Shown: piece after piece, positions 1 to 64,000 of the stretch | Layout: every line of letters starts with the position of its first letter | How positions within the stretch are numbered: position 1 is the stretch's first letter | NCBI GenBank assembly: GCA_022457155.1 | Contig: JAJGOT010000072.1 | Coordinates: 1,064,501 to 1,128,500, forward strand | Reading direction: 5' to 3' | Length of the DNA stretch: 64,000 nucleotides | From: Cladopsammia gracilis | Lineage: Eukaryota; Cnidaria; Anthozoa; Scleractinia; Dendrophylliidae | Notes under the pieces: model-generated | Told to the model about the DNA's origin: nothing | Seen by the model: the letters and a program-made list of their open reading frames with translations, nothing else | The model's database searches: none | Made by a program: the position numbers and the translations under genes

Positions 1-98
1 TTTACTCTTAGAACACTAATACAATAATTTTTAACAAAACTGGATCCTTATTGTTGGATTTTCACTGCTATAAAGATGTAATAAACACTTAATGACTG

Positions 99-212
99 GT
101 CCCTCGAGAAACAGCGAATTTTGTTTCCCAAGAATCTTGATGTTTCTCAAGACAAAGTGGAGGAAAACATCGAGATTTGAGGGAAACAAAATTCACTGTT
201 TCCCGAGGGATC
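99..212. repeat. Inverted repeat with GTTTCCC arms
   Basis: CCCTCGAGAAACAGCGAATTTTG on the left pairs with the right arm ending CAAAATTCACTGTTTCCCGAGGG, with a second inner pairing in the middle. The sequence just before it (1-90) is also found, diverged, at 52731-52810, so 1-212 is part of a dispersed repeat. Confidence 0.6.
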
Positions 213-359
213 AGTGATTTATATAGCAACACAAGACAGTTTGAAAAATGTGTTGAGCACTCAAGGTAAACATCAATCGTAACAAAATAATGCCACCTTT
301 TGTCAAGGTATGATCATGTGCGCTAGCAGGCAACAGTGCACTGTAACCCTTTGACTTAA

Positions 360-815
360 AGTGCCTATCACCCCTAGAAACTTAATTTCAGAATCAACTC
401 TATGTACATTGAACAATTGAATGGTAAAATATTTCTTGTTTTGAATGTCGCATTTGTGAATTATAGAGATTTGAATTTACAAAATGCTAATTAGATGACG
501 TCAACCCGGGAATCATTCATTATACAACTACTTGTTTTCGCCTCCAAGTAATATTTTTTACCAATCAATCGATTATCCACAGTTAAGTTTTAGTATTTAT
601 CAAATTAATTATCTTCAAGCTGTAAACTGGGCATTGTAAATTGGTGTAGAAATAATGGCAAATTCCCGGGTTGACATCATCTAATTAGCATTTTGTAAAT
701 TCAAATCTTTATAACTCACAAACGCGATGTTCAAAACCAGAAATATTTTACCATTCAACTATTCAATGTACATAGAGTTGATAATGAAAATAACTTTCTA
801 GGGGTGATAGGCACT
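360..815. mobile_element. Foldback element (MITE) with TTAA target duplication, copy 1
   Basis: The termini AGTGCCTATCACCCCTAGAAA and the reverse complement at 795-815 flank an element whose arms pair over about 170 bases. TTAA is present on both sides (356-359, 816-819). A second copy is at 35245-35702. TTAA is the target of piggyBac and Kolobok superfamilies; which one mobilised this is not visible. Confidence 0.75.
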
Positions 816-1187
816 TTAAAACATGTTGCCCACTTTCGCAAATGTTGCCCACTCATGAATGTTTATCAGGAAACAGTTTGTTTATTAGATGTCATGTGAC
901 CATGAATCAACCAATGAACAAGTGCATTGTATTGAGAAAATCTCCAGTTATGTAACAAAATAAATTATCAGCCATAAAAAGGTTATAATGTAAAGACACA
1001 CCAAATAATATAATAACCACATTGTGACCTGGTCATACAATTAGCGAGCTTGATAAAAATTGTTCACCTAACTTGATCACCTCAGCAGATGATTGGCCAT
1101 TTCTAGCAGTTCCTAAAAATAGTGATACAGTCTGTCTCACTATCATCTGTAATAAGAACTCTTACCAAATACTCTAATTTGTACAAA

Positions 1188-1193
1188 TTTATT
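1188..1193 (-). terminator. Candidate polyadenylation signal of GMPPA
   Basis: The minus strand reads AATAAA here, 38 bases downstream of the GMPPA stop codon. This is the first canonical hexamer after the stop. Other hexamers lie further out, so a longer 3' UTR cannot be excluded. Confidence 0.5.
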
Positions 1194-1231
1194 CTGCATC
1201 TACTTAGCATATTATTACCATTTACTAGGTG

Positions 1232-4200
1232 TTACAAGATGATTTCATTTTTGTAACTCTGGCTAAGATCTTTGTGCGGCAAAACAATTGAGTTTAGAAC
1301 TATGACCTCTCCTGGTATTGTTACATTGCGACCTGGAAATAAAACAAAATAAAATAGTTGATTCGTTAATACTACCTTATCTTAATTGTACAAATAAACG
1401 AGGCAAGGCAATTTTTCTTGCACTTTGCATTTCAATGCCAATGTGAGATGGTTGCAGGAAAGTAGACCTATCAATGAATCTCCTTCGCAAGTTGTAAGGT
1501 AGATTGCAGAAGGTAACATGAACTTTATTTTGCAACTTGTATCAAAATACTTTTTTCAGCATTGCATTGAACGCTGCAAGATAATTGCTGCCTTGTGAAA
1601 AAGTTTATTGAGTACTCTAAGGGGATCACAGCAATTTTTTAGGCATTAACTAGGCTTCATCCAGAAAATATGAAAAACTCTAAAATAACACCTGCTTACA
1701 ACACATTTTTAATCTTAAATTTAAATTGGATTCACAGTTATAGCAGACAAGTCAAACAAAAAGTCTCTGTGAACATAGCATAACAAATGAAAATACAGGG
1801 AAACTATCATCACACTTGACAACTTCTTATAAAATTATTATTCAGTGGAAGAAAGTCCACATGCTCAAAGTTGTCGCTTGTTTCCAGTTCTGGTGTGGGA
1901 GTAGGCCCTCGCTCGAGTGACTCCCTCACTCGTGCTATCATATGCACTTGCTCAAGCTCATGATTGCACTCCAGCCTAAGCTGAACTTGTGGGCAAGTCT
2001 ACAGGAAAGTTGAATCGCTCTTCACTTTCTGCAACAAATTTCTTCAAGTTACACAAACGGAATCACGTGTAACATGGCTCTTGCAACTTAATTTACCATA
2101 CTCTTGAAGTCAACCAATCACGGCCCAGCATGGATGTGACATTAAATATGACATTTTTCAACTTACACAATATTTGTTTGCGAGAAAAGTTGTATAGCAA
2201 TAACAACTTGCAACAATTTTGTTTTGAGAGACAAGAAGCATGAAAAAAAATCTTACATGTAACAGCACCATAATACAATCTCAGTTTTCATGAATGAAAG
2301 ATAGCTGGATTTACTTTCAGCAATTTTCTCACCTAGTATAGTGATTGATGGAGTTAACTTGCCATTGTTACCAAACAGTGATTCTCCATCTGGCTTAGCA
2401 AACTCCTCATTAGGGTTCGGGTCACAGCGACTGCCTTCCACTCGTGACCACACCCCTATGGAGCAATTCCATCCTATGATACTATACAAGATACAGCAGT
2501 GATCCTGAATGCACAGAGAGAATTATAGAAAAACATTATGATGTGAGAAAAGGTACAAAATAACATATTTTGAGAGACATCCATTCACCACAGACTTTAA
2601 AGGCCCACCTTCACCCAAAATGCTGTGCGCGCCGTGATCACTTTCTGTGCTGAATTTCGGGTAACATGAAATTCGCTCATGAATGCATGCAACCAATCAG
2701 ATTAAAAGTATGAACAATGGAGCATTTCAAAACAAAAACAAATGACCGCAACGTCTTTTGGGTGAAGGTGGGCCTATAACCCTTTCACTCCCAGAGTCAA
2801 TTATGGAGACATGTAGTGTAGTTCTCACTTTTGAGTCTGTTGACGAAATCCTATGGTGTGACCATTCAAATGAAACCTCTTCAGCAATACTTTTGCATGG
2901 TACCATTTGTTCTAACTTTTGAGTCTGTGGATGAAATCCTATGGTGTGACCATTCAAATGAAACCTCTTCAGCAGTACTTTTGCATGGTACCATTTGTTC
3001 TAACTTTTGAGTCTGTTGATGAAATCCTATGGGGTGACCATTCAAATGAAACCTCTTCAACAGTACTTTTGCATGGTACCAATTGTTTTTCAATATTTTA
3101 CAAAATGAAATTTGGCAACTTTCTGAAAAAAATTTGATTTTTGGCATGTCTCCATAATTGACTCTGTGAGTGAAAGGGTTAACAGACATCATGGTTGCCA
3201 ACAACTAATTATTAACACTAACTTTACAGAATACTGATTCAAACCATTTAACAAACAAATATTGATAGTTATTACCTTGAGTTCAGCTCCATCAAGTAAG
3301 ATTGTCTCCCTGACTCTGGCTCCAGCACCAATCACTACATTGCTGCCGACAGATACGTTGGGACCAAGCTGAATAGCAACACAACAACAATCAGTCAACA
3401 TCTGATATTTCCTTTTATTGCAACTGAAGGGGTGAGTGGAATAAAGCACTAAGTGAATTCTGATCAACTGCTAGATTCTCCGTACAGTCTATCTTGTATA
3501 TGCTCATATAACTTAATAGTAATAGGTATACAGCCAAGGAATGGAAGAACTGACTGACGGAATGAAAATTTGATTATTTGTCCCCAGCAAATTTAACTCG
3601 TTTCAACACTTTGCATGTTCACGAGAAATTGAGAAAATGAAAGTACTTCTCAAGAACTGTAAGTTTTTTTTTCAAATGGGACCTCACACTTACAAGTTTC
3701 AAAAAGAAAATAAAAAACTTACCACTGCTGTTGGGTGAACAACTGCGCTTGGATGAATGCATACATCACCTTAAAAAGTAACAAATATTTCATAATATTT
3801 TCGTTACAAAATCTGCAGCATGTATTGTCAAAATTTGTGTTTTTAAAAAACCCATGACACCATCATGGTATATTTTTATACATTTCCTATAAATATAGTA
3901 ATTATTTGTTTTACATTACCTATTATATGAGGTTGGTCCTTTCCATTTTGTGCCAGGAGATCGGGATGAGTCTTGTGATACAGAGAAAGGACATTTCTAT
4001 TTGCATAAATTGCAGACCTGTTAAAACAATTAATATTATTTTAGCAAAACAAACAAATCCCCAAGCAGGACAGGTCAAAGAGTAGAGGCCAGACTAAGTG
4101 CGATGGACTGGTCCTCCAGGTTGCGAGCTGGATGCAAGGCCAACAACCTGCCCTGTAAAAAGCCTGCTGTTGCAGAAACCAAAAGCATTGACAATGATAC

Positions 4201-7200
4201 AACCCAAACTAGGGGTGCTGCTGTTGGGTCAAAGCCTGTGAGAAGCCCAATTAGGCCGATAGGTCCCAAAGTGACCCCCAACCAATATACTAACATCGGA
4301 TGTTTGAATGTGAGGACTATGATGGACGACTGTAGAAAAGGCACGGAACAAAGTGGCAGCACAGAACAGGGTGGATTGGTCAGTCGGCATGAAAAGGAAA
4401 CAAACAAATCAGCCACCAGTTTGCTTCAACTAGACTTTCTCAATGTTACACTAAGATTTGGTTTTATTGACTGAGTTGATAAGACAAGGAATTGCGAATG
4501 ACCACTGTAAAGAGATTCAAAAAGTGACAGAGAGTGCTAGCTCTTCATCAGAACAAATAATTCATTTCATTCAACCCATATTGACTGTCCTCCCTGTGAT
4601 GATCAGGTCCTATATTCTTATGACCTGCAGTTTTGACCTTGGCTTAAAAGGTATAGAGTCAATCAGCAAATGATTATTACCCTGCACTCTTGATGCTGGT
4701 CCAGAAGGCACTTGTCTTGAATGCGTTCAGTGTTCCTGAATTTGCTAAATTGGCAAGAACATCCTCTCCCATCCGGATAGATTCAACATTACCAGCAAAT
4801 GGCTCCACACTGCAACAGTAAAGAGTTGCTTTAAAACCCACTGAATGTCATTTAGCCTATAGTCAATACCCTGGACAGGGGAAAGGGGGCTTCTATACAA
4901 AAATGATGGGGATGCTTGGCATATCTTTTGGGGGTCAAACTTTGTTGATTGGTACTGCTTAGGGTGCTAAAATCTAAAATAACCCCTATAAGAATTATCA
5001 CCCCAGTCATTTTTATATGGGAGCCCCCTCCCCCCCCCCCCCCCCCGAGCAATTGTTCAAAAGGCAGATAGGGCTATCAACTGGACAGTGATTTATCTGG
5101 TGGATAGTGCTATCCACCTTTTGAACAACCAGGGCCTCCACTATGCACTATGATAATCATGCACAATCACATCTAATACAGCTGTAAACATCGCATTATA
5201 CATGTAGTTAACTGTTTCATACCTCATTTTCTGATAATTCTTGTGAAGGACTTCTCCCATGAGTTTGAACAATGCAGCCGGTGAGAAAATGTAAATACCA
5301 CAGTTGATTACTTCACTTACAAATGTTTCTGGCTTTTCTACATAGTGCAACACCTGAATAAGAGAAGAAAAATGTAAAAACTACAGGAATATAGAACTCA
5401 CCACCGCTACAATGAAGTAATCCTGGCATTAAACCTACATGTACATGCATAGGCCTTTGAGCTGCAGCTGCCATGTCTACATGTACAATACAATTTTTAC
5501 AGGCCACTACCTATCTTGCAGCCTTTAATCCACTTTAGCTGTCACACTTACTGTAATTTTTAATAATACCCAGGGCCTAGCAGATAAGCGATGGAAACAA
5601 AACAGACAAGTTTTTGGTTGACAGCCGAGCTGCTGTAAATATTAACCAACAACAGTTGAACCTCTGTGTGCAACTACCTCTTGTAACCTTCCACCTCTCT
5701 TAAGTGACCACTTTTCCAAAAATTATTCCAAATTTTTTCCAGTCAAATTATTATAATCAAAACCTTTTGTAAACAATCCTGATCATTTTTAACCCATGAA
5801 TTAGTCTTTGCTAAGCATGTATTTCTTGGTGGTCAAGTGGTTTACCGCAATATTGTGTTACACACTGGCATTTCACATGCACAGGTTGGCTCTTAGGAGC
5901 CTTTGATTAATGCTTGTGATTAGAATTGTTCTGTCGTTTTTTACCTCTGGTAATCCAACCACTCCCCCATTTTCAATGTCATTACAGACGCACAGTAATG
6001 TTACAGAACAACTCCAAAAAAACAAGACTTTTGTTCCTTGCACCAAAACCCCTCTATGTGCAATGCAATAATTTGCACTGACAGGTGCTTTGTATATAGA
6101 AATTACTACAAGTTCATATGGCTCACATTTAAAAACCCCTGTGGTTTGACCTTTCGTAAGTGACCACCTCTCGTTTTCCTAAATGTTTTTGCTTTATTTT
6201 TTAGATCTCATCACAAAGACAAGACGACAAGAACTCAACATAGGTATAAAGTTTCCAGCACATGTGAAATTTGTACTGTACTGTGCAATTTTCAAAAAGT
6301 TTTAACTGATTCTAGCAAACACCTATTTTTTTGTTGTCGGTACCATGGAGTTCGATTAACCAAAAAATATAGATTGAATTCTGGAGATCAAATCAATTGT
6401 CGGTTGTATAATCATTATGTGGAAATTATGGCGCAGAAGCTCTCTTATAGCAGCAAAAAGGCCTTCTTGTCCTGTTTTAAGGCAAGGAAAAACCCACGTT
6501 ACCTACGTGCACAAGTCCTACGCATGTTTCCTTCCCAAGTTTTGTTTCCTCGGTGATTTTACTACGCATATTTCAATGCATCCTAGTCTGCTTCGGCTGA
6601 AAATGTTCCGTATTAATATAATTCATCTTAACAACAATTCTCCAGATTCAGGTTCCGGTTCCGGTTCCGATTCTGGATTCCAGATTCCGGATTCTATGTT
6701 TTCCAGACGCCCCCCTAGGACACAGTTGTTTTACATACATGAAGCATGTGAAAATATAATAATGTTCATTAAGTCTTCATAACGAAACTGATTTACTAAC
6801 CTTGTGTGTGTCAGGATCCTCTACCAAACAACCAAAGTTGTGAGCTTGTTTTCTGTTTGCCTATGGGTAAAGAATGGCAGATGAAGTTACTAGTCTGGTA
6901 ACATTTGCCATAATACCATGTTGCAGATACGTGTATTTATCATGACCCGTACAGTCCTGCGAACCTTTTCTTTGCAAAACCATTGATGAAAGTCCCGTAT
7001 GAGGGACAGCCTCGGGCGTTAAAATTTCAAGTAATTTTGTCTCCAATTTGGTCATATGATAAAATGCTTATTGACTAAGTTAGGTCGGGCCAGATGGGAA
7101 AATAGTTGGCTCTCAGTCATGGCGCACGGACCTTGCTGTGCTCGGTCCGTACGCCATGACCTCGAGCCAAATAATTCCCATCTGGCCCTCCCACTTAGTC

Positions 7201-10200
7201 AATAAGTACATAATATTGTAGTTTAAAAATAATGATCTCAGGTTAAAATGATTTCATACTGGTTTGATTTGATTTGTACTTTTCCTTGTCTTAGGATTAT
7301 GTCAATTAATCTGGACAAAAGAAAATCAAAACTAAACTAGTTTGAAATCATTTTGAACTAAGATTCAGTTTAAACTACAACATATATACCACCGCAATGA
7401 TAAATGTTAAATAGAACGACGTCTTGTCGACAAGAGAATATGTACCCTTGGGGCTGAGATTAAGATAACATTGTTGACATGATGAAATTTTTGGGTCAAT
7501 ATCTCCGGCAAAAAGCATGCTACCCTTCATTGTAGAAAATGATTCATTTTCCCTTTTCTTGGCATTAAAACATTTCCTCAACTTTGCTATAAAGACAGTT
7601 GCCAAGATCATACCATTTTATTCTTCCTTTGGCCACGACAAAGCCACTCTTTCATGAACAAATACTGTGTTCTGATTGGTTAATAGTCGGTAAATTTTAC
7701 CCTACCAAGCAAAGATTTTTAGTCTGTAATGTTCTTGACTAGTACACAATGTTTTCAATAAGTGTTATGTACTATATACATTCATGAGAGATTTGACTCC
7801 AGGGGCAGGAAGGGGACTCCCATATAAAAATGACAGGGGTGATCATTGGCCATTTTTGAAAAAAAAAACACCTAAAACAAGGTACCAGAATCTTGTTTTG
7901 TGGATGTGGTTCAATTCTAAAACAATACTAATTTCTAAAATAACACCATTATATTCTGCCAAATTTTGCTGCTCGATACACTAAAAGGTACAGTACAGCA
8001 ATAATTAACGGTAGTCATTTTAGAATTTCGTTCCCCATGTGGTACCAATCTACAAATTTTGCCCTTTAAAAGACACAACAATCACCCCAGTAATATTTAT
8101 ATGGGAATCCTCCAAGGATTGGACTGTTAACTAAAACGAAAAAAAAAACATTCTTGCCTCTGTTGCCAGAATAGAATGTTCACCAACATGTTGCTTGTGA
8201 AATTCGACAAATTCCTGCAGAGGGTAGTCGCCCATTATGTCAGCATTCAGAACGACAAATGCTTCTGGGCTACCCATAGAGATTTGATCTCTAAAGTGAT
8301 ACAGGCCGCCTGCAGTACCAAGTGGTTGAAATTCCTGTAAATATCTACATCAAAACGAAAGAAAAAATTAAAACCTAAAAATTTCGGAGGGAAAGGGTAT
8401 GATTTCAGACGAAAACTTGCCCTTATAACCATTTAAGCCTTGATAGTGCTATATTATGGCACATAATCACATAACTTGTTCAATATCTGGTCAATTTCAA
8501 TGAATTTTGGCCACCAAAATGGTCTTGGAAAGATATACCCATTGAGCACATAAAACAAATCCATCTGAAGTTTTATGTGATCCAAAATTTTTAGGCTTCC
8601 AACACATTTACAGCTCTTAAAAAAATATGAAAGATATAATATTATATCTTTCATATGTTTTTGAAGGGCTGTAAAAGCTATAATAGTGACAAATTATACC
8701 AAATTGTTATACCCCAAAAAGTATCATTGAGCTAAAACCAGACCCCAAAAAATGTCCAACAGTCCATAATGTAACCCCCAAAAGTCCAATTTCTCTCTGC
8801 ACAAAAAGGTTATAAATGCTTTTGACAAACTCCCAGAAAGTGCTCACAAAAATCTTTCATCCCCCAAAAATTCACCACAAAATTTCTAACCCCAAAACAA
8901 TGTCCTCAGATCGCAAATTTCAAACCCCACAAAAGGTCTTTGTACCTCCCAGTTACTAGTACCCCTCTGGGGTGCTGGGATCAAGGCATAATACATTGTA
9001 TGTCATACAATAAACACAAGCTTTGAGCATTTTTTCCATTCACATTACTTAAAATTGAGGAAAGAATGTCAATTTAGTGATTCTCCCAAATACGTCATGC
9101 TACAGAAACCAGCTTAAACCTTTGTCTCCCAAAGTCAATGATGGAGACATGTAGTGTAGTTCTAACTTTAAGTCCGTGGACAAAATCCTATGGTGTGACC
9201 ATTCAAATGAAACCTCTTTGGCAGTACTGTGTTGACTCGTTCTATGGAGATGTGTAGTGTAGTTCTAACTTTTGAGTCTGTGGACAAAATCCTATGGTGT
9301 GACCATTCAAATGAAACCTCTTCAGCAGTACCTTTGCATGGTACCATTTGTTCTAATTTTTGAGTCTGTGGATGAAATCCTATGGTGTGACCATTCAAAT
9401 GAAACCTCTTCAGCAGTACTTTTGCATGGTACCATTTGTTTTTCTATATTTTACAAAATGAAATTTCGGATTTTTCTTGAAGTTCTGGCTCTGGCACTCT
9501 TGGGGTTGTCAGACTCTCCTGATCAATTAATATTGTGTAGTTCCAGAAAAAATCCATACCTACCCCATGGAAGGTCAGTGGAAATTCCTAGGGGGAGGGG
9601 GGTCTTAAAAGCCAATGTTTTAGAAGCAAAGTATGAAGCTAAACTGGAATTTCCTGGGGGGACAGGGTGCGCAAAACAAAAAACCTTCCGTACGGGGGAG
9701 TATGGATATTTTCTGGAACTGCACATTTCAATAGATACATATGACATTAATAATTATCATACATAACAAAAATTATCAAGTTTTACTGAAATATTAAGTA
9801 ATTATGGTACCTGATAGGAATACTGAATTCTTGTTGGGCATTTGTAATAAACTTTGACAAGATTTCACTAGATTGGTAGAAACCAATCAAGATAATTTCT
9901 TTCAGGTCTGGAATCTGAAAACAAATCAAATGGCAGCAACAATCAGATATGGGATACATGTATCAATATTCACGATTGTGATTGGTCATCTACATGCCTA
10001 TTCTTGGTTTTCACACATGACGTCATAAAAATGAAAAAATCTAAAGAATACGTCCTACAAAGCTGTTTCTAACATGGTATGTGGATACAAGTGTTATAAT
10101 CTTTCACAAAAAGTTTCAGGTTTTAACGACGTTTTGCTTCCAATTTACAAAGGTTTTAAATGTGTCACGCAATGCGTCACGCTATTTCAGATAAGCCGCA

Positions 10201-13200
10201 AAAATAAACAAAATTGAATCAGCTGAAAGTTATTGTCTGCATTATAAGTGCTTATAAGCCGAGTTTATGGCGCTTATAGCAAATACAATATTTTTTGGAC
10301 GTGATTTTTGGTGTAATTAACACTTTGAATTTTTGGCCGCCATCTTTATGCCCCTGAGTGGGGCACAAAGATGGCCGCTCCATACATTTCTTACTAAAAA
10401 TATCTAATACTCATTCGCCTATAACTCTTGAACGAAATGCTTTGGCGCTTCAAAATTTGGCCAAGATGTGTAGTTTTAAACTCTCTACAATTCCATAAAC
10501 ATTTTGGATTCAAAATCTATTTTTTAATGCTTCTGAATTTTGATATGACATAAGTGAAAGCCAAGAATATGTATTTCTTGGGTAATTGGCGTGGTCATGT
10601 GGGTGTCCAATGACAGCTGTGCAATTAAACCTTTTTGTAATTGGATAGCTGTTATTGAACACCTACATTGCACCCGGGGGGGGGGGGTACTCTGCAAATT
10701 TATGGGTAGGGGTGTGCCGCTGGGACTCTGAGACCCTTAACCTATACTAGACCATTTTGGCTGCATTTTGCAACCCTATTCTAGACTAAAGACCGAAAAA
10801 CCCTACCCTATCCTAGACCTATTCCAGACTCGCTACTTTCCAGAAACTCGTTCACTATCACAGTTATTAGTTAACAGGGGTCAGTAAAAATGCAGTACTG
10901 ATTTTGAAATGCCATTTGCCAGTAAACCTTGTCTAGACTAAATATCATGTAACTGATCAGTTTTGCGGAAAATGATAACCTCTCAAGCATGTTAAGGCAT
11001 GGCTTGAATCCTTGTCCCTTACCCCCAGCAGCGAACCTTGCGGGTTGACCCGTTACAACCTCCCTTAGCGGGATGTGATAGGGAAACAAACATGGCGGCA
11101 TATAAATGCATCTTGTTGTGTTCTTAATCCTCGGTCGTTTTAGTTAGCTGGGCAATTTGCCGCCCCTCTAAAATTTTTTTTAAAGAGAAAGGTATTGGCC
11201 AGTTTTGTGGAGGATTTCATGTAAACTCGGCAGATAAGAAGCTGGATTTCCGATTCTTTGTGTGCAGCGCTGGCAAATCGACGCGGCCTGCTAGATGGCG
11301 ATCGAGATCACTTTTAATGTTGGATGCTTGTGAGGGAGCCCTATGAACGTAATAAAATTGTCATGGAAGGTAAGCGAACATGTTTATTGCTTCTTTTATA
11401 ACCTGAGCAGATAATTCACCGTTTAAAATATTTCTCGAATAATGAATATCCTTCGGCAACAAACGTTTTCGCATTTGAATTTTTATTGCAGAAAATGAAT
11501 AATAGTATTTCATGTTTCCTGCAAAAGAATACAAGTATAGCTTAAATTAAAGTATTTTCCTGTAAAAGTCTCGATTTCAGATGCCAAAAAACACAAAATA
11601 ATACGTTTTTCGTAGTGTAATTAAATAAGACGTCAAGATCTAAATTCTCCTTGGAATCTCCAAGAAATATTATACGCCCTCAAAGAAGAATTTAGCATTT
11701 TATCATCGCGAGCAATTTCTTTTCAGCAAATGCGTCCCAAAATTGCCCTTTCTGTCTTTCATATCAGAATAAACGCACTCTACGACTCAAAGGCTATCTA
11801 CTAATACATTTTTAGAAATATTCTTTGTTCTAAACAAGTGATTTGAATGCATTTGATATTTACATGTAATTATGGAAACTCACAGGGCACATGTATTAAA
11901 TAGAGAGATTTCACAAAACTTGATTCTTACATGCTACTAGTCCAACAAATAATTCTTATGACAATTTTGTACATTTTGTGCACAAATATTATTCAACATG
12001 ATGTATATTTGTGATAATATTCTTCCAGCTGATTCGTGCAAAGCTGTTTTAAATTACCGGTGGCATACACCATTTCATAAATGGCTGCCTTGCAGTTTTG
12101 AAAAGTTTAAGATGTCTGCAACTAAAGAAAGAATTGAATAACGAGAAACATTGTGTCAAAATGAGTCATGTTTTTTTAGTGTTGGGCTCATATTCTCATT
12201 TGACGAGAAGTTATAGGCAATAATTGAATTCTGGCTAAAACATCAGTGAAAGTGAGTCTAGTGAGGATAGGTTATGACTTCCCATACAAATGCCTTAAAT
12301 TGGAATGAGCCATAACTTGAACCACAAACACTGAAACTTCCCAAGATAACACTTGTAGTGCTTGGCAATGTGAAAACTTAAATTACTTTGAAAACATACC
12401 TGGTAACCAAACAAAAATTGTGGGCAGACATTTACATGTAAAAATATTGTGAATGTGACTGAGTTTTGTGAAATTCTCTCCAATAATGTCCAAAGCATTT
12501 AGTTGTATCTACAAAAGGTGAACTGTAATGTTCCATGACTCAAGGAGCTTCAAGGCTACTTTTTTCTTTTGAGTCAATTCTTTGAAGTGGCCATCACTAA
12601 TATAGTCACTATCATTTGGTATTCTGCCATGAGTTGCCAGAAAATTCTCATCCCACTGTTTTAGCTGGTTTTTGACAGATCTTAGTTCCCTTAAAACACA
12701 AGTTTGCATGTTGCTAAGAAGTGAGTCATACTTCTTTCTGTAAAAGTGTGCCTTGGGGTTTTTTGCAACTGTTTGCTTCAGTCGATCAATCTCGGAGACC
12801 TCTGGTGTTTTCCCTAAAATTAATTCTAAGGCCTTTGCAGTCTTTGACTGAACCTCCTTTCCTTTTTTTGGTGGTATTTCTATTTTTCTTGCTTTCCTAG
12901 GTGGCCCCGTTTGGCAGTCATTTTCAGAAATGACTGTTTGATGTATGCTTGAGTTATCTGCTATAATCACTTCTAGATCTCCTGGTGATTCAGCATCAGG
13001 CTGCTCAGCTGAATGCAAATCCATTGCAATAAGATTGTGTTCTTCTATTTCAAGCTCCGCCTGTTGATCTTCAAAAATGATCTCAGTTGTTTCGTCGCCA
13101 TTTTCTTTTCTTGTGTTTTCTTCCTGTTCAGGATACAGTGCATGCGCAGCTGCTGCATATTGCATCAGTGGGAGATTTTCTGGTTCAGTTTCATCCTGAA

Positions 13201-16200
13201 CTGGATCTTCAGACTCCCTGTGGTAGATTAGTTTGCCATCTTCATCCCTCATTTTGTAAAGTGGAAGCTTGCCAGGCTGACTAGCACATTCCTTCCAGGT
13301 TTTCTCCAAATAGTGGCATATCTTGCTTATGTTGTTTGATCTGAAGGGATGAAGTTGAGGACCTTGTGCTCTGTTGTCTTGTTCATCTGGTGCATCAAAA
13401 AACTCAATAGAACCATCTTCCCTCCACTTCCACCAAATCTCAACCCCAGGTTTCAGAAAATCACAGATCTTGGATAGATGTGCTTGCCATAGGCTGGATC
13501 TCTTTGTCATGAGTTCCTTTGAGAAAACTGAGTTGGTTGGTTTGGGAAGACCTTTTGCAAGACAAGAGATTTCTTTTTCTTGGCTTGCAAGGGTTGTCAA
13601 ACTGTTTGTCTCTGTTGCCATTGCATCTTCAGCTTGAATGTGCAGGTAGGCATTTGGCACAAGGTCTTCTATGTGCTTGTTCCAGGTCTTTCTGGTGATG
13701 TCCTCAATCCTGTCAAAATACCTCTCAAAGAGCTCAGCACAGATGGAACGGAGACAGACCAGCCTGTACAGCAGTGGTGCATGATCAACAGCACCATGAT
13801 AATAAATACCACACAGCTTTCGCAGGGTTAATTCCTTTGGTGGGGTGAGCAGCTTCTGGATGGCTTGACCATGTCTAAATGAGATATTATAAAGGCGTAG
13901 CACTGATCTGGGGCTTCTTTTCCCATCGTTTTCATAATAAATGCCCATCATCTCACAGAAAAGGAGAAGGATATCTTTCTCGTCTTCTGTGAGGAGATTC
14001 TTGTTGGATAGGGCAATGGTCACCTTTAAGATGGCTCTTCTGTAGTCAGTTGCTCTCAGTTTATCTTTCTTCAAGGCCAAGGTTGTGATTTCTTTAAACA
14101 GCAGCAGGGTGTCAACATTTGTCATGTGTAGAGGCAACTCTGTGAGAATGTTGGCTATGTGATTGAGACATGTGTGGAGAGGTTCAAAGAAAAGGACTTC
14201 ATAATCTTGTAGATTAAGCTCATTAAGTGACTGTTTCTGTGATCCAAACAGCAAAGCAGGTACTCGGCTTGTCCCTCTCAGCAAATCAGTTAGCCTCTCT
14301 TGAAGTTCCTTTTTGTTGCCATGCACATCAACTCCTCTTGAATTTAATTCTGCTCTGATATTTTTAACTTTGAGGGATTTGAAGGGGCAGGTAGCATCTG
14401 ATTTTCCAAATTTTCCTTTCAGCACTAGGCTCTGCTTTTCTTCAAGGTTTTGGTACTTTTGGTGAGCCATGTAGTGATACTCGCTAGCCCGTCTCATGTC
14501 TCCACCACATCCGGAGCAACCAAAATGCCCACCCTTCTGTGTACCATCTTCAAATTCTACTGCTGGATTATCACCATTCATAAATCGCATCTTTTCTTTA
14601 AGCTCCACTGTTTCAGTTTTATCTGGCACCTGAACTTCAGTGAAGTTTAGCTCTTTTAGACACTCTCTTCTGGTTGGAATGAAGGCAAGTTGGTCTGAAT
14701 CTTTTGCTCCAGCAGCACCTAGCATGTAGAGGTGTGGGGCCTCTATTACTGACTGCACATCCACTCCTTTCCCCCCTTGTTTCTCCTTCTGTTCCTGGTT
14801 AGTGAGATGAACAGCAGGATCGAACACTTCTCGCACTAAAAACAACATAAAACCTGAGCTAGCTATACTTGAATGGTCATGCCATATGAGCCAGTGTCGG
14901 GTTCTCTCACACTTCTTGAGATGTTGGCGGAGTTGGTCATCGCTCATGTTGTCACTGTACTCATGGAGAAGCTGTAGTCTTGTCTTCAGCTGCTCTGGTG
15001 TCATGCTGTTATACTCTTGATCGGTTCTCAATCTCAGTAGATCTTTGTGCATTTTTGCACTTTGTGCACAGACTTCTTTCAGTGGGTACTTTCTGGCAGA
15101 AACTTTACAGACTTTCTTTTCAATGTTTCCCTCTGAAGTGAGAACTACCTTAGTGTATTCGTTGTCTAGCACAGGGATGCCAAGATTGAATTGCCCCAAT
15201 GCAATTCTTTGTTTTATGTCTTCTCGTATTCCTTGGTTGGTACGAGGGACAGGAACAGAAACTGCACCACCAACTTGTTTCTTTAAAGCTCTCCTCACAC
15301 GACACTTCCCTTGGTAAACAAATAATTAAAAAAAAACATTATAATTATGTTTTATACTTATATTTGCAGATTTTATTTTTTGTGGGGGTAGGGGTCGGGG
15401 GGGGGGGATGAGGTATAAATAGTAGTCATATAATGATAATATTCATCTAGTAGGCAGGCCAAACAATTTCAAATCAGCCTTACATCCAGTGACAGGCTGA
15501 TTTAAAAGAGTAATCATGACTACCCTGAATTATATGACCGAAAGTTCAATTACAGTCCACAGGTTAGAATAATAACATTGTCATTATATTTGTTTATTTC
15601 CTTTTGTGTGAGGAAATCGAACTGGACTGCAAATTGAACTGCACTGCAAATGTGTCACTGTGAATTTTGTTTGTTATTTGTATTTAAAACAATAATTTAT
15701 TTTTGTTCATGCATGAGTGATAATTATATACCTCCACTGGCTGGCTCGAAGGGGGTTGTGTCTATTCCATTTGACTTCAAGAATTCTTTTATTATTTGCC
15801 CTCCATTAGGTGGGGTGGTCTCACTGGTATGTCCTCTGATTTGATACTCTTTTGCCTTTGCAGACCAGCAGACAGGTTCATGAGGCCAGTTCTTCACATC
15901 TTCCAAAAGCTGTTCAGTGTTCCCGATGACTTCTTTAGGGATGTGAGAACGCTCCTTCATTCCAGGTGGGGTTTTTTCTAGTCTTGTTTTGGCTTGTTGT
16001 ATTGTTTCGAAAGATTGATAAATTCTTTGTTTTTCTCTTGAAGCCAAAGATGCTCTCTGAGCTAAATGAGAGTCAACGTCATTTTCTTTCCACACAGCTT
16101 CAACATAGGTTTTGAATTCGCGTTGTTTTTCCAAACGCTGTTTTTTTCTTTCATTTGGGCTTTGTTTCTTTTGAAGGTTTAGCTGTGGTACAGCAAGCAG

Positions 16201-19005
16201 TACCTCACTAAATGACTTGCCCAGATTTTCCTTGCATGTCTTTTCATATGTAGTAAAGATCATTTCTCCAACAGCTTTGAGTTCTCCTTTGGTTGCTTGA
16301 GCCTTTTTGGGGACATGGTTTGCTGATCTGTTTTTAATTTCATTAAAAGGGCCCTTAGGTTTATTTTTGTTTTGTTTGCTTTCAGGGAATGTTTCACTGA
16401 TAGATGCATGGAAACTTTTGCAGCACTTGCAGTTTTGAATGCTGTGCAGATTTCGTCTAGGTGGTGTTGTTTTGGACCATTTTGCAGAGGAAAACTGTGC
16501 AAGATAGGCCTGTTTGTCCGCTGCTTTTCTCCACTGCGATATTTTGTCATCAATGATTTTGTAGCACTTCAGAAATGCAACTGTTGATGTAATTTTTTTA
16601 CAGGAACTTATGTTAAGATTTTGCCATTAAATATTGATGAAAGTGAATGAAATGCCATATCACTGAAGTTTATATTTACCTCTGTCGAGTAACAGTGGTT
16701 TGTAGTCTTTAAATTGCTCAATGTAGAGGTGAAATCTTTCATCTAGAATGCGCCTATTAAACTGGCCCTGTGTTTCATCAGAAGCTCGGATAATGCTCTT
16801 AAAAGCAGTTGTTTTTGTCTCCCAAATGAAGACCCTAGCAAACCCACAGCAAACTCTCTCCGTCATTTTGAAACTGCGCGCCAATCCGCCAAAATCTGAA
16901 GTATTTCGCATGCGCATCGTCTCGAATTTCAACTGAAGCTCATTCCAATGTAGTTACGTGCCTTATAGAAACCTTCCTGACTGAAGAAGACATAACATTT
17001 AGAAGATTGTCCGACGTTTCGTGGCTGATAAATGTTCGCAGAAAATTGACTTTGCATTACAAATATCTAATACACAGCATTTCCAAAATACGCTTGGTGA
17101 ATTTATTGAAGCGCTTTGAGTCGTTTACACGCTTTTACCCCAGCAAAAGTAGTTCTAATATGACTACAAACGACATTCGTCTTTGAGTTCTTATCACCTC
17201 TTTCGTCCGCCATCTTTGTTTAGCTTTCAATGCGATGTTCTTATTGGTCAGATGCTGATGGGAGAGCCGCCAGTCTATTTTTTCAGTGGTGCCTACCTAT
17301 CTATTTAGTTGCCAGGCTCCTGGCCGACGAACGTTCGTCCCAAAATGGCGCCCGTTTTTCTATTTCTTGTATATGCGCTACTTTGAGGGCAAACGGGGTG
17401 CTGAATTTAACAAGGACAACCAATGTAAACGGCAAACCTCAAGCTTTTAAAGTTCTTCTAACGTTTTCTGGCCGGAATGGTGAACTGAATGTTAAAATAA
17501 AGTTTTATTTCGAAGCTAATTAACAAAATTTATAAACATCGGAGATTTTTGTCAAAAAATCATACTTTTAAGTTTACGTAATCAACCATTCCGGCCAGAA
17601 CTCTAAAGAGTACGAAGACCTGCGTATAGAAATACGTTTACTTGTATAGGTTGTGGGTCATCTCGTCACCCCATTTTAAGTTTTCTATCGAACAATTAAA
17701 CCTGACGTCACAGGTCACGTGGTTAACAAATTGAGGTTCTGTCAACAGAAATATGTTAAGGCAAACGAGTTTTGTTTGCTTGCCAAGTTTGGTGGCAATT
17801 AATCGATTCTGTGAGCTACAATGATTTTTTTTCGTTTTTATAATATTTTAAGCCCAAGCCATGCCTTAACATGCTTGAGCTATTCTAGACCAAAAATCTC
17901 TGATTACTATACCCTATCCCAGACTAAACTGCCTGAAAACCATACCCTTCACAGTGGCACATACCATAACAGCTCATTTATGGGAGTACCCCCCCCCCCC
18001 CCCAGGGATTGCACACACATCAATCAGGTTTTAAACTGATAGAAAACATCCGTGTAGTAGAATAATGTTCACATAGATTTTTCAATCTCGAATTTTGTTA
18101 TTGATGTAATTAACTATTAACAGTTCAGCGCCGGATTATCATGCTTGTATGCTTGGTTTCTCTTATTCTTTTCACAATGACATTGTTCTGCTATCATAAC
18201 AATAATACTAATATCTCATTGCTAATAAATACTTTCTGGAATTATAATGGTTGCCTCTCGCTTAAGGATAGGATTTTTAATAACACCTTAAGGATCATTC
18301 TAGAGTCAAATACCAACCCTTTATATGCAAACTAAAAAATAATAGCAAAAAACATGTCTTTATCCTAGCCTGACCATTTTCATTTTTCCTTTTTTTATGT
18401 AAGCAGGCCTTTAGCATTAGAAGAATAATTTCTCATTTTCTCTTCAGAATACCCTCAATGAAAAAATGTCGGTCACATACAGTGGCATGCTAAAAGTTCG
18501 TTTTGCATCAATTGTCACAGAAATACACGTACACAGTTTGTATTTGCGTGACAAAGATCAGGGAATATTATTCACTACAGAAATCACAAGTTCTGTAGGA
18601 TTTTCTCGATCAAATCAGGTTTCTATTCACAGATTCAATACACTGTATTAGTTCAGCTTAGTTGTTTATCGGTAATTTTTAGTTTTATTCAATAAAAATA
18701 TTGTTTATGAAGAACACACTCGTACAGCTGTGTAAGTTTAGGTCCTGGAAATACTTAAGCTTAATTATTACTCCTACCTTTTTGCAAGCTTCAATATGAT
18801 GATATACAACTGGAAATCCTCCAATAGGGAACAACGGTTTGGGCAACTCCAAAGAGAGAGGACGGAATCTTGTTCCTGAGATCATAAAAATACGAAGCTT
18901 ATCATCATGCATGCTGCAAGCAAGAGTTCATTCTTGAAGACAAGTTACAGTAAGCAAAAGTTTACCTTTCATAGGACCTCCAATGAGAATCACAGCCTTA
19001 ATCAT
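1232..19005 (-). CDS. GMPPA: Mannose-1-phosphate guanylyltransferase regulatory subunit alpha (GMPPA), 12 coding exons, complete
   Basis: Coding exons, in transcription order: 18966-19005, 18778-18875, 9811-9914, 8158-8344, 6801-6860, 5223-5353, 4681-4809, 3920-4017, 3723-3769, 3276-3368, 2333-2504, 1232-1332. They sum to 1260 bases, 419 residues plus stop, against about 420 in the human protein; all junction phases agree. The N-terminal nucleotidyltransferase domain shows the [13 protein letters not shown] and PKPLFPIGG signatures (residues about 9-31), then [17 protein letters not shown] and VEKPETF. The C-terminal part has left-handed beta-helix hexapeptides ([26 protein letters not shown]) and ends in NEIIL as in animals. 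Known role of the family: GMPPA is a catalytically weak homologue that binds GMPPB and gives GDP-mannose feedback control in the cytosol. The intron after exon 4 appears to use a GC donor. Intron 2 hosts a nested transposon gene. A minus-strand AATAAA at 1188-1193 lies about 40 bases past the stop. Confidence 0.96.
2601..2775. mobile_element. Short foldback element with GGCCCACCTTCACCC ends
   Basis: AAAGGCCCACCTTCACCCAAAA on the left matches the inverse TTTTGGGTGAAGGTGGGCC on the right. It lies in GMPPA intron 11, directly next to the element starting at 2778. Confidence 0.65.
2778..3180. mobile_element. AACCCTTTCACTC foldback element carrying 88-bp tandem repeats
   Basis: The left end AACCCTTTCACTCCCAGAGT and right end ACTCTGTGAGTGAAAGGGTT are inverted. 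Inside are three units of exactly 88 bases containing GTGTGACCATTCAAATGAAA and TGCATGGTACCATTTG. The unit length is confirmed by GTGAC at 2858, 2946 and 3034. Other copies: 9114-9480, 24840-25255, 30010-30130, 37984-38480, 41300-41470, 51870-52060, and a 106-bp variant at 20396-20770. Confidence 0.75.
4083..4335 (+). pseudogene. LINE fragment, N-terminal end reaching the endonuclease start
   Basis: The plus-strand frame reads [14 protein letters not shown] and then IGCLNVRTM, which resembles the first beta strand of a LINE apurinic-like endonuclease (typically I.T.NVRTL). The frame then loses similarity. It is a short dead fragment in GMPPA intron 7, antisense to the host. Confidence 0.5.
4868..5046. 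mobile_element. G-rich foldback element with ATATGGGAGCCCCC end
   Basis: The left end GGGGAAAGGGGGCTTCTATACA pairs imperfectly with the right end TTTATATGGGAGCCCCC plus a poly-C run. ACCCCAGTCATTTTTATATG also occurs inverted at 7796-8113, so this is a small family. It lies in GMPPA intron 6. Confidence 0.5.
5048..5136. repeat. Hairpin GTTCAAAAGGTGGATAG family
   Basis: TTGTTCAAAAGGCAGATAG pairs with CTATCCACCTTTTGAACAA, with TTTATCTGG in the loop. A related sequence is at 26645-26720 in PA2G4 intron 8. Confidence 0.6.
6894..7206. repeat. Dispersed foldback repeat, copy 1
   Basis: It contains an inner palindrome (7068-7206): TTATTGACTAAGTTAGGTCG pairs with CCCTCCCACTTAGTCAATAA, around CGGTCCGTACGCCATGACC. 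A diverged copy is at 59217-59630, so the whole block is mobile or was duplicated. Confidence 0.6.
7796..8113. mobile_element. Foldback element with GGGACTCCCATATAAAAATG ends
   Basis: The left ACTCCCATATAAAAATGACA and right AATATTTATATGGGAATCC are inverted, both flanked by CCCCAGT/GGGGTGA. It is related to the element at 4868 and lies in GMPPA intron 4. Confidence 0.55.
8700..8975. repeat. CCCCAAAAA-rich dispersed repeat
   Basis: Repeated CCCCAAAAA/CCCCCAAAAG motifs spaced 30-40 bases apart. The inverted equivalent (TTTTGGGGG) is at 21725-21945, so it is a dispersed degenerate repeat. No coding content. Confidence 0.45.
9114..9480. repeat. 88-bp tandem repeat element, copy 2
   Basis: Two full units plus one deleted unit of the 88-bp repeat (GTGTGACCATTCAAATGAAACC), entered through AAACCTTTGTCTCCCAAAGTC, a degenerate form of the terminal repeat at 2778. 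It lies in GMPPA intron 3. Confidence 0.65.
9528..9726. mobile_element. Foldback element with GTTCCAGAAAA ends
   Basis: TGTAGTTCCAGAAAAAATCC on the left and GGATATTTTCTGGAACTGCA on the right are inverted. G-rich internal arms (GGGGGAGGGGGG, GGGGGGACAGGG) pair further. It ends 85 bases from GMPPA exon 3. Confidence 0.6.
10001..10567. mobile_element. Foldback element with TTCTTGG(T/C)TTTCAC ends
   Basis: TTCTTGGTTTTCACACATGA at the left and ATGACATAAGTGAAAGCCAA at the right are inverted with few mismatches over about 25 bases. There is no open reading frame of note inside. It precedes the G-rich foldback element in GMPPA intron 2. Confidence 0.55.
10982..11006 (+). repeat. Left terminal inverted repeat of the 6.9 kb transposon
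   Basis: 25 bases beginning CTCAAGCATG and ending GGCATGGCTTG, identical to the reverse complement of 17855-17879. Identity stops immediately inside the repeat on both sides. Confidence 0.8.
11282..11370 (+). other. Possible noncoding or first exon inside the transposon, plus strand
   Basis: A relatively GC-rich stretch (GACGCGGCCTGCTAGATGGCG) ends with ATGGAAG followed by GTAAGCG, a strong splice donor. If real it would start a second, divergent transcript in the element with ATG at 11364. No downstream exon could be assigned. Confidence 0.2.
12509..16932 (-). CDS. Nested 1300-aa SAP-motif protein, candidate transposase (3 exons)
   Basis: Exons: 16680-16932, 15732-16580, 12509-15309. They total 3903 bases, 1300 residues plus stop, with no internal stop and clean GT-AG junctions (phase 1 at both introns). 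I took the upstream ATG at 16932; an in-frame ATG at 16866 would remove 22 residues. Exon 2 encodes a Cys pair ([10 protein letters not shown]) and a long basic, probably coiled-coil stretch ([19 protein letters not shown]). Exon 3 encodes [12 protein letters not shown] (about 510-521), [11 protein letters not shown] (about 613), CSGCGG (about 632), a SAP-like helix-turn-helix (about 678-712: [20 protein letters not shown]) and [11 protein letters not shown] (about 736). The last 150 residues are acidic then basic. I cannot assign a named superfamily. The setting between inverted repeats suggests a transposase, and the aspartates and glutamates in the first two motifs could be RNase-H-fold acidic residues; that is inference. 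A domesticated nuclear protein is the alternative. Confidence 0.8.
17466..17600. repeat. 16-bp perfect inverted repeat upstream of the nested gene
   Basis: TTCTGGCCGGAATGGT at 17466-17481 is the exact reverse complement of 17585-17600, with about 100 bases between. It lies inside the transposon, about 530-670 bases upstream of the first ATG of the 1300-aa gene. It could be a regulatory or protein-binding subterminal repeat, or a small nested element. Confidence 0.5.
17855..17879 (-). repeat. Right terminal inverted repeat of the 6.9 kb transposon
   Basis: Exact reverse complement of 10982-11006. It lies about 920 bases upstream of the first ATG of the 1300-aa gene, so the promoter must be between the two. 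Confidence 0.8.
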
Positions 19006-19306
19006 GGTTATTTCCACAGTTGAAATCTTCTTATGACTGAGGGCGAGATTTTAAGCTAAGATCTTTTGAAAAAGTTTCTATGGAAATCTTCCCATTTTAC
19101 AAAATTGTTCGCCACGTAACCTCTCGTAGACACAAAACTTAGTCTGCCTCCTCCCCTAGTGCAATTTCACCTTCCCCTCTAGGGCTGGGTAGGAAATCCC
19201 CGCCATTTTGAGCACGGCATCCTGGGTACATACACGCACGTGCAAAGAGAAATTGGCCGCCATCATCGAAGGTTTCGTCGCGTTTGGAACAACTTGTTTT
19301 GATAAA
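19006..19306. promoter_or_regulatory. Putative bidirectional promoter between GMPPA and PA2G4
   Basis: Only 301 bases separate the start codons of two divergently transcribed conserved genes, so both 5' UTRs and core promoters must lie here unless there are undetected upstream noncoding exons. Visible elements include CGCCATTTTG at 19201 and GCCGCCAT near 19255, which resemble YY1-type sites common in animal housekeeping promoters; this is a match by eye. No TATA box is evident. Confidence 0.6.
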
Positions 19307-22300
19307 ATGGCAGATAAAGGAAGTGATTCTGGCGAGGAGGAGGATCCTACAATTGCCGAAGATGTTGTTGTTACGAAATACAAGATGGCTGGGGACATGG
19401 CTAACCGTAAGTGAAGTGTCAAGTTTTAAGAGTTTTCGATTTCATTCTCTGTTGAATTCGAATGATTCCAATTGAATGAATGATGTCAGCTAAACTGTCG
19501 TGTTCATGAAAATCACTGTCACTTTCGATACTTTCCGCTGTTCTACAAACGTCCCCCTATTTTTGCGTTCCGAAGAAACATGCCCTCTTTATATTCGATA
19601 ATTGTGTTGCCTTCATCAGGTCCGTTTTATACTTTAATTTGTCAAGGTGAAACTGAGTTTTAAGCTTTATTAACGAAGTCTAATTTTAGCTTGAAGCCCA
19701 GTGGAAGAGTTTTACACTTATCCAGTGCATTAATCACTGTAAACATAACAGTATCACGGATGTGTACTTTTGTACATATTCAAGCTGATAACATCTCGGG
19801 TTGTATTAATGACTTTTAATAGCTTACATATTTTTCCATCTTATTCCCCTGGAAATAAAGCTTAAAGGTTGTTTTGGATATATTGCCAATAAATCATATC
19901 ATTATTAAGTAATGCCACCTCACAGGTACTTCCCATATTGTTGTAGGGAATTGAGGTTGTCAATAAATTGAAAAAGGAAAACGTTAAGCTTGACTGAAAT
20001 ACAAGAAGCAGTGCATCATTAATCTGTGAGAAAATTTTCAAACTGAAATTTTTGGTCCGTACTGCCATCTCCCAGAGAAACTGGCATCTTCATCAACTTA
20101 AAAGTCTACAAGGAGTGTCAATTCAGCAAGGCAGTGTGGAAGAGCGATAAAGATTTAATGAAGTGAATAGGCTTAACATTCTCCACTGCACAATATTGAT
20201 ACAAACAAACACTTCCAAAGTTCACATACTGTACGTAATTTCATATCTTTCATTTCCATATCTTACATTAGCAGCTGAAGTAGTAATCTTAACCATTCCC
20301 TAATTGAGTCATGCATTGACAAGTTTGAACAATGTGATTCTAACATCTGAGAGTTTATTTGCTATTGTATTACTGTTTATTTGCTATTTTATAAGGTGGT
20401 TCTAACTTTTGAGTCTGTGGATGAAATCCTAAAGTGCGACCATTCAAATGAAAGCTACTGAGCAGTACTTTTCTGTTGTACTGTTTATTATACTGTACAA
20501 GGTGGTTCTAACTTTTGAGTCTATGGATAAAATCCTAAAGTGTGACCATTCAAATGAAAGCTACTCAGCAGTACTTTCCTGTGGTGCTGTTTATTATGCT
20601 GTACAAGGTGGTTCTAACTTTTGAGTCTGTGGATGACATCTTACAGTGTGACCATTCAAATGAAAGCTACTGAGCAGTACTTTCCTGTGGTACTGTTTAT
20701 TATGCTGTACAAGGTGGTTCTAACTTTTGAGTCTGTGGATGACATCTTACAGTGTGACCATTCAAATGCACAGTGTTTTCCCTATTGTGGATGGAGCCAT
20801 GTTGGTGATCAGAACAATAAAATGACCTTGTTTTGTTAACAAGTCTATTGCTGTGCAATTTTTTTGCAACCACAGACGTGGCTGTTCTGCAAACCAGACA
20901 TACATACTCCTCTCTCCCAACCCCCCTCCCTCCAACATTTTTTTTAATTGAAGGGCTGAGTGGAATAAAGCCCCAATTGAATTCTGATCAACCGCTAGAT
21001 TCTTCTTACAGTCTGTCTTGTATATGCTCATGTAACAAAGGGAGAATTTGGCTATAGATCAGTAGTCACTTTTGGCCTTATCCCAAACTGAAATAAGGCC
21101 CTAAGTGACCCCTGATCTGAAACCAAATTCTCCCTTTGTTACATGAGCATATACAAGACAATCTGGAAGGAGAATCTAACAGTTGATCAGAAGTCACTTA
21201 AGGCTTTATTCCACTCACCCCTTCAATTGCTCTCACAAATAACTTTTACCATATCTTGATGGATAAGTACTGCAGATTAAAGTCTACTTTGCATTTAACA
21301 TTCTTTTATATTCAAAAGGTGTTCTTAGGAAAATCATAGAGTCTGCAACTCCGGAAACTACGGCACGGACACTGTGTCAGTTAGGAGATAACCTTATTGA
21401 GGAAGAAACTGGCAAAGTTTACAAGAAAGAAAAGGAGCTCAAGAAAGGTATAATTAGTGCATATTTCCATTATCTACAATTTAATTCACTACAAAGGGGG
21501 CAGTGGTTTGGGCAACCATCTGCCAGCAGTGGCTTGAGCTCTACTTTTCGTATTTGTTTTTTTGAGAATGTTTGAGGTGAAATGTTTCTAAGTTCTTCTG
21601 GCAACAGTTTCCAGAGTTTCGGAATTGAATCTTATAGGTACAGTGAAATGAGATCCTCATAAATTATAAGGAGAGCAGCAAACTGTAAATAAATAAGTAT
21701 AAAATTAAAATATTTATCTCAAATGTATTATCCTCAGGAGGAGTTTTGAGGTTTCAAATTTGTGATCTGAGGAGTTTTGGGGGTTAAGAAATTTTGTTGT
21801 GACCTTTTGGGGGATGAATTAGAGCTTGGTGATAACCTTTTTGGGAGTCAGAGAAAAGGGTAACCTTTTTATGAAGAAAAGAAAAAAAAATTCTTTTTGG
21901 TGGTGGGGGTAATCTTTTTTGGGGGACTTATTTTACCCTAATAGTACTTTTTTGAGTCGAACAATTTGACCTCATTCTCACCTTCCTGTAAACTATTAAT
22001 TTAGCTGAGTTCCTCTCTGGGAAATTATCACTGTTTTGTTAATGATGGCTGTCTCTTTGTATTGCCAGGTATTGCATTCCCAACATGTATCTCAGTAAAC
22101 AATTGTGTTTGTCATTTTTCACCCCTTCTAAGTGAGCCGGATATCACTTTACAGAATGGCGACCTTGTAAAAATGTAAGATGGTTAGCTTTGTATACTGT
22201 TCATATTGATTTTGTTAATTGCCTTAATGTTTTGTATCTGATAGAATCAAGTCTTTCCTGTGCAAGAAAAATCTTGTATCAAAAGCACATGTCTTGTATT

Positions 22301-24407
22301 GATTGGTATTAACTCTGCACTTAGAAAAGCTGGTGAAATGGATGAAAATTATTTACCACATTGCAAAAGCTCTTATGCATATCACATTTTTTTGTTTTAA
22401 AAAACAAAATTTGCATAACACACTCTTTCACTTTGTGGATGCTATTTGAACTTTCATTGACACTCTCAGAACTAGCAGCAAATCTCATCACGGTGCACGC
22501 AGCTTCTTCTTCAACTGGTTGTTGCTTGGGCACTGGTGAACACTCAACCAAAATGAAATACAACTGCATGCCCACACTGCATATAGATTCTGAAGAACCA
22601 CAAAGATCTGCCTCCTGTAACATTAATATGTACACGTATCCTATAAAGCATGCTTTTACAATACAAGCGAATAACCTGAGTGTGTGTTTGAAAAGTAATT
22701 GACCACACTTTTTTGTGAATTATTTTGCTTCTTGTGTATAAATTGTTGTATTTTCTTCATCTTTCAGAGACCTTGGTGTACATCTTGATGGTTATATTGC
22801 AGTAGTGGGACACACAATTGTCGTTGGAGCATCAAAAGTAAGCTTAGAATTCTTTTATCTGTCATTAATGTGACCATTTCCATGTAAGGTGCACAGCCAT
22901 TACTGGTTAACATTTGTATTGAGTTTACAAATATGCTTTGTGACCAAAGAGTTGGGTTCTGGAGAGTGATACAAAGAGAAATTCTAAATCATCTTGAGAA
23001 AGAGTTATACCCCAGAAAGAATTACCTGTATTCAAAAAAATTTGTCAGTGGATTATACTCGGTTCTTTTTTTAATACAAGTGTTCTTTCAATGTAATAGA
23101 CCATTCACATTCACATATCGGTATTGGTGGAACTGGTTTGCAGTTGAGGCTCATGTGGGGCAATCTTTTCACATGCAATTATTTTTAAGAATATTCCCCC
23201 ACATGAGCCTCCATTGCAAGCTACAGTACCGGTCAAATGTAAGTTGACAGTCACTCGAAACTCGAACGACTTGACTCGAACTTCGAGTTTTGAGTCGCGA
23301 ACTTCGAGTTTCGAGTCAAGTGCTTTGAGCTTCAAGACGAGAAAACAAAAAGCTTGCCACTCAATTAATTCTTTGGAAGATTAACAAAAGGTTGCACTTC
23401 TGTTTGTTTCAAGGAACTCACACGACCTTACAGCGTAGCTGACTTTACCAATGCATAGTTCCAGTTCTGAGAATACAAATATGGTCTATTGAAGTGTGCA
23501 TTTGATTGTACATATAGACCTCTTTCATAATGGCAGCCGATTTATTTATTCTTTTATATGTATTTTAATTAGCCTCACTGGCCTCGGTCACATGTGCAAA
23601 ATTCAAAAGAATTTTTACTCTAAAATGAGGCCAGTGAGGCTAATTAACATACATATAAAAGAATAAATAAATCGGCCGCCATTATGAAAGAGGTCAATGA
23701 TATTCTGGAATAAAAATAATACTATGCAAGGCATTCACAAAAAAATCACCTTTTTCAGGATTTGAGAGCCACTAGAAATCCAAACATCTCTTTTTACCCT
23801 ATTGTATGCATGTCTTGCCAGATTTTTACTGCAAGTGCAAGGCTGCAAATAACAGCCTGTCATCCGACCAATGTCCAGTAAATTTGGCATAATATTTATT
23901 GACTGGTGAAAGCTTAGCCTGACCTGACAGACAGACTGGGCAGTTCTACTACTACACCTAAATTCAGACAGAAAATATTTTCCACAGTCAGCTTTGATCA
24001 GCAGGCACTTTTCAGTAAAGATTTAACCAAGTGGAACAAAATAATTGTTCAACCAGACTAACTTCTTGTCCCTGGACTGACAAATGACTTGCTAAGAGAA
24101 GAAAGTTATTTGCAGGCTTGCAAATGTCCCTCAACAAACAATTCTCAGAGACTATTCTGTTTATTGTTATTCCACAATATTGCCAATCGAACAAGCCCGT
24201 AATCTAATGCCACATGTACACCTTATACATTACAGGACAATAAAGTAACGGGTCGAAAAGCTGATGTGATTCAAGCAGCGTACTTAGCTTCTGAATTAGC
24301 GCAAAGACTTGTCATAGCTGGTAACGAGGTAATACATCTAATTATTCTGACTGTATATTCAGTAATAGTGTATTGCAATAGTGAAATAGTGTATTATCTA
24401 GTGTATT

Positions 24408-24465
<58 letters not shown>

Positions 24466-27422
24466 TTTTTAATGTGGTTAATGGTAAAATAAAATGAATG
24501 AATGAATGAGTAGTTTTCCATGGTCTTCTTCTCAGTCTGCCTTTTTCTTATCTGTTCTGATTATAAGTTCACCTTAATTAAGTTATATTGTAAATGGTTT
24601 GAAATTAATTAAGTTATGAAAAGTGGTTCTGACCTCCAGATGAAATTCTTTATTAATCATTAAGTAATGCTCCACATAAGAACTACCATAAACTTCATTG
24701 TTCTGCAGCATTGGCTCTCTCCCACATAGAATATCTTTGGTTTCAAGAATAGAGGAGGAGCTGATGGTTCATAATTATGTTTCAGTATAAAAATAATGAA
24801 AATCCATTTGCGTCAAATAAATTTTAGGACATTACAAATTACATTTCATAAAATATAGAAAAACAAATAGTACCATGTAAAAGTATTGAAAAAGAGATTT
24901 CATTTGAATGGTCACACCATAGGATTTCATTGACAGACTCAAAAGTTATAACAAATGGTACCATGTAAAAGTACTGCTGAAGAGGTTTCATTTGAATGGT
25001 CACACCATAGGATTTCATCCACAGACTCAAAATTATAACAAATGGTACCATGTAAAAGTACTGCTGAAGAGGTTTCATTTGAATGGTCACACTATAGCAT
25101 TTCGTCAACAGACTCAAAAGTTAGAACAAATGGTACCATGCAAAAGTACTGCTGAAGAGGTTTCATTTGAATGGTCACACCATAGGATTTCATTGACAGA
25201 CTCAAAAGTTAGAACTAAACTACATGTCTCCATTGTTGACTCTGGGAGTGAAATGGTCAAAAGAAGGGGCCGAGCAGCTTTTTCAGTTGCTGCCCCAGTC
25301 TTATGGATCAAACTTCCTCTTACAGGTTTTAGGAATGTATATAGGGGAATCTTTGTCTACCATTTTTGCCTCATTAGCATATGCACCTTGTTCTCTAACC
25401 TACCTACATAAAAATCAACTCTGAATATTGGAAGGGCATAGCACAATTAGCTTTCTTTGAAAATTTGAGCCCGATATACTAGGTACACTTCGTGCAATGT
25501 TGTATTAAAAACTCAAAATTTTACAAAGAATGTATGGGCTCATTAGCACTTTTGCCACCCAACAATTTTGCAGTTTTTGATAGCAGATATTTCCTTAAAT
25601 ATTGCATGAAAAAAGCTGAAAATTGCATAGGTTACTAAGTTTAACAAGCTCTTTCAACTTTTGAAACCAATTCGTATTTAGCGTGATGCCTTCTCTATGC
25701 AGATTCGTATGCTTATTAATGAAGCATATATATTATATTTATTATAAAATTTTCTTTTTCTCCTGTGCCCGCCTCGAATAGCCCTTGGTAATCACGGGCA
25801 CAAGCTTTGTAAACTTATACTTGAAATAAAACTTGTTGTTGTTGTTGTTGTTAAGCAAAATGTAAACAATGACGTCAGCAAAGATTCCCCTATTGGGTCA
25901 ATAAAACTAACATTTAATAACCTGTTGCAGAACTACACAGTAACAGATCAAATACAAAAAGTAGCAGAGGCATTTGAATGCAAACCTGTTGAAGGTAATC
26001 TCCGTTATTTTTAATTGTTGTATTCTTGCCATTGTTTTTGTTAATAAATTGTGATTATCAATTTTTTTTCTTACAAGGAATGCTATCTCATCAATTGAAA
26101 AGAAACGTCATTGATGGTGAAAAAGCAATCATTCAGAATCCTTCAGAACAGCAAAGGTATTAATCTGATGTATTTATGTTTGCTTTTCCTTTATGATTGC
26201 CTTACAATCTATTGTTTGAACTCTGGTTTGAGCTGAGTAGGCTGCCTGTGGCAGAGTGGGTGTCCTGTGGCTGTGTGGGCCACCTATGGCTGAATGGGCC
26301 ACCTGTGACTGAGTGGAATGCCTGTGGCAGAGTGGATGGCCTGTGGCTGAGTGGTATGCCTGTGGCTGAGTGGGCTGCCTGTGGCTCTTGTAAGATGTAA
26401 CCATACCATACCTGAACTATAAAGAGCATTAAGTAACCTAAACATTTTGCTTGGCTATTTGTTCCTTTTCATGACAGGAAAGACCATGCCAAGTGCGAGT
26501 TTGCTGTACATGATGTTTTTGCAGTTGACATCCTCTTTAGCACAGGGGAAGGGAAGACAAAAGAAAAGGATACTCGTACGACAGTGTACAAAAAAACAGA
26601 CAACTCATACAGCTTGAAAATGAAGGCATCTAGAGGTATTATACAGGCCCCGGTTGTTCATAAGGTGGATAGGATAGCACTAATCCACTGGATAAATCAC
26701 TATCCAGTGGATAACACAATTGTATTCGTTTCTCATTCATATCTGTACCTTATTATTTATACCTTGTTACTGAATCTTATGTATTTCACATACTTGCCAC
26801 ATTCTTACGCTTTTCGCACATTTTACTCTACATTTGTATATAGACCTACGCGGAATATTTTTCTTTTTATCCCTGATGATGCCGTTGATCACCGAAAGCT
26901 TGGATTTTAGCATTTAATCACAGTAGTTTTAGGCCTCATTCAAAAATAATAATAATTTTATTTGCCTATAAACTGATCTTGGCTATGTGCTATATAATCC
27001 CACACCTTACACTTGCAATGCAGAAGCTGGCAAAGTCAATATAATTTGAATTTAAAAAAACTTCATTCTCTTATTATAGAGGCAGGGAGGGCTTAATAAA
27101 GTATTCATAGTATGGTTTATGGAAGTTTCATTTACATGGGAATCTACTGAAATTAATTTATGGATTAAGAATAAATGAGTGTTGAACTGCTGGAATTTCA
27201 TCAAAGGTAAAATCCCCCTTCTCACACACAACTGGTAGCCATGCGAAGCCAAAACATGCAGCCTGACCTATATTAACGATAATGTAACAAAAACATTACA
27301 AACTAGGCAACAACTGGTTACCGAAAACTCATGGACCCTCAATGGCCTTACAAGAATGAAAAAGAGAGGAATAAAATTAATGACCTACCAAACTGGAAGG
27401 TGGGCGGGCAGGAGGTCAGGCA

Positions 27423-27514
<92 letters not shown>

Positions 27515-30453
27515 TGGTGAAGGCAACAAGATAACTGATATCCTTGACAAACCATGTGACCTATACCCCCATCACGCTAGCACCGAGGCCCCCAGGCCCC
27601 CAGATGTGTGTGAGAAAAACGTTTTCCGCTTCATTTGTGCCTCAGCCAGCGGAAAACCACACATCTCTATTAAGCCCCCCCACCCACCCTACAAAGGCTC
27701 TTGAAATAAGCCTCCTCCTTCCCCTCCCCCCAAGGAGCTTAATAGAGGATTTAAGGTAGTTATGATCACAAGCTCTTGCACATTATTATCTGTCTGTCTA
27801 TCTCGATATTTTTATTCAGGGTAGAAATTTATTGTGTTTTACAATTTTTAACACTTTTTTTCTTGCAGGTTTCTTCAGTGAAGTCTGTAACAAATTTACC
27901 AGTATGCCATTTACACTTAGGTAAGTACTTGGACGTTTGCTGCCCTTCACTCCATGTTTAGGAGAGAGGATGAAGAAGTCTGCTGTTTGGTGGATTTTGT
28001 AAATAATTATGCCCAGATTTCAGATCTAATTCTAAAAAATATTTTAACACATCCCACCAATGCGACGGATTACACATTTTATCCCATTTTTTGACCGGAT
28101 TTTATGTAGTTTGGATCTTGGATCTTAACCCTTTACAAACCTGTTGTTGTTTTTTTGTCTTTTCTTTTGTCACATCAGAGATCACGTGCAGTCAAACTGT
28201 GCTTTTGCTTAAAATATTATTTTTGTTGATGTTCACATACAATGCACGATTAAACTCAAGAAGACCGTTTGTCTAGAAAAATAGAAATCCCATACACGGC
28301 ATTTGCAAGGATTCAAGTCAGGAGGTTTTTATTAATCTCAAAAGTCTACAAAATTAATAATTTGCGGATTCAGATTTGAACATATCGGTAACGTTTTGCA
28401 GATCAACAGATTTGGCTATCAAAATTTAACATCAACAGATTTGCTTACCCCATTCAGCCCCTCATTTTGTTGTTGTTTTTTTTGGGATTCAAGTCTTCTT
28501 CAGTTCGCTCCAAATATGTTATCTGACTTCTAAAAGAACAATATTGATGATGCTTATTAGAATTCCTAGTAGTATTCTGTATCAGTGATACAGTATAGCT
28601 GTTCTGTATCAGGATTTTTAAACCTTAATTCCTTTTGCATTTTCCTTATGAATTATCAATGAATTTTAGAATAATATTTAAGTTCTCTTCAGTGGTAAAA
28701 AGTACATGTAACCACAATAAACCAAAACAACATTTTTTTTAATTTTCTATCAACAGAGCTTTTGAGGATGAGAAAAAGGCAAAAATGGGTGTTGTGGAGT
28801 GCGTCAAACATGTTCTTCTAGAACCTTTTAATGTTCTTTGGGAGAAAGAAGGTGAGTTTGATTGTGTTATTTTACATGTAGTTACAGTCAAAATACTCAG
28901 CGCATTCCGCTTATTATTTCAGAATGACTTTCATTAATCGGGAACGGATTGCATTATTGAAATCAAAATACATATAAAATTCAGGTTTTAAATTGATTAT
29001 TGGAATCTTCCAACAGTAGCCTCATTCGAAATAACGAATGCTGATTTGTTTGTTGCTGACATCAGGTGGATGCTCACGTGCAAAAGCAGAGAACAATTGG
29101 CGGCTTGACACATCTGACCTATTTCTGTTCACTCAACAAAAATTCACCACTGAGTATTTTTTTGACGTAAGGAAGTTCTGCATTTACAAAACTGTGAAGA
29201 AGAATTCTTAAAATGGTAGTGTGCTGGTACTGAAAGAGAAATTTTCACCAAAAGTGAAGAAAATTTCCTTTGAAGTCCAATCGATTGAATTCTCTGAAAC
29301 CAACAGCGGCCAATGGTTGCGTATTTCACCTGTGAACTTTTGACCCATGTTAGTAAATAAACCAATCAGCATTCATTATTTTGAATGAGGCTACCGTTGG
29401 AAGATTCCAATAATCAATTTAAAACCTGAATTTTATATGTATTTTGATTTCAATAATGCAATCGTTCCCGATTAATGAAAGTCATTCCCAAATAATAAGC
29501 GGAATGCGCTGAGTATTTTGACTGTAAATGCTTGTTTGACACATCATGTCAAAGCATCTCACTCAGGTTCAACATATTATTGCAAAATAAATAGCAAAAT
29601 GAATCAACCTTTTTGCCGTAGCTATTGGTGACTGAGAGTATTACACTAATCTCCAGATGCAATGCTTGTCTATTGCAAAGTTATTCCTCAGAATTAAGCT
29701 TGCTGGGACCTGTTTATACACCTGTGTAAAGAGTAAAGTTTCTTGCCTTTTAGAAAACATCAGAATGGTAGAAACTAGGGCACTAACCACTGCACCACTG
29801 TGCCTTCACCAAACTAAATATTAAACATACTACCTTTCCGACCAAATTTTGTTGGAAAAAAAAAATTTCTATTTCAACAACATTCTAGAATATTATTGAA
29901 GAATGTTAGATGCATAGTTCACAATTTTCTCATCTTCTCTTAACTCTTTAACTTTCAAAAGTGCCCAAAATTAAAATTCAAGAAAAATCCTAAATTTTGT
30001 TTTGTAAATATTAGAAAACAAATGGTACCATGCAAAAGTAATGCTGAAGAGTTTTCATTTGAATGTTCACACCACAGGATTTCATTGACAGAACTACACT
30101 ACATGTCTCTATAATTGACTCTGGGCGTGAAAACCAAGGGTTAAACTCATTGCATGCCTCTAGGTTTAGAAGCTTTTTCTGTTGCTGCTCCGGAACTTCG
30201 GAATAACTTACCCGAGGATATTAAATTGCTGCTCCGGAACTTTGGAATAACTTACCTGAGGATATTAAATCTGCAAACTCAATTGATGATTTTAAACGCA
30301 AACTTAAAACATTTCTTTTTGAGCGAGCTTATGAATCATGTAGTTAGCGTCTAGTTTTAATGTCAATCTCTTGTGATTATTTTTACTTTTTAGTTTTGAC
30401 TAATTTTTGTAAACAGCGCCTTTGAATCTTGTAGAAAAGGCGCTATATAAATG

Positions 30454-30497
<44 letters not shown>

Positions 30498-33400
30498 TTC
30501 ATCTTAATGACTACATTGCATCTTATTTCAGGTGAATATGTAGCACAGTTCAAGTTCACACTGTTACTTATGCCAAATGGTACCATCAGGTACGGTAACA
30601 AGAGTTCACTGTTGAGTATGTAAGGGCCAGTTTACACTGTGAAAGTTTTCTTTGATCAAACTGTTTGATCTTGTAAATTGCTTTCAAACACTTTGATGGA
30701 CTTTGAACAAAGAACTTCAAAGGTACTGCATCCATCACCAAACAAACGAACAGTTTCGTTTCAAGGCATGAGCCAGTCATGTTAAACCAGCCATGCTGAA
30801 CTGGGCACCTCTGTTGAAATATTATTGTTAATAAATAAATAAATAAATTTCTTTGGGTTAAACATTTCTGTAGTGTATGTGCCATTCCATTTTAATCTCC
30901 AAAAATATATTAATCATATCTAACATGCACACTAAACAGTTCAAAATTAATGTATTTAATTACAAAACAGCAGAAAAAGTCCAGAATCAAGGTTTGAAAA
31001 CTAGGATCCAGTCAATTGCACAATCAAAATGATTGACATGTTTACAAACTTTGGTCCTATAACTTTCATCAAAGAAACTTTGATCAAAGAATTATGTCAT
31101 TTTCTGAACCTGCTTCACATTCAGAACCTTTGTTTAAATCTCTCAATCTCTTAAAATGTTCTGATATTATTCACCTTGAAATTCTTTCTTTTGTTTATCA
31201 GTGTTTTCATAAAATAAATCCTTCTTGTTTTTCTGATTATTTTAAGCCAATATCTTCTGTCCATTTGTATTTTACTTGTCAATCACTTAATCAAGACCTG
31301 TTTGTAAACCCAGTTCAAACTAGTCAATATGGTATTCATTCCCTTCATTACGCTGGTACCAAACTCTGGAATTCATTACCAACTCATGTTAAGCAAATCA
31401 TTCCCTTCTCTAGATTTTGTCAAAATATAAAGAACTCTATGATTGATGGTTATAATAGTGTTATTGATTCTTAAGTAATTTATGTTAATATATTTAATTT
31501 CTTTTAAATTTCAAGTTAGTAGTTGGTACAAGAAGTAATACTTTTAATAAAAATTATTATTTAACTCTATATTCCTTTTGCTCATATTGTAATTAATGTG
31601 GGGCACCTACTCGATTAGTTTACTAACTATTTAGGTGTCCCAAACTCTACACACATAACAAAATATTTAGTAACTTATCGTTCTTTCTTCTCCTTAATAC
31701 TTCTTCCCCTTCCCCTTTTCTATTCTATAAAATAATAATATGTATGGTATCCTTGATTTTGTTAAACATTATAATTGTATAAATTATCCTAACCTTTATG
31801 TATATTCTGTGCGTGTTAAATAAAAATTGACTCGACTCAACTCGTGTAAACCGCCCTTAAGGAAATAATCGCAAAATTATATAGGCCAAAACGCTGTGGG
31901 ACCAGGCCAACACAAAATCAAAGCCAAGCAGGACTGTAAACTATATGATTGCAAAAATACCTGTACATAACCACTGAGCAACAAAGATGAGGACTGAGAG
32001 CCTGGAAGGACGATAATCCCAAAGAAACAGGGAGATAAATTGCATGGGGGCAATAATGGGATATCAACCCCAGCAATTTTTTTTTATTCCAGTGTATTGA
32101 AACCATCTTTGTTTTGTTCAGGATAACTCAAGGACCTTATGATCCAGAAATAATCCAGTCAGAGCATTCGATACAGGATGAAGAAATCAAGGTACTGTAT
32201 TTTGTACACTGAGGGTGTGCCGTTGCAGTGCCTGGTGGTCCCAGGAGACTTACTTTTTTTCTTTAGGTGACAGGTAAAACTTATTGCACGAAGCTGCAAT
32301 GCTGGGCATGCTTAATTAACTTGATAGTATGAGGTCCCTTTGGCATCCCACAGTAATTCTCAGGGTTAGGCCTTTGGTTAGATCGGGCGTTTGTTTGGGG
32401 GATCTGCTGCACAAGACATCACATAATTCCATTTGCACTCACTCCACTTGACCATTTTTGCACTAAGTGAAATTTCCCTGTGAGCTTCTGCAGAGGAGAG
32501 AAACCTAGGAGAAGTTGTGATTCGGTAAGGGTTTGATCGTAATCCAAATTGGTGACCGCTATATACAGGTAAACTTTACAGTAAGTATAAGGCAAGATTT
32601 TTGGTAAGTTGTTTGGTGACCTTTATATACAGGGTGATTGCTGTATACAGGGTGATTGATATATACAGGGTGATTGCTATATACAGGGTGATTGCTATAT
32701 ACAGGGTGATCGCTATATACAGGGTGATTGCTATATACAGCGTGATCGCTATATACAGGGTGATTGCTATATACAGGGCCATTATATTCAAGTTTGACTG
32801 TAGTTGTATAATAATTTATTTCCTTTATTGTTGGAAAACAGATCTGGGAGGTTCTTGGTACATCAAGAAAATATCATCTACTTAATTTATCTTTGTAAAG
32901 CCAAATTGGATGTTTAAGATGCTATTTAGGTGCTGAAAACTTTCATTGAGGTCTTTGTTATTTTTTCCAGGCCATCCTAGCAAAATCAGCGAGTCGAAAA
33001 ACTCAAAAAAAGAAGAAAAAGAAGGTAAGAAAAAGTTGATTTGATCATTCAAACCTGGAGGCATTGATGAACATTAATAAAAAATTATTGGATTAATTTG
33101 AACAACTAAGAACAGAGGAACCATATACATGTACCAGTCCTAGTGCACATAATGAATACAAGTTTGAATTAAATGTTATATTTTAAATTAAAACCCTAAA
33201 GGAGACCAATCTGAGCATGGCTCAAGATTTATTTGACCCCTGCAAGATAGCATTCTAAAAAAAATGGGACATGACACATGCTTGAGACAATTAAGTTGGC
33301 CTCAAAAGGGACTCACTTGCCAAAATTATGACTGGATCACGTAAATATGACTGAAGGGATTTCAACTAGGACAACAAATCTTCTATCTTTGAACAGAATA

Positions 33401-34130
33401 AAATTTTATCTTGAAATGATACATAGGGTGTTCTCAAGGCCCAGGGCTGTCATTAACAGCTGGGGGCCGGGATTTCTCCCAGCTTCTATGAGCATGAACT
33501 CTGGCTACTTTCATGGGAAACAAAAGAAAAAGAAAACCAAAAGAACTTCCTAGCTGGTGAATTCCCCGCCTACTAATTGCATTTACCCAGCAACTTGAAA
33601 TCTTAGTGACAGCCCTGCCAAGGCCCAAAACATTTTCTCAAAGATGTGGATTTTCTTCCCCATTTTGGATCTGTTTTATGTACCTTAACAATAACAAATC
33701 ATTAATTTGACAAAACTGTACTTTTAAAATCCTAAAACATAGAATTTTAGTGAAAGTTGCCAAAAAACATACTTAGGACATTCTTGCCGGTAGACCTTCA
33801 ATTATTGATCTCCGGGAAAGAGAGCAGCCATTTCTTCATGTGCCGCGCTAAACCATACCTTGATGGCTAAAAATAATAATAACACCCCAAGTGATAACAA
33901 AATCCATAATTTACACATCTAAACGAGACAACAAGCATCCTTGTTTCTTAATGTGGGAATCCCCCCCCCTCCCCCCTTGAGGGTATAGTGGTGTTAGTTT
34001 CTAAGTAAATTGTCAAAACACTATCTTGCAACACATGTGACAAGATTTTAATTTTTTTATACAGGCCTCAAATAAAGCAAGTGATGCTGTGGCGGCAGAA
34101 TCTAAGAATGACGAAGAAACTGAAGACTGA
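19307..34130 (+). CDS. PA2G4: Proliferation-associated protein 2G4 (EBP1), 14 coding exons, complete
   Basis: Exons: 19307-19406, 21319-21447, 22069-22174, 22768-22837, 24236-24328, 25931-25994, 26078-26156, 26478-26635, 27869-27920, 28757-28851, 30532-30589, 32122-32191, 32971-33024, 34065-34130. They total 1194 bases, 397 residues plus stop (human 394), with all phases consistent and GT-AG junctions. The protein starts [19 protein letters not shown] and carries [38 protein letters not shown] and [11 protein letters not shown]. The C-terminal lysine-rich tract ([12 protein letters not shown]) is the RNA and nucleolus-binding tail of the family. Known role: a pita-bread-fold relative of methionine aminopeptidase 2 without peptidase activity, bound to ribosomes and involved in growth control. 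ATG 19307 is the first in-frame ATG. Introns contain many foldback repeats and LINE fragments. Confidence 0.97.
20396..20770. repeat. Tandem repeat, about 106-bp variant of the 88-bp family
   Basis: Four units, with CATTCAAATG spaced 107, 105 and 106 bases. Each has the family core (TTCTAACTTTTGAGTCTGTGG) plus an extra segment GTACTGTTTATTATACTGTAC not seen in the 88-bp copies. It lies in PA2G4 intron 1. Confidence 0.65.
20946..21228. mobile_element. Near-complete 280-bp palindrome, copy 1
   Basis: The two halves pair along most of their length, from AATTGAAGGGCTGAGTGGAA to the mirrored CCACTCACCCCTTCAATT, centred near 21090. A second copy is at 36457-36742 and a half copy is at 3425-3520. 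It lies in PA2G4 intron 1, just upstream of exon 2. Confidence 0.75.
23517..23695. mobile_element. Foldback element with GACCTCTTTCATAATGGC arms
   Basis: Arms of about 55 bases pair almost perfectly (TTTATTTATTCTTTTATATG with CATATAAAAGAATAAATAAA), with an inner GCCTCACTGGCCTC/GAGGCCAGTGAGGC pair. It lies in PA2G4 intron 4. Confidence 0.7.
24410..24460 (+). repeat. (ATT)n microsatellite
   Basis: About 16 uninterrupted ATT units, 80 bases after PA2G4 exon 5, followed by AATGAATGAATGAATG. It resembles the 3' tail of a LINE or SINE insertion, but no element body is recognisable. Confidence 0.7.
24840..25255. repeat. 88-bp tandem repeat element, inverted copy
   Basis: Four or more units in the opposite orientation (GGTTTCATTTGAATGGTCAC), ending with CTCCATTGTTGACTCTGGGAG, the counterpart of the terminal repeat at 2778. 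It lies in PA2G4 intron 5. Confidence 0.65.
25256..25856 (+). pseudogene. LINE 3'-end remnant with (GTT)n tail
   Basis: The plus-strand frame near 25260 reads [14 protein letters not shown], the C-terminal signature of LINE reverse-transcriptase ORFs. The body is then degraded. The segment ends CTTGAAATAAAACTTG followed by GTT repeats at about 25831-25852, a typical LINE tail. It lies in PA2G4 intron 5. Confidence 0.5.
26246..26391 (+). repeat. 19-bp minisatellite
   Basis: CTGTGG (or CTATGG/CTGTGA) starts at 26246, 26265, 26284, 26303, 26322, 26341, 26360 and 26379, an exact 19-bp period with point variation between units. It lies in PA2G4 intron 7. Confidence 0.85.
27424..27514 (+). repeat. 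(GAT)n / (ATG)n microsatellite
   Basis: About 30 perfect units of GAT in PA2G4 intron 8. The apparent poly-methionine reading frame is a by-product of the repeat. Confidence 0.9.
28882..29527. mobile_element. Foldback element with ~155-bp terminal inverted repeats
   Basis: The left arm starts TTACAGTCAAAATACTCAGC and the right arm ends GCTGAGTATTTTGACTGTAA. The arms match with few differences through CATTCGAAATAACGAATG. The unpaired centre is about 330 bases and has no clear gene. It lies in PA2G4 intron 10. Confidence 0.75.
30010..30130. repeat. 88-bp repeat element, solo inverted copy
   Basis: One unit, opposite orientation, ending ACATGTCTCTATAATTGACT and CTGGGCGTGAAA, a degenerate terminal repeat of the family described at 2778. 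Confidence 0.55.
30160..30495 (+). pseudogene. LINE 3' end with internal duplication and (ATT)n tail
   Basis: The coding remnant reads [18 protein letters not shown], then an almost exact duplicate (GCTGCTCCGGAACTT at 30184 and 30228) and [20 protein letters not shown] before a stop. The 3' UTR ends AAAAGGCGCTATATAAATG followed by ATT units (about 30457-30495), the tail of CR1/L2-type LINEs. The tail stops about 36 bases before PA2G4 exon 11. Confidence 0.65.
31094..31840 (+). pseudogene. LINE reverse-transcriptase C-terminal fragment and 3' UTR
   Basis: An open frame to 31474 carries [20 protein letters not shown] and [20 protein letters not shown], the C-terminal block of non-LTR retrotransposon ORF2. 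The 3' UTR runs to AATAAAAATTGACTCGACTC. It is 5'-truncated, as LINE copies usually are, and lies in PA2G4 intron 11, sense to the gene. Confidence 0.7.
32629..32778 (+). repeat. 18-bp minisatellite
   Basis: About eight units of GTGATTGCTATATACAGG, with GATCGC and GATTGATA variants, in PA2G4 intron 12. Both strands stay open because the period is a multiple of three. Confidence 0.85.
33442..33617. mobile_element. Foldback element with CAGGGCTGTCA ends
   Basis: CAGGGCTGTCATTAA at the left and TTAGTGACAGCCCTG at the right are inverted. It is flanked by CAAGGC on both sides (imperfectly spaced). It resembles the CAGGG-ended elements at 40533, 48068 and 49152. It lies in PA2G4 intron 13. Confidence 0.5.
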
Positions 34131-34296
34131 ACTCAGTATTTTGACTTGATCTTTCTCTTAAGAACAACACATATCAAACATTTCACTGTTTGCAACAAGT
34201 TCTTGTCAAATTCCCTGAAGTTGACCAGGATAATGCTGTTATTTTACTTACCATTCTTGTTCCTGGCCGAGTATCTGGCCAAAGAAAAATAGGTCA

Positions 34297-34302
34297 AATA
34301 AA
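34297..34302 (+). terminator. Candidate polyadenylation signal of PA2G4
   Basis: Canonical AATAAA 167 bases after the PA2G4 stop codon, followed by a T-rich stretch; it is the first such hexamer after the stop. Confidence 0.6.
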
Positions 34303-34388
34303 GTTCACTCCTTTCTCTTGGTCAGGAGTATTGTCTGCATTCTTTTAAATAGTCTTTCAGTATGTTCAGACATCTTTGCTACCAAGGT

Positions 34389-34925
34389 TGCCCCCCCCCC
34401 CCTCCCTTATATAAGCTACATAGGTATGTGCGGCCCTAAAGGGTATGGTTTTCAAGCTGTTTTGGTCTGAAATAGGGTATGGTTTGCTCACTCTGTTCTG
34501 GAATTGGGTATGGTTTTTAGAAGAAGCGAACTTTTTTCATCCCTTGAGAAATGCGATTTGATTCGTGTTAGTAACATTACAAGCCCTTCTCAAATGTTTA
34601 CGCAAATGGAAGCACTTCCTGGTCTGAAAAGGGGTATCGAATTTTGGGTCAGGTCTGAAATAGGGTAGGGAGAATCGCATATTTTGGTAGCAACTGTTTC
34701 TTGGTGTTGCAGATGGTGTGATCACCAAATGACATAAAGCAAAAGATTCAAGACACACCACAACACAAAAGCTAACCAACAATGGCTTCCATAAAACCAA
34801 GAAAAAACCCATATTTTGGTCTGAAAATAGGGTAAGGGTTTTAAGAAGCATGCCGCACCCCCACCCAATTTTTTGGAGAGTACCCCTCCCCCTCTCCCCC
34901 AAATTTTCGGAGAGCACCGCCCACC
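34389..34925. repeat. Degraded G-rich foldback element
   Basis: It begins with poly-C and carries GGGTATGGTTTTCAAGCTG, GGTCTGAAATAGGGTA and GAGAGTACCCC, motifs of the element split at 10674-18007. An inner segment (34707-34800) holds GGTGTTGCAGATGGTGTGAT, found inverted at 52460-52490. It lies just downstream of the PA2G4 poly(A) signal. Confidence 0.45.
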
Positions 34926-35244
34926 CCCGATGGGGTTGGCCCTGTGATGGGCCAACCTTGACCCAACAGCCTTCTCTGTTTTAAAAATGGCAGAGTGCGT
35001 ATAGAAACACTAGACAAAGTTGCCAACATACCCCTGACCAAGAATTATGGAGTATTTTACCACGTTAATCAATAAAATGGTATTGTTGGGGTTGTTTCCA
35101 GTGATTGGCAGCAGTTTTTTTTTTCTGGCAATCAAAAAGTGTTCAAACAAGGACATTCCTCCATGTTTTACGCTCAAAATACTTTACAATTATTCTTGGA
35201 GTGTTTTGACAGCTTTGCCCAGGTGTTTCTATCCCCTCCCTTAA

Positions 35245-35702
35245 AGTGCCTATCACCCCTAGAAAGTTATTTTCAGAATCAACTCTATGTACATTAATTA
35301 GTTGAATGGCAAAATATTTCTTGTTTTGAACATCATGTTAGTGAGTTATAGAGATTTGAATTTACAAAATGCTAATAAGATGATTTCAACCCGGGAATCA
35401 TTTATTATACAACTACTTGTTTTCACCTCCAAGTAATATTTTTTTTATGAATCAATTGACTCTCCACAGTTTATTTTTAGTATTTATCAAATTAATTATC
35501 CTCAAACTGTAAACTGGGCATCGTAAATTGGCATAGAAATAATGGCAAATTCCCGGGTTGATATCATCTAATTAGCATTTTGTAAATTAAAATCTCTATA
35601 ACTCACAAACGCGACATTCAAAACAAGAAATATTTTACCATTCAACTATTCAGTGTACATAGAGTTGATTCTGAAAATAACTTTCTAGGGGTGATAGCCA
35701 CT
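35245..35702. mobile_element. Foldback element (MITE) with TTAA target duplication, copy 2
   Basis: Same element as 360-815, similar length (458 versus 456 bases), with TTAA at 35241-35244 and 35703-35706. The arms and centre are recognisably the same. Confidence 0.75.
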
Positions 35703-36456
35703 TTAAGCAACCACAACGGCAGCGAGAACGGCACAAAACAATAGGTTTAATGAGCGAAAACAATGCCTCTGCACGTGCGTTTTACATTTTGGTACATTTC
35801 TTTGCCATTCCCTGCAAAACAACATCACATGATCAAATTATAGGTTTTGTGGAGAACGTGAACACACAACGGTTAATTTTCCTTTCTCCATTTGAACTGG
35901 AAAGCCATCTCTTTAAATTCAGCTAGTGGACAAATCCAGTCACAGATAAACTGAACAACTGCAAAAAATAGTGCAAATCCTTTTTTAAAGTGACGTTTTC
36001 CTTGGCGTTGCCGTCGTCATTGCTTAAGCTCCTTTATATTTTGAAAGCAGAGAAGACTCTGGAACGAGGTTGACGGTGGGCCACTTTCAAAGGAACATTC
36101 ATGGAAAATTCAATATTAACTTCACCAAACAATCCCCTCTTTGGTATTGTCACCATGTTGTCAAACTTGAAGCCTGCTTGCAGAGGGGTAGCCTGAAAAA
36201 ATGGACATTGTTTCACAGTGCCACTACTAGGGCCCTTGCGAACACCAGCGAAGGGGACATTCACACATGCTTGTGGCTTTTCCACTTGCATAAACTATTG
36301 CTCATAAATTATGGGGGATGAGACAGTCTCTTTTCATGGGGATTTCAGTAATAATGATAATAATAATAAAAATAGTATTTTAAGAGGAGGCCTCCAATCA
36401 CCTAAAGGTGGTTTTCAGGAGGGTCCTCTGTTGTTTCACCCACCCCTTGAAATAGA

Positions 36457-36742
36457 AATTGAAGGGGTGAGTGGAATAAAGCCCTAAGTGAATTCTGATC
36501 ATCTGCTAGCTTCTCCTTCCAGTTTGTCTTGTATATGCTCATATAACAAAAGGAGAATTTGGCTATAGATCAGGAGTCACTTACGGCCTCATCCCAAACT
36601 GGAATAAGGCCTTTAGTGACTCCTGATCTGAAACCAAATTCTCCCTGTGTTACATGAGCATATTATACAAGACAAACTGGAAGGAGAATCTAGCAGTTGA
36701 TCACAAGTCACTTAGGGCTTTATTCCACTCACCCCTTCAATT
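36457..36742. mobile_element. Near-complete 280-bp palindrome, copy 2
   Basis: Same palindrome as 20946-21228, from AATTGAAGGGGTGAGTGGAA to its mirror at 36724-36742. This copy has cleaner ends than the first. Confidence 0.75.
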
Positions 36743-37213
36743 TGACACTTTGAATTCCATTGTTTTCTTTTGACTATTTATTAATAGTCCTTACTGTTTG
36801 ATTTTATTTCATGGGTTTTTTGAAATAACTCTTACTAATTTTTTGCCAAGTACTGCACCATCAAATTAAGAAACCTGAGACTACCACAATATCACTTATG
36901 CATGAAGATTTCAGCAAGAAGTACTCTTGTATAACCGCACCTTTTAATTCTAAATGAAGTTTAAAGCCCGACTACACTGCCCTCGATCATAATTATGGTG
37001 ACAAACACTGGGCCCCTGAAAACAAACTGACAAAATGGATCGAAATACGCAAATCACAACCTACAAACATGACCTTTTGACAATTTTGCGTAAAGCATTG
37101 TTGTTTCCAGTGATGTCCACTGTGATGTTTGCAGCAGTGAAAAACAAAACTTTTGGTTGGATTTTAAACTTGGGAGTTAGCGTGTTACTGAAAAGTACAG
37201 TAACTGACTGTTC

Positions 37214-37556
37214 CCGGGGGAGCGGGGGGTGGGGGTGGGGGAGGAGGGTTACTCAACAAAGATTTGTACAGGGATACTCCGCCCCGAGGTCCGAATCCTC
37301 ACCCTTTCATACACCGTTTTTGACAGAAAAGGTACCCCTTTCATATACCTTTCACTCACGTGCATCTGTTTGATATATTTTGAAATGCCCTTCTTAAAAT
37401 ACTTAAATGGCAGTTTTCCCTACCCTTTTCATTCTTCAACTCGTGTTTTCCCTGCCCTTTCCTATACTTCAACTCATGAAATCCCTACCCTTTCATTTTG
37501 GGCAGAGCATCCCCATATAGCAGATTATAGGGAGTACCCCCCTGGGGACTGATCCC
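37214..37556. repeat. G-rich foldback repeat with CCCGGGGG / CCCCCTGGGG ends
   Basis: The left end is a run of G blocks; the right end reads AGGGAGTACCCCCCTGGGG. CCCTACCCTTTCAT motifs recur within. It shares the GAGTACCCCC terminus with the element at 10674. Confidence 0.45.
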
Positions 37557-37983
37557 TTGAAATCAGGCTGCAGATTTGGGGATGTGTGCAAGAATTGAGC
37601 AGGCTTGCAGGACTCTTTTTTTGTTCAAGGCACTACAAAATTAATAACTTCAATCAACTGGCAGTATTCACAAAGTGAATTCACAAAATTAATAACTTCA
37701 ATCAACTTGCAGTATTCACAAAGTGCTACCTCATGAAAAATTATGACAATGTATTTATTACAGAATATGTTTTCATTGTAACTATCAGTATGTTGACAAG
37801 CTCATCACTCCATTTTTTTCCAATACTTGTATAACAGCTTAAATTACAAAAATATCATTCTGAGGATTGTGTGGTATAAAAAATATACAATAGGTCAACC
37901 TGGTAAAATACCAGCAGCACCACTTCATTCCATGTTAAATTAGCAATAAACACTGGCAGCTAAGCTGTACCTAATTTAGGATT

Positions 37984-38480
37984 AACCCTTTACTCCCTGA
38001 GTCAATAATAATTTATTATCATGGAGACATGTCGTTTACATGTAGTTTGACTAACTTTTGAATCTGTTGATGAAATCATACAATGTGACCATTCAAATGA
38101 AACCTCTTCAGCAGTACTTTTGCATGGTACCATTTGTTCTAACTTTTGAGTCTGTTGATGAAATCCTATGGTGTGACCATTCAAATGAAACCTCTTTAGC
38201 AGTACTTTTGCATGGTACCACTTGTTCTAACTTTTGAGTCTGTTGATGAAATCCTATGGTGTGACCATTCAAATGAAACCTCTTCAGCAGTACTTTTGCA
38301 TGGTACCATTTGTTCTAACTTTTGAGTCTGTTGATAAAATCCTATGGTGTGACCATTCAAATGAAACCTGTTCAGCAGTACTTTTGCATGGTACCATTTG
38401 TTTTACAATAATTATTTCACAAAATGAAATTTGGGATTTTTCTGGAATTTCATTTTTTTTGCACTCTTAGGAGTTAGGGG
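37984..38480. repeat. 88-bp tandem repeat element, four units
   Basis: GTGACC at 38085, 38173, 38261 and 38349 gives an exact 88-bp period. It starts with AACCCTTTACTCCCTGAGTC after TTA. This is the longest regular copy in the window. Confidence 0.75.
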
Positions 38481-38499
38481 GTTTACCTCGGTGTAAGAA

Positions 38500-38670
38500 C
38501 CCGTGACTTTTTCCTTTGTTTTTTACCTTTGTAGTATTGTTGACTCTATTGTTTTCTCTATTGTTTTTTATTGTTGACTCTATTATTTTTATTGTTGACT
38601 CTATTGTTTTCTGCCTTGTTTTCTTTGTTTTACATCACTCATGAGTTTCACAGGTTCTTACACTGAGGAT
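38500..38670. repeat. Inverted repeat with GTAAGAACC arms
   Basis: GGTGTAAGAACCCGTGA pairs with TCACAGGTTCTTACACTGAGG. Between the arms are repeats of TTGTTGACTCTATT. No gene. Confidence 0.45.
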
Positions 38671-38679
38671 GAGCCGAGT

Positions 38680-40313
38680 TAAGGGATTAAAATTTAGAAT
38701 TAAAAGGGTGCAGATCACCTGCCAGTTATGGTACAGTGTGTATACCACTGACTAGATAGATACTACACAGTAGGCAATGAATATAATGAATGGACATCAG
38801 TGTTGAAGATGAGAAAGAAAAATGTCTTTCTACAATAGGATCCAACTATCTCAAACAATTAAGGCAAACAAAAGATGACAATTATAGTCAAATCCCTGCA
38901 AAGGCAGAACTGTATGCAGATGCATCCAAAAACAGACATTCTGTTACAATCCCACAACATTTGTGTATTACCAGAAATAAATGCATCTTTTTTGCCTTTA
39001 GTCCATTATAATAATTGTAACTTGACATGGAGCAAGCCTATATCCTGAGGTGTTCAGCCCGTTAATCACATCCCAGTGTGTTTTCTTTTCTCCACAATTT
39101 TTTTTGACTAAATTTATTGCTACTGAATAGAACAGTTTTTTATTATTCAGCACTGTTTTCCTTTCAAAAACATTCCTCAATACAGATAGCTTTGCTTTAG
39201 TTGTTGGTATGAGCATGTGAAGAGACAGGGTAGCCTGTTGATCGCTAGGCTCGATTTCCAGCCGTGAAAACTGGACTCACTCAAACGGCTTAAAATTGGG
39301 CCTAGTTGATCGCAGGCGTGAGCTTGTTAGCATTTTTTGTACATGAAATTTGAATTTTCATGGAACAGACTAAATTCAACTTATAAATCCAAGAGAAATT
39401 ACTAATCATTACTTCAGCATCCGACATTTCTGATTAAATATTCAATAATGTGCTTCCAAAAGGGCTTATTTTTTCCTCCCATAGGCTCACTCCGTGTTTA
39501 ACAAGCTTGCTGCAGTTACACAAAACAGGGTTAAACTAATCCAGGCGAATTAAGATTTAAATCCAAGAGAGGATTTCAAATTCCAGATAAATAACTGTGG
39601 TTAACATTTAAACCTGGATTAGCATTAATCAGCATTTAAAACACCAGCCCATGTTCATAAAAAGTTAACATTATTAAACCACTGCATACAAACTCTAAAA
39701 ATTCATAGAAAAAGAGCCTTAAATTTTTGTTAGCTCTATTTTTGATGAATTGGAATAAAATTAGATATACCACTATGTCATCATAACTTGACAAGTTTAA
39801 AAATACGATGACAAAATGATATTCACGCCCTTCTAAATCTACACGTATTGTGAGAACTCCTTTCCAGTGGCAAAATATTTTTTTGGACTAATTTGGTACA
39901 AAAAGTCAAGATGTTGATAAAAACTAGGTTATACAATGTAAGTAGTGCTAAGACTATTAACATATGATGTAAATTTTGCAGAAAAATTGTATCATATAAA
40001 AAAGCTATAATCATGTATAAACTACATATTTAGAGCAAAGATACAAGTACTTTTATAAACTGGTTTAGATTAAAAACAAAACCTCTGTCCCTAAATTTCA
40101 AAACTGCATTTGTAAAGTCATTTAACCAAGTACATTTTGAGGGCAATAATAATGCCCTCAATTAAGAACTTTGCTAATTTTAAACTAATATAATTAATAG
40201 CATCATATTAAATTCCTATAACCCATATTCATAAAAGGCTACCCACGTGTCTTCGTGAACTTTGTATTTTAGTTTAAATGGCTTATAATTTACAGTGTGA
40301 ATATTTCCCTGGT
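38680..40313. other. Gene-free stretch
   Basis: Downstream of the CTD phosphatase and of PA2G4. No reading frame looks like a conserved protein. 39540-39640 has a weak inverted pair (TTAAACTAATCCAGG, AACCTGGATTAG). The phosphatase 3' UTR might extend into this region, but its end cannot be placed. Confidence 0.4.
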
Positions 40314-41040
40314 TTGGGGGGGGGGGGGGGGTACTCTGTATATGTTTGGGTGTGGGGTGTGCCACTGGGACTCTGAACCCTTACCCTACACCAGACCATG
40401 TTCAGCTAGACTATTAGACACCAAAAATCCCTACCCTATCCCAGACTGGTTATTTTAAAGAAACTATCTTCATCTGATCAGTTTCCCAGTAATTGATACC
40501 CTATTCTAGACCAAAACTCTCTGATTTCCATACAGGGCTCGAAATTGCGCCTGTATTGGGCGCATTTGCGACTAAAGATTTCGCTTTTGCGACTAACATT
40601 TGTTTATTAGTCGTAATTTTGCGACTGTTTTACGGCCTAGCTAATAAAGGAATTATATACAACAGTCTTGTGTCTTACTTGTAACTGGTAGTTGTAATTT
40701 TATCTGAAAAATCCTGCGAAATTCACATTGAATATTGCATGAGTTAATCGTCGATTTCATGCTCCGTTAGCGCGGTTTCCAAGAAGTGTATCACAAGTGC
40801 ACTTTTTCAGACTTCTTAGAAATTTCTCATTTCCGGTTCCGGTAGTAGTAGTTAGCTTTTTTTTGCGACTAAAATTTTCGAACTTGCGACTAAATTTTAG
40901 AAATTACTCGCAAATTGCAATTGAGAATTTTAATTTCGAGCCCTGCCATACCCAATTCAGACTTAACTGCTTGAAAACCATACCCTTCACAGTGGAGCAT
41001 ACCCATAGAGACTGTATATGAGAGTACCCCCCCCCACCCC
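40314..41040. mobile_element. G-rich foldback element interrupted by a CAGGG-ended element
   Basis: Poly-G then TACTCTG at the left, GAGAGTACC plus poly-C at the right, with the same internal motifs as the element at 10674 (CTGGGACTCTGAACCC, CTTCACAGTGGAG). It is split at 40533-40945 by another element. The stretch GATACCCTATTCTAGACC at 40494-40512 is uninterrupted here and serves as the empty site for the 6.9 kb transposon. Confidence 0.7.
40533..40945. mobile_element. CAGGGCTCGAAATT element, copy 1, 5-bp target duplication
   Basis: CAGGGCTCGAAATTG at the left and AATTTCGAGCCCTG at the right are inverted. CCATA is duplicated at 40528-40532 and 40946-40950. The interior is rich in TTGCGACTAA and its complement. 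Confidence 0.8.
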
Positions 41041-41299
41041 CGGAAATTACTAATATTGTTAAAGTTGTAGTCCATCATTTTTATAGGGGTTAAAACCTTG
41101 TGAGCCCTATCTACAAAGGGTCAGCTGAGAATCAATCAGATAAAAACTCATCCTTTACAACTGATTATTCTACTGAAGAATTCAAAATGAAAGATGCCAT
41201 TTATGAATATGGTTTACATCAAACAAACAAATTGTGATCAGAAAAGTGGCTTTCAATTCACTGTTCAAAGCAATATATTAATACCTGTTCTATATCTGT

Positions 41300-41470
41300 T
41301 AACCCTTTCACTCCCAGAATCAATTATGGAGACAGGTAGTGTGATTCTAACTTCTGAGTCTGTGGATAAAATCCTATGGTGTGACCATTCAAATGAAACC
41401 TCTTCAGCAGTACTTTTGCATGGTACCATTTGTTTTTCAGTATTTTACAAAATGAAATTTGGGATCCTTC
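41300..41470. repeat. 88-bp repeat element, solo copy
   Basis: It begins TTAACCCTTTCACTCCCAGA, has one repeat unit (GTGTGACCATTCAAATG) and ends in the family tail TTTACAAAATGAAATTTGGGA. Confidence 0.6.
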
Positions 41471-41479
41471 TTGGATTTT

Positions 41480-42611
41480 GCCACTTCTGGGAGTTCAATG
41501 GTTACACACTCTGCAACAATCATAATCCAAATCCTAATATTTGCCTGCTTCTTCAATTGACTGACCATGTTATTTGCAATTGCTGTGGATTGGCCAGACA
41601 TTGTCACTGATAATTTATAATTTGCTTTCCTGACAGTTTTTAAAAAACCACTCTATTGCAGTAGCTATTTATAATATTTTAGGGCAATACAAAAGTTGCC
41701 CAAAATGTTGAAAAGTTCTACATATTTACACTTTGAGTAAAAAAACTACAATTATGAGATAAAAAATATATAAAACAAAAACGTTTTAAAAAGTTTCTTA
41801 CTTCAAGGTGTAGTTAATTTCTCTTTAGAAAGTTGCAATATAAATTATAGGCACTGCCTATAACTCATTAGTAAAAATTTGTAAGTACCACACTGTACTT
41901 TGTGAATTTGATTCCAGAGCAAATTGTATGTAACAAATACAAAACAATAGAAACCCACTTTACTGTGTAAGAATGCAAAAACAACCCCTTGTATAATTTT
42001 GTAAAAAATGTATTTTCTTAAATGGTGATGATATGGCCTGGAGCCTAACTGTTTTAATACCTTATGTCAAATGTTAACATTTTCAGTCACAAATTGTAAT
42101 CAATCACTCACTAAAATAATACTAAAATAATTCAACATCAGTTGAAGTAAAAAAGATCCAATTAGAGCAAAATAATCTCACCTGAAGAAAAGAGTGTTCA
42201 TTAGCCAAAATGTATGTTGTAAGAATTATTTATTGTGGCCTCATTGGAACTCTTTTACTTTAATTTACACGAACCTGCCATTACTTATGCAGCTTCAAAA
42301 CACAACTTATACCCGGTAAGAAAAAATTGTCAACATTTGACATAAGACGGTCAAACCCCCCCCCCCCCCCCACCCAACCTTTCAATTGTACTATTGAGCT
42401 GGGCTGCTGTAGTCGGTGAATATCCTACTTAACTGACCTATCTACTCACTAAAATAAAAATAATTATCATTATTCTACTTGAACTTGCACTACATGTAGC
42501 TCATTGAAAGCAAGATATGTATGCTGCGGCTTACTGTGTTTTGTCTTGTGAGGTGCCTTACATGAGACAGTAAAGATTGGAAAAGAAATCTATAAAATGA
42601 GTTCCTCTGAA
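41480..42611. other. Probable 3' UTR or downstream flank of the CTD phosphatase
   Basis: An AT-rich stretch directly downstream of the phosphatase stop codon with no coding potential. A minus-strand AATAAA is present near 42231; whether it is used cannot be told. A poly-C run is at 42356-42370. Confidence 0.35.
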
Positions 42612-45600
42612 TCAACTGGTATCCAATGAATCACATCTGCTTTTCAGGATATTCATGTTCGCACTTCTTAAGAATGCACAGACATCGTCAACTTCATTTA
42701 ACGTTTCAAGGAAAGGAATCAAATCTAAGAGCTCCATATCTGAAAAGTCGTCAAACCAAGATGCAACTGGAACCTGTGTAAGTGCAAAGACAACATTAAA
42801 CTATGAAGAATCATCATCATCATCATCATCATCATCAATCTTTATTTATACGTGAAATCGTATCATATTTACATGGTCTTCCTAGGAGTCGTGTGAATTT
42901 ACACAAGAGTACAATACCTGTAGAACTACTTAACTAAGAAAAATAAAGTACAATGAAAACTACGATCAAGGTTTCTTCGATTAATCAAACTACATTAAAC
43001 TAAAAATTGAACTATAAAACTTAACTAAATTACATGTAATAATAGAATGCTATAAAAACTTAAATGATCATTGTTTCATTATAATCTTTCACACATAAAA
43101 AGGTTTTAAATTCGTTTGTTTAAGAAAACAAACAGCAATCGATAATCAGGAAATGATGTCCCTCTGCATATCAACCAGCTTGAAAATATAACTGGTTTGA
43201 AAACAAATAAATTCAAGTCTGTTCCCATTGAAAGAGTTGACTCTATAACATTGAAAGAAACTTATGGAATTACATCTTGTATTATTTAAACTCATCAACA
43301 ATAGATGAGTGTGGGGGATGGTGCCTGAAGGCTCTGTGGGGCCGCCCGCACGCACAGGAGGTAACCATGACAACCCTGTGAGCGGCCATAACATGATAGC
43401 AGTAAGCTGGCAACAACGCAAAGCAAATATGAGCAAAGAGCCCTTTCAACTACACTCAATACTTACTGCATTCTCGGGATGAAAACTGTATGATGCCGGC
43501 GAATTATCCACAATTAGAACATGCTTTAAATCTCTTCCCAGTTTGCTGAGATCCTGAAAGATAAAACCAACAAACCAGCTGTAACAAACTACATCTTATG
43601 TAGCTATGCAGGACACAATTACACATAAAGAACCTTCATGTAATCGTGTTCGAAGAAAACAACCCTAAGTTTGTGTTGGTTGTCCTGTGGCTTATGTGCA
43701 GTAAAATATGAGATTTTATGGTAGATGGTCTTCCAAATGGCCGCCCCTATTGTTTTTTTCAGGGGCTCATTTCCGCCGGAAATTCCTTCGAACACGTCTC
43801 CATAATCTGTGATTACTGCTAGTACTACATGTACAGTGTAGCAGTAACAAAAGATTATATGAGTGCATTGGAAGCCTATGAGCTATATAAGTATCTATAT
43901 AGTTAACCAAATGGATAAATATGTACTGTATCTGACGTAAGGCTGATTTAGACAGCACAAATTGTTGCATGCAATTTTTTTGTAGCGCACGCAGCTTGCA
44001 TCGATCAGGCAAAAAGTTTATACAACTTACATCATATAACATTGTTTGTGGCTACGATTGTCGTAGGGTTTTAAAACATGGACAAATTCCTACAACTTTT
44101 TTTCATGTTGCATGCAACAGTTGTGAGCAAGTTGTAGGCATTTAGACGATGCAATTCGTGTTTTATGTATGTCATGAGCAGGTTCCATGCGATAGTTGTA
44201 GGCGAAAGTTGTGCCATCTAAATCAGCCTTAAACGTAAATGACACGACATTTAAAGATTGATTGTACCTTTACATAATTTCCTCTGTGAAATACACAAGA
44301 CTCCCTAAAGAGCCTAGCACGGAATGTCTGATACTTGTCCAGCAAGTCCGCAACTGGGTCAGCATACTGATAATAATAATAATATAATATAATAATTTAG
44401 TAATTTATATGGCACATTACTATAAAAATAATCTAATGTGCCTAATAATTTAGGAGAAAAATAAAAGCTGTCACTTAACTTGTAAAATTAATTTGATAAA
44501 ATAATAACAATAAAAATATACTATAAAATTAGATTAATTAAGTAAAAATAGCACCCATATTAAAAATAAGCCCGATTAAAAAGATGCATTTTCAGTTTCT
44601 GCTTAAAATTTGATATTATATTAATATCTCTAATGTCATGTGGCAGCGCATTCCAGAGCTTCGGCACTACCACAATCAAAACAAGTTACAACAATGGTAC
44701 AGTCAGTATTTAAAATAAAAATCAAAAGATCCTTTGAGCCAACTTGTGAATGTCCCTCCCCTACGCATTTTGCTCCAGTGACCCCATGGATCCCACTCCC
44801 CACCCTCCCTCCCCTATGCATTTTGCTCCAGCGACCCCATGGATCCAACTCCCCACCCTCCCTCCCCTATGCATTTTGCTCCAGTGACCCCATGGATCCA
44901 ACTCCCCACCCTCTCCTCCCTTCAAGTCCATCCCCAAGGGTAAGACAGATGACCATTATATATCATGGGCTCAATTTTTACAACCAATTGACCAAGTGAA
45001 AATTTGCATATTTGTCCCCATAATATGCTAATAATACCTTATTCAACAGTTTCAAAAATCAAACAACGGAGTTGAAAGCAAACTCGTAAGCTCAACAAAA
45101 TCTTGGATTGTCAGTACAACTTTGTTGCTTATGATCTGGTGAAAACTACATTGTTGGGGTTCAAGCAGAAGTAGAAAAAATAAACAATTAATATACTATT
45201 TGTAAAGTTTCCCAGATATCATCATAAAATTTATTACAAATGTAGAATGCAAATGTCCCTGAACAAATCATTTTCTGAGAAAAATTCCATTTATTCTTAT
45301 CATATATAGTCAAATCTAACATGCTTTAAATTTAACTCCAAGGAAAGAAAAGAAGTCGCACAAACCTTTGCTAAGCTGGCTGTGAATAAAACACACTCGA
45401 ACAACTCTCCAACTCTTTGAAGAAATTCATCCACATGGGGTCTTTTCAACACATAAACCTGTCGAACATAAAGGACAATGAAGGACACACATCTATACAT
45501 TATTACTATTATTATGACTGTTAGCATTGTCATTTTTATATGCAGGCGACATGCAATTTTTGCCTTGAACAATACCTTTTCCTGCAACTCTAATTTTTAC

Positions 45601-48600
45601 CACAAATGGTTGTGTTAGAGATTTTATAATTAAGAATATCAGACATAAGATTTCTCCACCAGTAAATGATGTTCTCTGACTCTGACTCTCTTTGAAAAGG
45701 AAAACCCTGGCAATTTTAATATGTAAACTTGAACTCCCATACGAACTCTGTATTGACACATTCTCGTAAGCGGACATTCCCGTAAGCGGCCGCGAACACT
45801 TTCAGGGGTTACGATTTAGACATTTCCTTTGTTTTTGAGCTCCCATAAGCGGACACCGGAAAGGAAATCCCACTAGCCTCTGAATCTTATTATAATCAAT
45901 CAACTTCACATTGCTGTTCGTCACAATGATTTTACAGTGCACTGATTACAGTGTCATATTTCGGTGTTAGTTTTCATTTTGAAACACCACTTGTTTGCTT
46001 GTGACTGGTATTACAACGTCGTCAACACAACAGTGTAGCCAAGACACTCAAGTTTCAATTTCAGCCATGGCAGAGACATTTTAGTGTCCCCATAGAAAAT
46101 GTACTGGCAGGGAACGTCTTGATGGAGTGGCAACTTAAATCTTTGAATTTTATGAAGCAGTCTTCCATCAGCGGTTTACCTATCTAATCATGATGCACAT
46201 TGCTGTAAATTGGGGCCTGCATGACTATGAAAGATACAGTACTCAAACATTTGTAAACTGTATCACTGCATTTTGTTGCAGTGAAACTCAGAGATGCCAA
46301 TCTCTGGAGATTGAAAATAGGGAGTTTTTCTGAGGGTGAAGTTTGAGGGTGAAATGTTTTCACGCCGAAGGCATAAATAGAGTGACGTTTTTTTTTTGGT
46401 CACGAGCATGTAGGGGGGTCCGGAAAACTGCATTCCAGAGACCCAAAAAGCGTTTGTGAAGTTAAGATATGATGAAAGACTGCATTTGTTTTTGGATTTT
46501 GGGAAAATTTGGGTTAAAATCTTAGCCTATTGTAGAGAAAAAATCCAAAGTCGCTTTTATCCGGGAGATTTAGTGACCCGTACGGGAGACTGGGAGATTC
46601 GTTCCGTATCCGGGAGACTCCCGGATAATCCGGGAGAGTTGGCATCTCTAGAAACTGTTAATGTTAATGTTGGTTGCAATTATGATTTGTTCTTTAATCA
46701 CTGAGGGCCAGTCCTGGTACTGCAGTATGCAGTACTGTATACAGTTATTGCCATTATCGTAGCATTGCATAAGGCAATAAAATAAAAAATTATTAAAAAC
46801 CGTGGTATTTTTTTTTTGCATTACCAATGTTTATTGTTAGCTGAGCAAGCTCCCGTAAGTGGCCATCTTACCCTTACACCTCTATGGAGTGGCCGCTTAC
46901 GAGAACCATTCTTATAAGCAGCCAGCTCCAGTTACGGACGCCTTTTTCGCGTCCCAAGGGTGTCCGCTTACAACAGCTTCCACTGTATTTCCTTTATAAA
47001 ATGTCAATTATTTGCATGCGTTCATACTGTTGATGTACGCTGCGAACATTATAACTCGATAAAGCAAGAGCACAGTAAGGCAGTAAGCTGCATGCGTTAT
47101 AACTCGATAAAGCAAGAGCACAGTAAGGCAGTAAGCTGCATGCGTTATAACTCGATAAAGCAAGAGCACAGTAAGGCAGTAAGCTGCATGCGTTATAACT
47201 CGATAAAGCAAGAGCACAGTAAGGCAGTAAGCTGCATGCGTTATAACTCGATAAAGCAAGAGCACAGTAAGGCAGTAAGCTGCATGCGTTATAACTCGAT
47301 AAAGTAAGCGCGTAGTAAGGCAGTAAGCTGCATGCGTTATAACTCGATAAAGCAAGAGCACAGTAAGGCAGTAAGCTGCATGCGTTATAACTCGATAAAG
47401 CAAGAGCACAGTAAGGCAGTAAGCTGCATGCGTTATAACTCGATAAAGCAAGAGCACAGTAAGGCAGTAAGCTGCATGCGTTATAACTCGATAAAGCAAG
47501 AGCACAGTAAGGCAGTAAGCTGCATGCGTTATAACTCGATAAAGCAAGAGCACAGTAAGGCAGTAAGCTGCATGCGTTATAACTCGATAAAGTAAGCGCG
47601 TAGTAAGGCAGTAAGCTGCATGCGTTATAACTCGATAAAGCAAGAGCACAGTAAGGCAGTAAGCTGCATGCGTTATAACTCGATAAAGCAAGAGCACAGT
47701 AAGGCAGTAAGCTGCATGCGTTATAACTCGATAAAGCAAGAGCACAGTAAGGCAGTAAGCTGCATGCGTTATAACTCGATAAAGCAAGAGCACAGTAAGG
47801 CAGTAAGCTGCATGCGTTATAACTCGATAAAGCAAGAGCACAGTAAGGCAGTAAGCTGCATGCGTTATAACTCAATAAAGCAAGAGCACAGTAAGGCAGT
47901 AGGCTGCATGCATTATAACTCGATAAAGTAAGCGCGTAGTAAGGTGGTAGGCTGCATGCATTATAACTTGATAAAGCAAGCGCACAGTAAGGCGGTAGGC
48001 TGCATGTGCACTATAACTCAACAAAGTAAGCACGTACATGTACAGTAGTAAGGCAAATGCTTTATCACAGGGCTCGAAATTAAAAAAAAAGTTCAGTCGC
48101 CATTTTGCGACTAGATACGAAAATCAAGTCATAAGTTCACCAATTTTAGTTGCAAAACTAAGTAGCAACAATTAGTTAAAAAATAACTTTGACTAACAAA
48201 TGATTAACAAGACTCTGATTTTATTACTTCAACATCTTTCACGTTATCTCTAATGATGACTGTACATGTACAGACCGAAACATGCAATACTATAAACTTG
48301 GCCGCCACAATCATAACGATCAAGACATTTTTCTCGATCTTAAAACTAGTGTACAACTCAAAATTATATTTTTTGGTGAAATAAGCTTCCAGAAAGGATA
48401 CAATCTTGGAACATATCCACTTAAACATCCGTCACCGTTGCAAAATTGATGATACTTTGACCGATTTTACCTGGCCGTGATCGGCCGCGATGACAGCTCT
48501 AATCCAGCGGTTTAACAAACAAAAATATGAGCCTGCAATACATACATGTATGAATAAGAAACCGCTGCAATGGCGGCCGCGATCGAGGGAATAGCGTTGC

Positions 48601-51600
48601 GTCGTAACATTGCAGGTAAATTACGAACGATTTTACCCCATATCTTCAAATTTCTACGATAATCAAGGCACACAACAATATATTTTTTCATTTTTTTATT
48701 TATTTCGACAAAAATAGTGGCAAAGTAGCGACTGCTAGGCTTTTTATTTCGTTATTGGCCAAGGCGAAATTAAAACTACTCGCAAATTTGCGACTCCTCT
48801 GGAAGTTTTAGTCGCAAACATAAAAATTAAGTCGCAAATGCGACCGTATTGGTCGCAATTTCAAGCCCTGTATCAGTGATCTCAATCTGACCAATCAATG
48901 CGCATATTTCTTTGAATATTTCATAATATTAATTGGAATTATCACTTATGCTAAATTTATAAAATATCTATTATATTACCTGGTGTATGGTGCCATCAAT
49001 CTCCACAGGAACGATGAAATCTGCATTATGTACAGGCTGTAATGAAACAAAGAATACTGAAATCCACCACAGAGTACCATTGTAGATGTTTTTCCTCAAA
49101 TAATTGTCACCCCTTGATAAATCACTTCCATCACCCTCAATAATCACCTCCCAGGGTTCTCCCTAAATTTTAGCTCAGCAGGTAAGGGATTTTTGCTAAG
49201 CGGTAAAGGGAAAACTGTGTGTCTTTAAAATTTTCCGGGGGCAAGCGGTTACAGGCGGTAATAAGTGCTGCTTCAAGCGGTAAATTTTAACGGTTACCGC
49301 CTGATAAGGAGAACCCTGCCTCCCCTTCCACCTTAGAAAACCTAATTATTTGATGCACCATATTTAGATTTTGCACTTATTACATTGTTGTATTTTTGTT
49401 ATGGAGCTTTGTCACGGTTTTGTTGCTAGGCAACTGCAGGACACCAACCCAATAATATATATATATATATATATATAAAGGCAACCCCAGATTCCACCGC
49501 CCTAAAGCGATCAACGTGTGACAAATTTCTTGAAACCTCGCTTTGCGAGGAACCATATTACATCTGTACCTTGAATGAGCTATGGACCAGCGTCTCGTCA
49601 AGATCTATAACTATACATTTCTTATGCATATCTTGGTGTCTCACAGCAGGAAGAAGATATTTACAAGGCTGCAAAAACAAGAACAAAATAATGGACACCT
49701 AATAAACAGAATAATTTTAATGGGACATTAGAAATGCTAACACAAACTTTATGTAAAAAAACAAGGCTGAATTCCCGTCCATTGTTTTGTTCCGTTATAT
49801 GTAAACTTAATGTATATGTAAAATGAGAGAAAATGAATACTTAAAGAATTTAAGAATAGGAGAAGCCACAATTGCAAAACACTAAAATCACAGAGATAAA
49901 TAAGATGTGATACTGATTTCTTAGAGGGTCATAAGATATCCATATTATAGAAATTATCACATGAAGAAGCAGGTGATCTGTTACATCCTGCAAAAAAAAC
50001 ACCATAAGAGACCAAGTAATGACAACTTATAAACATGTATGGTGATTGATTGTTACCGGTAAGTCATTCAAAACACTAAATTTGCTGTAAAATTAATTGA
50101 AAACAAAAATACATAATAATATATTCATTTTTTTTTTCTTTAAAAGTCAGAGAAATTAATTTTTCGCTATTCATAAAAATAGGTATTTCAATGTTGTTGC
50201 AGTTCAAATTTTTCTCTGGTTTGAAAATTTTAAAACCAGTTTAGTTTTTATTTTCCTTTGTCTCAGATTCATAACCTAGGAAAACAAAAATTAAGCTGGT
50301 TTGAAAATTTACAAACCAAACAAAAATATGCACCAAAACATTTATATGTACACCACTGCCAATTCATTGAGTGAAGCCTTAGTTACTACAATTTAACTGA
50401 AAGTTCAGTAAAGCAAAAATCAATAGCCCACTTCTATTTCTGCTGAAGTTCTGGACAAAAGAAAAGTTGAATCAACCAAATAAATATTCTATATATCAGT
50501 GTCTGATTAGCAAATTTCCACCGGTTTTCCGTGGTGTGGACTCTTATTTACCATGATTTACGTCATCACATGGTCAAAATGTTGTGGACTCATGAGGCGC
50601 AACCGAGCTGGTGAGTCAGCAACAAATTTTGACCATGTGATGATGTAAATTGTGGTAAATATGAGTCCACACCACAGAAAACCGGTGGAAATCTGTTTTT
50701 ACCACAATGTTTACAAATTGTGTGGTGTTAGCGTCAGCACCGTTGTCTGCACTCTCATTTACCACCCGCATCAACCAATCAGATAGCAAGATTACCGGCA
50801 ATTGTGGTAAAAATTTTAATATTTAAAATTATCTTTTATTTGAACATTATTTTGATCAGCTAAATTCGAAAAAGTCAAATACCTGGTAATAAATTATTAC
50901 TCTGGCTTTATCAAATCCATAAAACCAGGCTTTAAAACAATAATTATACATGTATAGGAATGCCAGAAATGATGCATGAAGGCTTTTAGGTTTATTTAAT
51001 AGTTATATTTCCTTGTGGTTGCCTCCTTCAGGCTTTTAGAATTTAGTGGCTCAATGCACATGCATTAATGGCCTATTTCAAATTTTGACATTGTTTACTC
51101 ACAAATTGTTGTTGTTGTTGTTTTTAACCAAATCAAAGGCTCCCGAGTCAACTTGTGAAACACTCTAAATAAAAGATTATTCACTAAATTTGAAGAGGTT
51201 ATGGTACAGATCGAAACCAGTACTTACTAGGTATTTATTTTGTGTATAGAAAAAAAAGTTCTGCAAAGGAATATTAAAAGTTTTGCATTACCTGAATGCA
51301 AGTTTAATATTTCATCGAGAAAAGTCTCAAATCTCTGATGGGAAAAGATTCCTTACTTTGCCACAGGTATAATTGTTGTAAAAAACAGAATGATAAATTA
51401 CAAATTAAGTTTGTGGCAAATATTAAAGATTATAAGGAAATTTGCAGGCTATAAATGCTGGGATTTGAATAAGTGCGTTTGAATGCCAGGATGTCATATG
51501 AACCTTGTACCGCAAGCTAATGCTTAATGCAAAATATTGCTTAAAGCTTACATGTATGTTTTTATAAACACGGTTCAATATTTTTTGGAAATTGAATGAC

Positions 51601-54600
51601 TCCAAACGCAAAGAAAAAACAGCACATCACTTTTGCAATGTGCTGGTTGGAAAAAAAAAGAAAAGAAAAGAAAAGAAAGGAAAAAGAAAAAAATATTAAT
51701 ATATTGGATGTCCTAAAAAGGTTTAGAACCCATGTGGTTGGTGCAGAATGATGACTCCTTAATAATAACAGTACATTAATTGCATCATCATCAAGGAACA
51801 GCATTAACAAGGAGAGAATAACTTAATCCATTTGAAAGATTCCTGTCCACAAGTTGAAATTATCTAGTTACCTGTTTCGCTCCCAGAGTTATGGAGACAT
51901 TTAAGATTTTGTGTACATGTAGTTCTAACTTTTGAGTCTGCTAATGATAAAAAATGTGGTGTGACCATTCAAATGAAACCTCTTTGGCTATTTTACAAAC
52001 TGAAATTTGGGATTTTTGTGGAATATTTTTTATTTTTGGCACTGGGAGTTATTTAGGGTTAATCCATAGGATAAACTCCTGTCCACAAGTTAAAATTATC
52101 GAGTTATTATACAGATTTTGCTTAGGCTTTAGATAAAATATGCCAGATAATACATTGATCCACTAGAAAAGCTTGTCTACCCTTTCCACAATGCAGGGAT
52201 AGGTTTTAAAATGATCTACACTGAGTTTTGTTAAAGCATTTCATATGAATTGAGTACATGCAAACTGAACAAAATTATCTGGGACATTAAAAAAGGCAGG
52301 TAGCCCCTTTTATTCTGATCACTGATTGTAATTATTCTTAAAGGAGCTATGTCACGGTGATTTTCAGGTTTTTCACGGTGTTGCTTGGTGTTGCGGAAGC
52401 CATTCAGAGATTGTTCGTTAGCTTTTGTGTTATGGTGTGGGTATTGTCAAGTGTCTTTTAGTCAATTGGTGATCACACCATCCGCAACACCAAGAAACTA
52501 CCGATTTTGTGGTCAAAACTGCCTCAAATTAGAACTAAGTTCCTTTGTCAAACGAAATACTTATAGAACACTAAGAGGAAGATATCAAGTGAATTTTCAA
52601 AGAGAAAATAAACAATAATTAGAGTTTCAACGAGTTTTCCGAGACAGAAGCGGTAAACTTGAAAAAAATAGCCCAATTTTTCAAGATGCAATCCATTTCC
52701 ATCCTGGCCATCTGCAGCCCAAGACACTTATTTTTACTCTTAGAGCACTAATAGAATAATTTGAAACAAAACTGGACCCTTATTTTGGGGTTTTCACTGA
52801 TATAAAGATGTATTTTGGCTTTATAAAGTGACACTAAAAATGGTGACATAGATTGTAGCCCCTTTAAAACCAAATCATCATTTGGTTCACTGGATATGGA
52901 GGTTTACACTTGTAGTTTTACAAATGAACCAGTAAATAAAATATGAACTGAACTGAACCAGATGTAAAAAAAACTTGTAGATCAACGATTTAACAATCAC
53001 TTCCACAAATTTTCACAAGTAATAAAGTTGTAAACATCAAAATTCTTTTGATTTATGTAGGTTCTTTTGCCAACAAATTGAAAAAAAATAACTTTTTGAA
53101 AATCATTTCTAAAAAAAATTAAAATATTCAACTTCTTTATATGGACAAGTTGGCAACCAAATATTTTGACCAAGCAGATATTTTACAAGCATATATGTTC
53201 ATGGTGAAAATACATTGTATTCTAACAAAACTGCGAGAGAGAAAAATAGATATCCTTTCTTCTTTTTAGAACATTATTTCTTTGACTTCAACAACAACAA
53301 CAATAATGAACATGCAGTGGTACTATTTGCTAGACGGGCTAATCAAAAATTAATAATGAATTTACTACACAGTATTTACAAAGATTAAAATGATCAACTC
53401 CTTCCTACGACAGGAAGTAGACCAATACAAGATCACCAACATTATCCGCTGAATAAAGGCACCGTGTTAAGTTTGTCAAGGATCACAGTGAATGTTTTCA
53501 TATATAATGATATTTTTTTCTTTTTGGTATTTTCATTAAGTACCTGCGTTTGAGTTTGTTTTTATATATCCACATACCGTGCCTGTTTTCTAAGTGAGCC
53601 TGATCTAATACCCCAGTCAAAAATATGATAAATAGAACAATATACAGTATTTCCGCTTGCAGCAAGCAGGCAGGAATTCATTTTGGTAGTCAATTACCCA
53701 AACAAGGAATCAGCCGGTAACGATCATTTTCATTCCATAAACCGGTTTTAATTGGTATTCTTTTCACATTGCAATTTTAAACTCCTGACAAACTTTTTAA
53801 ACTTGAAACACGGTGCAGCTCGCAAAGTTCTCAAAGAGGCCGTAAATGTGGTGGAATTGTATAAAGATCGTGCAAGACGACATCTAAATATCGCGCGGTG
53901 TACGTTTCTTCAATGAAACAGACAGGTTCGAATGTCAACATCACGGAAAGTCGAACATGTTATAAAAATCCGTAAAATTCGAAAATCAAATTTACACCAG
54001 AATGGAATAAGCTAAATAAACGCTTTTTTGTACAATCATGAAAGCTAACTACCTAGAAAACTGAAAGCAGGACAACGCTGCTCTCCAATAAATCAAAACA
54101 AAAACTAATCTCGCTTGACTACAAGCACTCATTCCAGGGCAAACGTCGTTTTAAAATTTCATGATCAAAGATCGTCAATGAAGACAAAACAGTTTACGGC
54201 AGATGGATGGAAAGGTCTGAACAGAAGTTCTGGACAGAGTAAATTCAAATGGAACGCCTGAAAAGTTAAAATCTCTGCGCGCGGAAATACCAACCTTCGA
54301 ATCACTCTTGTCTTCGGTGATCGTGTTATCATTGTGGTTGTGGTTGTGATTCGCCGAGTGGGTAACTGTCGTGCATGGACCGCCGGCTGCCGCAGATTGA
54401 GCGCCAAAACAACAGAAAAACGACGAAAATATGTTCCGACTTCTGGGCTTTTTGGTGATTGAACCAGGTACTGAAATTGAAAAGGAAAAAGTCAGTGAAC
54501 TAAGTGCGAACGTGCTGCAAGGAGAGATAAGCAAAATATCCAACGTCATAACCAAACGGGCAGCGCAATTAAAATCCAAATGTTAAATAGCGCTTTCATT

Positions 54601-54868
54601 AAGTCAATGACTTCAATAAGAGAGCCACGAGCAAACAGGCAGTAAGTAAGTTTAAAATTATGTGCCTAAAGAGTCTTCTTGGCAGGGGGAAGTCAGCCGG
54701 CATCGCAAACAAAGCCTTTCGCAAGATTCGCGCCATGGACGGTATAAAGAAAATGAGCAATGCAATATGGAAGCCCTGCGAGAACTCACGTTTGACTTGG
54801 GTATACGGGCTCACTTCCACTGAATCTTCTTCCCTGGTAACTTGCGTGATAATGGACATGCTGTCCAT
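42612..54868 (-). CDS. CTD small phosphatase (CTDSP1/2/L-type, SCP family), 8 coding exons, complete
   Basis: Exons, in transcription order: 54790-54868, 54295-54470, 49570-49668, 48980-49036, 45366-45458, 44268-44366, 43467-43553, 42612-42773. They total 852 bases, 283 residues plus stop, with consistent phases. Human family members are about 260-276 aa. The N-terminus [15 protein letters not shown] matches the vertebrate SCP start. Exon 2 holds [17 protein letters not shown], with paired cysteines that are palmitoylated in this family, then a His/Asn-rich stretch. Exon 3 holds the catalytic [11 protein letters not shown], with the first aspartate at about residue 107 and the second at 109. 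Later exons carry [59 protein letters not shown] and VPVASWFDD. The family dephosphorylates Ser5 of the RNA polymerase II CTD and Smad/REST targets. CTDSP1, CTDSP2 and CTDSPL arose within vertebrates, so I give no one-to-one symbol. Confidence 0.95.
42808..42960 (-). repeat. LINE 3' tail with (GAT)n, minus strand
   Basis: The minus strand reads towards ...TATAAATAAAGATT followed by about 9 GAT units (plus strand ATC at 42808-42836), the usual ending of a CR1/L2-type LINE. The element body upstream is not recognisable. It starts 35 bases from phosphatase exon 8. Confidence 0.45.
43938..44231. mobile_element. Foldback element with TAAGGCTGATTTAGA ends
   Basis: TAAGGCTGATTTAGACAGCA at the left and TCTAAATCAGCCTTA at the right are inverted. 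Internal copies of TTGTTGCATGCAA and GTTGCATGCAACAG are visible. It ends 37 bases from phosphatase exon 6. Confidence 0.65.
44367..44664 (-). pseudogene. LINE C-terminal fragment whose tail abuts phosphatase exon 6
   Basis: The minus-strand frame reads [20 protein letters not shown] and [14 protein letters not shown] then stop (44560-44664), a typical LINE ORF2 end. Its 3' UTR continues to ATAAATTACTAAATTATTAT and an ATT run that stops exactly at the CAG acceptor of exon 6 (44366). So the intron end is LINE-derived. Confidence 0.7.
44740..44935 (+). repeat. 62-bp C-rich minisatellite
   Basis: Three units of CCCTCCCCTATGCATTTTGCTCCAG-like sequence with CCCATGGATCC(A/C)ACTCC, spaced about 61-62 bases. 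In a phosphatase intron. Confidence 0.7.
45748..46985. mobile_element. CGTAAGCGGAC foldback element, interrupted
   Basis: The left part has TCTCGTAAGCGGACATTCCC and the right part ends GGGTGTCCGCTTACAACAGC, in inverse orientation, with further GTAAG(T/C)GGCC pairs. A second element (46290-46649) is inserted between. It lies in the phosphatase intron between exons 4 and 5. Confidence 0.5.
46290..46649. mobile_element. AGAGATGCCAA foldback element
   Basis: AGAGATGCCAATCTCTGGAG at the left and CCGGGAGAGTTGGCATCTCT at the right are inverted. CCGGGAGA motifs repeat inside the right arm. Confidence 0.6.
47046..48060 (+). repeat. 48-bp satellite, about 20 units with higher-order spacing
   Basis: The unit contains TATAACTCGATAAAGCAAGA and GTAAGGCAGTAAGCTGCATG. 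Units are nearly identical up to 47875 and then diverge. A variant unit with AAAGTAAGCGCGTAG starts at 47301, 47589 and 47925, spaced 288 (6 units) and 336 (7 units). The long reading frames on both strands are artefacts of a period divisible by three. It lies in the phosphatase intron between exons 4 and 5. Confidence 0.9.
48068..48870. mobile_element. CAGGGCTCGAAATT element, copy 2, 5-bp target duplication
   Basis: CAGGGCTCGAAATTA and AATTTCAAGCCCTG are inverted; TATCA is duplicated at 48063-48067 and 48871-48875. At 803 bases it is about twice copy 1. TTTTGCGACTA and TCGCAAAT motifs sit at both inner ends. It inserted directly after the 48-bp satellite. Confidence 0.8.
49152..49318. mobile_element. 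CAGGGTTCTCC element with 5-bp target duplication
   Basis: CAGGGTTCTCCCTAAATTT and GGAGAACCCTG are inverted; CCTCC is duplicated at 49147-49151 and 49319-49323. AGCGGTAA repeats lie inside. Same terminal pentamer and duplication length as the CAGGGCTCGAAATT elements. Confidence 0.75.
50513..50692. mobile_element. Foldback element with ATTTCCACCGGTTTT ends
   Basis: ATTTCCACCGGTTTTCCGTG and CACAGAAAACCGGTGGAAAT are inverted, with long inner pairing (GTGGACTC/GAGTCCAC, CATGGTCAAAAT/ATTTTGACCATG). It lies in the phosphatase intron between exons 2 and 3. Confidence 0.7.
51870..52060. repeat. 88-bp repeat element, degraded solo copy
   Basis: It holds TTATGGAGACAT, TTCTAACTTTTGAGTCTG, GTGTGACCATTCAAATG and ACTGAAATTTGGGATTTTTG in family order, with a deletion in the middle. 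Confidence 0.55.
52341..52860. repeat. Composite dispersed repeat
   Basis: 52375-52500 holds an inverted pair (TTGCTTGGTGTTGCGGA / TCCGCAACACCAAGAAAC) related to 34707-34800. 52731-52810 matches the first 90 bases of the window (TTTACTCTTAGA, AATAGAATAATTT). No coding content. Confidence 0.5.
53000..54290. other. Intronic AT-rich stretch, nothing recognised
   Basis: End of the long phosphatase intron between exons 2 and 3. No repeat or reading frame I can support. Confidence 0.3.
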
Positions 54869-55407
54869 TTACGCTTTTCAAACAGAGCCCAAACTTTCAA
54901 TCTTTAGCTCACAATGAGTGTTCATTTGTTTTTCGCCTCAAAATCCTAAAATTTGCTTTGAAGAGAACAGTTACAAAATTATGGGCTGTCAGATCGGAGT
55001 TCCAGGGGGCTTTTGATTGACAGAGAATGTGTCCCGGACATCTGTGATTGGACCGCATGACATGATATTTGACGATATTTAGCATATCTGATCTTTCTAA
55101 TATGCATACTCCGTGGAATTCAAAACCACCTGGCACAAAAAAGGACTAAAACAACAATCAATGTGATATTGACGCATTCCCGTAAAAAGACAGTCACTTT
55201 TGTCGAATTTATCGTGCCACCCAAACTTACAACGCTTGAAAAGTGCATGTCCGAGTGGTGACACGCGCGACACACGCGACACGCGCAGGCATTAAGCACG
55301 GAACGCGTTACTTACGTAAGTCGTTTCCACGGAAAAACAGAGAACTTTCTTTTTTCATTAGCTCAGCTCAGCGACCTTGGACCGTCCCCCACGGTCAACC
55401 TGCCAAC
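54869..55407. promoter_or_regulatory. Upstream region of the CTD phosphatase
   Basis: The stretch beyond the phosphatase ATG becomes GC-richer towards 55250-55400, with repeated GACACGCG/GACACACGCG at 55258-55287, consistent with promoter DNA. A candidate divergent first exon follows (55408). No TATA box was identified. Confidence 0.3.
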
Positions 55408-55414
55408 ATGATAT
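55408..55414 (+). CDS. Candidate first coding exon end (ATGATAT then GTAAGT)
   Basis: ATG after CCTGCCAAC is followed by ATAT and a consensus donor GTAAGTG, with an upstream pyrimidine-rich, moderately GC-rich leader. It could begin a gene divergent from the phosphatase. No second exon was found in the remaining 8.6 kb, so this is speculative. Confidence 0.15.
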
Positions 55415-55865
55415 GTAAGTGTATTTTTTCACGTGGTTTTGGTTTTTGAAAGCCATTTTGATGGACGGTGGAAAAAATGTTTTCTTTTCCTCCATGGATG
55501 AGCGATAATGTGGAATTTATGATGCACAGTTGTGGAACGGCCGTGAAATAACACTCTTACTGACAATGGACACTTTATGAGGTTTACACAATGCAGTACT
55601 CTTGGTCGTTATATCACTGACGTACCCGAGTAAACAACCCAATTTATTAGGCCCAGAATTGAGAGAAAAGAGCTCCGGTTTAAGCCAAGAATAGTATAAA
55701 ACGTTTAAATGCAGAGGACCACTCAACACTATGACGACAAATAGTGGTAACTTTCTTTCCGGATCTCCTTTATAAAGGGATGCGAGTACTAGACGCCCGG
55801 GACTAGACGTCACCCAAAGTGTAGATAAACCATTTAAAATGCAAGGCTACTGTAGTACAACGGAA

Positions 55866-55930
55866 ATTAAGGGCAGGTTTAATGGCCAATATTTCGACTA
55901 GTAGAACTGTAGTCTTCTACAGGGCCAGCG
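55866..55930 (-). repeat. Fragment of the Penelope-like 3' region
   Basis: The minus strand carries ACTAGTCGAAATATTGGCCA, matching the sequence at 58552-58585 that follows the GIY-YIG fragment. Probably another truncated copy end. Confidence 0.45.
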
Positions 55931-56009
55931 AATGGTGTTTTGGGGTTTAGGGATTAGCTTTCATTTATTGTTATGGGTAACTCTATAAATGTGTTAAAGT
56001 GTTTCATAT

Positions 56010-56246
56010 AAGGCGATGTTAAACGAGACGATTCGCAACGACGATTTTTAGCGCAACATGGGTACGCGGACGATTTTCTTCGCAATTTTTGCGTTGCGAA
56101 GTTTTTGAATCAGCTCCGAAAACTTGCAACGCAAAAACACGAATTTTACTCAAGTTGTTTCGTATAACATACCTGTCGTTAATTTTGTTGCGCTAAAAAT
56201 CGTTATTTACTCATTGTGAATCGTCCCGTGTAACATCATCTTTAAA
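56010..56246. mobile_element. Foldback element with GATGTTA(A/C)ACGAGACGATTCG ends
   Basis: AAGGCGATGTTAAACGAGAC at the left and GTGTAACATCATCTTTA at the right are inverted with mismatches. Inner pairs include CGATTTTTAGCGCAAC / TTGCGCTAAAAATCG. Confidence 0.6.
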
Positions 56247-57084
56247 CCTTGCTTTATTAGACCTTATTATCTTAAAAATGCAAGAAAAAAATCGCAAAAG
56301 GGATGAACGCAAAGAAATATGACCTAAAAAGACCAAATAACGACTAAAAAAACTCCAAATTTAACCAGAATGGAAACTTTGATTTCTTGACCGCCTGTCG
56401 CTTAATCCGGCAAAATTAATGAACTGTAATCCACTTTCATCCTTGTAATCCTGCACTTTTTCTTCAAACTACTGCTTCTGTTTTACTCTATAAAATCTTT
56501 TTATCCAGTTTAGTTATATATTTGGTGGCATTCGGCGATATAACATGGAAATTTAATAAACACAATTTCGCTGTTTCGGCTGGATAGTTTCCCTGCAGCT
56601 CCCCGCAGCTGGCCCTTGTTGGTGTAGCGGATGTGGATATTATTTATGAAGCGAACTACTCGCGTTCGAGGCATATACTATTCTGTTCGTTTTTTCTCTG
56701 AAGCCGTGAATCAAGTATTACTTCATGTCATTTTAAGTGAAAGAGAAAAGTCAGTTTGAGATATGAAAACGACTGTTGACTTGAAATTAAGCGGCGTGGT
56801 TTTCACTAGCGACATACATGTATGCATAAGTGAAAGCATATTATTAATAGCGCTTATGTCCTGAGAACGCATTCATTGCAGCTTAAAATCTCGTTTTCAC
56901 AAACGGCATAACTCCCATAGGCATACGCGGAAGCATTAGCATAAGCGGAAGCATATTATCACGTATCATGTCATCTCTCGACGAAATATAAATAATACTC
57001 TTGATTCGAGACGTTCGCTTCGTGGCTTGATTTCCTCCGAAGCGAGAAAGGAAAAGCTCTGTAACCATGGTAACCAAGGTACAA

Positions 57085-57664
57085 TTGAACCTCTCTAATA
57101 CAGACACCGAAGGGACAGAGCAAAGTGTCCGTATTAGGGAGGTGTCCGTATGGAGGTCACCACGATGACGTCACTTTAAAGACTCCACTAACAGTTTTGG
57201 TTCAGTAACTAAAAACAGGCCACACTCGTCTAAATTGATTAATATACAGCATTGAAACACTGTCTATCAGTAGTGTACTACATTGTAAAATTCTCAGCTA
57301 CATGAGGTATACGAATCACTATTTTAAAACGAAACTAACTACAATGCAATGCTGCATGTGAAAAAGTACTATAAAGTTCAATTCTGAAAACGTCTTTCAA
57401 TATATGTTTGTAACCACAAACAGGAAATTGTATTACTTACACAAACTATCATCACCTGATCACCGGAGTGTCCGTAATAAAGAGGTTATAAAATTAAGTT
57501 TATACGAATTTGCTCTCCGGGGCCGAGATTAAGTGTCTGCTGTCCGCGTATTAGAGAGGGTCCGTATTATAAAGGTCTTTTTTAAAGAAAATATGTGGGA
57601 ATTTTGTCGGGACATAGGAAACTGTCCGTATTAGAGAGGTGTCCGTAAGGAGAGGTTCGACTGT
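57085..57664. mobile_element. Foldback element with GTGTCCGTATTAG motifs
   Basis: ATTGAACCTCTCTAATACAG at the left and GAGAGGTTCGACTGTA at the right are inverted; GTCCGTATTAG(A/G)GAGG recurs four times. The centre (57180-57480) is AT-rich without a gene. Confidence 0.5.
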
Positions 57665-58113
57665 ATGATAACAGGTATGATAAGGTATGATAAGGTGTGT
57701 TGGATGCTTAAAGACCCACAACTCCACGCGCACCGCACTACAATAACCCGCCATCCAGGTTATATCGCAAGCAAGATATCATACTTACAGAATGCCGGGG
57801 TATACCCTAATAACAAGCAAAAAAAAAAAAAACCGGCAAACTGGTTCTCAGGGCAAGGAGAAGAGATTGAAACAGAAGTGAGGGGACTGAGTGAATAAGG
57901 TAGAGGGCCGGGGGAAGTGAAAATCGGTTTGAGACAAATCCGGGTGAGGGGGGGGGGGGGGGGCTTCTTTAAAACCGCCACTGCCTTTGATGTCCGCAGG
58001 GCAGGCTTAGAATTCGCGAAAATAGTGCAAATTTCGCGGGTAAAATCAGTTGATTAATTATTTCATATAGGCCAAAAAGGGGATTACAGGCGCTAAATTA
58101 ATATACTGTTTTT

Positions 58114-58620
58114 TATATAGGGGAAACCAAACGCACGATTCGTGAACGCTTCACAGAACACAGACAAGGGGCAAACAACCCACATCACGCCAACTCCACA
58201 GCAGCGGTCCCTACACATTTCAACTTACCAGGCCACTCTTCCGCGGACATGAGACTCATCCCGCTTGAACTGCAGCCTACCATCAATGCTTCCCAACGAA
58301 AAGCACGCGAGGCCTTTTTAATTCATAGAGGGAACACTTTGTCACCAGATCAGAAGGCATAAACCGAAGGAACGAACGCTGAACTCAGTTTTGTATCATA
58401 CACTATATATGTCATATATTATTTTTATCTTATGTTTACAAGTGCACTGTCTACATGTCATGTATTAGCCAATCATTTATAACCATGTAATTTTCAAATT
58501 TGAGGAGCCGTTACAATATTTTCTTTCAGTATAGCCCTGGCCCTGAGGAAGACTAGTACAATTAGTCGAAATATTGGCCATTAATAAATCTGCCCTTTGC
58601 CGTAATACCAGCCTTGCATT
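58114..58620 (+). pseudogene. Penelope-like element remnant: GIY-YIG C-terminus and 3' UTR
   Basis: The frame beginning YIGETKRTIRERFTEHR matches the YIG half of the GIY-YIG nuclease at the C-terminus of Penelope-like reverse transcriptases. It continues PTHFNLPGHS, DMRLIPLE and a stop at 58360-58362. The GIY half and the reverse transcriptase are missing, so it is 5'-truncated. The 3' UTR includes CTGAGGAAGACTAGTACAAT. Confidence 0.65.
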
Positions 58621-58741
58621 CAGTTTTGTATTTTCACATTCAAGTGACGCCGGGCACGAGATGTTTCACAAGGAAGATCCGGCAACTACCAGCAAGTTTA
58701 ATTTCTGCGTCGTGTGGACCTCTGCATTCAAAGGTTTTTCT

Positions 58742-58835
58742 GCTAGGGTTACCCTAACATTAGTGTTACCCTTGCACTAGGGTTACCCTAGCACTTGGGT
58801 TATCTTATCATTAGGGTTACCCCATCAGTTGGGTT
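58742..58835 (+). repeat. Short GGGTTACCCTA repeat
   Basis: Several degenerate copies of (A/T)GGGTTACCCTA with 18-20-base spacing. It superficially resembles telomere repeats but is too irregular. Confidence 0.5.
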
Positions 58836-59216
58836 ACTGTGATTTTCGGGTTGTTCGGGGTCAAAGAAACTCTTGTACGAGTTAGTTACAGTGAAATTGC
58901 CGTAACTTTCACGTTTTCATGACGCAATATCATGTACACATACGGACATACATACAGGATGGCAATATTACAAAATTGATTTATTACAAAATTAACAATT
59001 ACAGTAAGTTTATAAAGACTACGATGTTCTCTCCCTTTTCTGATTTATTGTCGTGTGAAGCTGTTATGGCGGTCTGTTTTAAGAAACAAATCAAGTCCCT
59101 TGAACATGCCAATCATATTAGGCGATTTGATTTGCATCAGTGACATGACATGACACTGTCAGGATAACATAACCGCGATATGTATAGTTTAGGTTGATTA
59201 ACACAAAATTGTAAAA

Positions 59217-59547
59217 TGATTTGCCATAAGATTTACTATAGTTCTATGATTTTGGACGGTTCTATTTTTAATCAATATGCGGACACTTCTCGGGTGGCCG
59301 TATGTTTCATCATATGACCTGTACGGCCCTGCGAGCCTTTTCTTTGCAAAACCATTGAGGGCCATACGTATTTGCGCGAGCGGGGCCGGAAAAAGACGTA
59401 CAGACCTACCACAAGAGCGGACGGCCTCGCGCGTTAAGATTTCAACTAATTTTGTCTCCAAATTGGTCATATGATAAAATAGTTATTGACTAAGTTAGGT
59501 CGGGCCGGATAGGAAAATATTTGACTCTCGGTCGTGGCGCACGGACA

Positions 59548-59579
<32 letters not shown>

Positions 59580-59630
59580 AGCCAAATATTTTCCCATCCG
59601 GCCCTCCCACTTAGTCAATAAGTACATATT
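59217..59630. repeat. Dispersed foldback repeat, copy 2
   Basis: Diverged copy of 6894-7206 with the same palindrome (TTATTGACTAAGTTAGGTCG to CCCACTTAGTCAATAA) and the same CGGTCCGTACGCCATGACC core. About 100 bases longer in the left part. Confidence 0.6.
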
Positions 59631-59685
59631 TTTATCCCTCGGGTTCAGGTTGGTTTTTTCTTAGTGAATCCTTGCGTAACATACA

Positions 59686-60254
59686 GCAGTTTTCCTTTGA
59701 GTGTAGAAAGTAACATTGCAATTGCTTTGGTTTTGTACTCCTACGCTTTGCGCCGGCGACATGTATTTGCTTTGAGTTCTGATTGGTTCATTTGATAGTC
59801 TGTATCTGTTGTGATTGGTCAGCGTGACTACTTTGGTTTTGGAATGACAATGGTCTGTAATGATGAAGATGTATTCTTCAAAACGAGTCTTCTCTTGTTT
59901 TGGACAACATTTCCTCAGATTGGTTCTAATGTGACTTGTATTTCTGACCAGCGACGGTTTGCGCCCTATAGAGCAGTTTTCAATTGAGTGTCGAAAGTAA
60001 TTACACAATTGCTTTGGTTTTGCATTGCTACGCTTTGTGATTGGCTTAAAAATCTCGTGCCACTTTCTCGACCAAGCAGAAGTAAAACCAAAACCAATCG
60101 TGACTTGCTCGCACGCGTTTTCCCGCGCTTGGCGCCGCCGACATGTAATTACTTCGAGCTCTGATTGGTTCATTTGATTGTTTACGACTGCTGTGATTAG
60201 TCATAGTAATTACTTTGGTTTTGGTTTTACGACACTCAATTGAAAACTGCTCTA
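59686..60254. mobile_element. Foldback repeats with CAGTTTTCAATTGAGTGTCG ends
   Basis: 59970-60254 is bounded by GAGCAGTTTTCAATTGAGTG and CACTCAATTGAAAACTGCTC. A related partial copy (AGCAGTTTTCCTTTGAGTG) precedes it at 59686. The 170-residue minus-strand reading frame across them is repeat-derived. Confidence 0.65.
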
Positions 60255-60880
60255 AAAGAAGTAATGTAATTAGATAAGTATAAAAAAATCAGAATATTCG
60301 GCACTGTACACCTAAACACCCTCATATCGTGAACAGTTTGTTTACAGAACGCAGTTTCTTTGAAATCGATATCAAACTAACATGTATGCAACGAAAGAAG
60401 AATGGTACCTTTGGATTCCTGGTGGGGAGAAATTGTTTGAACATCAAGGGAACTCATCTTGTGTGATCATGTCCTTAATTCTCATGACCTTTTTGATTAA
60501 TAAGGCATAAATATTACGAGGAGAAATTTGATGCTGATCACTCTTAGGGCTTAAAGGGTTAAATGTCTACCATTGTTTCTCAATGCAAATGCTCTTAGCA
60601 ACGTGGACCAACAAAGTGACAGACAGAGAGAAGTATAATTGATAAAATGCACTCCTAACGTTATATTGGAGAAACAAGCAGGCATCTCATGATTCATACA
60701 CACGACTAACATGACGTACAAGCTATTGAAAATGATGACAGTAACAAATTACTGAACGTCACTAGGAAATATATAGGGACAAGAAATGAGAATTTAAATT
60801 TAAAGGGCTTAAAGGGTTAAAGTCCGCGCCGGACGAACAGTGAGATGGGGAGTTTACGTCGCAGCCCCTCTGGAGACGTC
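60255..60880. other. Gene-free stretch
   Basis: No reading frame or repeat I recognise, apart from GGGCTTAAAGGGTTAAA occurring at 60548 and 60807. Confidence 0.3.
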
Positions 60881-60959
60881 AACAGTGGCGCATCTAGGGG
60901 AAGGGCCCTTCCCCCCCCCCTCCCCCGCCTACATGGTCCAACCCCCCTTTAATCACTTT

Positions 60960-61290
60960 GTCCCCGCGACGTGTCCCATGAAGTTCAATGCGAAGTGTCC
61001 TATGAAGTTCAATGCGACATGTTGCGGGGACAAAATGTCCCAAAAATTGGTGTTGTACAATTATGAAAGTATCAGTTCACACGAGGGGACGTGTCGCTGC
61101 AACATGTCCCTGAGACATGCCTTCGCAACATTTTCATGTGTGTGCAAGTACTATGCTTTTGTCCCTGCTACATTTCCCCGCCGCACGTCCCTGCTACATG
61201 TCCCTCAGTGTGTACTACATAAATGTTTGTCGCTGCTACATGTCGCTGCGACATGTCCCTGCTACATGACCCCTCGTGTCTGACCACCTT
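60960..61290 (+). repeat. Degenerate ACATGTCC repeat cluster
   Basis: Many copies of (G/C)(C/T)GACATGTCC and GCTACATGTCCCTG at irregular spacing. Low-complexity repeat, not coding. Confidence 0.5.
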
Positions 61291-61292
61291 AA

Positions 61293-62340
61293 TGTTTAAT
61301 AGAGGTGATAATTACAACGATTATGAGTGTTTTCCCAGCCAGGACCAGGACAAGTGTCACCTTAATAGAGGTGTCCCTTTAATAGAGGTGATCATTACAA
61401 AGATTATGAGTGTTTCGCCGCCCGGGACCAGGAGAAGGGTCCCTTTGATACTGGTGACAATTACAAAGACGATATGAGCGTTTTACCGGCCGGGGCCAGG
61501 AGAAGTGTCCCCTTAATAGATGTGTCCTTTTAATAGAGGTGGTAATTACGAAGATTATGAGTGTTTTGCCGCCCGGGACCAGGAGAAGCATCCCTTTATT
61601 AGAGGTGATAATTACAAAGATTATATGAGCGTTTTACAGGCCGGGCCAGGAGAAGTGTCCCCTTAATAGAGGTGACAATTATATACATTATATGAGCGTT
61701 TTACCAGCCGGCACCAGGTGAAGTGTCCCCTTAATAGAGGTGAGTGATAATTACAAAGATTATATGAGCGTTTTACCGGCCATGGCCAGGATAGGGGCCC
61801 TTAAATAGAGGTGATAATTACAAAAATTATGAGTGTTTTGGCGCCCGGGACCAGGAGAAGTGTCCCTTTAATAGATGTGACAATTACAAAGATTATATGA
61901 ACGTTTTTCCGGCCGAGGCCAGGAGAAGTGTCTTCTTAATAGAGGTGTCCTTTTAATAGAGGTGGTAATTACAAAGATAATATGAGTGTTTTGCCGGCCA
62001 GGACTAGGAAAAACGTCCTCTTGATAGAGGTGACAATTACAAAGATTATATGAGCGTTTTGCCAGCCGGCACCAGGTGAAGTGCCCCCGTAATAGAGGTG
62101 TCCCTTAATGGAGGTGATACTGTTACAAAGATTATATGAGTGTTTTGCCGGCCAGGACCAGGAGAAGTGTCCCCCTAATGGAGGTGTCCGTTTAATAGAG
62201 GTGATAATTACAGAGATAATGTGAGCGTTTTGCACTCGGGACCACGACAAATGTCCCCTTAATAGATGTTATAATTACAAAGAATATATGAGCGTTTTAC
62301 CGGCCGGGACCAGGAGAAGTGACCTCTAAATAGAATAGAC
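61293..62340 (+). repeat. Long minisatellite, units about 65-90 bp
   Basis: About 14 units with AATAGAGGTGATAATTACAA, AGATTATATGAGCGTTTT, GCCGGCCGGGACCAGGAGAA and GTGTCCCCTTAATAGAGG in fixed order. Length differences come from an optional segment (AGAGGTGTCCTTTTAATAG). Units are diverged by several substitutions each. Confidence 0.8.
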
Positions 62341-62845
62341 ATTTCTTTGTAGTTTGAGTGCAGTAGTAAGGTGATTGTTCACAAAACTGGAGCATTATTT
62401 TTGGTTTTCGTTTAAACAAATATGTATAAAGATCTTCCTTGACATAAATTCGCTCCAGTTATGTACTCTGAAAATTTAATATTCTATTCATATTTAACAG
62501 TCAAACTCATAATTATAATGCTCATAATTATAATGCACGCATTTGCAGTTATGCAAAACCAATATCCGACAATTACAATGGATCAAAATAAGATAGGGGA
62601 CGGTCAGCAAGTACGGTTAGACGAGCACTAGGGATCTGGGTCGAAGTGTTATGCGCATGACTACTTTTCCTTCTCACCGCACCGTAGCAGTTCTACGACG
62701 GTGAATTGAACCGTGGTTTCGTGTTGCGAAGACTACTTAGGTAATTATTTCTTTTGTTATTTGAATTTTAACCGTATTTTAGCTTAAGAAAATCGAAAAT
62801 GGTTAAGCTGTCCTCTCTTGGAGATTTTGTGAATTTTTAATTTAA
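62341..62845. other. Stretch without a supported gene
   Basis: It includes TTATAATGCTCATAATTATAATG direct repeats (about 62510-62535). At 62690-62740 a moderately GC-rich segment ends CTTAG then GTAATTATT, which could be a noncoding 5' exon. Weak. Confidence 0.25.
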
Positions 62846-62973
62846 TTAATAAGATGTTTCGCACATTGCCTTTCTCAGTGACAGAATTAATGGCGCCATC
62901 TTCATCATCTCTGTGAGTAAACACATTTTCAACTTATGTTTAAATATTAATTTGTGTATAATAACAGTCTTAC

Positions 62974-63079
62974 GTATCCTTGGTCTCTTAACTACTCTGG
63001 TTTTAAGTTTTTCTCGTTTTAGTTTGCTCCTTCTGCCCTCTGTATCGCTTTTGTTGTTGTTTTTTGTTGGCGAAGTCAT
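62974..63079 (-). CDS. Candidate first coding exon of an unknown basic protein
   Basis: The minus-strand ATG at 63079 opens MTSPTKNNNKSDTEGRR, SKLKREKLKTRVVKRPRI and reaches a donor GTAAGAC at 62973. The strong Lys/Arg bias could fit a nuclear protein, but no second exon is identified and the frame also runs on to 62846. Confidence 0.2.
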
Positions 63080-64000
63080 TTAGTATTAAATTTAACATTA
63101 GAATGATTTGTCCTTCTAGCGCTTGCGATTATTCTACAAGTCTGAGAAACAAGTGAGCACAAAAATGTCTAAAATATCTGGAACTTTGAGAGCGGCTGCA
63201 AGCCTAGGAATGTCTTTTTTTTTACCCTAAAATCTGCTTTACAATTATATTGAAATGAGTCGTTCTCTCAGCAAGGAAAACATAAATTAACTGATTCGTA
63301 CTCTTCGTAAAGGATAAAAAAACACTTTATCACTTATATGGCCGGCAGCATAGGAACAAATTAACGCATCTCGAACATCCTGGAACGACATTTCTAAGGT
63401 CTTCTAACCTTCCCGTTCGAAAACGTTTTCTAACAGTTGATAAAAGTAGTTCGTTTGTTTATCAAATTTGCTGTTAGCGGCACCAAGCGCCACCGTTCCC
63501 GCCAAAAGTGTTCGTAGTCGACCCAGTCCCCAAGCATTCTCTCAAAGACACGTCCAACCGTAGCTCTTTAACCGTGCCGGTCTTCTATCTTATGACTTCG
63601 CTTGTCTTGTCTCTTTTAAAGTAACGCTGAAAACAACGGTCATAAGTAGCTATTTGTTTTCTTCTGGATTAATTATCCTTATACCGAAGCCAAAAGCCAT
63701 CTGCTAATACTTAAATTTTAAGTTATCATCTTAAAGGAGGAAGCATAATCCCACAATCCCTGTCGCTTCTTTTTGGGCTTCCTCGCCACTCAGGTACCTT
63801 ATCTATTCATTCGATATTTTCATCCGTGTATTTATTCTTTCTTTTCTTTCCTCATTGTAAATGAATATTATGTAGTTTTGTTGTTGAAAATTATGAATTG
63901 TTTAGTGAATTTAAAAAAGTTGATAAAATAAAATACTAAAATATGTGAAATTGCCACTTTAAAATTACGGGGTTCACATGATTGTATTTCATGACCCCAC
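63080..64000. other. Right edge of the window, nothing supported
   Basis: No conserved reading frame or recognised repeat was found. It may be promoter or intron of a gene beyond the window. Confidence 0.3.

Follow-up and report, generated by a model that had tools for sequence, protein, structure and literature searches.

A transposon in an intron of GMPPA

The window, by which we mean the whole 64,000-nt stretch of Cladopsammia gracilis DNA that was analysed, carries GMPPA on its minus strand, with exon matches to a human GMPPA query at 19005-18775, at 9923-9807 and at seven more sites further down. As these matches end at 18775 and resume at 9923-9807, the element described here fills most of a GMPPA intron. 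It measures 6,898 bp and is bounded by two 25-bp arms that are complementary at 25 of 25 positions, with 6,848 nt between them (Table 1). Its gene, also on the minus strand, has three exons with GT-AG junctions and two introns, both in phase 1, and encodes 1,278 aa without an internal stop. The original prediction of a perfect 25-bp inverted repeat bracketing one complete three-exon gene of about 1,300 codons, uninterrupted by stops and lodged in a GMPPA intron, stands in full. By its position, the end of exon 2 may correspond to a helical, possibly HTH-like stretch (helices 174-227) in the predicted model of a relative, P0028.

Table 1. Features of the element, in window coordinates
Feature	Position	Strand	Basis
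Left terminal inverted repeat (TIR), CTCAAGCATGTTAAGGCATGGCTTG	10982..11006	+	25/25 against right arm; same end in two more family A copies
Right TIR	17855..17879	-	25/25 against left arm; same end in family A copies
Target site duplication, left copy, CT	10980..10981		CT flanks both sides
Target site duplication, right copy, CT	17880..17881		CT flanks both sides
Transposase exon 1	16680..16866	-	Open frame and GT donor; protein 98% (L009) and 100% (L010) identical in family A
Transposase exon 2	15732..16580	-	Open frame and splice sites; also open in L009 and L010
Transposase exon 3, predicted RAG1-like core and stop codon	12509..15309	-	Open frame; predicted fold
Predicted catalytic D1, exon-3 D144 (protein D490)	14876..14878	-	D in 40/41 ungapped rows, N in 1; strand 136-148
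Predicted catalytic D2, D246 (protein D592)	14570..14572	-	43/43 ungapped rows; after strand 233-244
Predicted zinc ligands CxxC, C264 and C267 (protein C610, C613)	14507..14518	-	43/43 ungapped rows each
SAP domain, exon-3 residues 309-344, between CxxC and HxxxxH	14276..14383	-	Pfam PF02037
Predicted zinc ligands HxxxxH, H504 and H509 (protein H850, H855)	13781..13798	-	44/44 ungapped rows each
Predicted catalytic E528, alternative E525 (protein E874 or E871)	13724..13735	-	44/44 ungapped rows each; helix 525-540

Perfect 25-mer inverted pairs lying up to 10 kb apart form 13 clusters in the window, the element's own included, so the inverted repeat by itself would prove little. What lifts that of the element above chance is recurrence: its copies elsewhere in the genome have identical end bases, and 2-bp duplications flank 11 of the 12 copies scored. 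Further perfect pairs, at 356-819, 467-708, 21014-21160, 23536-23676, 28882-29527, 35250-35697, 36456-36743 and 59969-60254, are probably MITE-like or fold-back repeats; those at 356 and 35250 have CTATCACCCCTAGAAA in common. An 88-bp minisatellite unit is dispersed over both strands (2821-3087, 9262-9440, 24862-25215 and 38051-38402) and appears to account for the inverted 25-mers at 20407/25008 and 30015/38380. A 17-nt poly-G/poly-C inverted repeat lies around the element (10676-10692 and 17984-18000), with CTATTCTAGACTAAA-like motifs inside. Long minus-strand open frames at 46994-48010 are spurious, being produced by a 48-bp tandem repeat present in 20 copies. The coral CMITE, described as TTAA-flanked CCCTTT elements (PMC2872659), is unrelated to the transposon.

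Copies, families and recent mobility

Copies were sought in the element's own genome (878 Mb, 1,469 contigs). A query of 91 bases from position 10970, in which base 13 is the first TIR base, found 17 matches; ten of the 16 non-self matches start around that base (query bases 9-14) and six elsewhere. Among the 16 stretches fetched, two (L009 and L010) are full family A copies, complete from the first base of one TIR to the final base of the other, at 98.6 and 99.1% identity, and five (L013, L014, L015, L018 and L020) are family B copies of 7.6-8.0 kb with both ends. All three exons are open in L009 and L010, as are the two long exons in L015 and L016 of family B. The divergence of 1.4 and 0.9% from the two further intact copies supports the proposal that the copy in the window is young. 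Eight of the fetched stretches (L011, L012, L017, L019 and L021-L024) survive in truncated, decayed or nested form; in L024 the short terminal match is the only one to the element, and a search for the right ends of L016, L017 and family F did not locate them. The decayed, truncated or nested state of L011, L019 and L021-L023 points to older waves of activity too.

The exon 3 protein matches at least 59 stretches in the same genome, a figure that exceeds the copy number because single decayed copies yield several stretches. The gene is thus not single-copy, and the 25-bp terminus does recur around other copies, the two points on which the original prediction had said that its reading would turn. 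By identity and coordinates the clear stretches fall into families A (90-100%), B (about 72%), C (55-57%), D (43-44%), E (34%) and F (36-40%), with some matches of intermediate identity left ungrouped. Every family includes at least one stop-free stretch, and two family D copies are 99.8% identical, which indicates recent movement in some families. For exon 3, the comparison of families A and B gives a dN/dS of 0.13 (dS 1.47, 922 codons; comparisons reported as 'w 0.000' have saturated dS and were left out), so selection has acted on the protein, as it should on a transposase that its own element needs.

Termini and target site duplications

Representative ends (n = 11; both sides in families A-E, the left side in F) read CTC[A/G][A/C/G]GnnnnTTAAGGnnTG. 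All 12 copies scored, from families A-E, have CTC...GAG at their ends and not CAC...GTG; single copies may depart from the longer consensus, as does the right end of L020, CTCAAACATGTTTAGG. The family E copy is weaker evidence because its ends were chosen, among 22 inverted pairs, for their likeness to the terminus.

Scoring of target duplications covered the copies with both ends; the remaining fetched copies, such as L026 (a sister of L025 that lacks the left end), went unscored because one or both ends are missing. A 2-bp duplication of no fixed sequence flanks 11 of the 12: CT in the window, GC (L009), AT (L010 and L013), AA (L015), TA (L018 and L028), TT (L020), CA (L025), TC (L027) and AG (L031). 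The twelfth, L014 (C1438:1847500-1856300), has no 2-bp duplication and is flanked by GTC on both sides, possibly a 3-bp duplication. Given a chance of 0.11 per copy from flank composition, 11 of 12 corresponds to P = 3.4e-10. If the element inserted with a 2-bp duplication, an empty allele of the GMPPA intron would read ...AACCTATTC... with a single CT. Joined at a single CT, the flanks in the window give AACCTATTCTAGACCAAA. This resembles CAACCCTATTCTAGACTAAA at 10771, within the older repeat whose poly-G/poly-C ends lie around the element, a likeness to be expected had the element landed in that repeat; the transposon seems to be nested in it.

Sequence searches and relatives of the protein

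The only Pfam match of the protein is a SAP domain (PF02037, E 1.7e-9), which at E up to 1 is also matched in 28 of the 45 aligned members. Across those 45 members no Pfam transposase family was matched, apart from one weak touch of PF02992 (Transposase_21) in a single member at E 0.085; the other 44 lack it at E up to 1, and full-length scans of ten divergent relatives likewise gave none at E up to 2. At E up to 10, a PDB sequence search returned three matches, each of them within the SAP stretch, and neither Pfam nor PDB gave a sequence match to RAG1 or Transib.

The protein collection, scored over the 8,000 candidates sharing most words, yielded 53 relatives. Five carry an organism name and all of these are anthozoan (Actinostola twice, Exaiptasia, Nematostella and Paramuricea), with 48 unnamed; the named database records label them hypothetical or SAP domain-containing proteins. 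A cnidarian-specific lineage, as the original prediction envisaged, is thus no more than a possibility. The 45-row alignment draws on 44 of the 53 relatives (P0002, P0031, P0042, P0043 and P0046-P0050 were left out). N-terminal residues 1-350 matched none of 1,519 candidates, the ten pattern matches in viral contigs include no relative, none of 413 viral structures matched at E up to 1e-3, and NCBIfam, a bacterial and archaeal library, had no match for three proteins at E up to 0.1. One relative, P0031, has a 2A-like GDVELNPGP at residues 161-169, upstream of the N-terminal part of the transposase, which might reflect either a nested retroelement or a product encoded upstream that is released during translation.

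Predicted fold and catalytic residues

Among the structures compared, two predicted models have RAG1, HzTransib and BbRAGL as their top fold matches. RAG1, the V(D)J recombinase that cuts antibody genes, is itself derived from a transposon. It scores about 7 to 11 Z units above other RNase H-like superfamilies such as P, hAT or MULE, in a match that spans model residues 1-569 and takes in both CxxC and HxxxxH; HzTransib scores lower than RAG1 in both models. The RAG1-like predicted fold extends over about 440 residues, with some 9-13% identity in the structural alignments; among the PDB matches, the RAG1 group is represented by RAG1, RAGL and Transib only. The order D, D, CxxC, HxxxxH, E is that of the RAG1 core and of RAGL (ProtoRAG), and the spacings are nearly equal (19 from H509 to E528, against 20 in RAG1). 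A second HxxxxH, H378/H383 (protein H724/H729), is almost as conserved as the first (43/43 and 42/43 rows). Both models thus predict an RNase H core with zinc modules of the RAG1/Transib type, such as characterizes the CMCT clade. The suggestion that the protein is the transposase gains support from this predicted DDE fold and from the conserved residues. The original prediction could not place the family; the predicted fold places it with RAG1, Transib and the CMC group.

We picture transposition as follows. The transposase would dimerize and pair both TIRs, with its N-terminal helical part and SAP domain probably helping to grip DNA. D490, D592 and E874 would hold two metal ions for metal-dependent DDE cutting, and C610, C613, H850 and H855 would together coordinate a single zinc, following the pattern of RAG1. 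The enzyme would then excise the element, perhaps, by analogy with RAG and Transib, through hairpins on the flanks, and join it to the target with a 2-bp stagger whose repair would leave the 2-bp duplication.

Relationship to known superfamilies

TIRs at identical bases in several copies and a duplication of fixed length, 2 bp in 11 of 12 copies, mark the element as a cut-and-paste TIR transposon. According to Kojima 2025, the CMCT clade shares C(2)C and H(3-4)H between the second D and E, duplications of 2-5 bp and, in most lineages but not as a strict requirement, CA...TG ends (PMC12730594). The element has this residue pattern and a duplication within that range, and CT...AG in place of CA...TG in 12 copies. 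Transib and RAGL are characterized by a 5-bp duplication and CAC heptamer-like ends (PMC7204232), Chapaev by a 3-4-bp duplication and invariable CAC...GTG ends (PMC4079192), and the animal CACTA element ENS1_Cis by 2-bp duplications and CAC...GTG ends (PMC6004678). Chapaev has the CMC-type DDE pattern in common with the element, which has neither its duplication length nor its ends. The element would thus work like Transib/RAGL, Chapaev and CACTA and is probably a member of CMCT at large; compared with the nearest lineages by their descriptions, it is assigned to none of those named.

The closest remaining rival is a divergent family of EnSpm/Mirage type: the element may be an EnSpm/CACTA member (or a Mirage or Lanisha), possibly so named in Repbase, in which case the mechanism would be unchanged and no new lineage would be needed. 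We consider this a real possibility, though less than an even one. Between their second D and E, EnSpm/CACTA, Mirage, Plavaka, ESTA and Lanisha have C(2)C and H(4)H as the element does, in line with a pattern that runs through the whole clade; the 2-bp duplication also fits, being that of ENS1_Cis, and one member does touch PF02992. Against this reading stand the CT...AG ends of the element, where most of these lineages have CA...TG (CAC...GTG in EnSpm/CACTA), and the SAP domain inserted within its catalytic region. PF02992 also speaks against it, if less clearly, with no match in 44 of 45 members or in the ten relatives scanned whole.

A Transib or RAGL transposon proper, as the best fold matches would have it, is disfavoured and highly unlikely, given a duplication of 2 bp and not 5 bp, CTC and not CAC heptamer-like ends, a SAP domain in the middle of the core, and the want of any Pfam or PDB sequence match to RAG1 or Transib. 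Nor does the element hold a second single frame of at least 150 aa that could serve as a RAG2-like partner, although a multi-exon partner is possible. That the RAG1 match reflects a shared fold alone, the protein belonging to another RNase H-like superfamily (P, hAT or MULE), is most improbable in view of the margin in Z and the inclusion of both zinc motifs in the match; moreover, P and hAT elements make 8-bp duplications. A host gene between chance or fold-back inverted repeats, a reading to which the twelve further clusters of inverted pairs in the window lend some colour, has a negligible chance of being right, refuted as it is by full copies with the same ends and 2-bp duplications at unrelated loci.

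We therefore hold with high confidence that the element is a cut-and-paste DNA transposon, autonomous, intact and active until recently, whose transposase is a DDE enzyme of RAG1 type. It is most likely of a CMCT lineage apart from Transib/RAGL and from the CAC-ended CACTA and Chapaev. Its ends, gene, multiple copies, unspecific 2-bp duplications, diverged families sharing one terminus type and purifying selection between families A and B are established, as are the RAG1-like fold and residue order at the level of prediction.

Implications

What is new here beyond the original prediction is the RAG1-type predicted fold, the 2-bp duplication, the family-wide terminus and the SAP insertion. Whether this amounts to an undescribed, superfamily-level RAG1-fold lineage, recently mobile, with its own terminus (CTC...TTAAGG), duplications of 2 bp and a SAP domain that in most members separates the two zinc pairs, is close to evenly balanced in our judgement, and we put it forward tentatively. 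Searches of the open-licence literature, read as titles and abstract openings, yielded no description of such a lineage. If it is indeed new, it may serve as a further outgroup in tracing how the V(D)J recombinase arose, since RAG1 outscores HzTransib as a match to the predicted core.

More generally, predicted structure can place a transposon of several families even when its transposase goes unrecognized by Pfam, and the element is a candidate gene-transfer tool for cnidarians. As a diverse, recently active lineage that combines the same predicted core with a 2-bp rather than a 5-bp cut geometry and an extra DNA-binding domain, it is a natural experiment for learning which parts of the RAG1 core determine the length of the stagger and the choice of ends.
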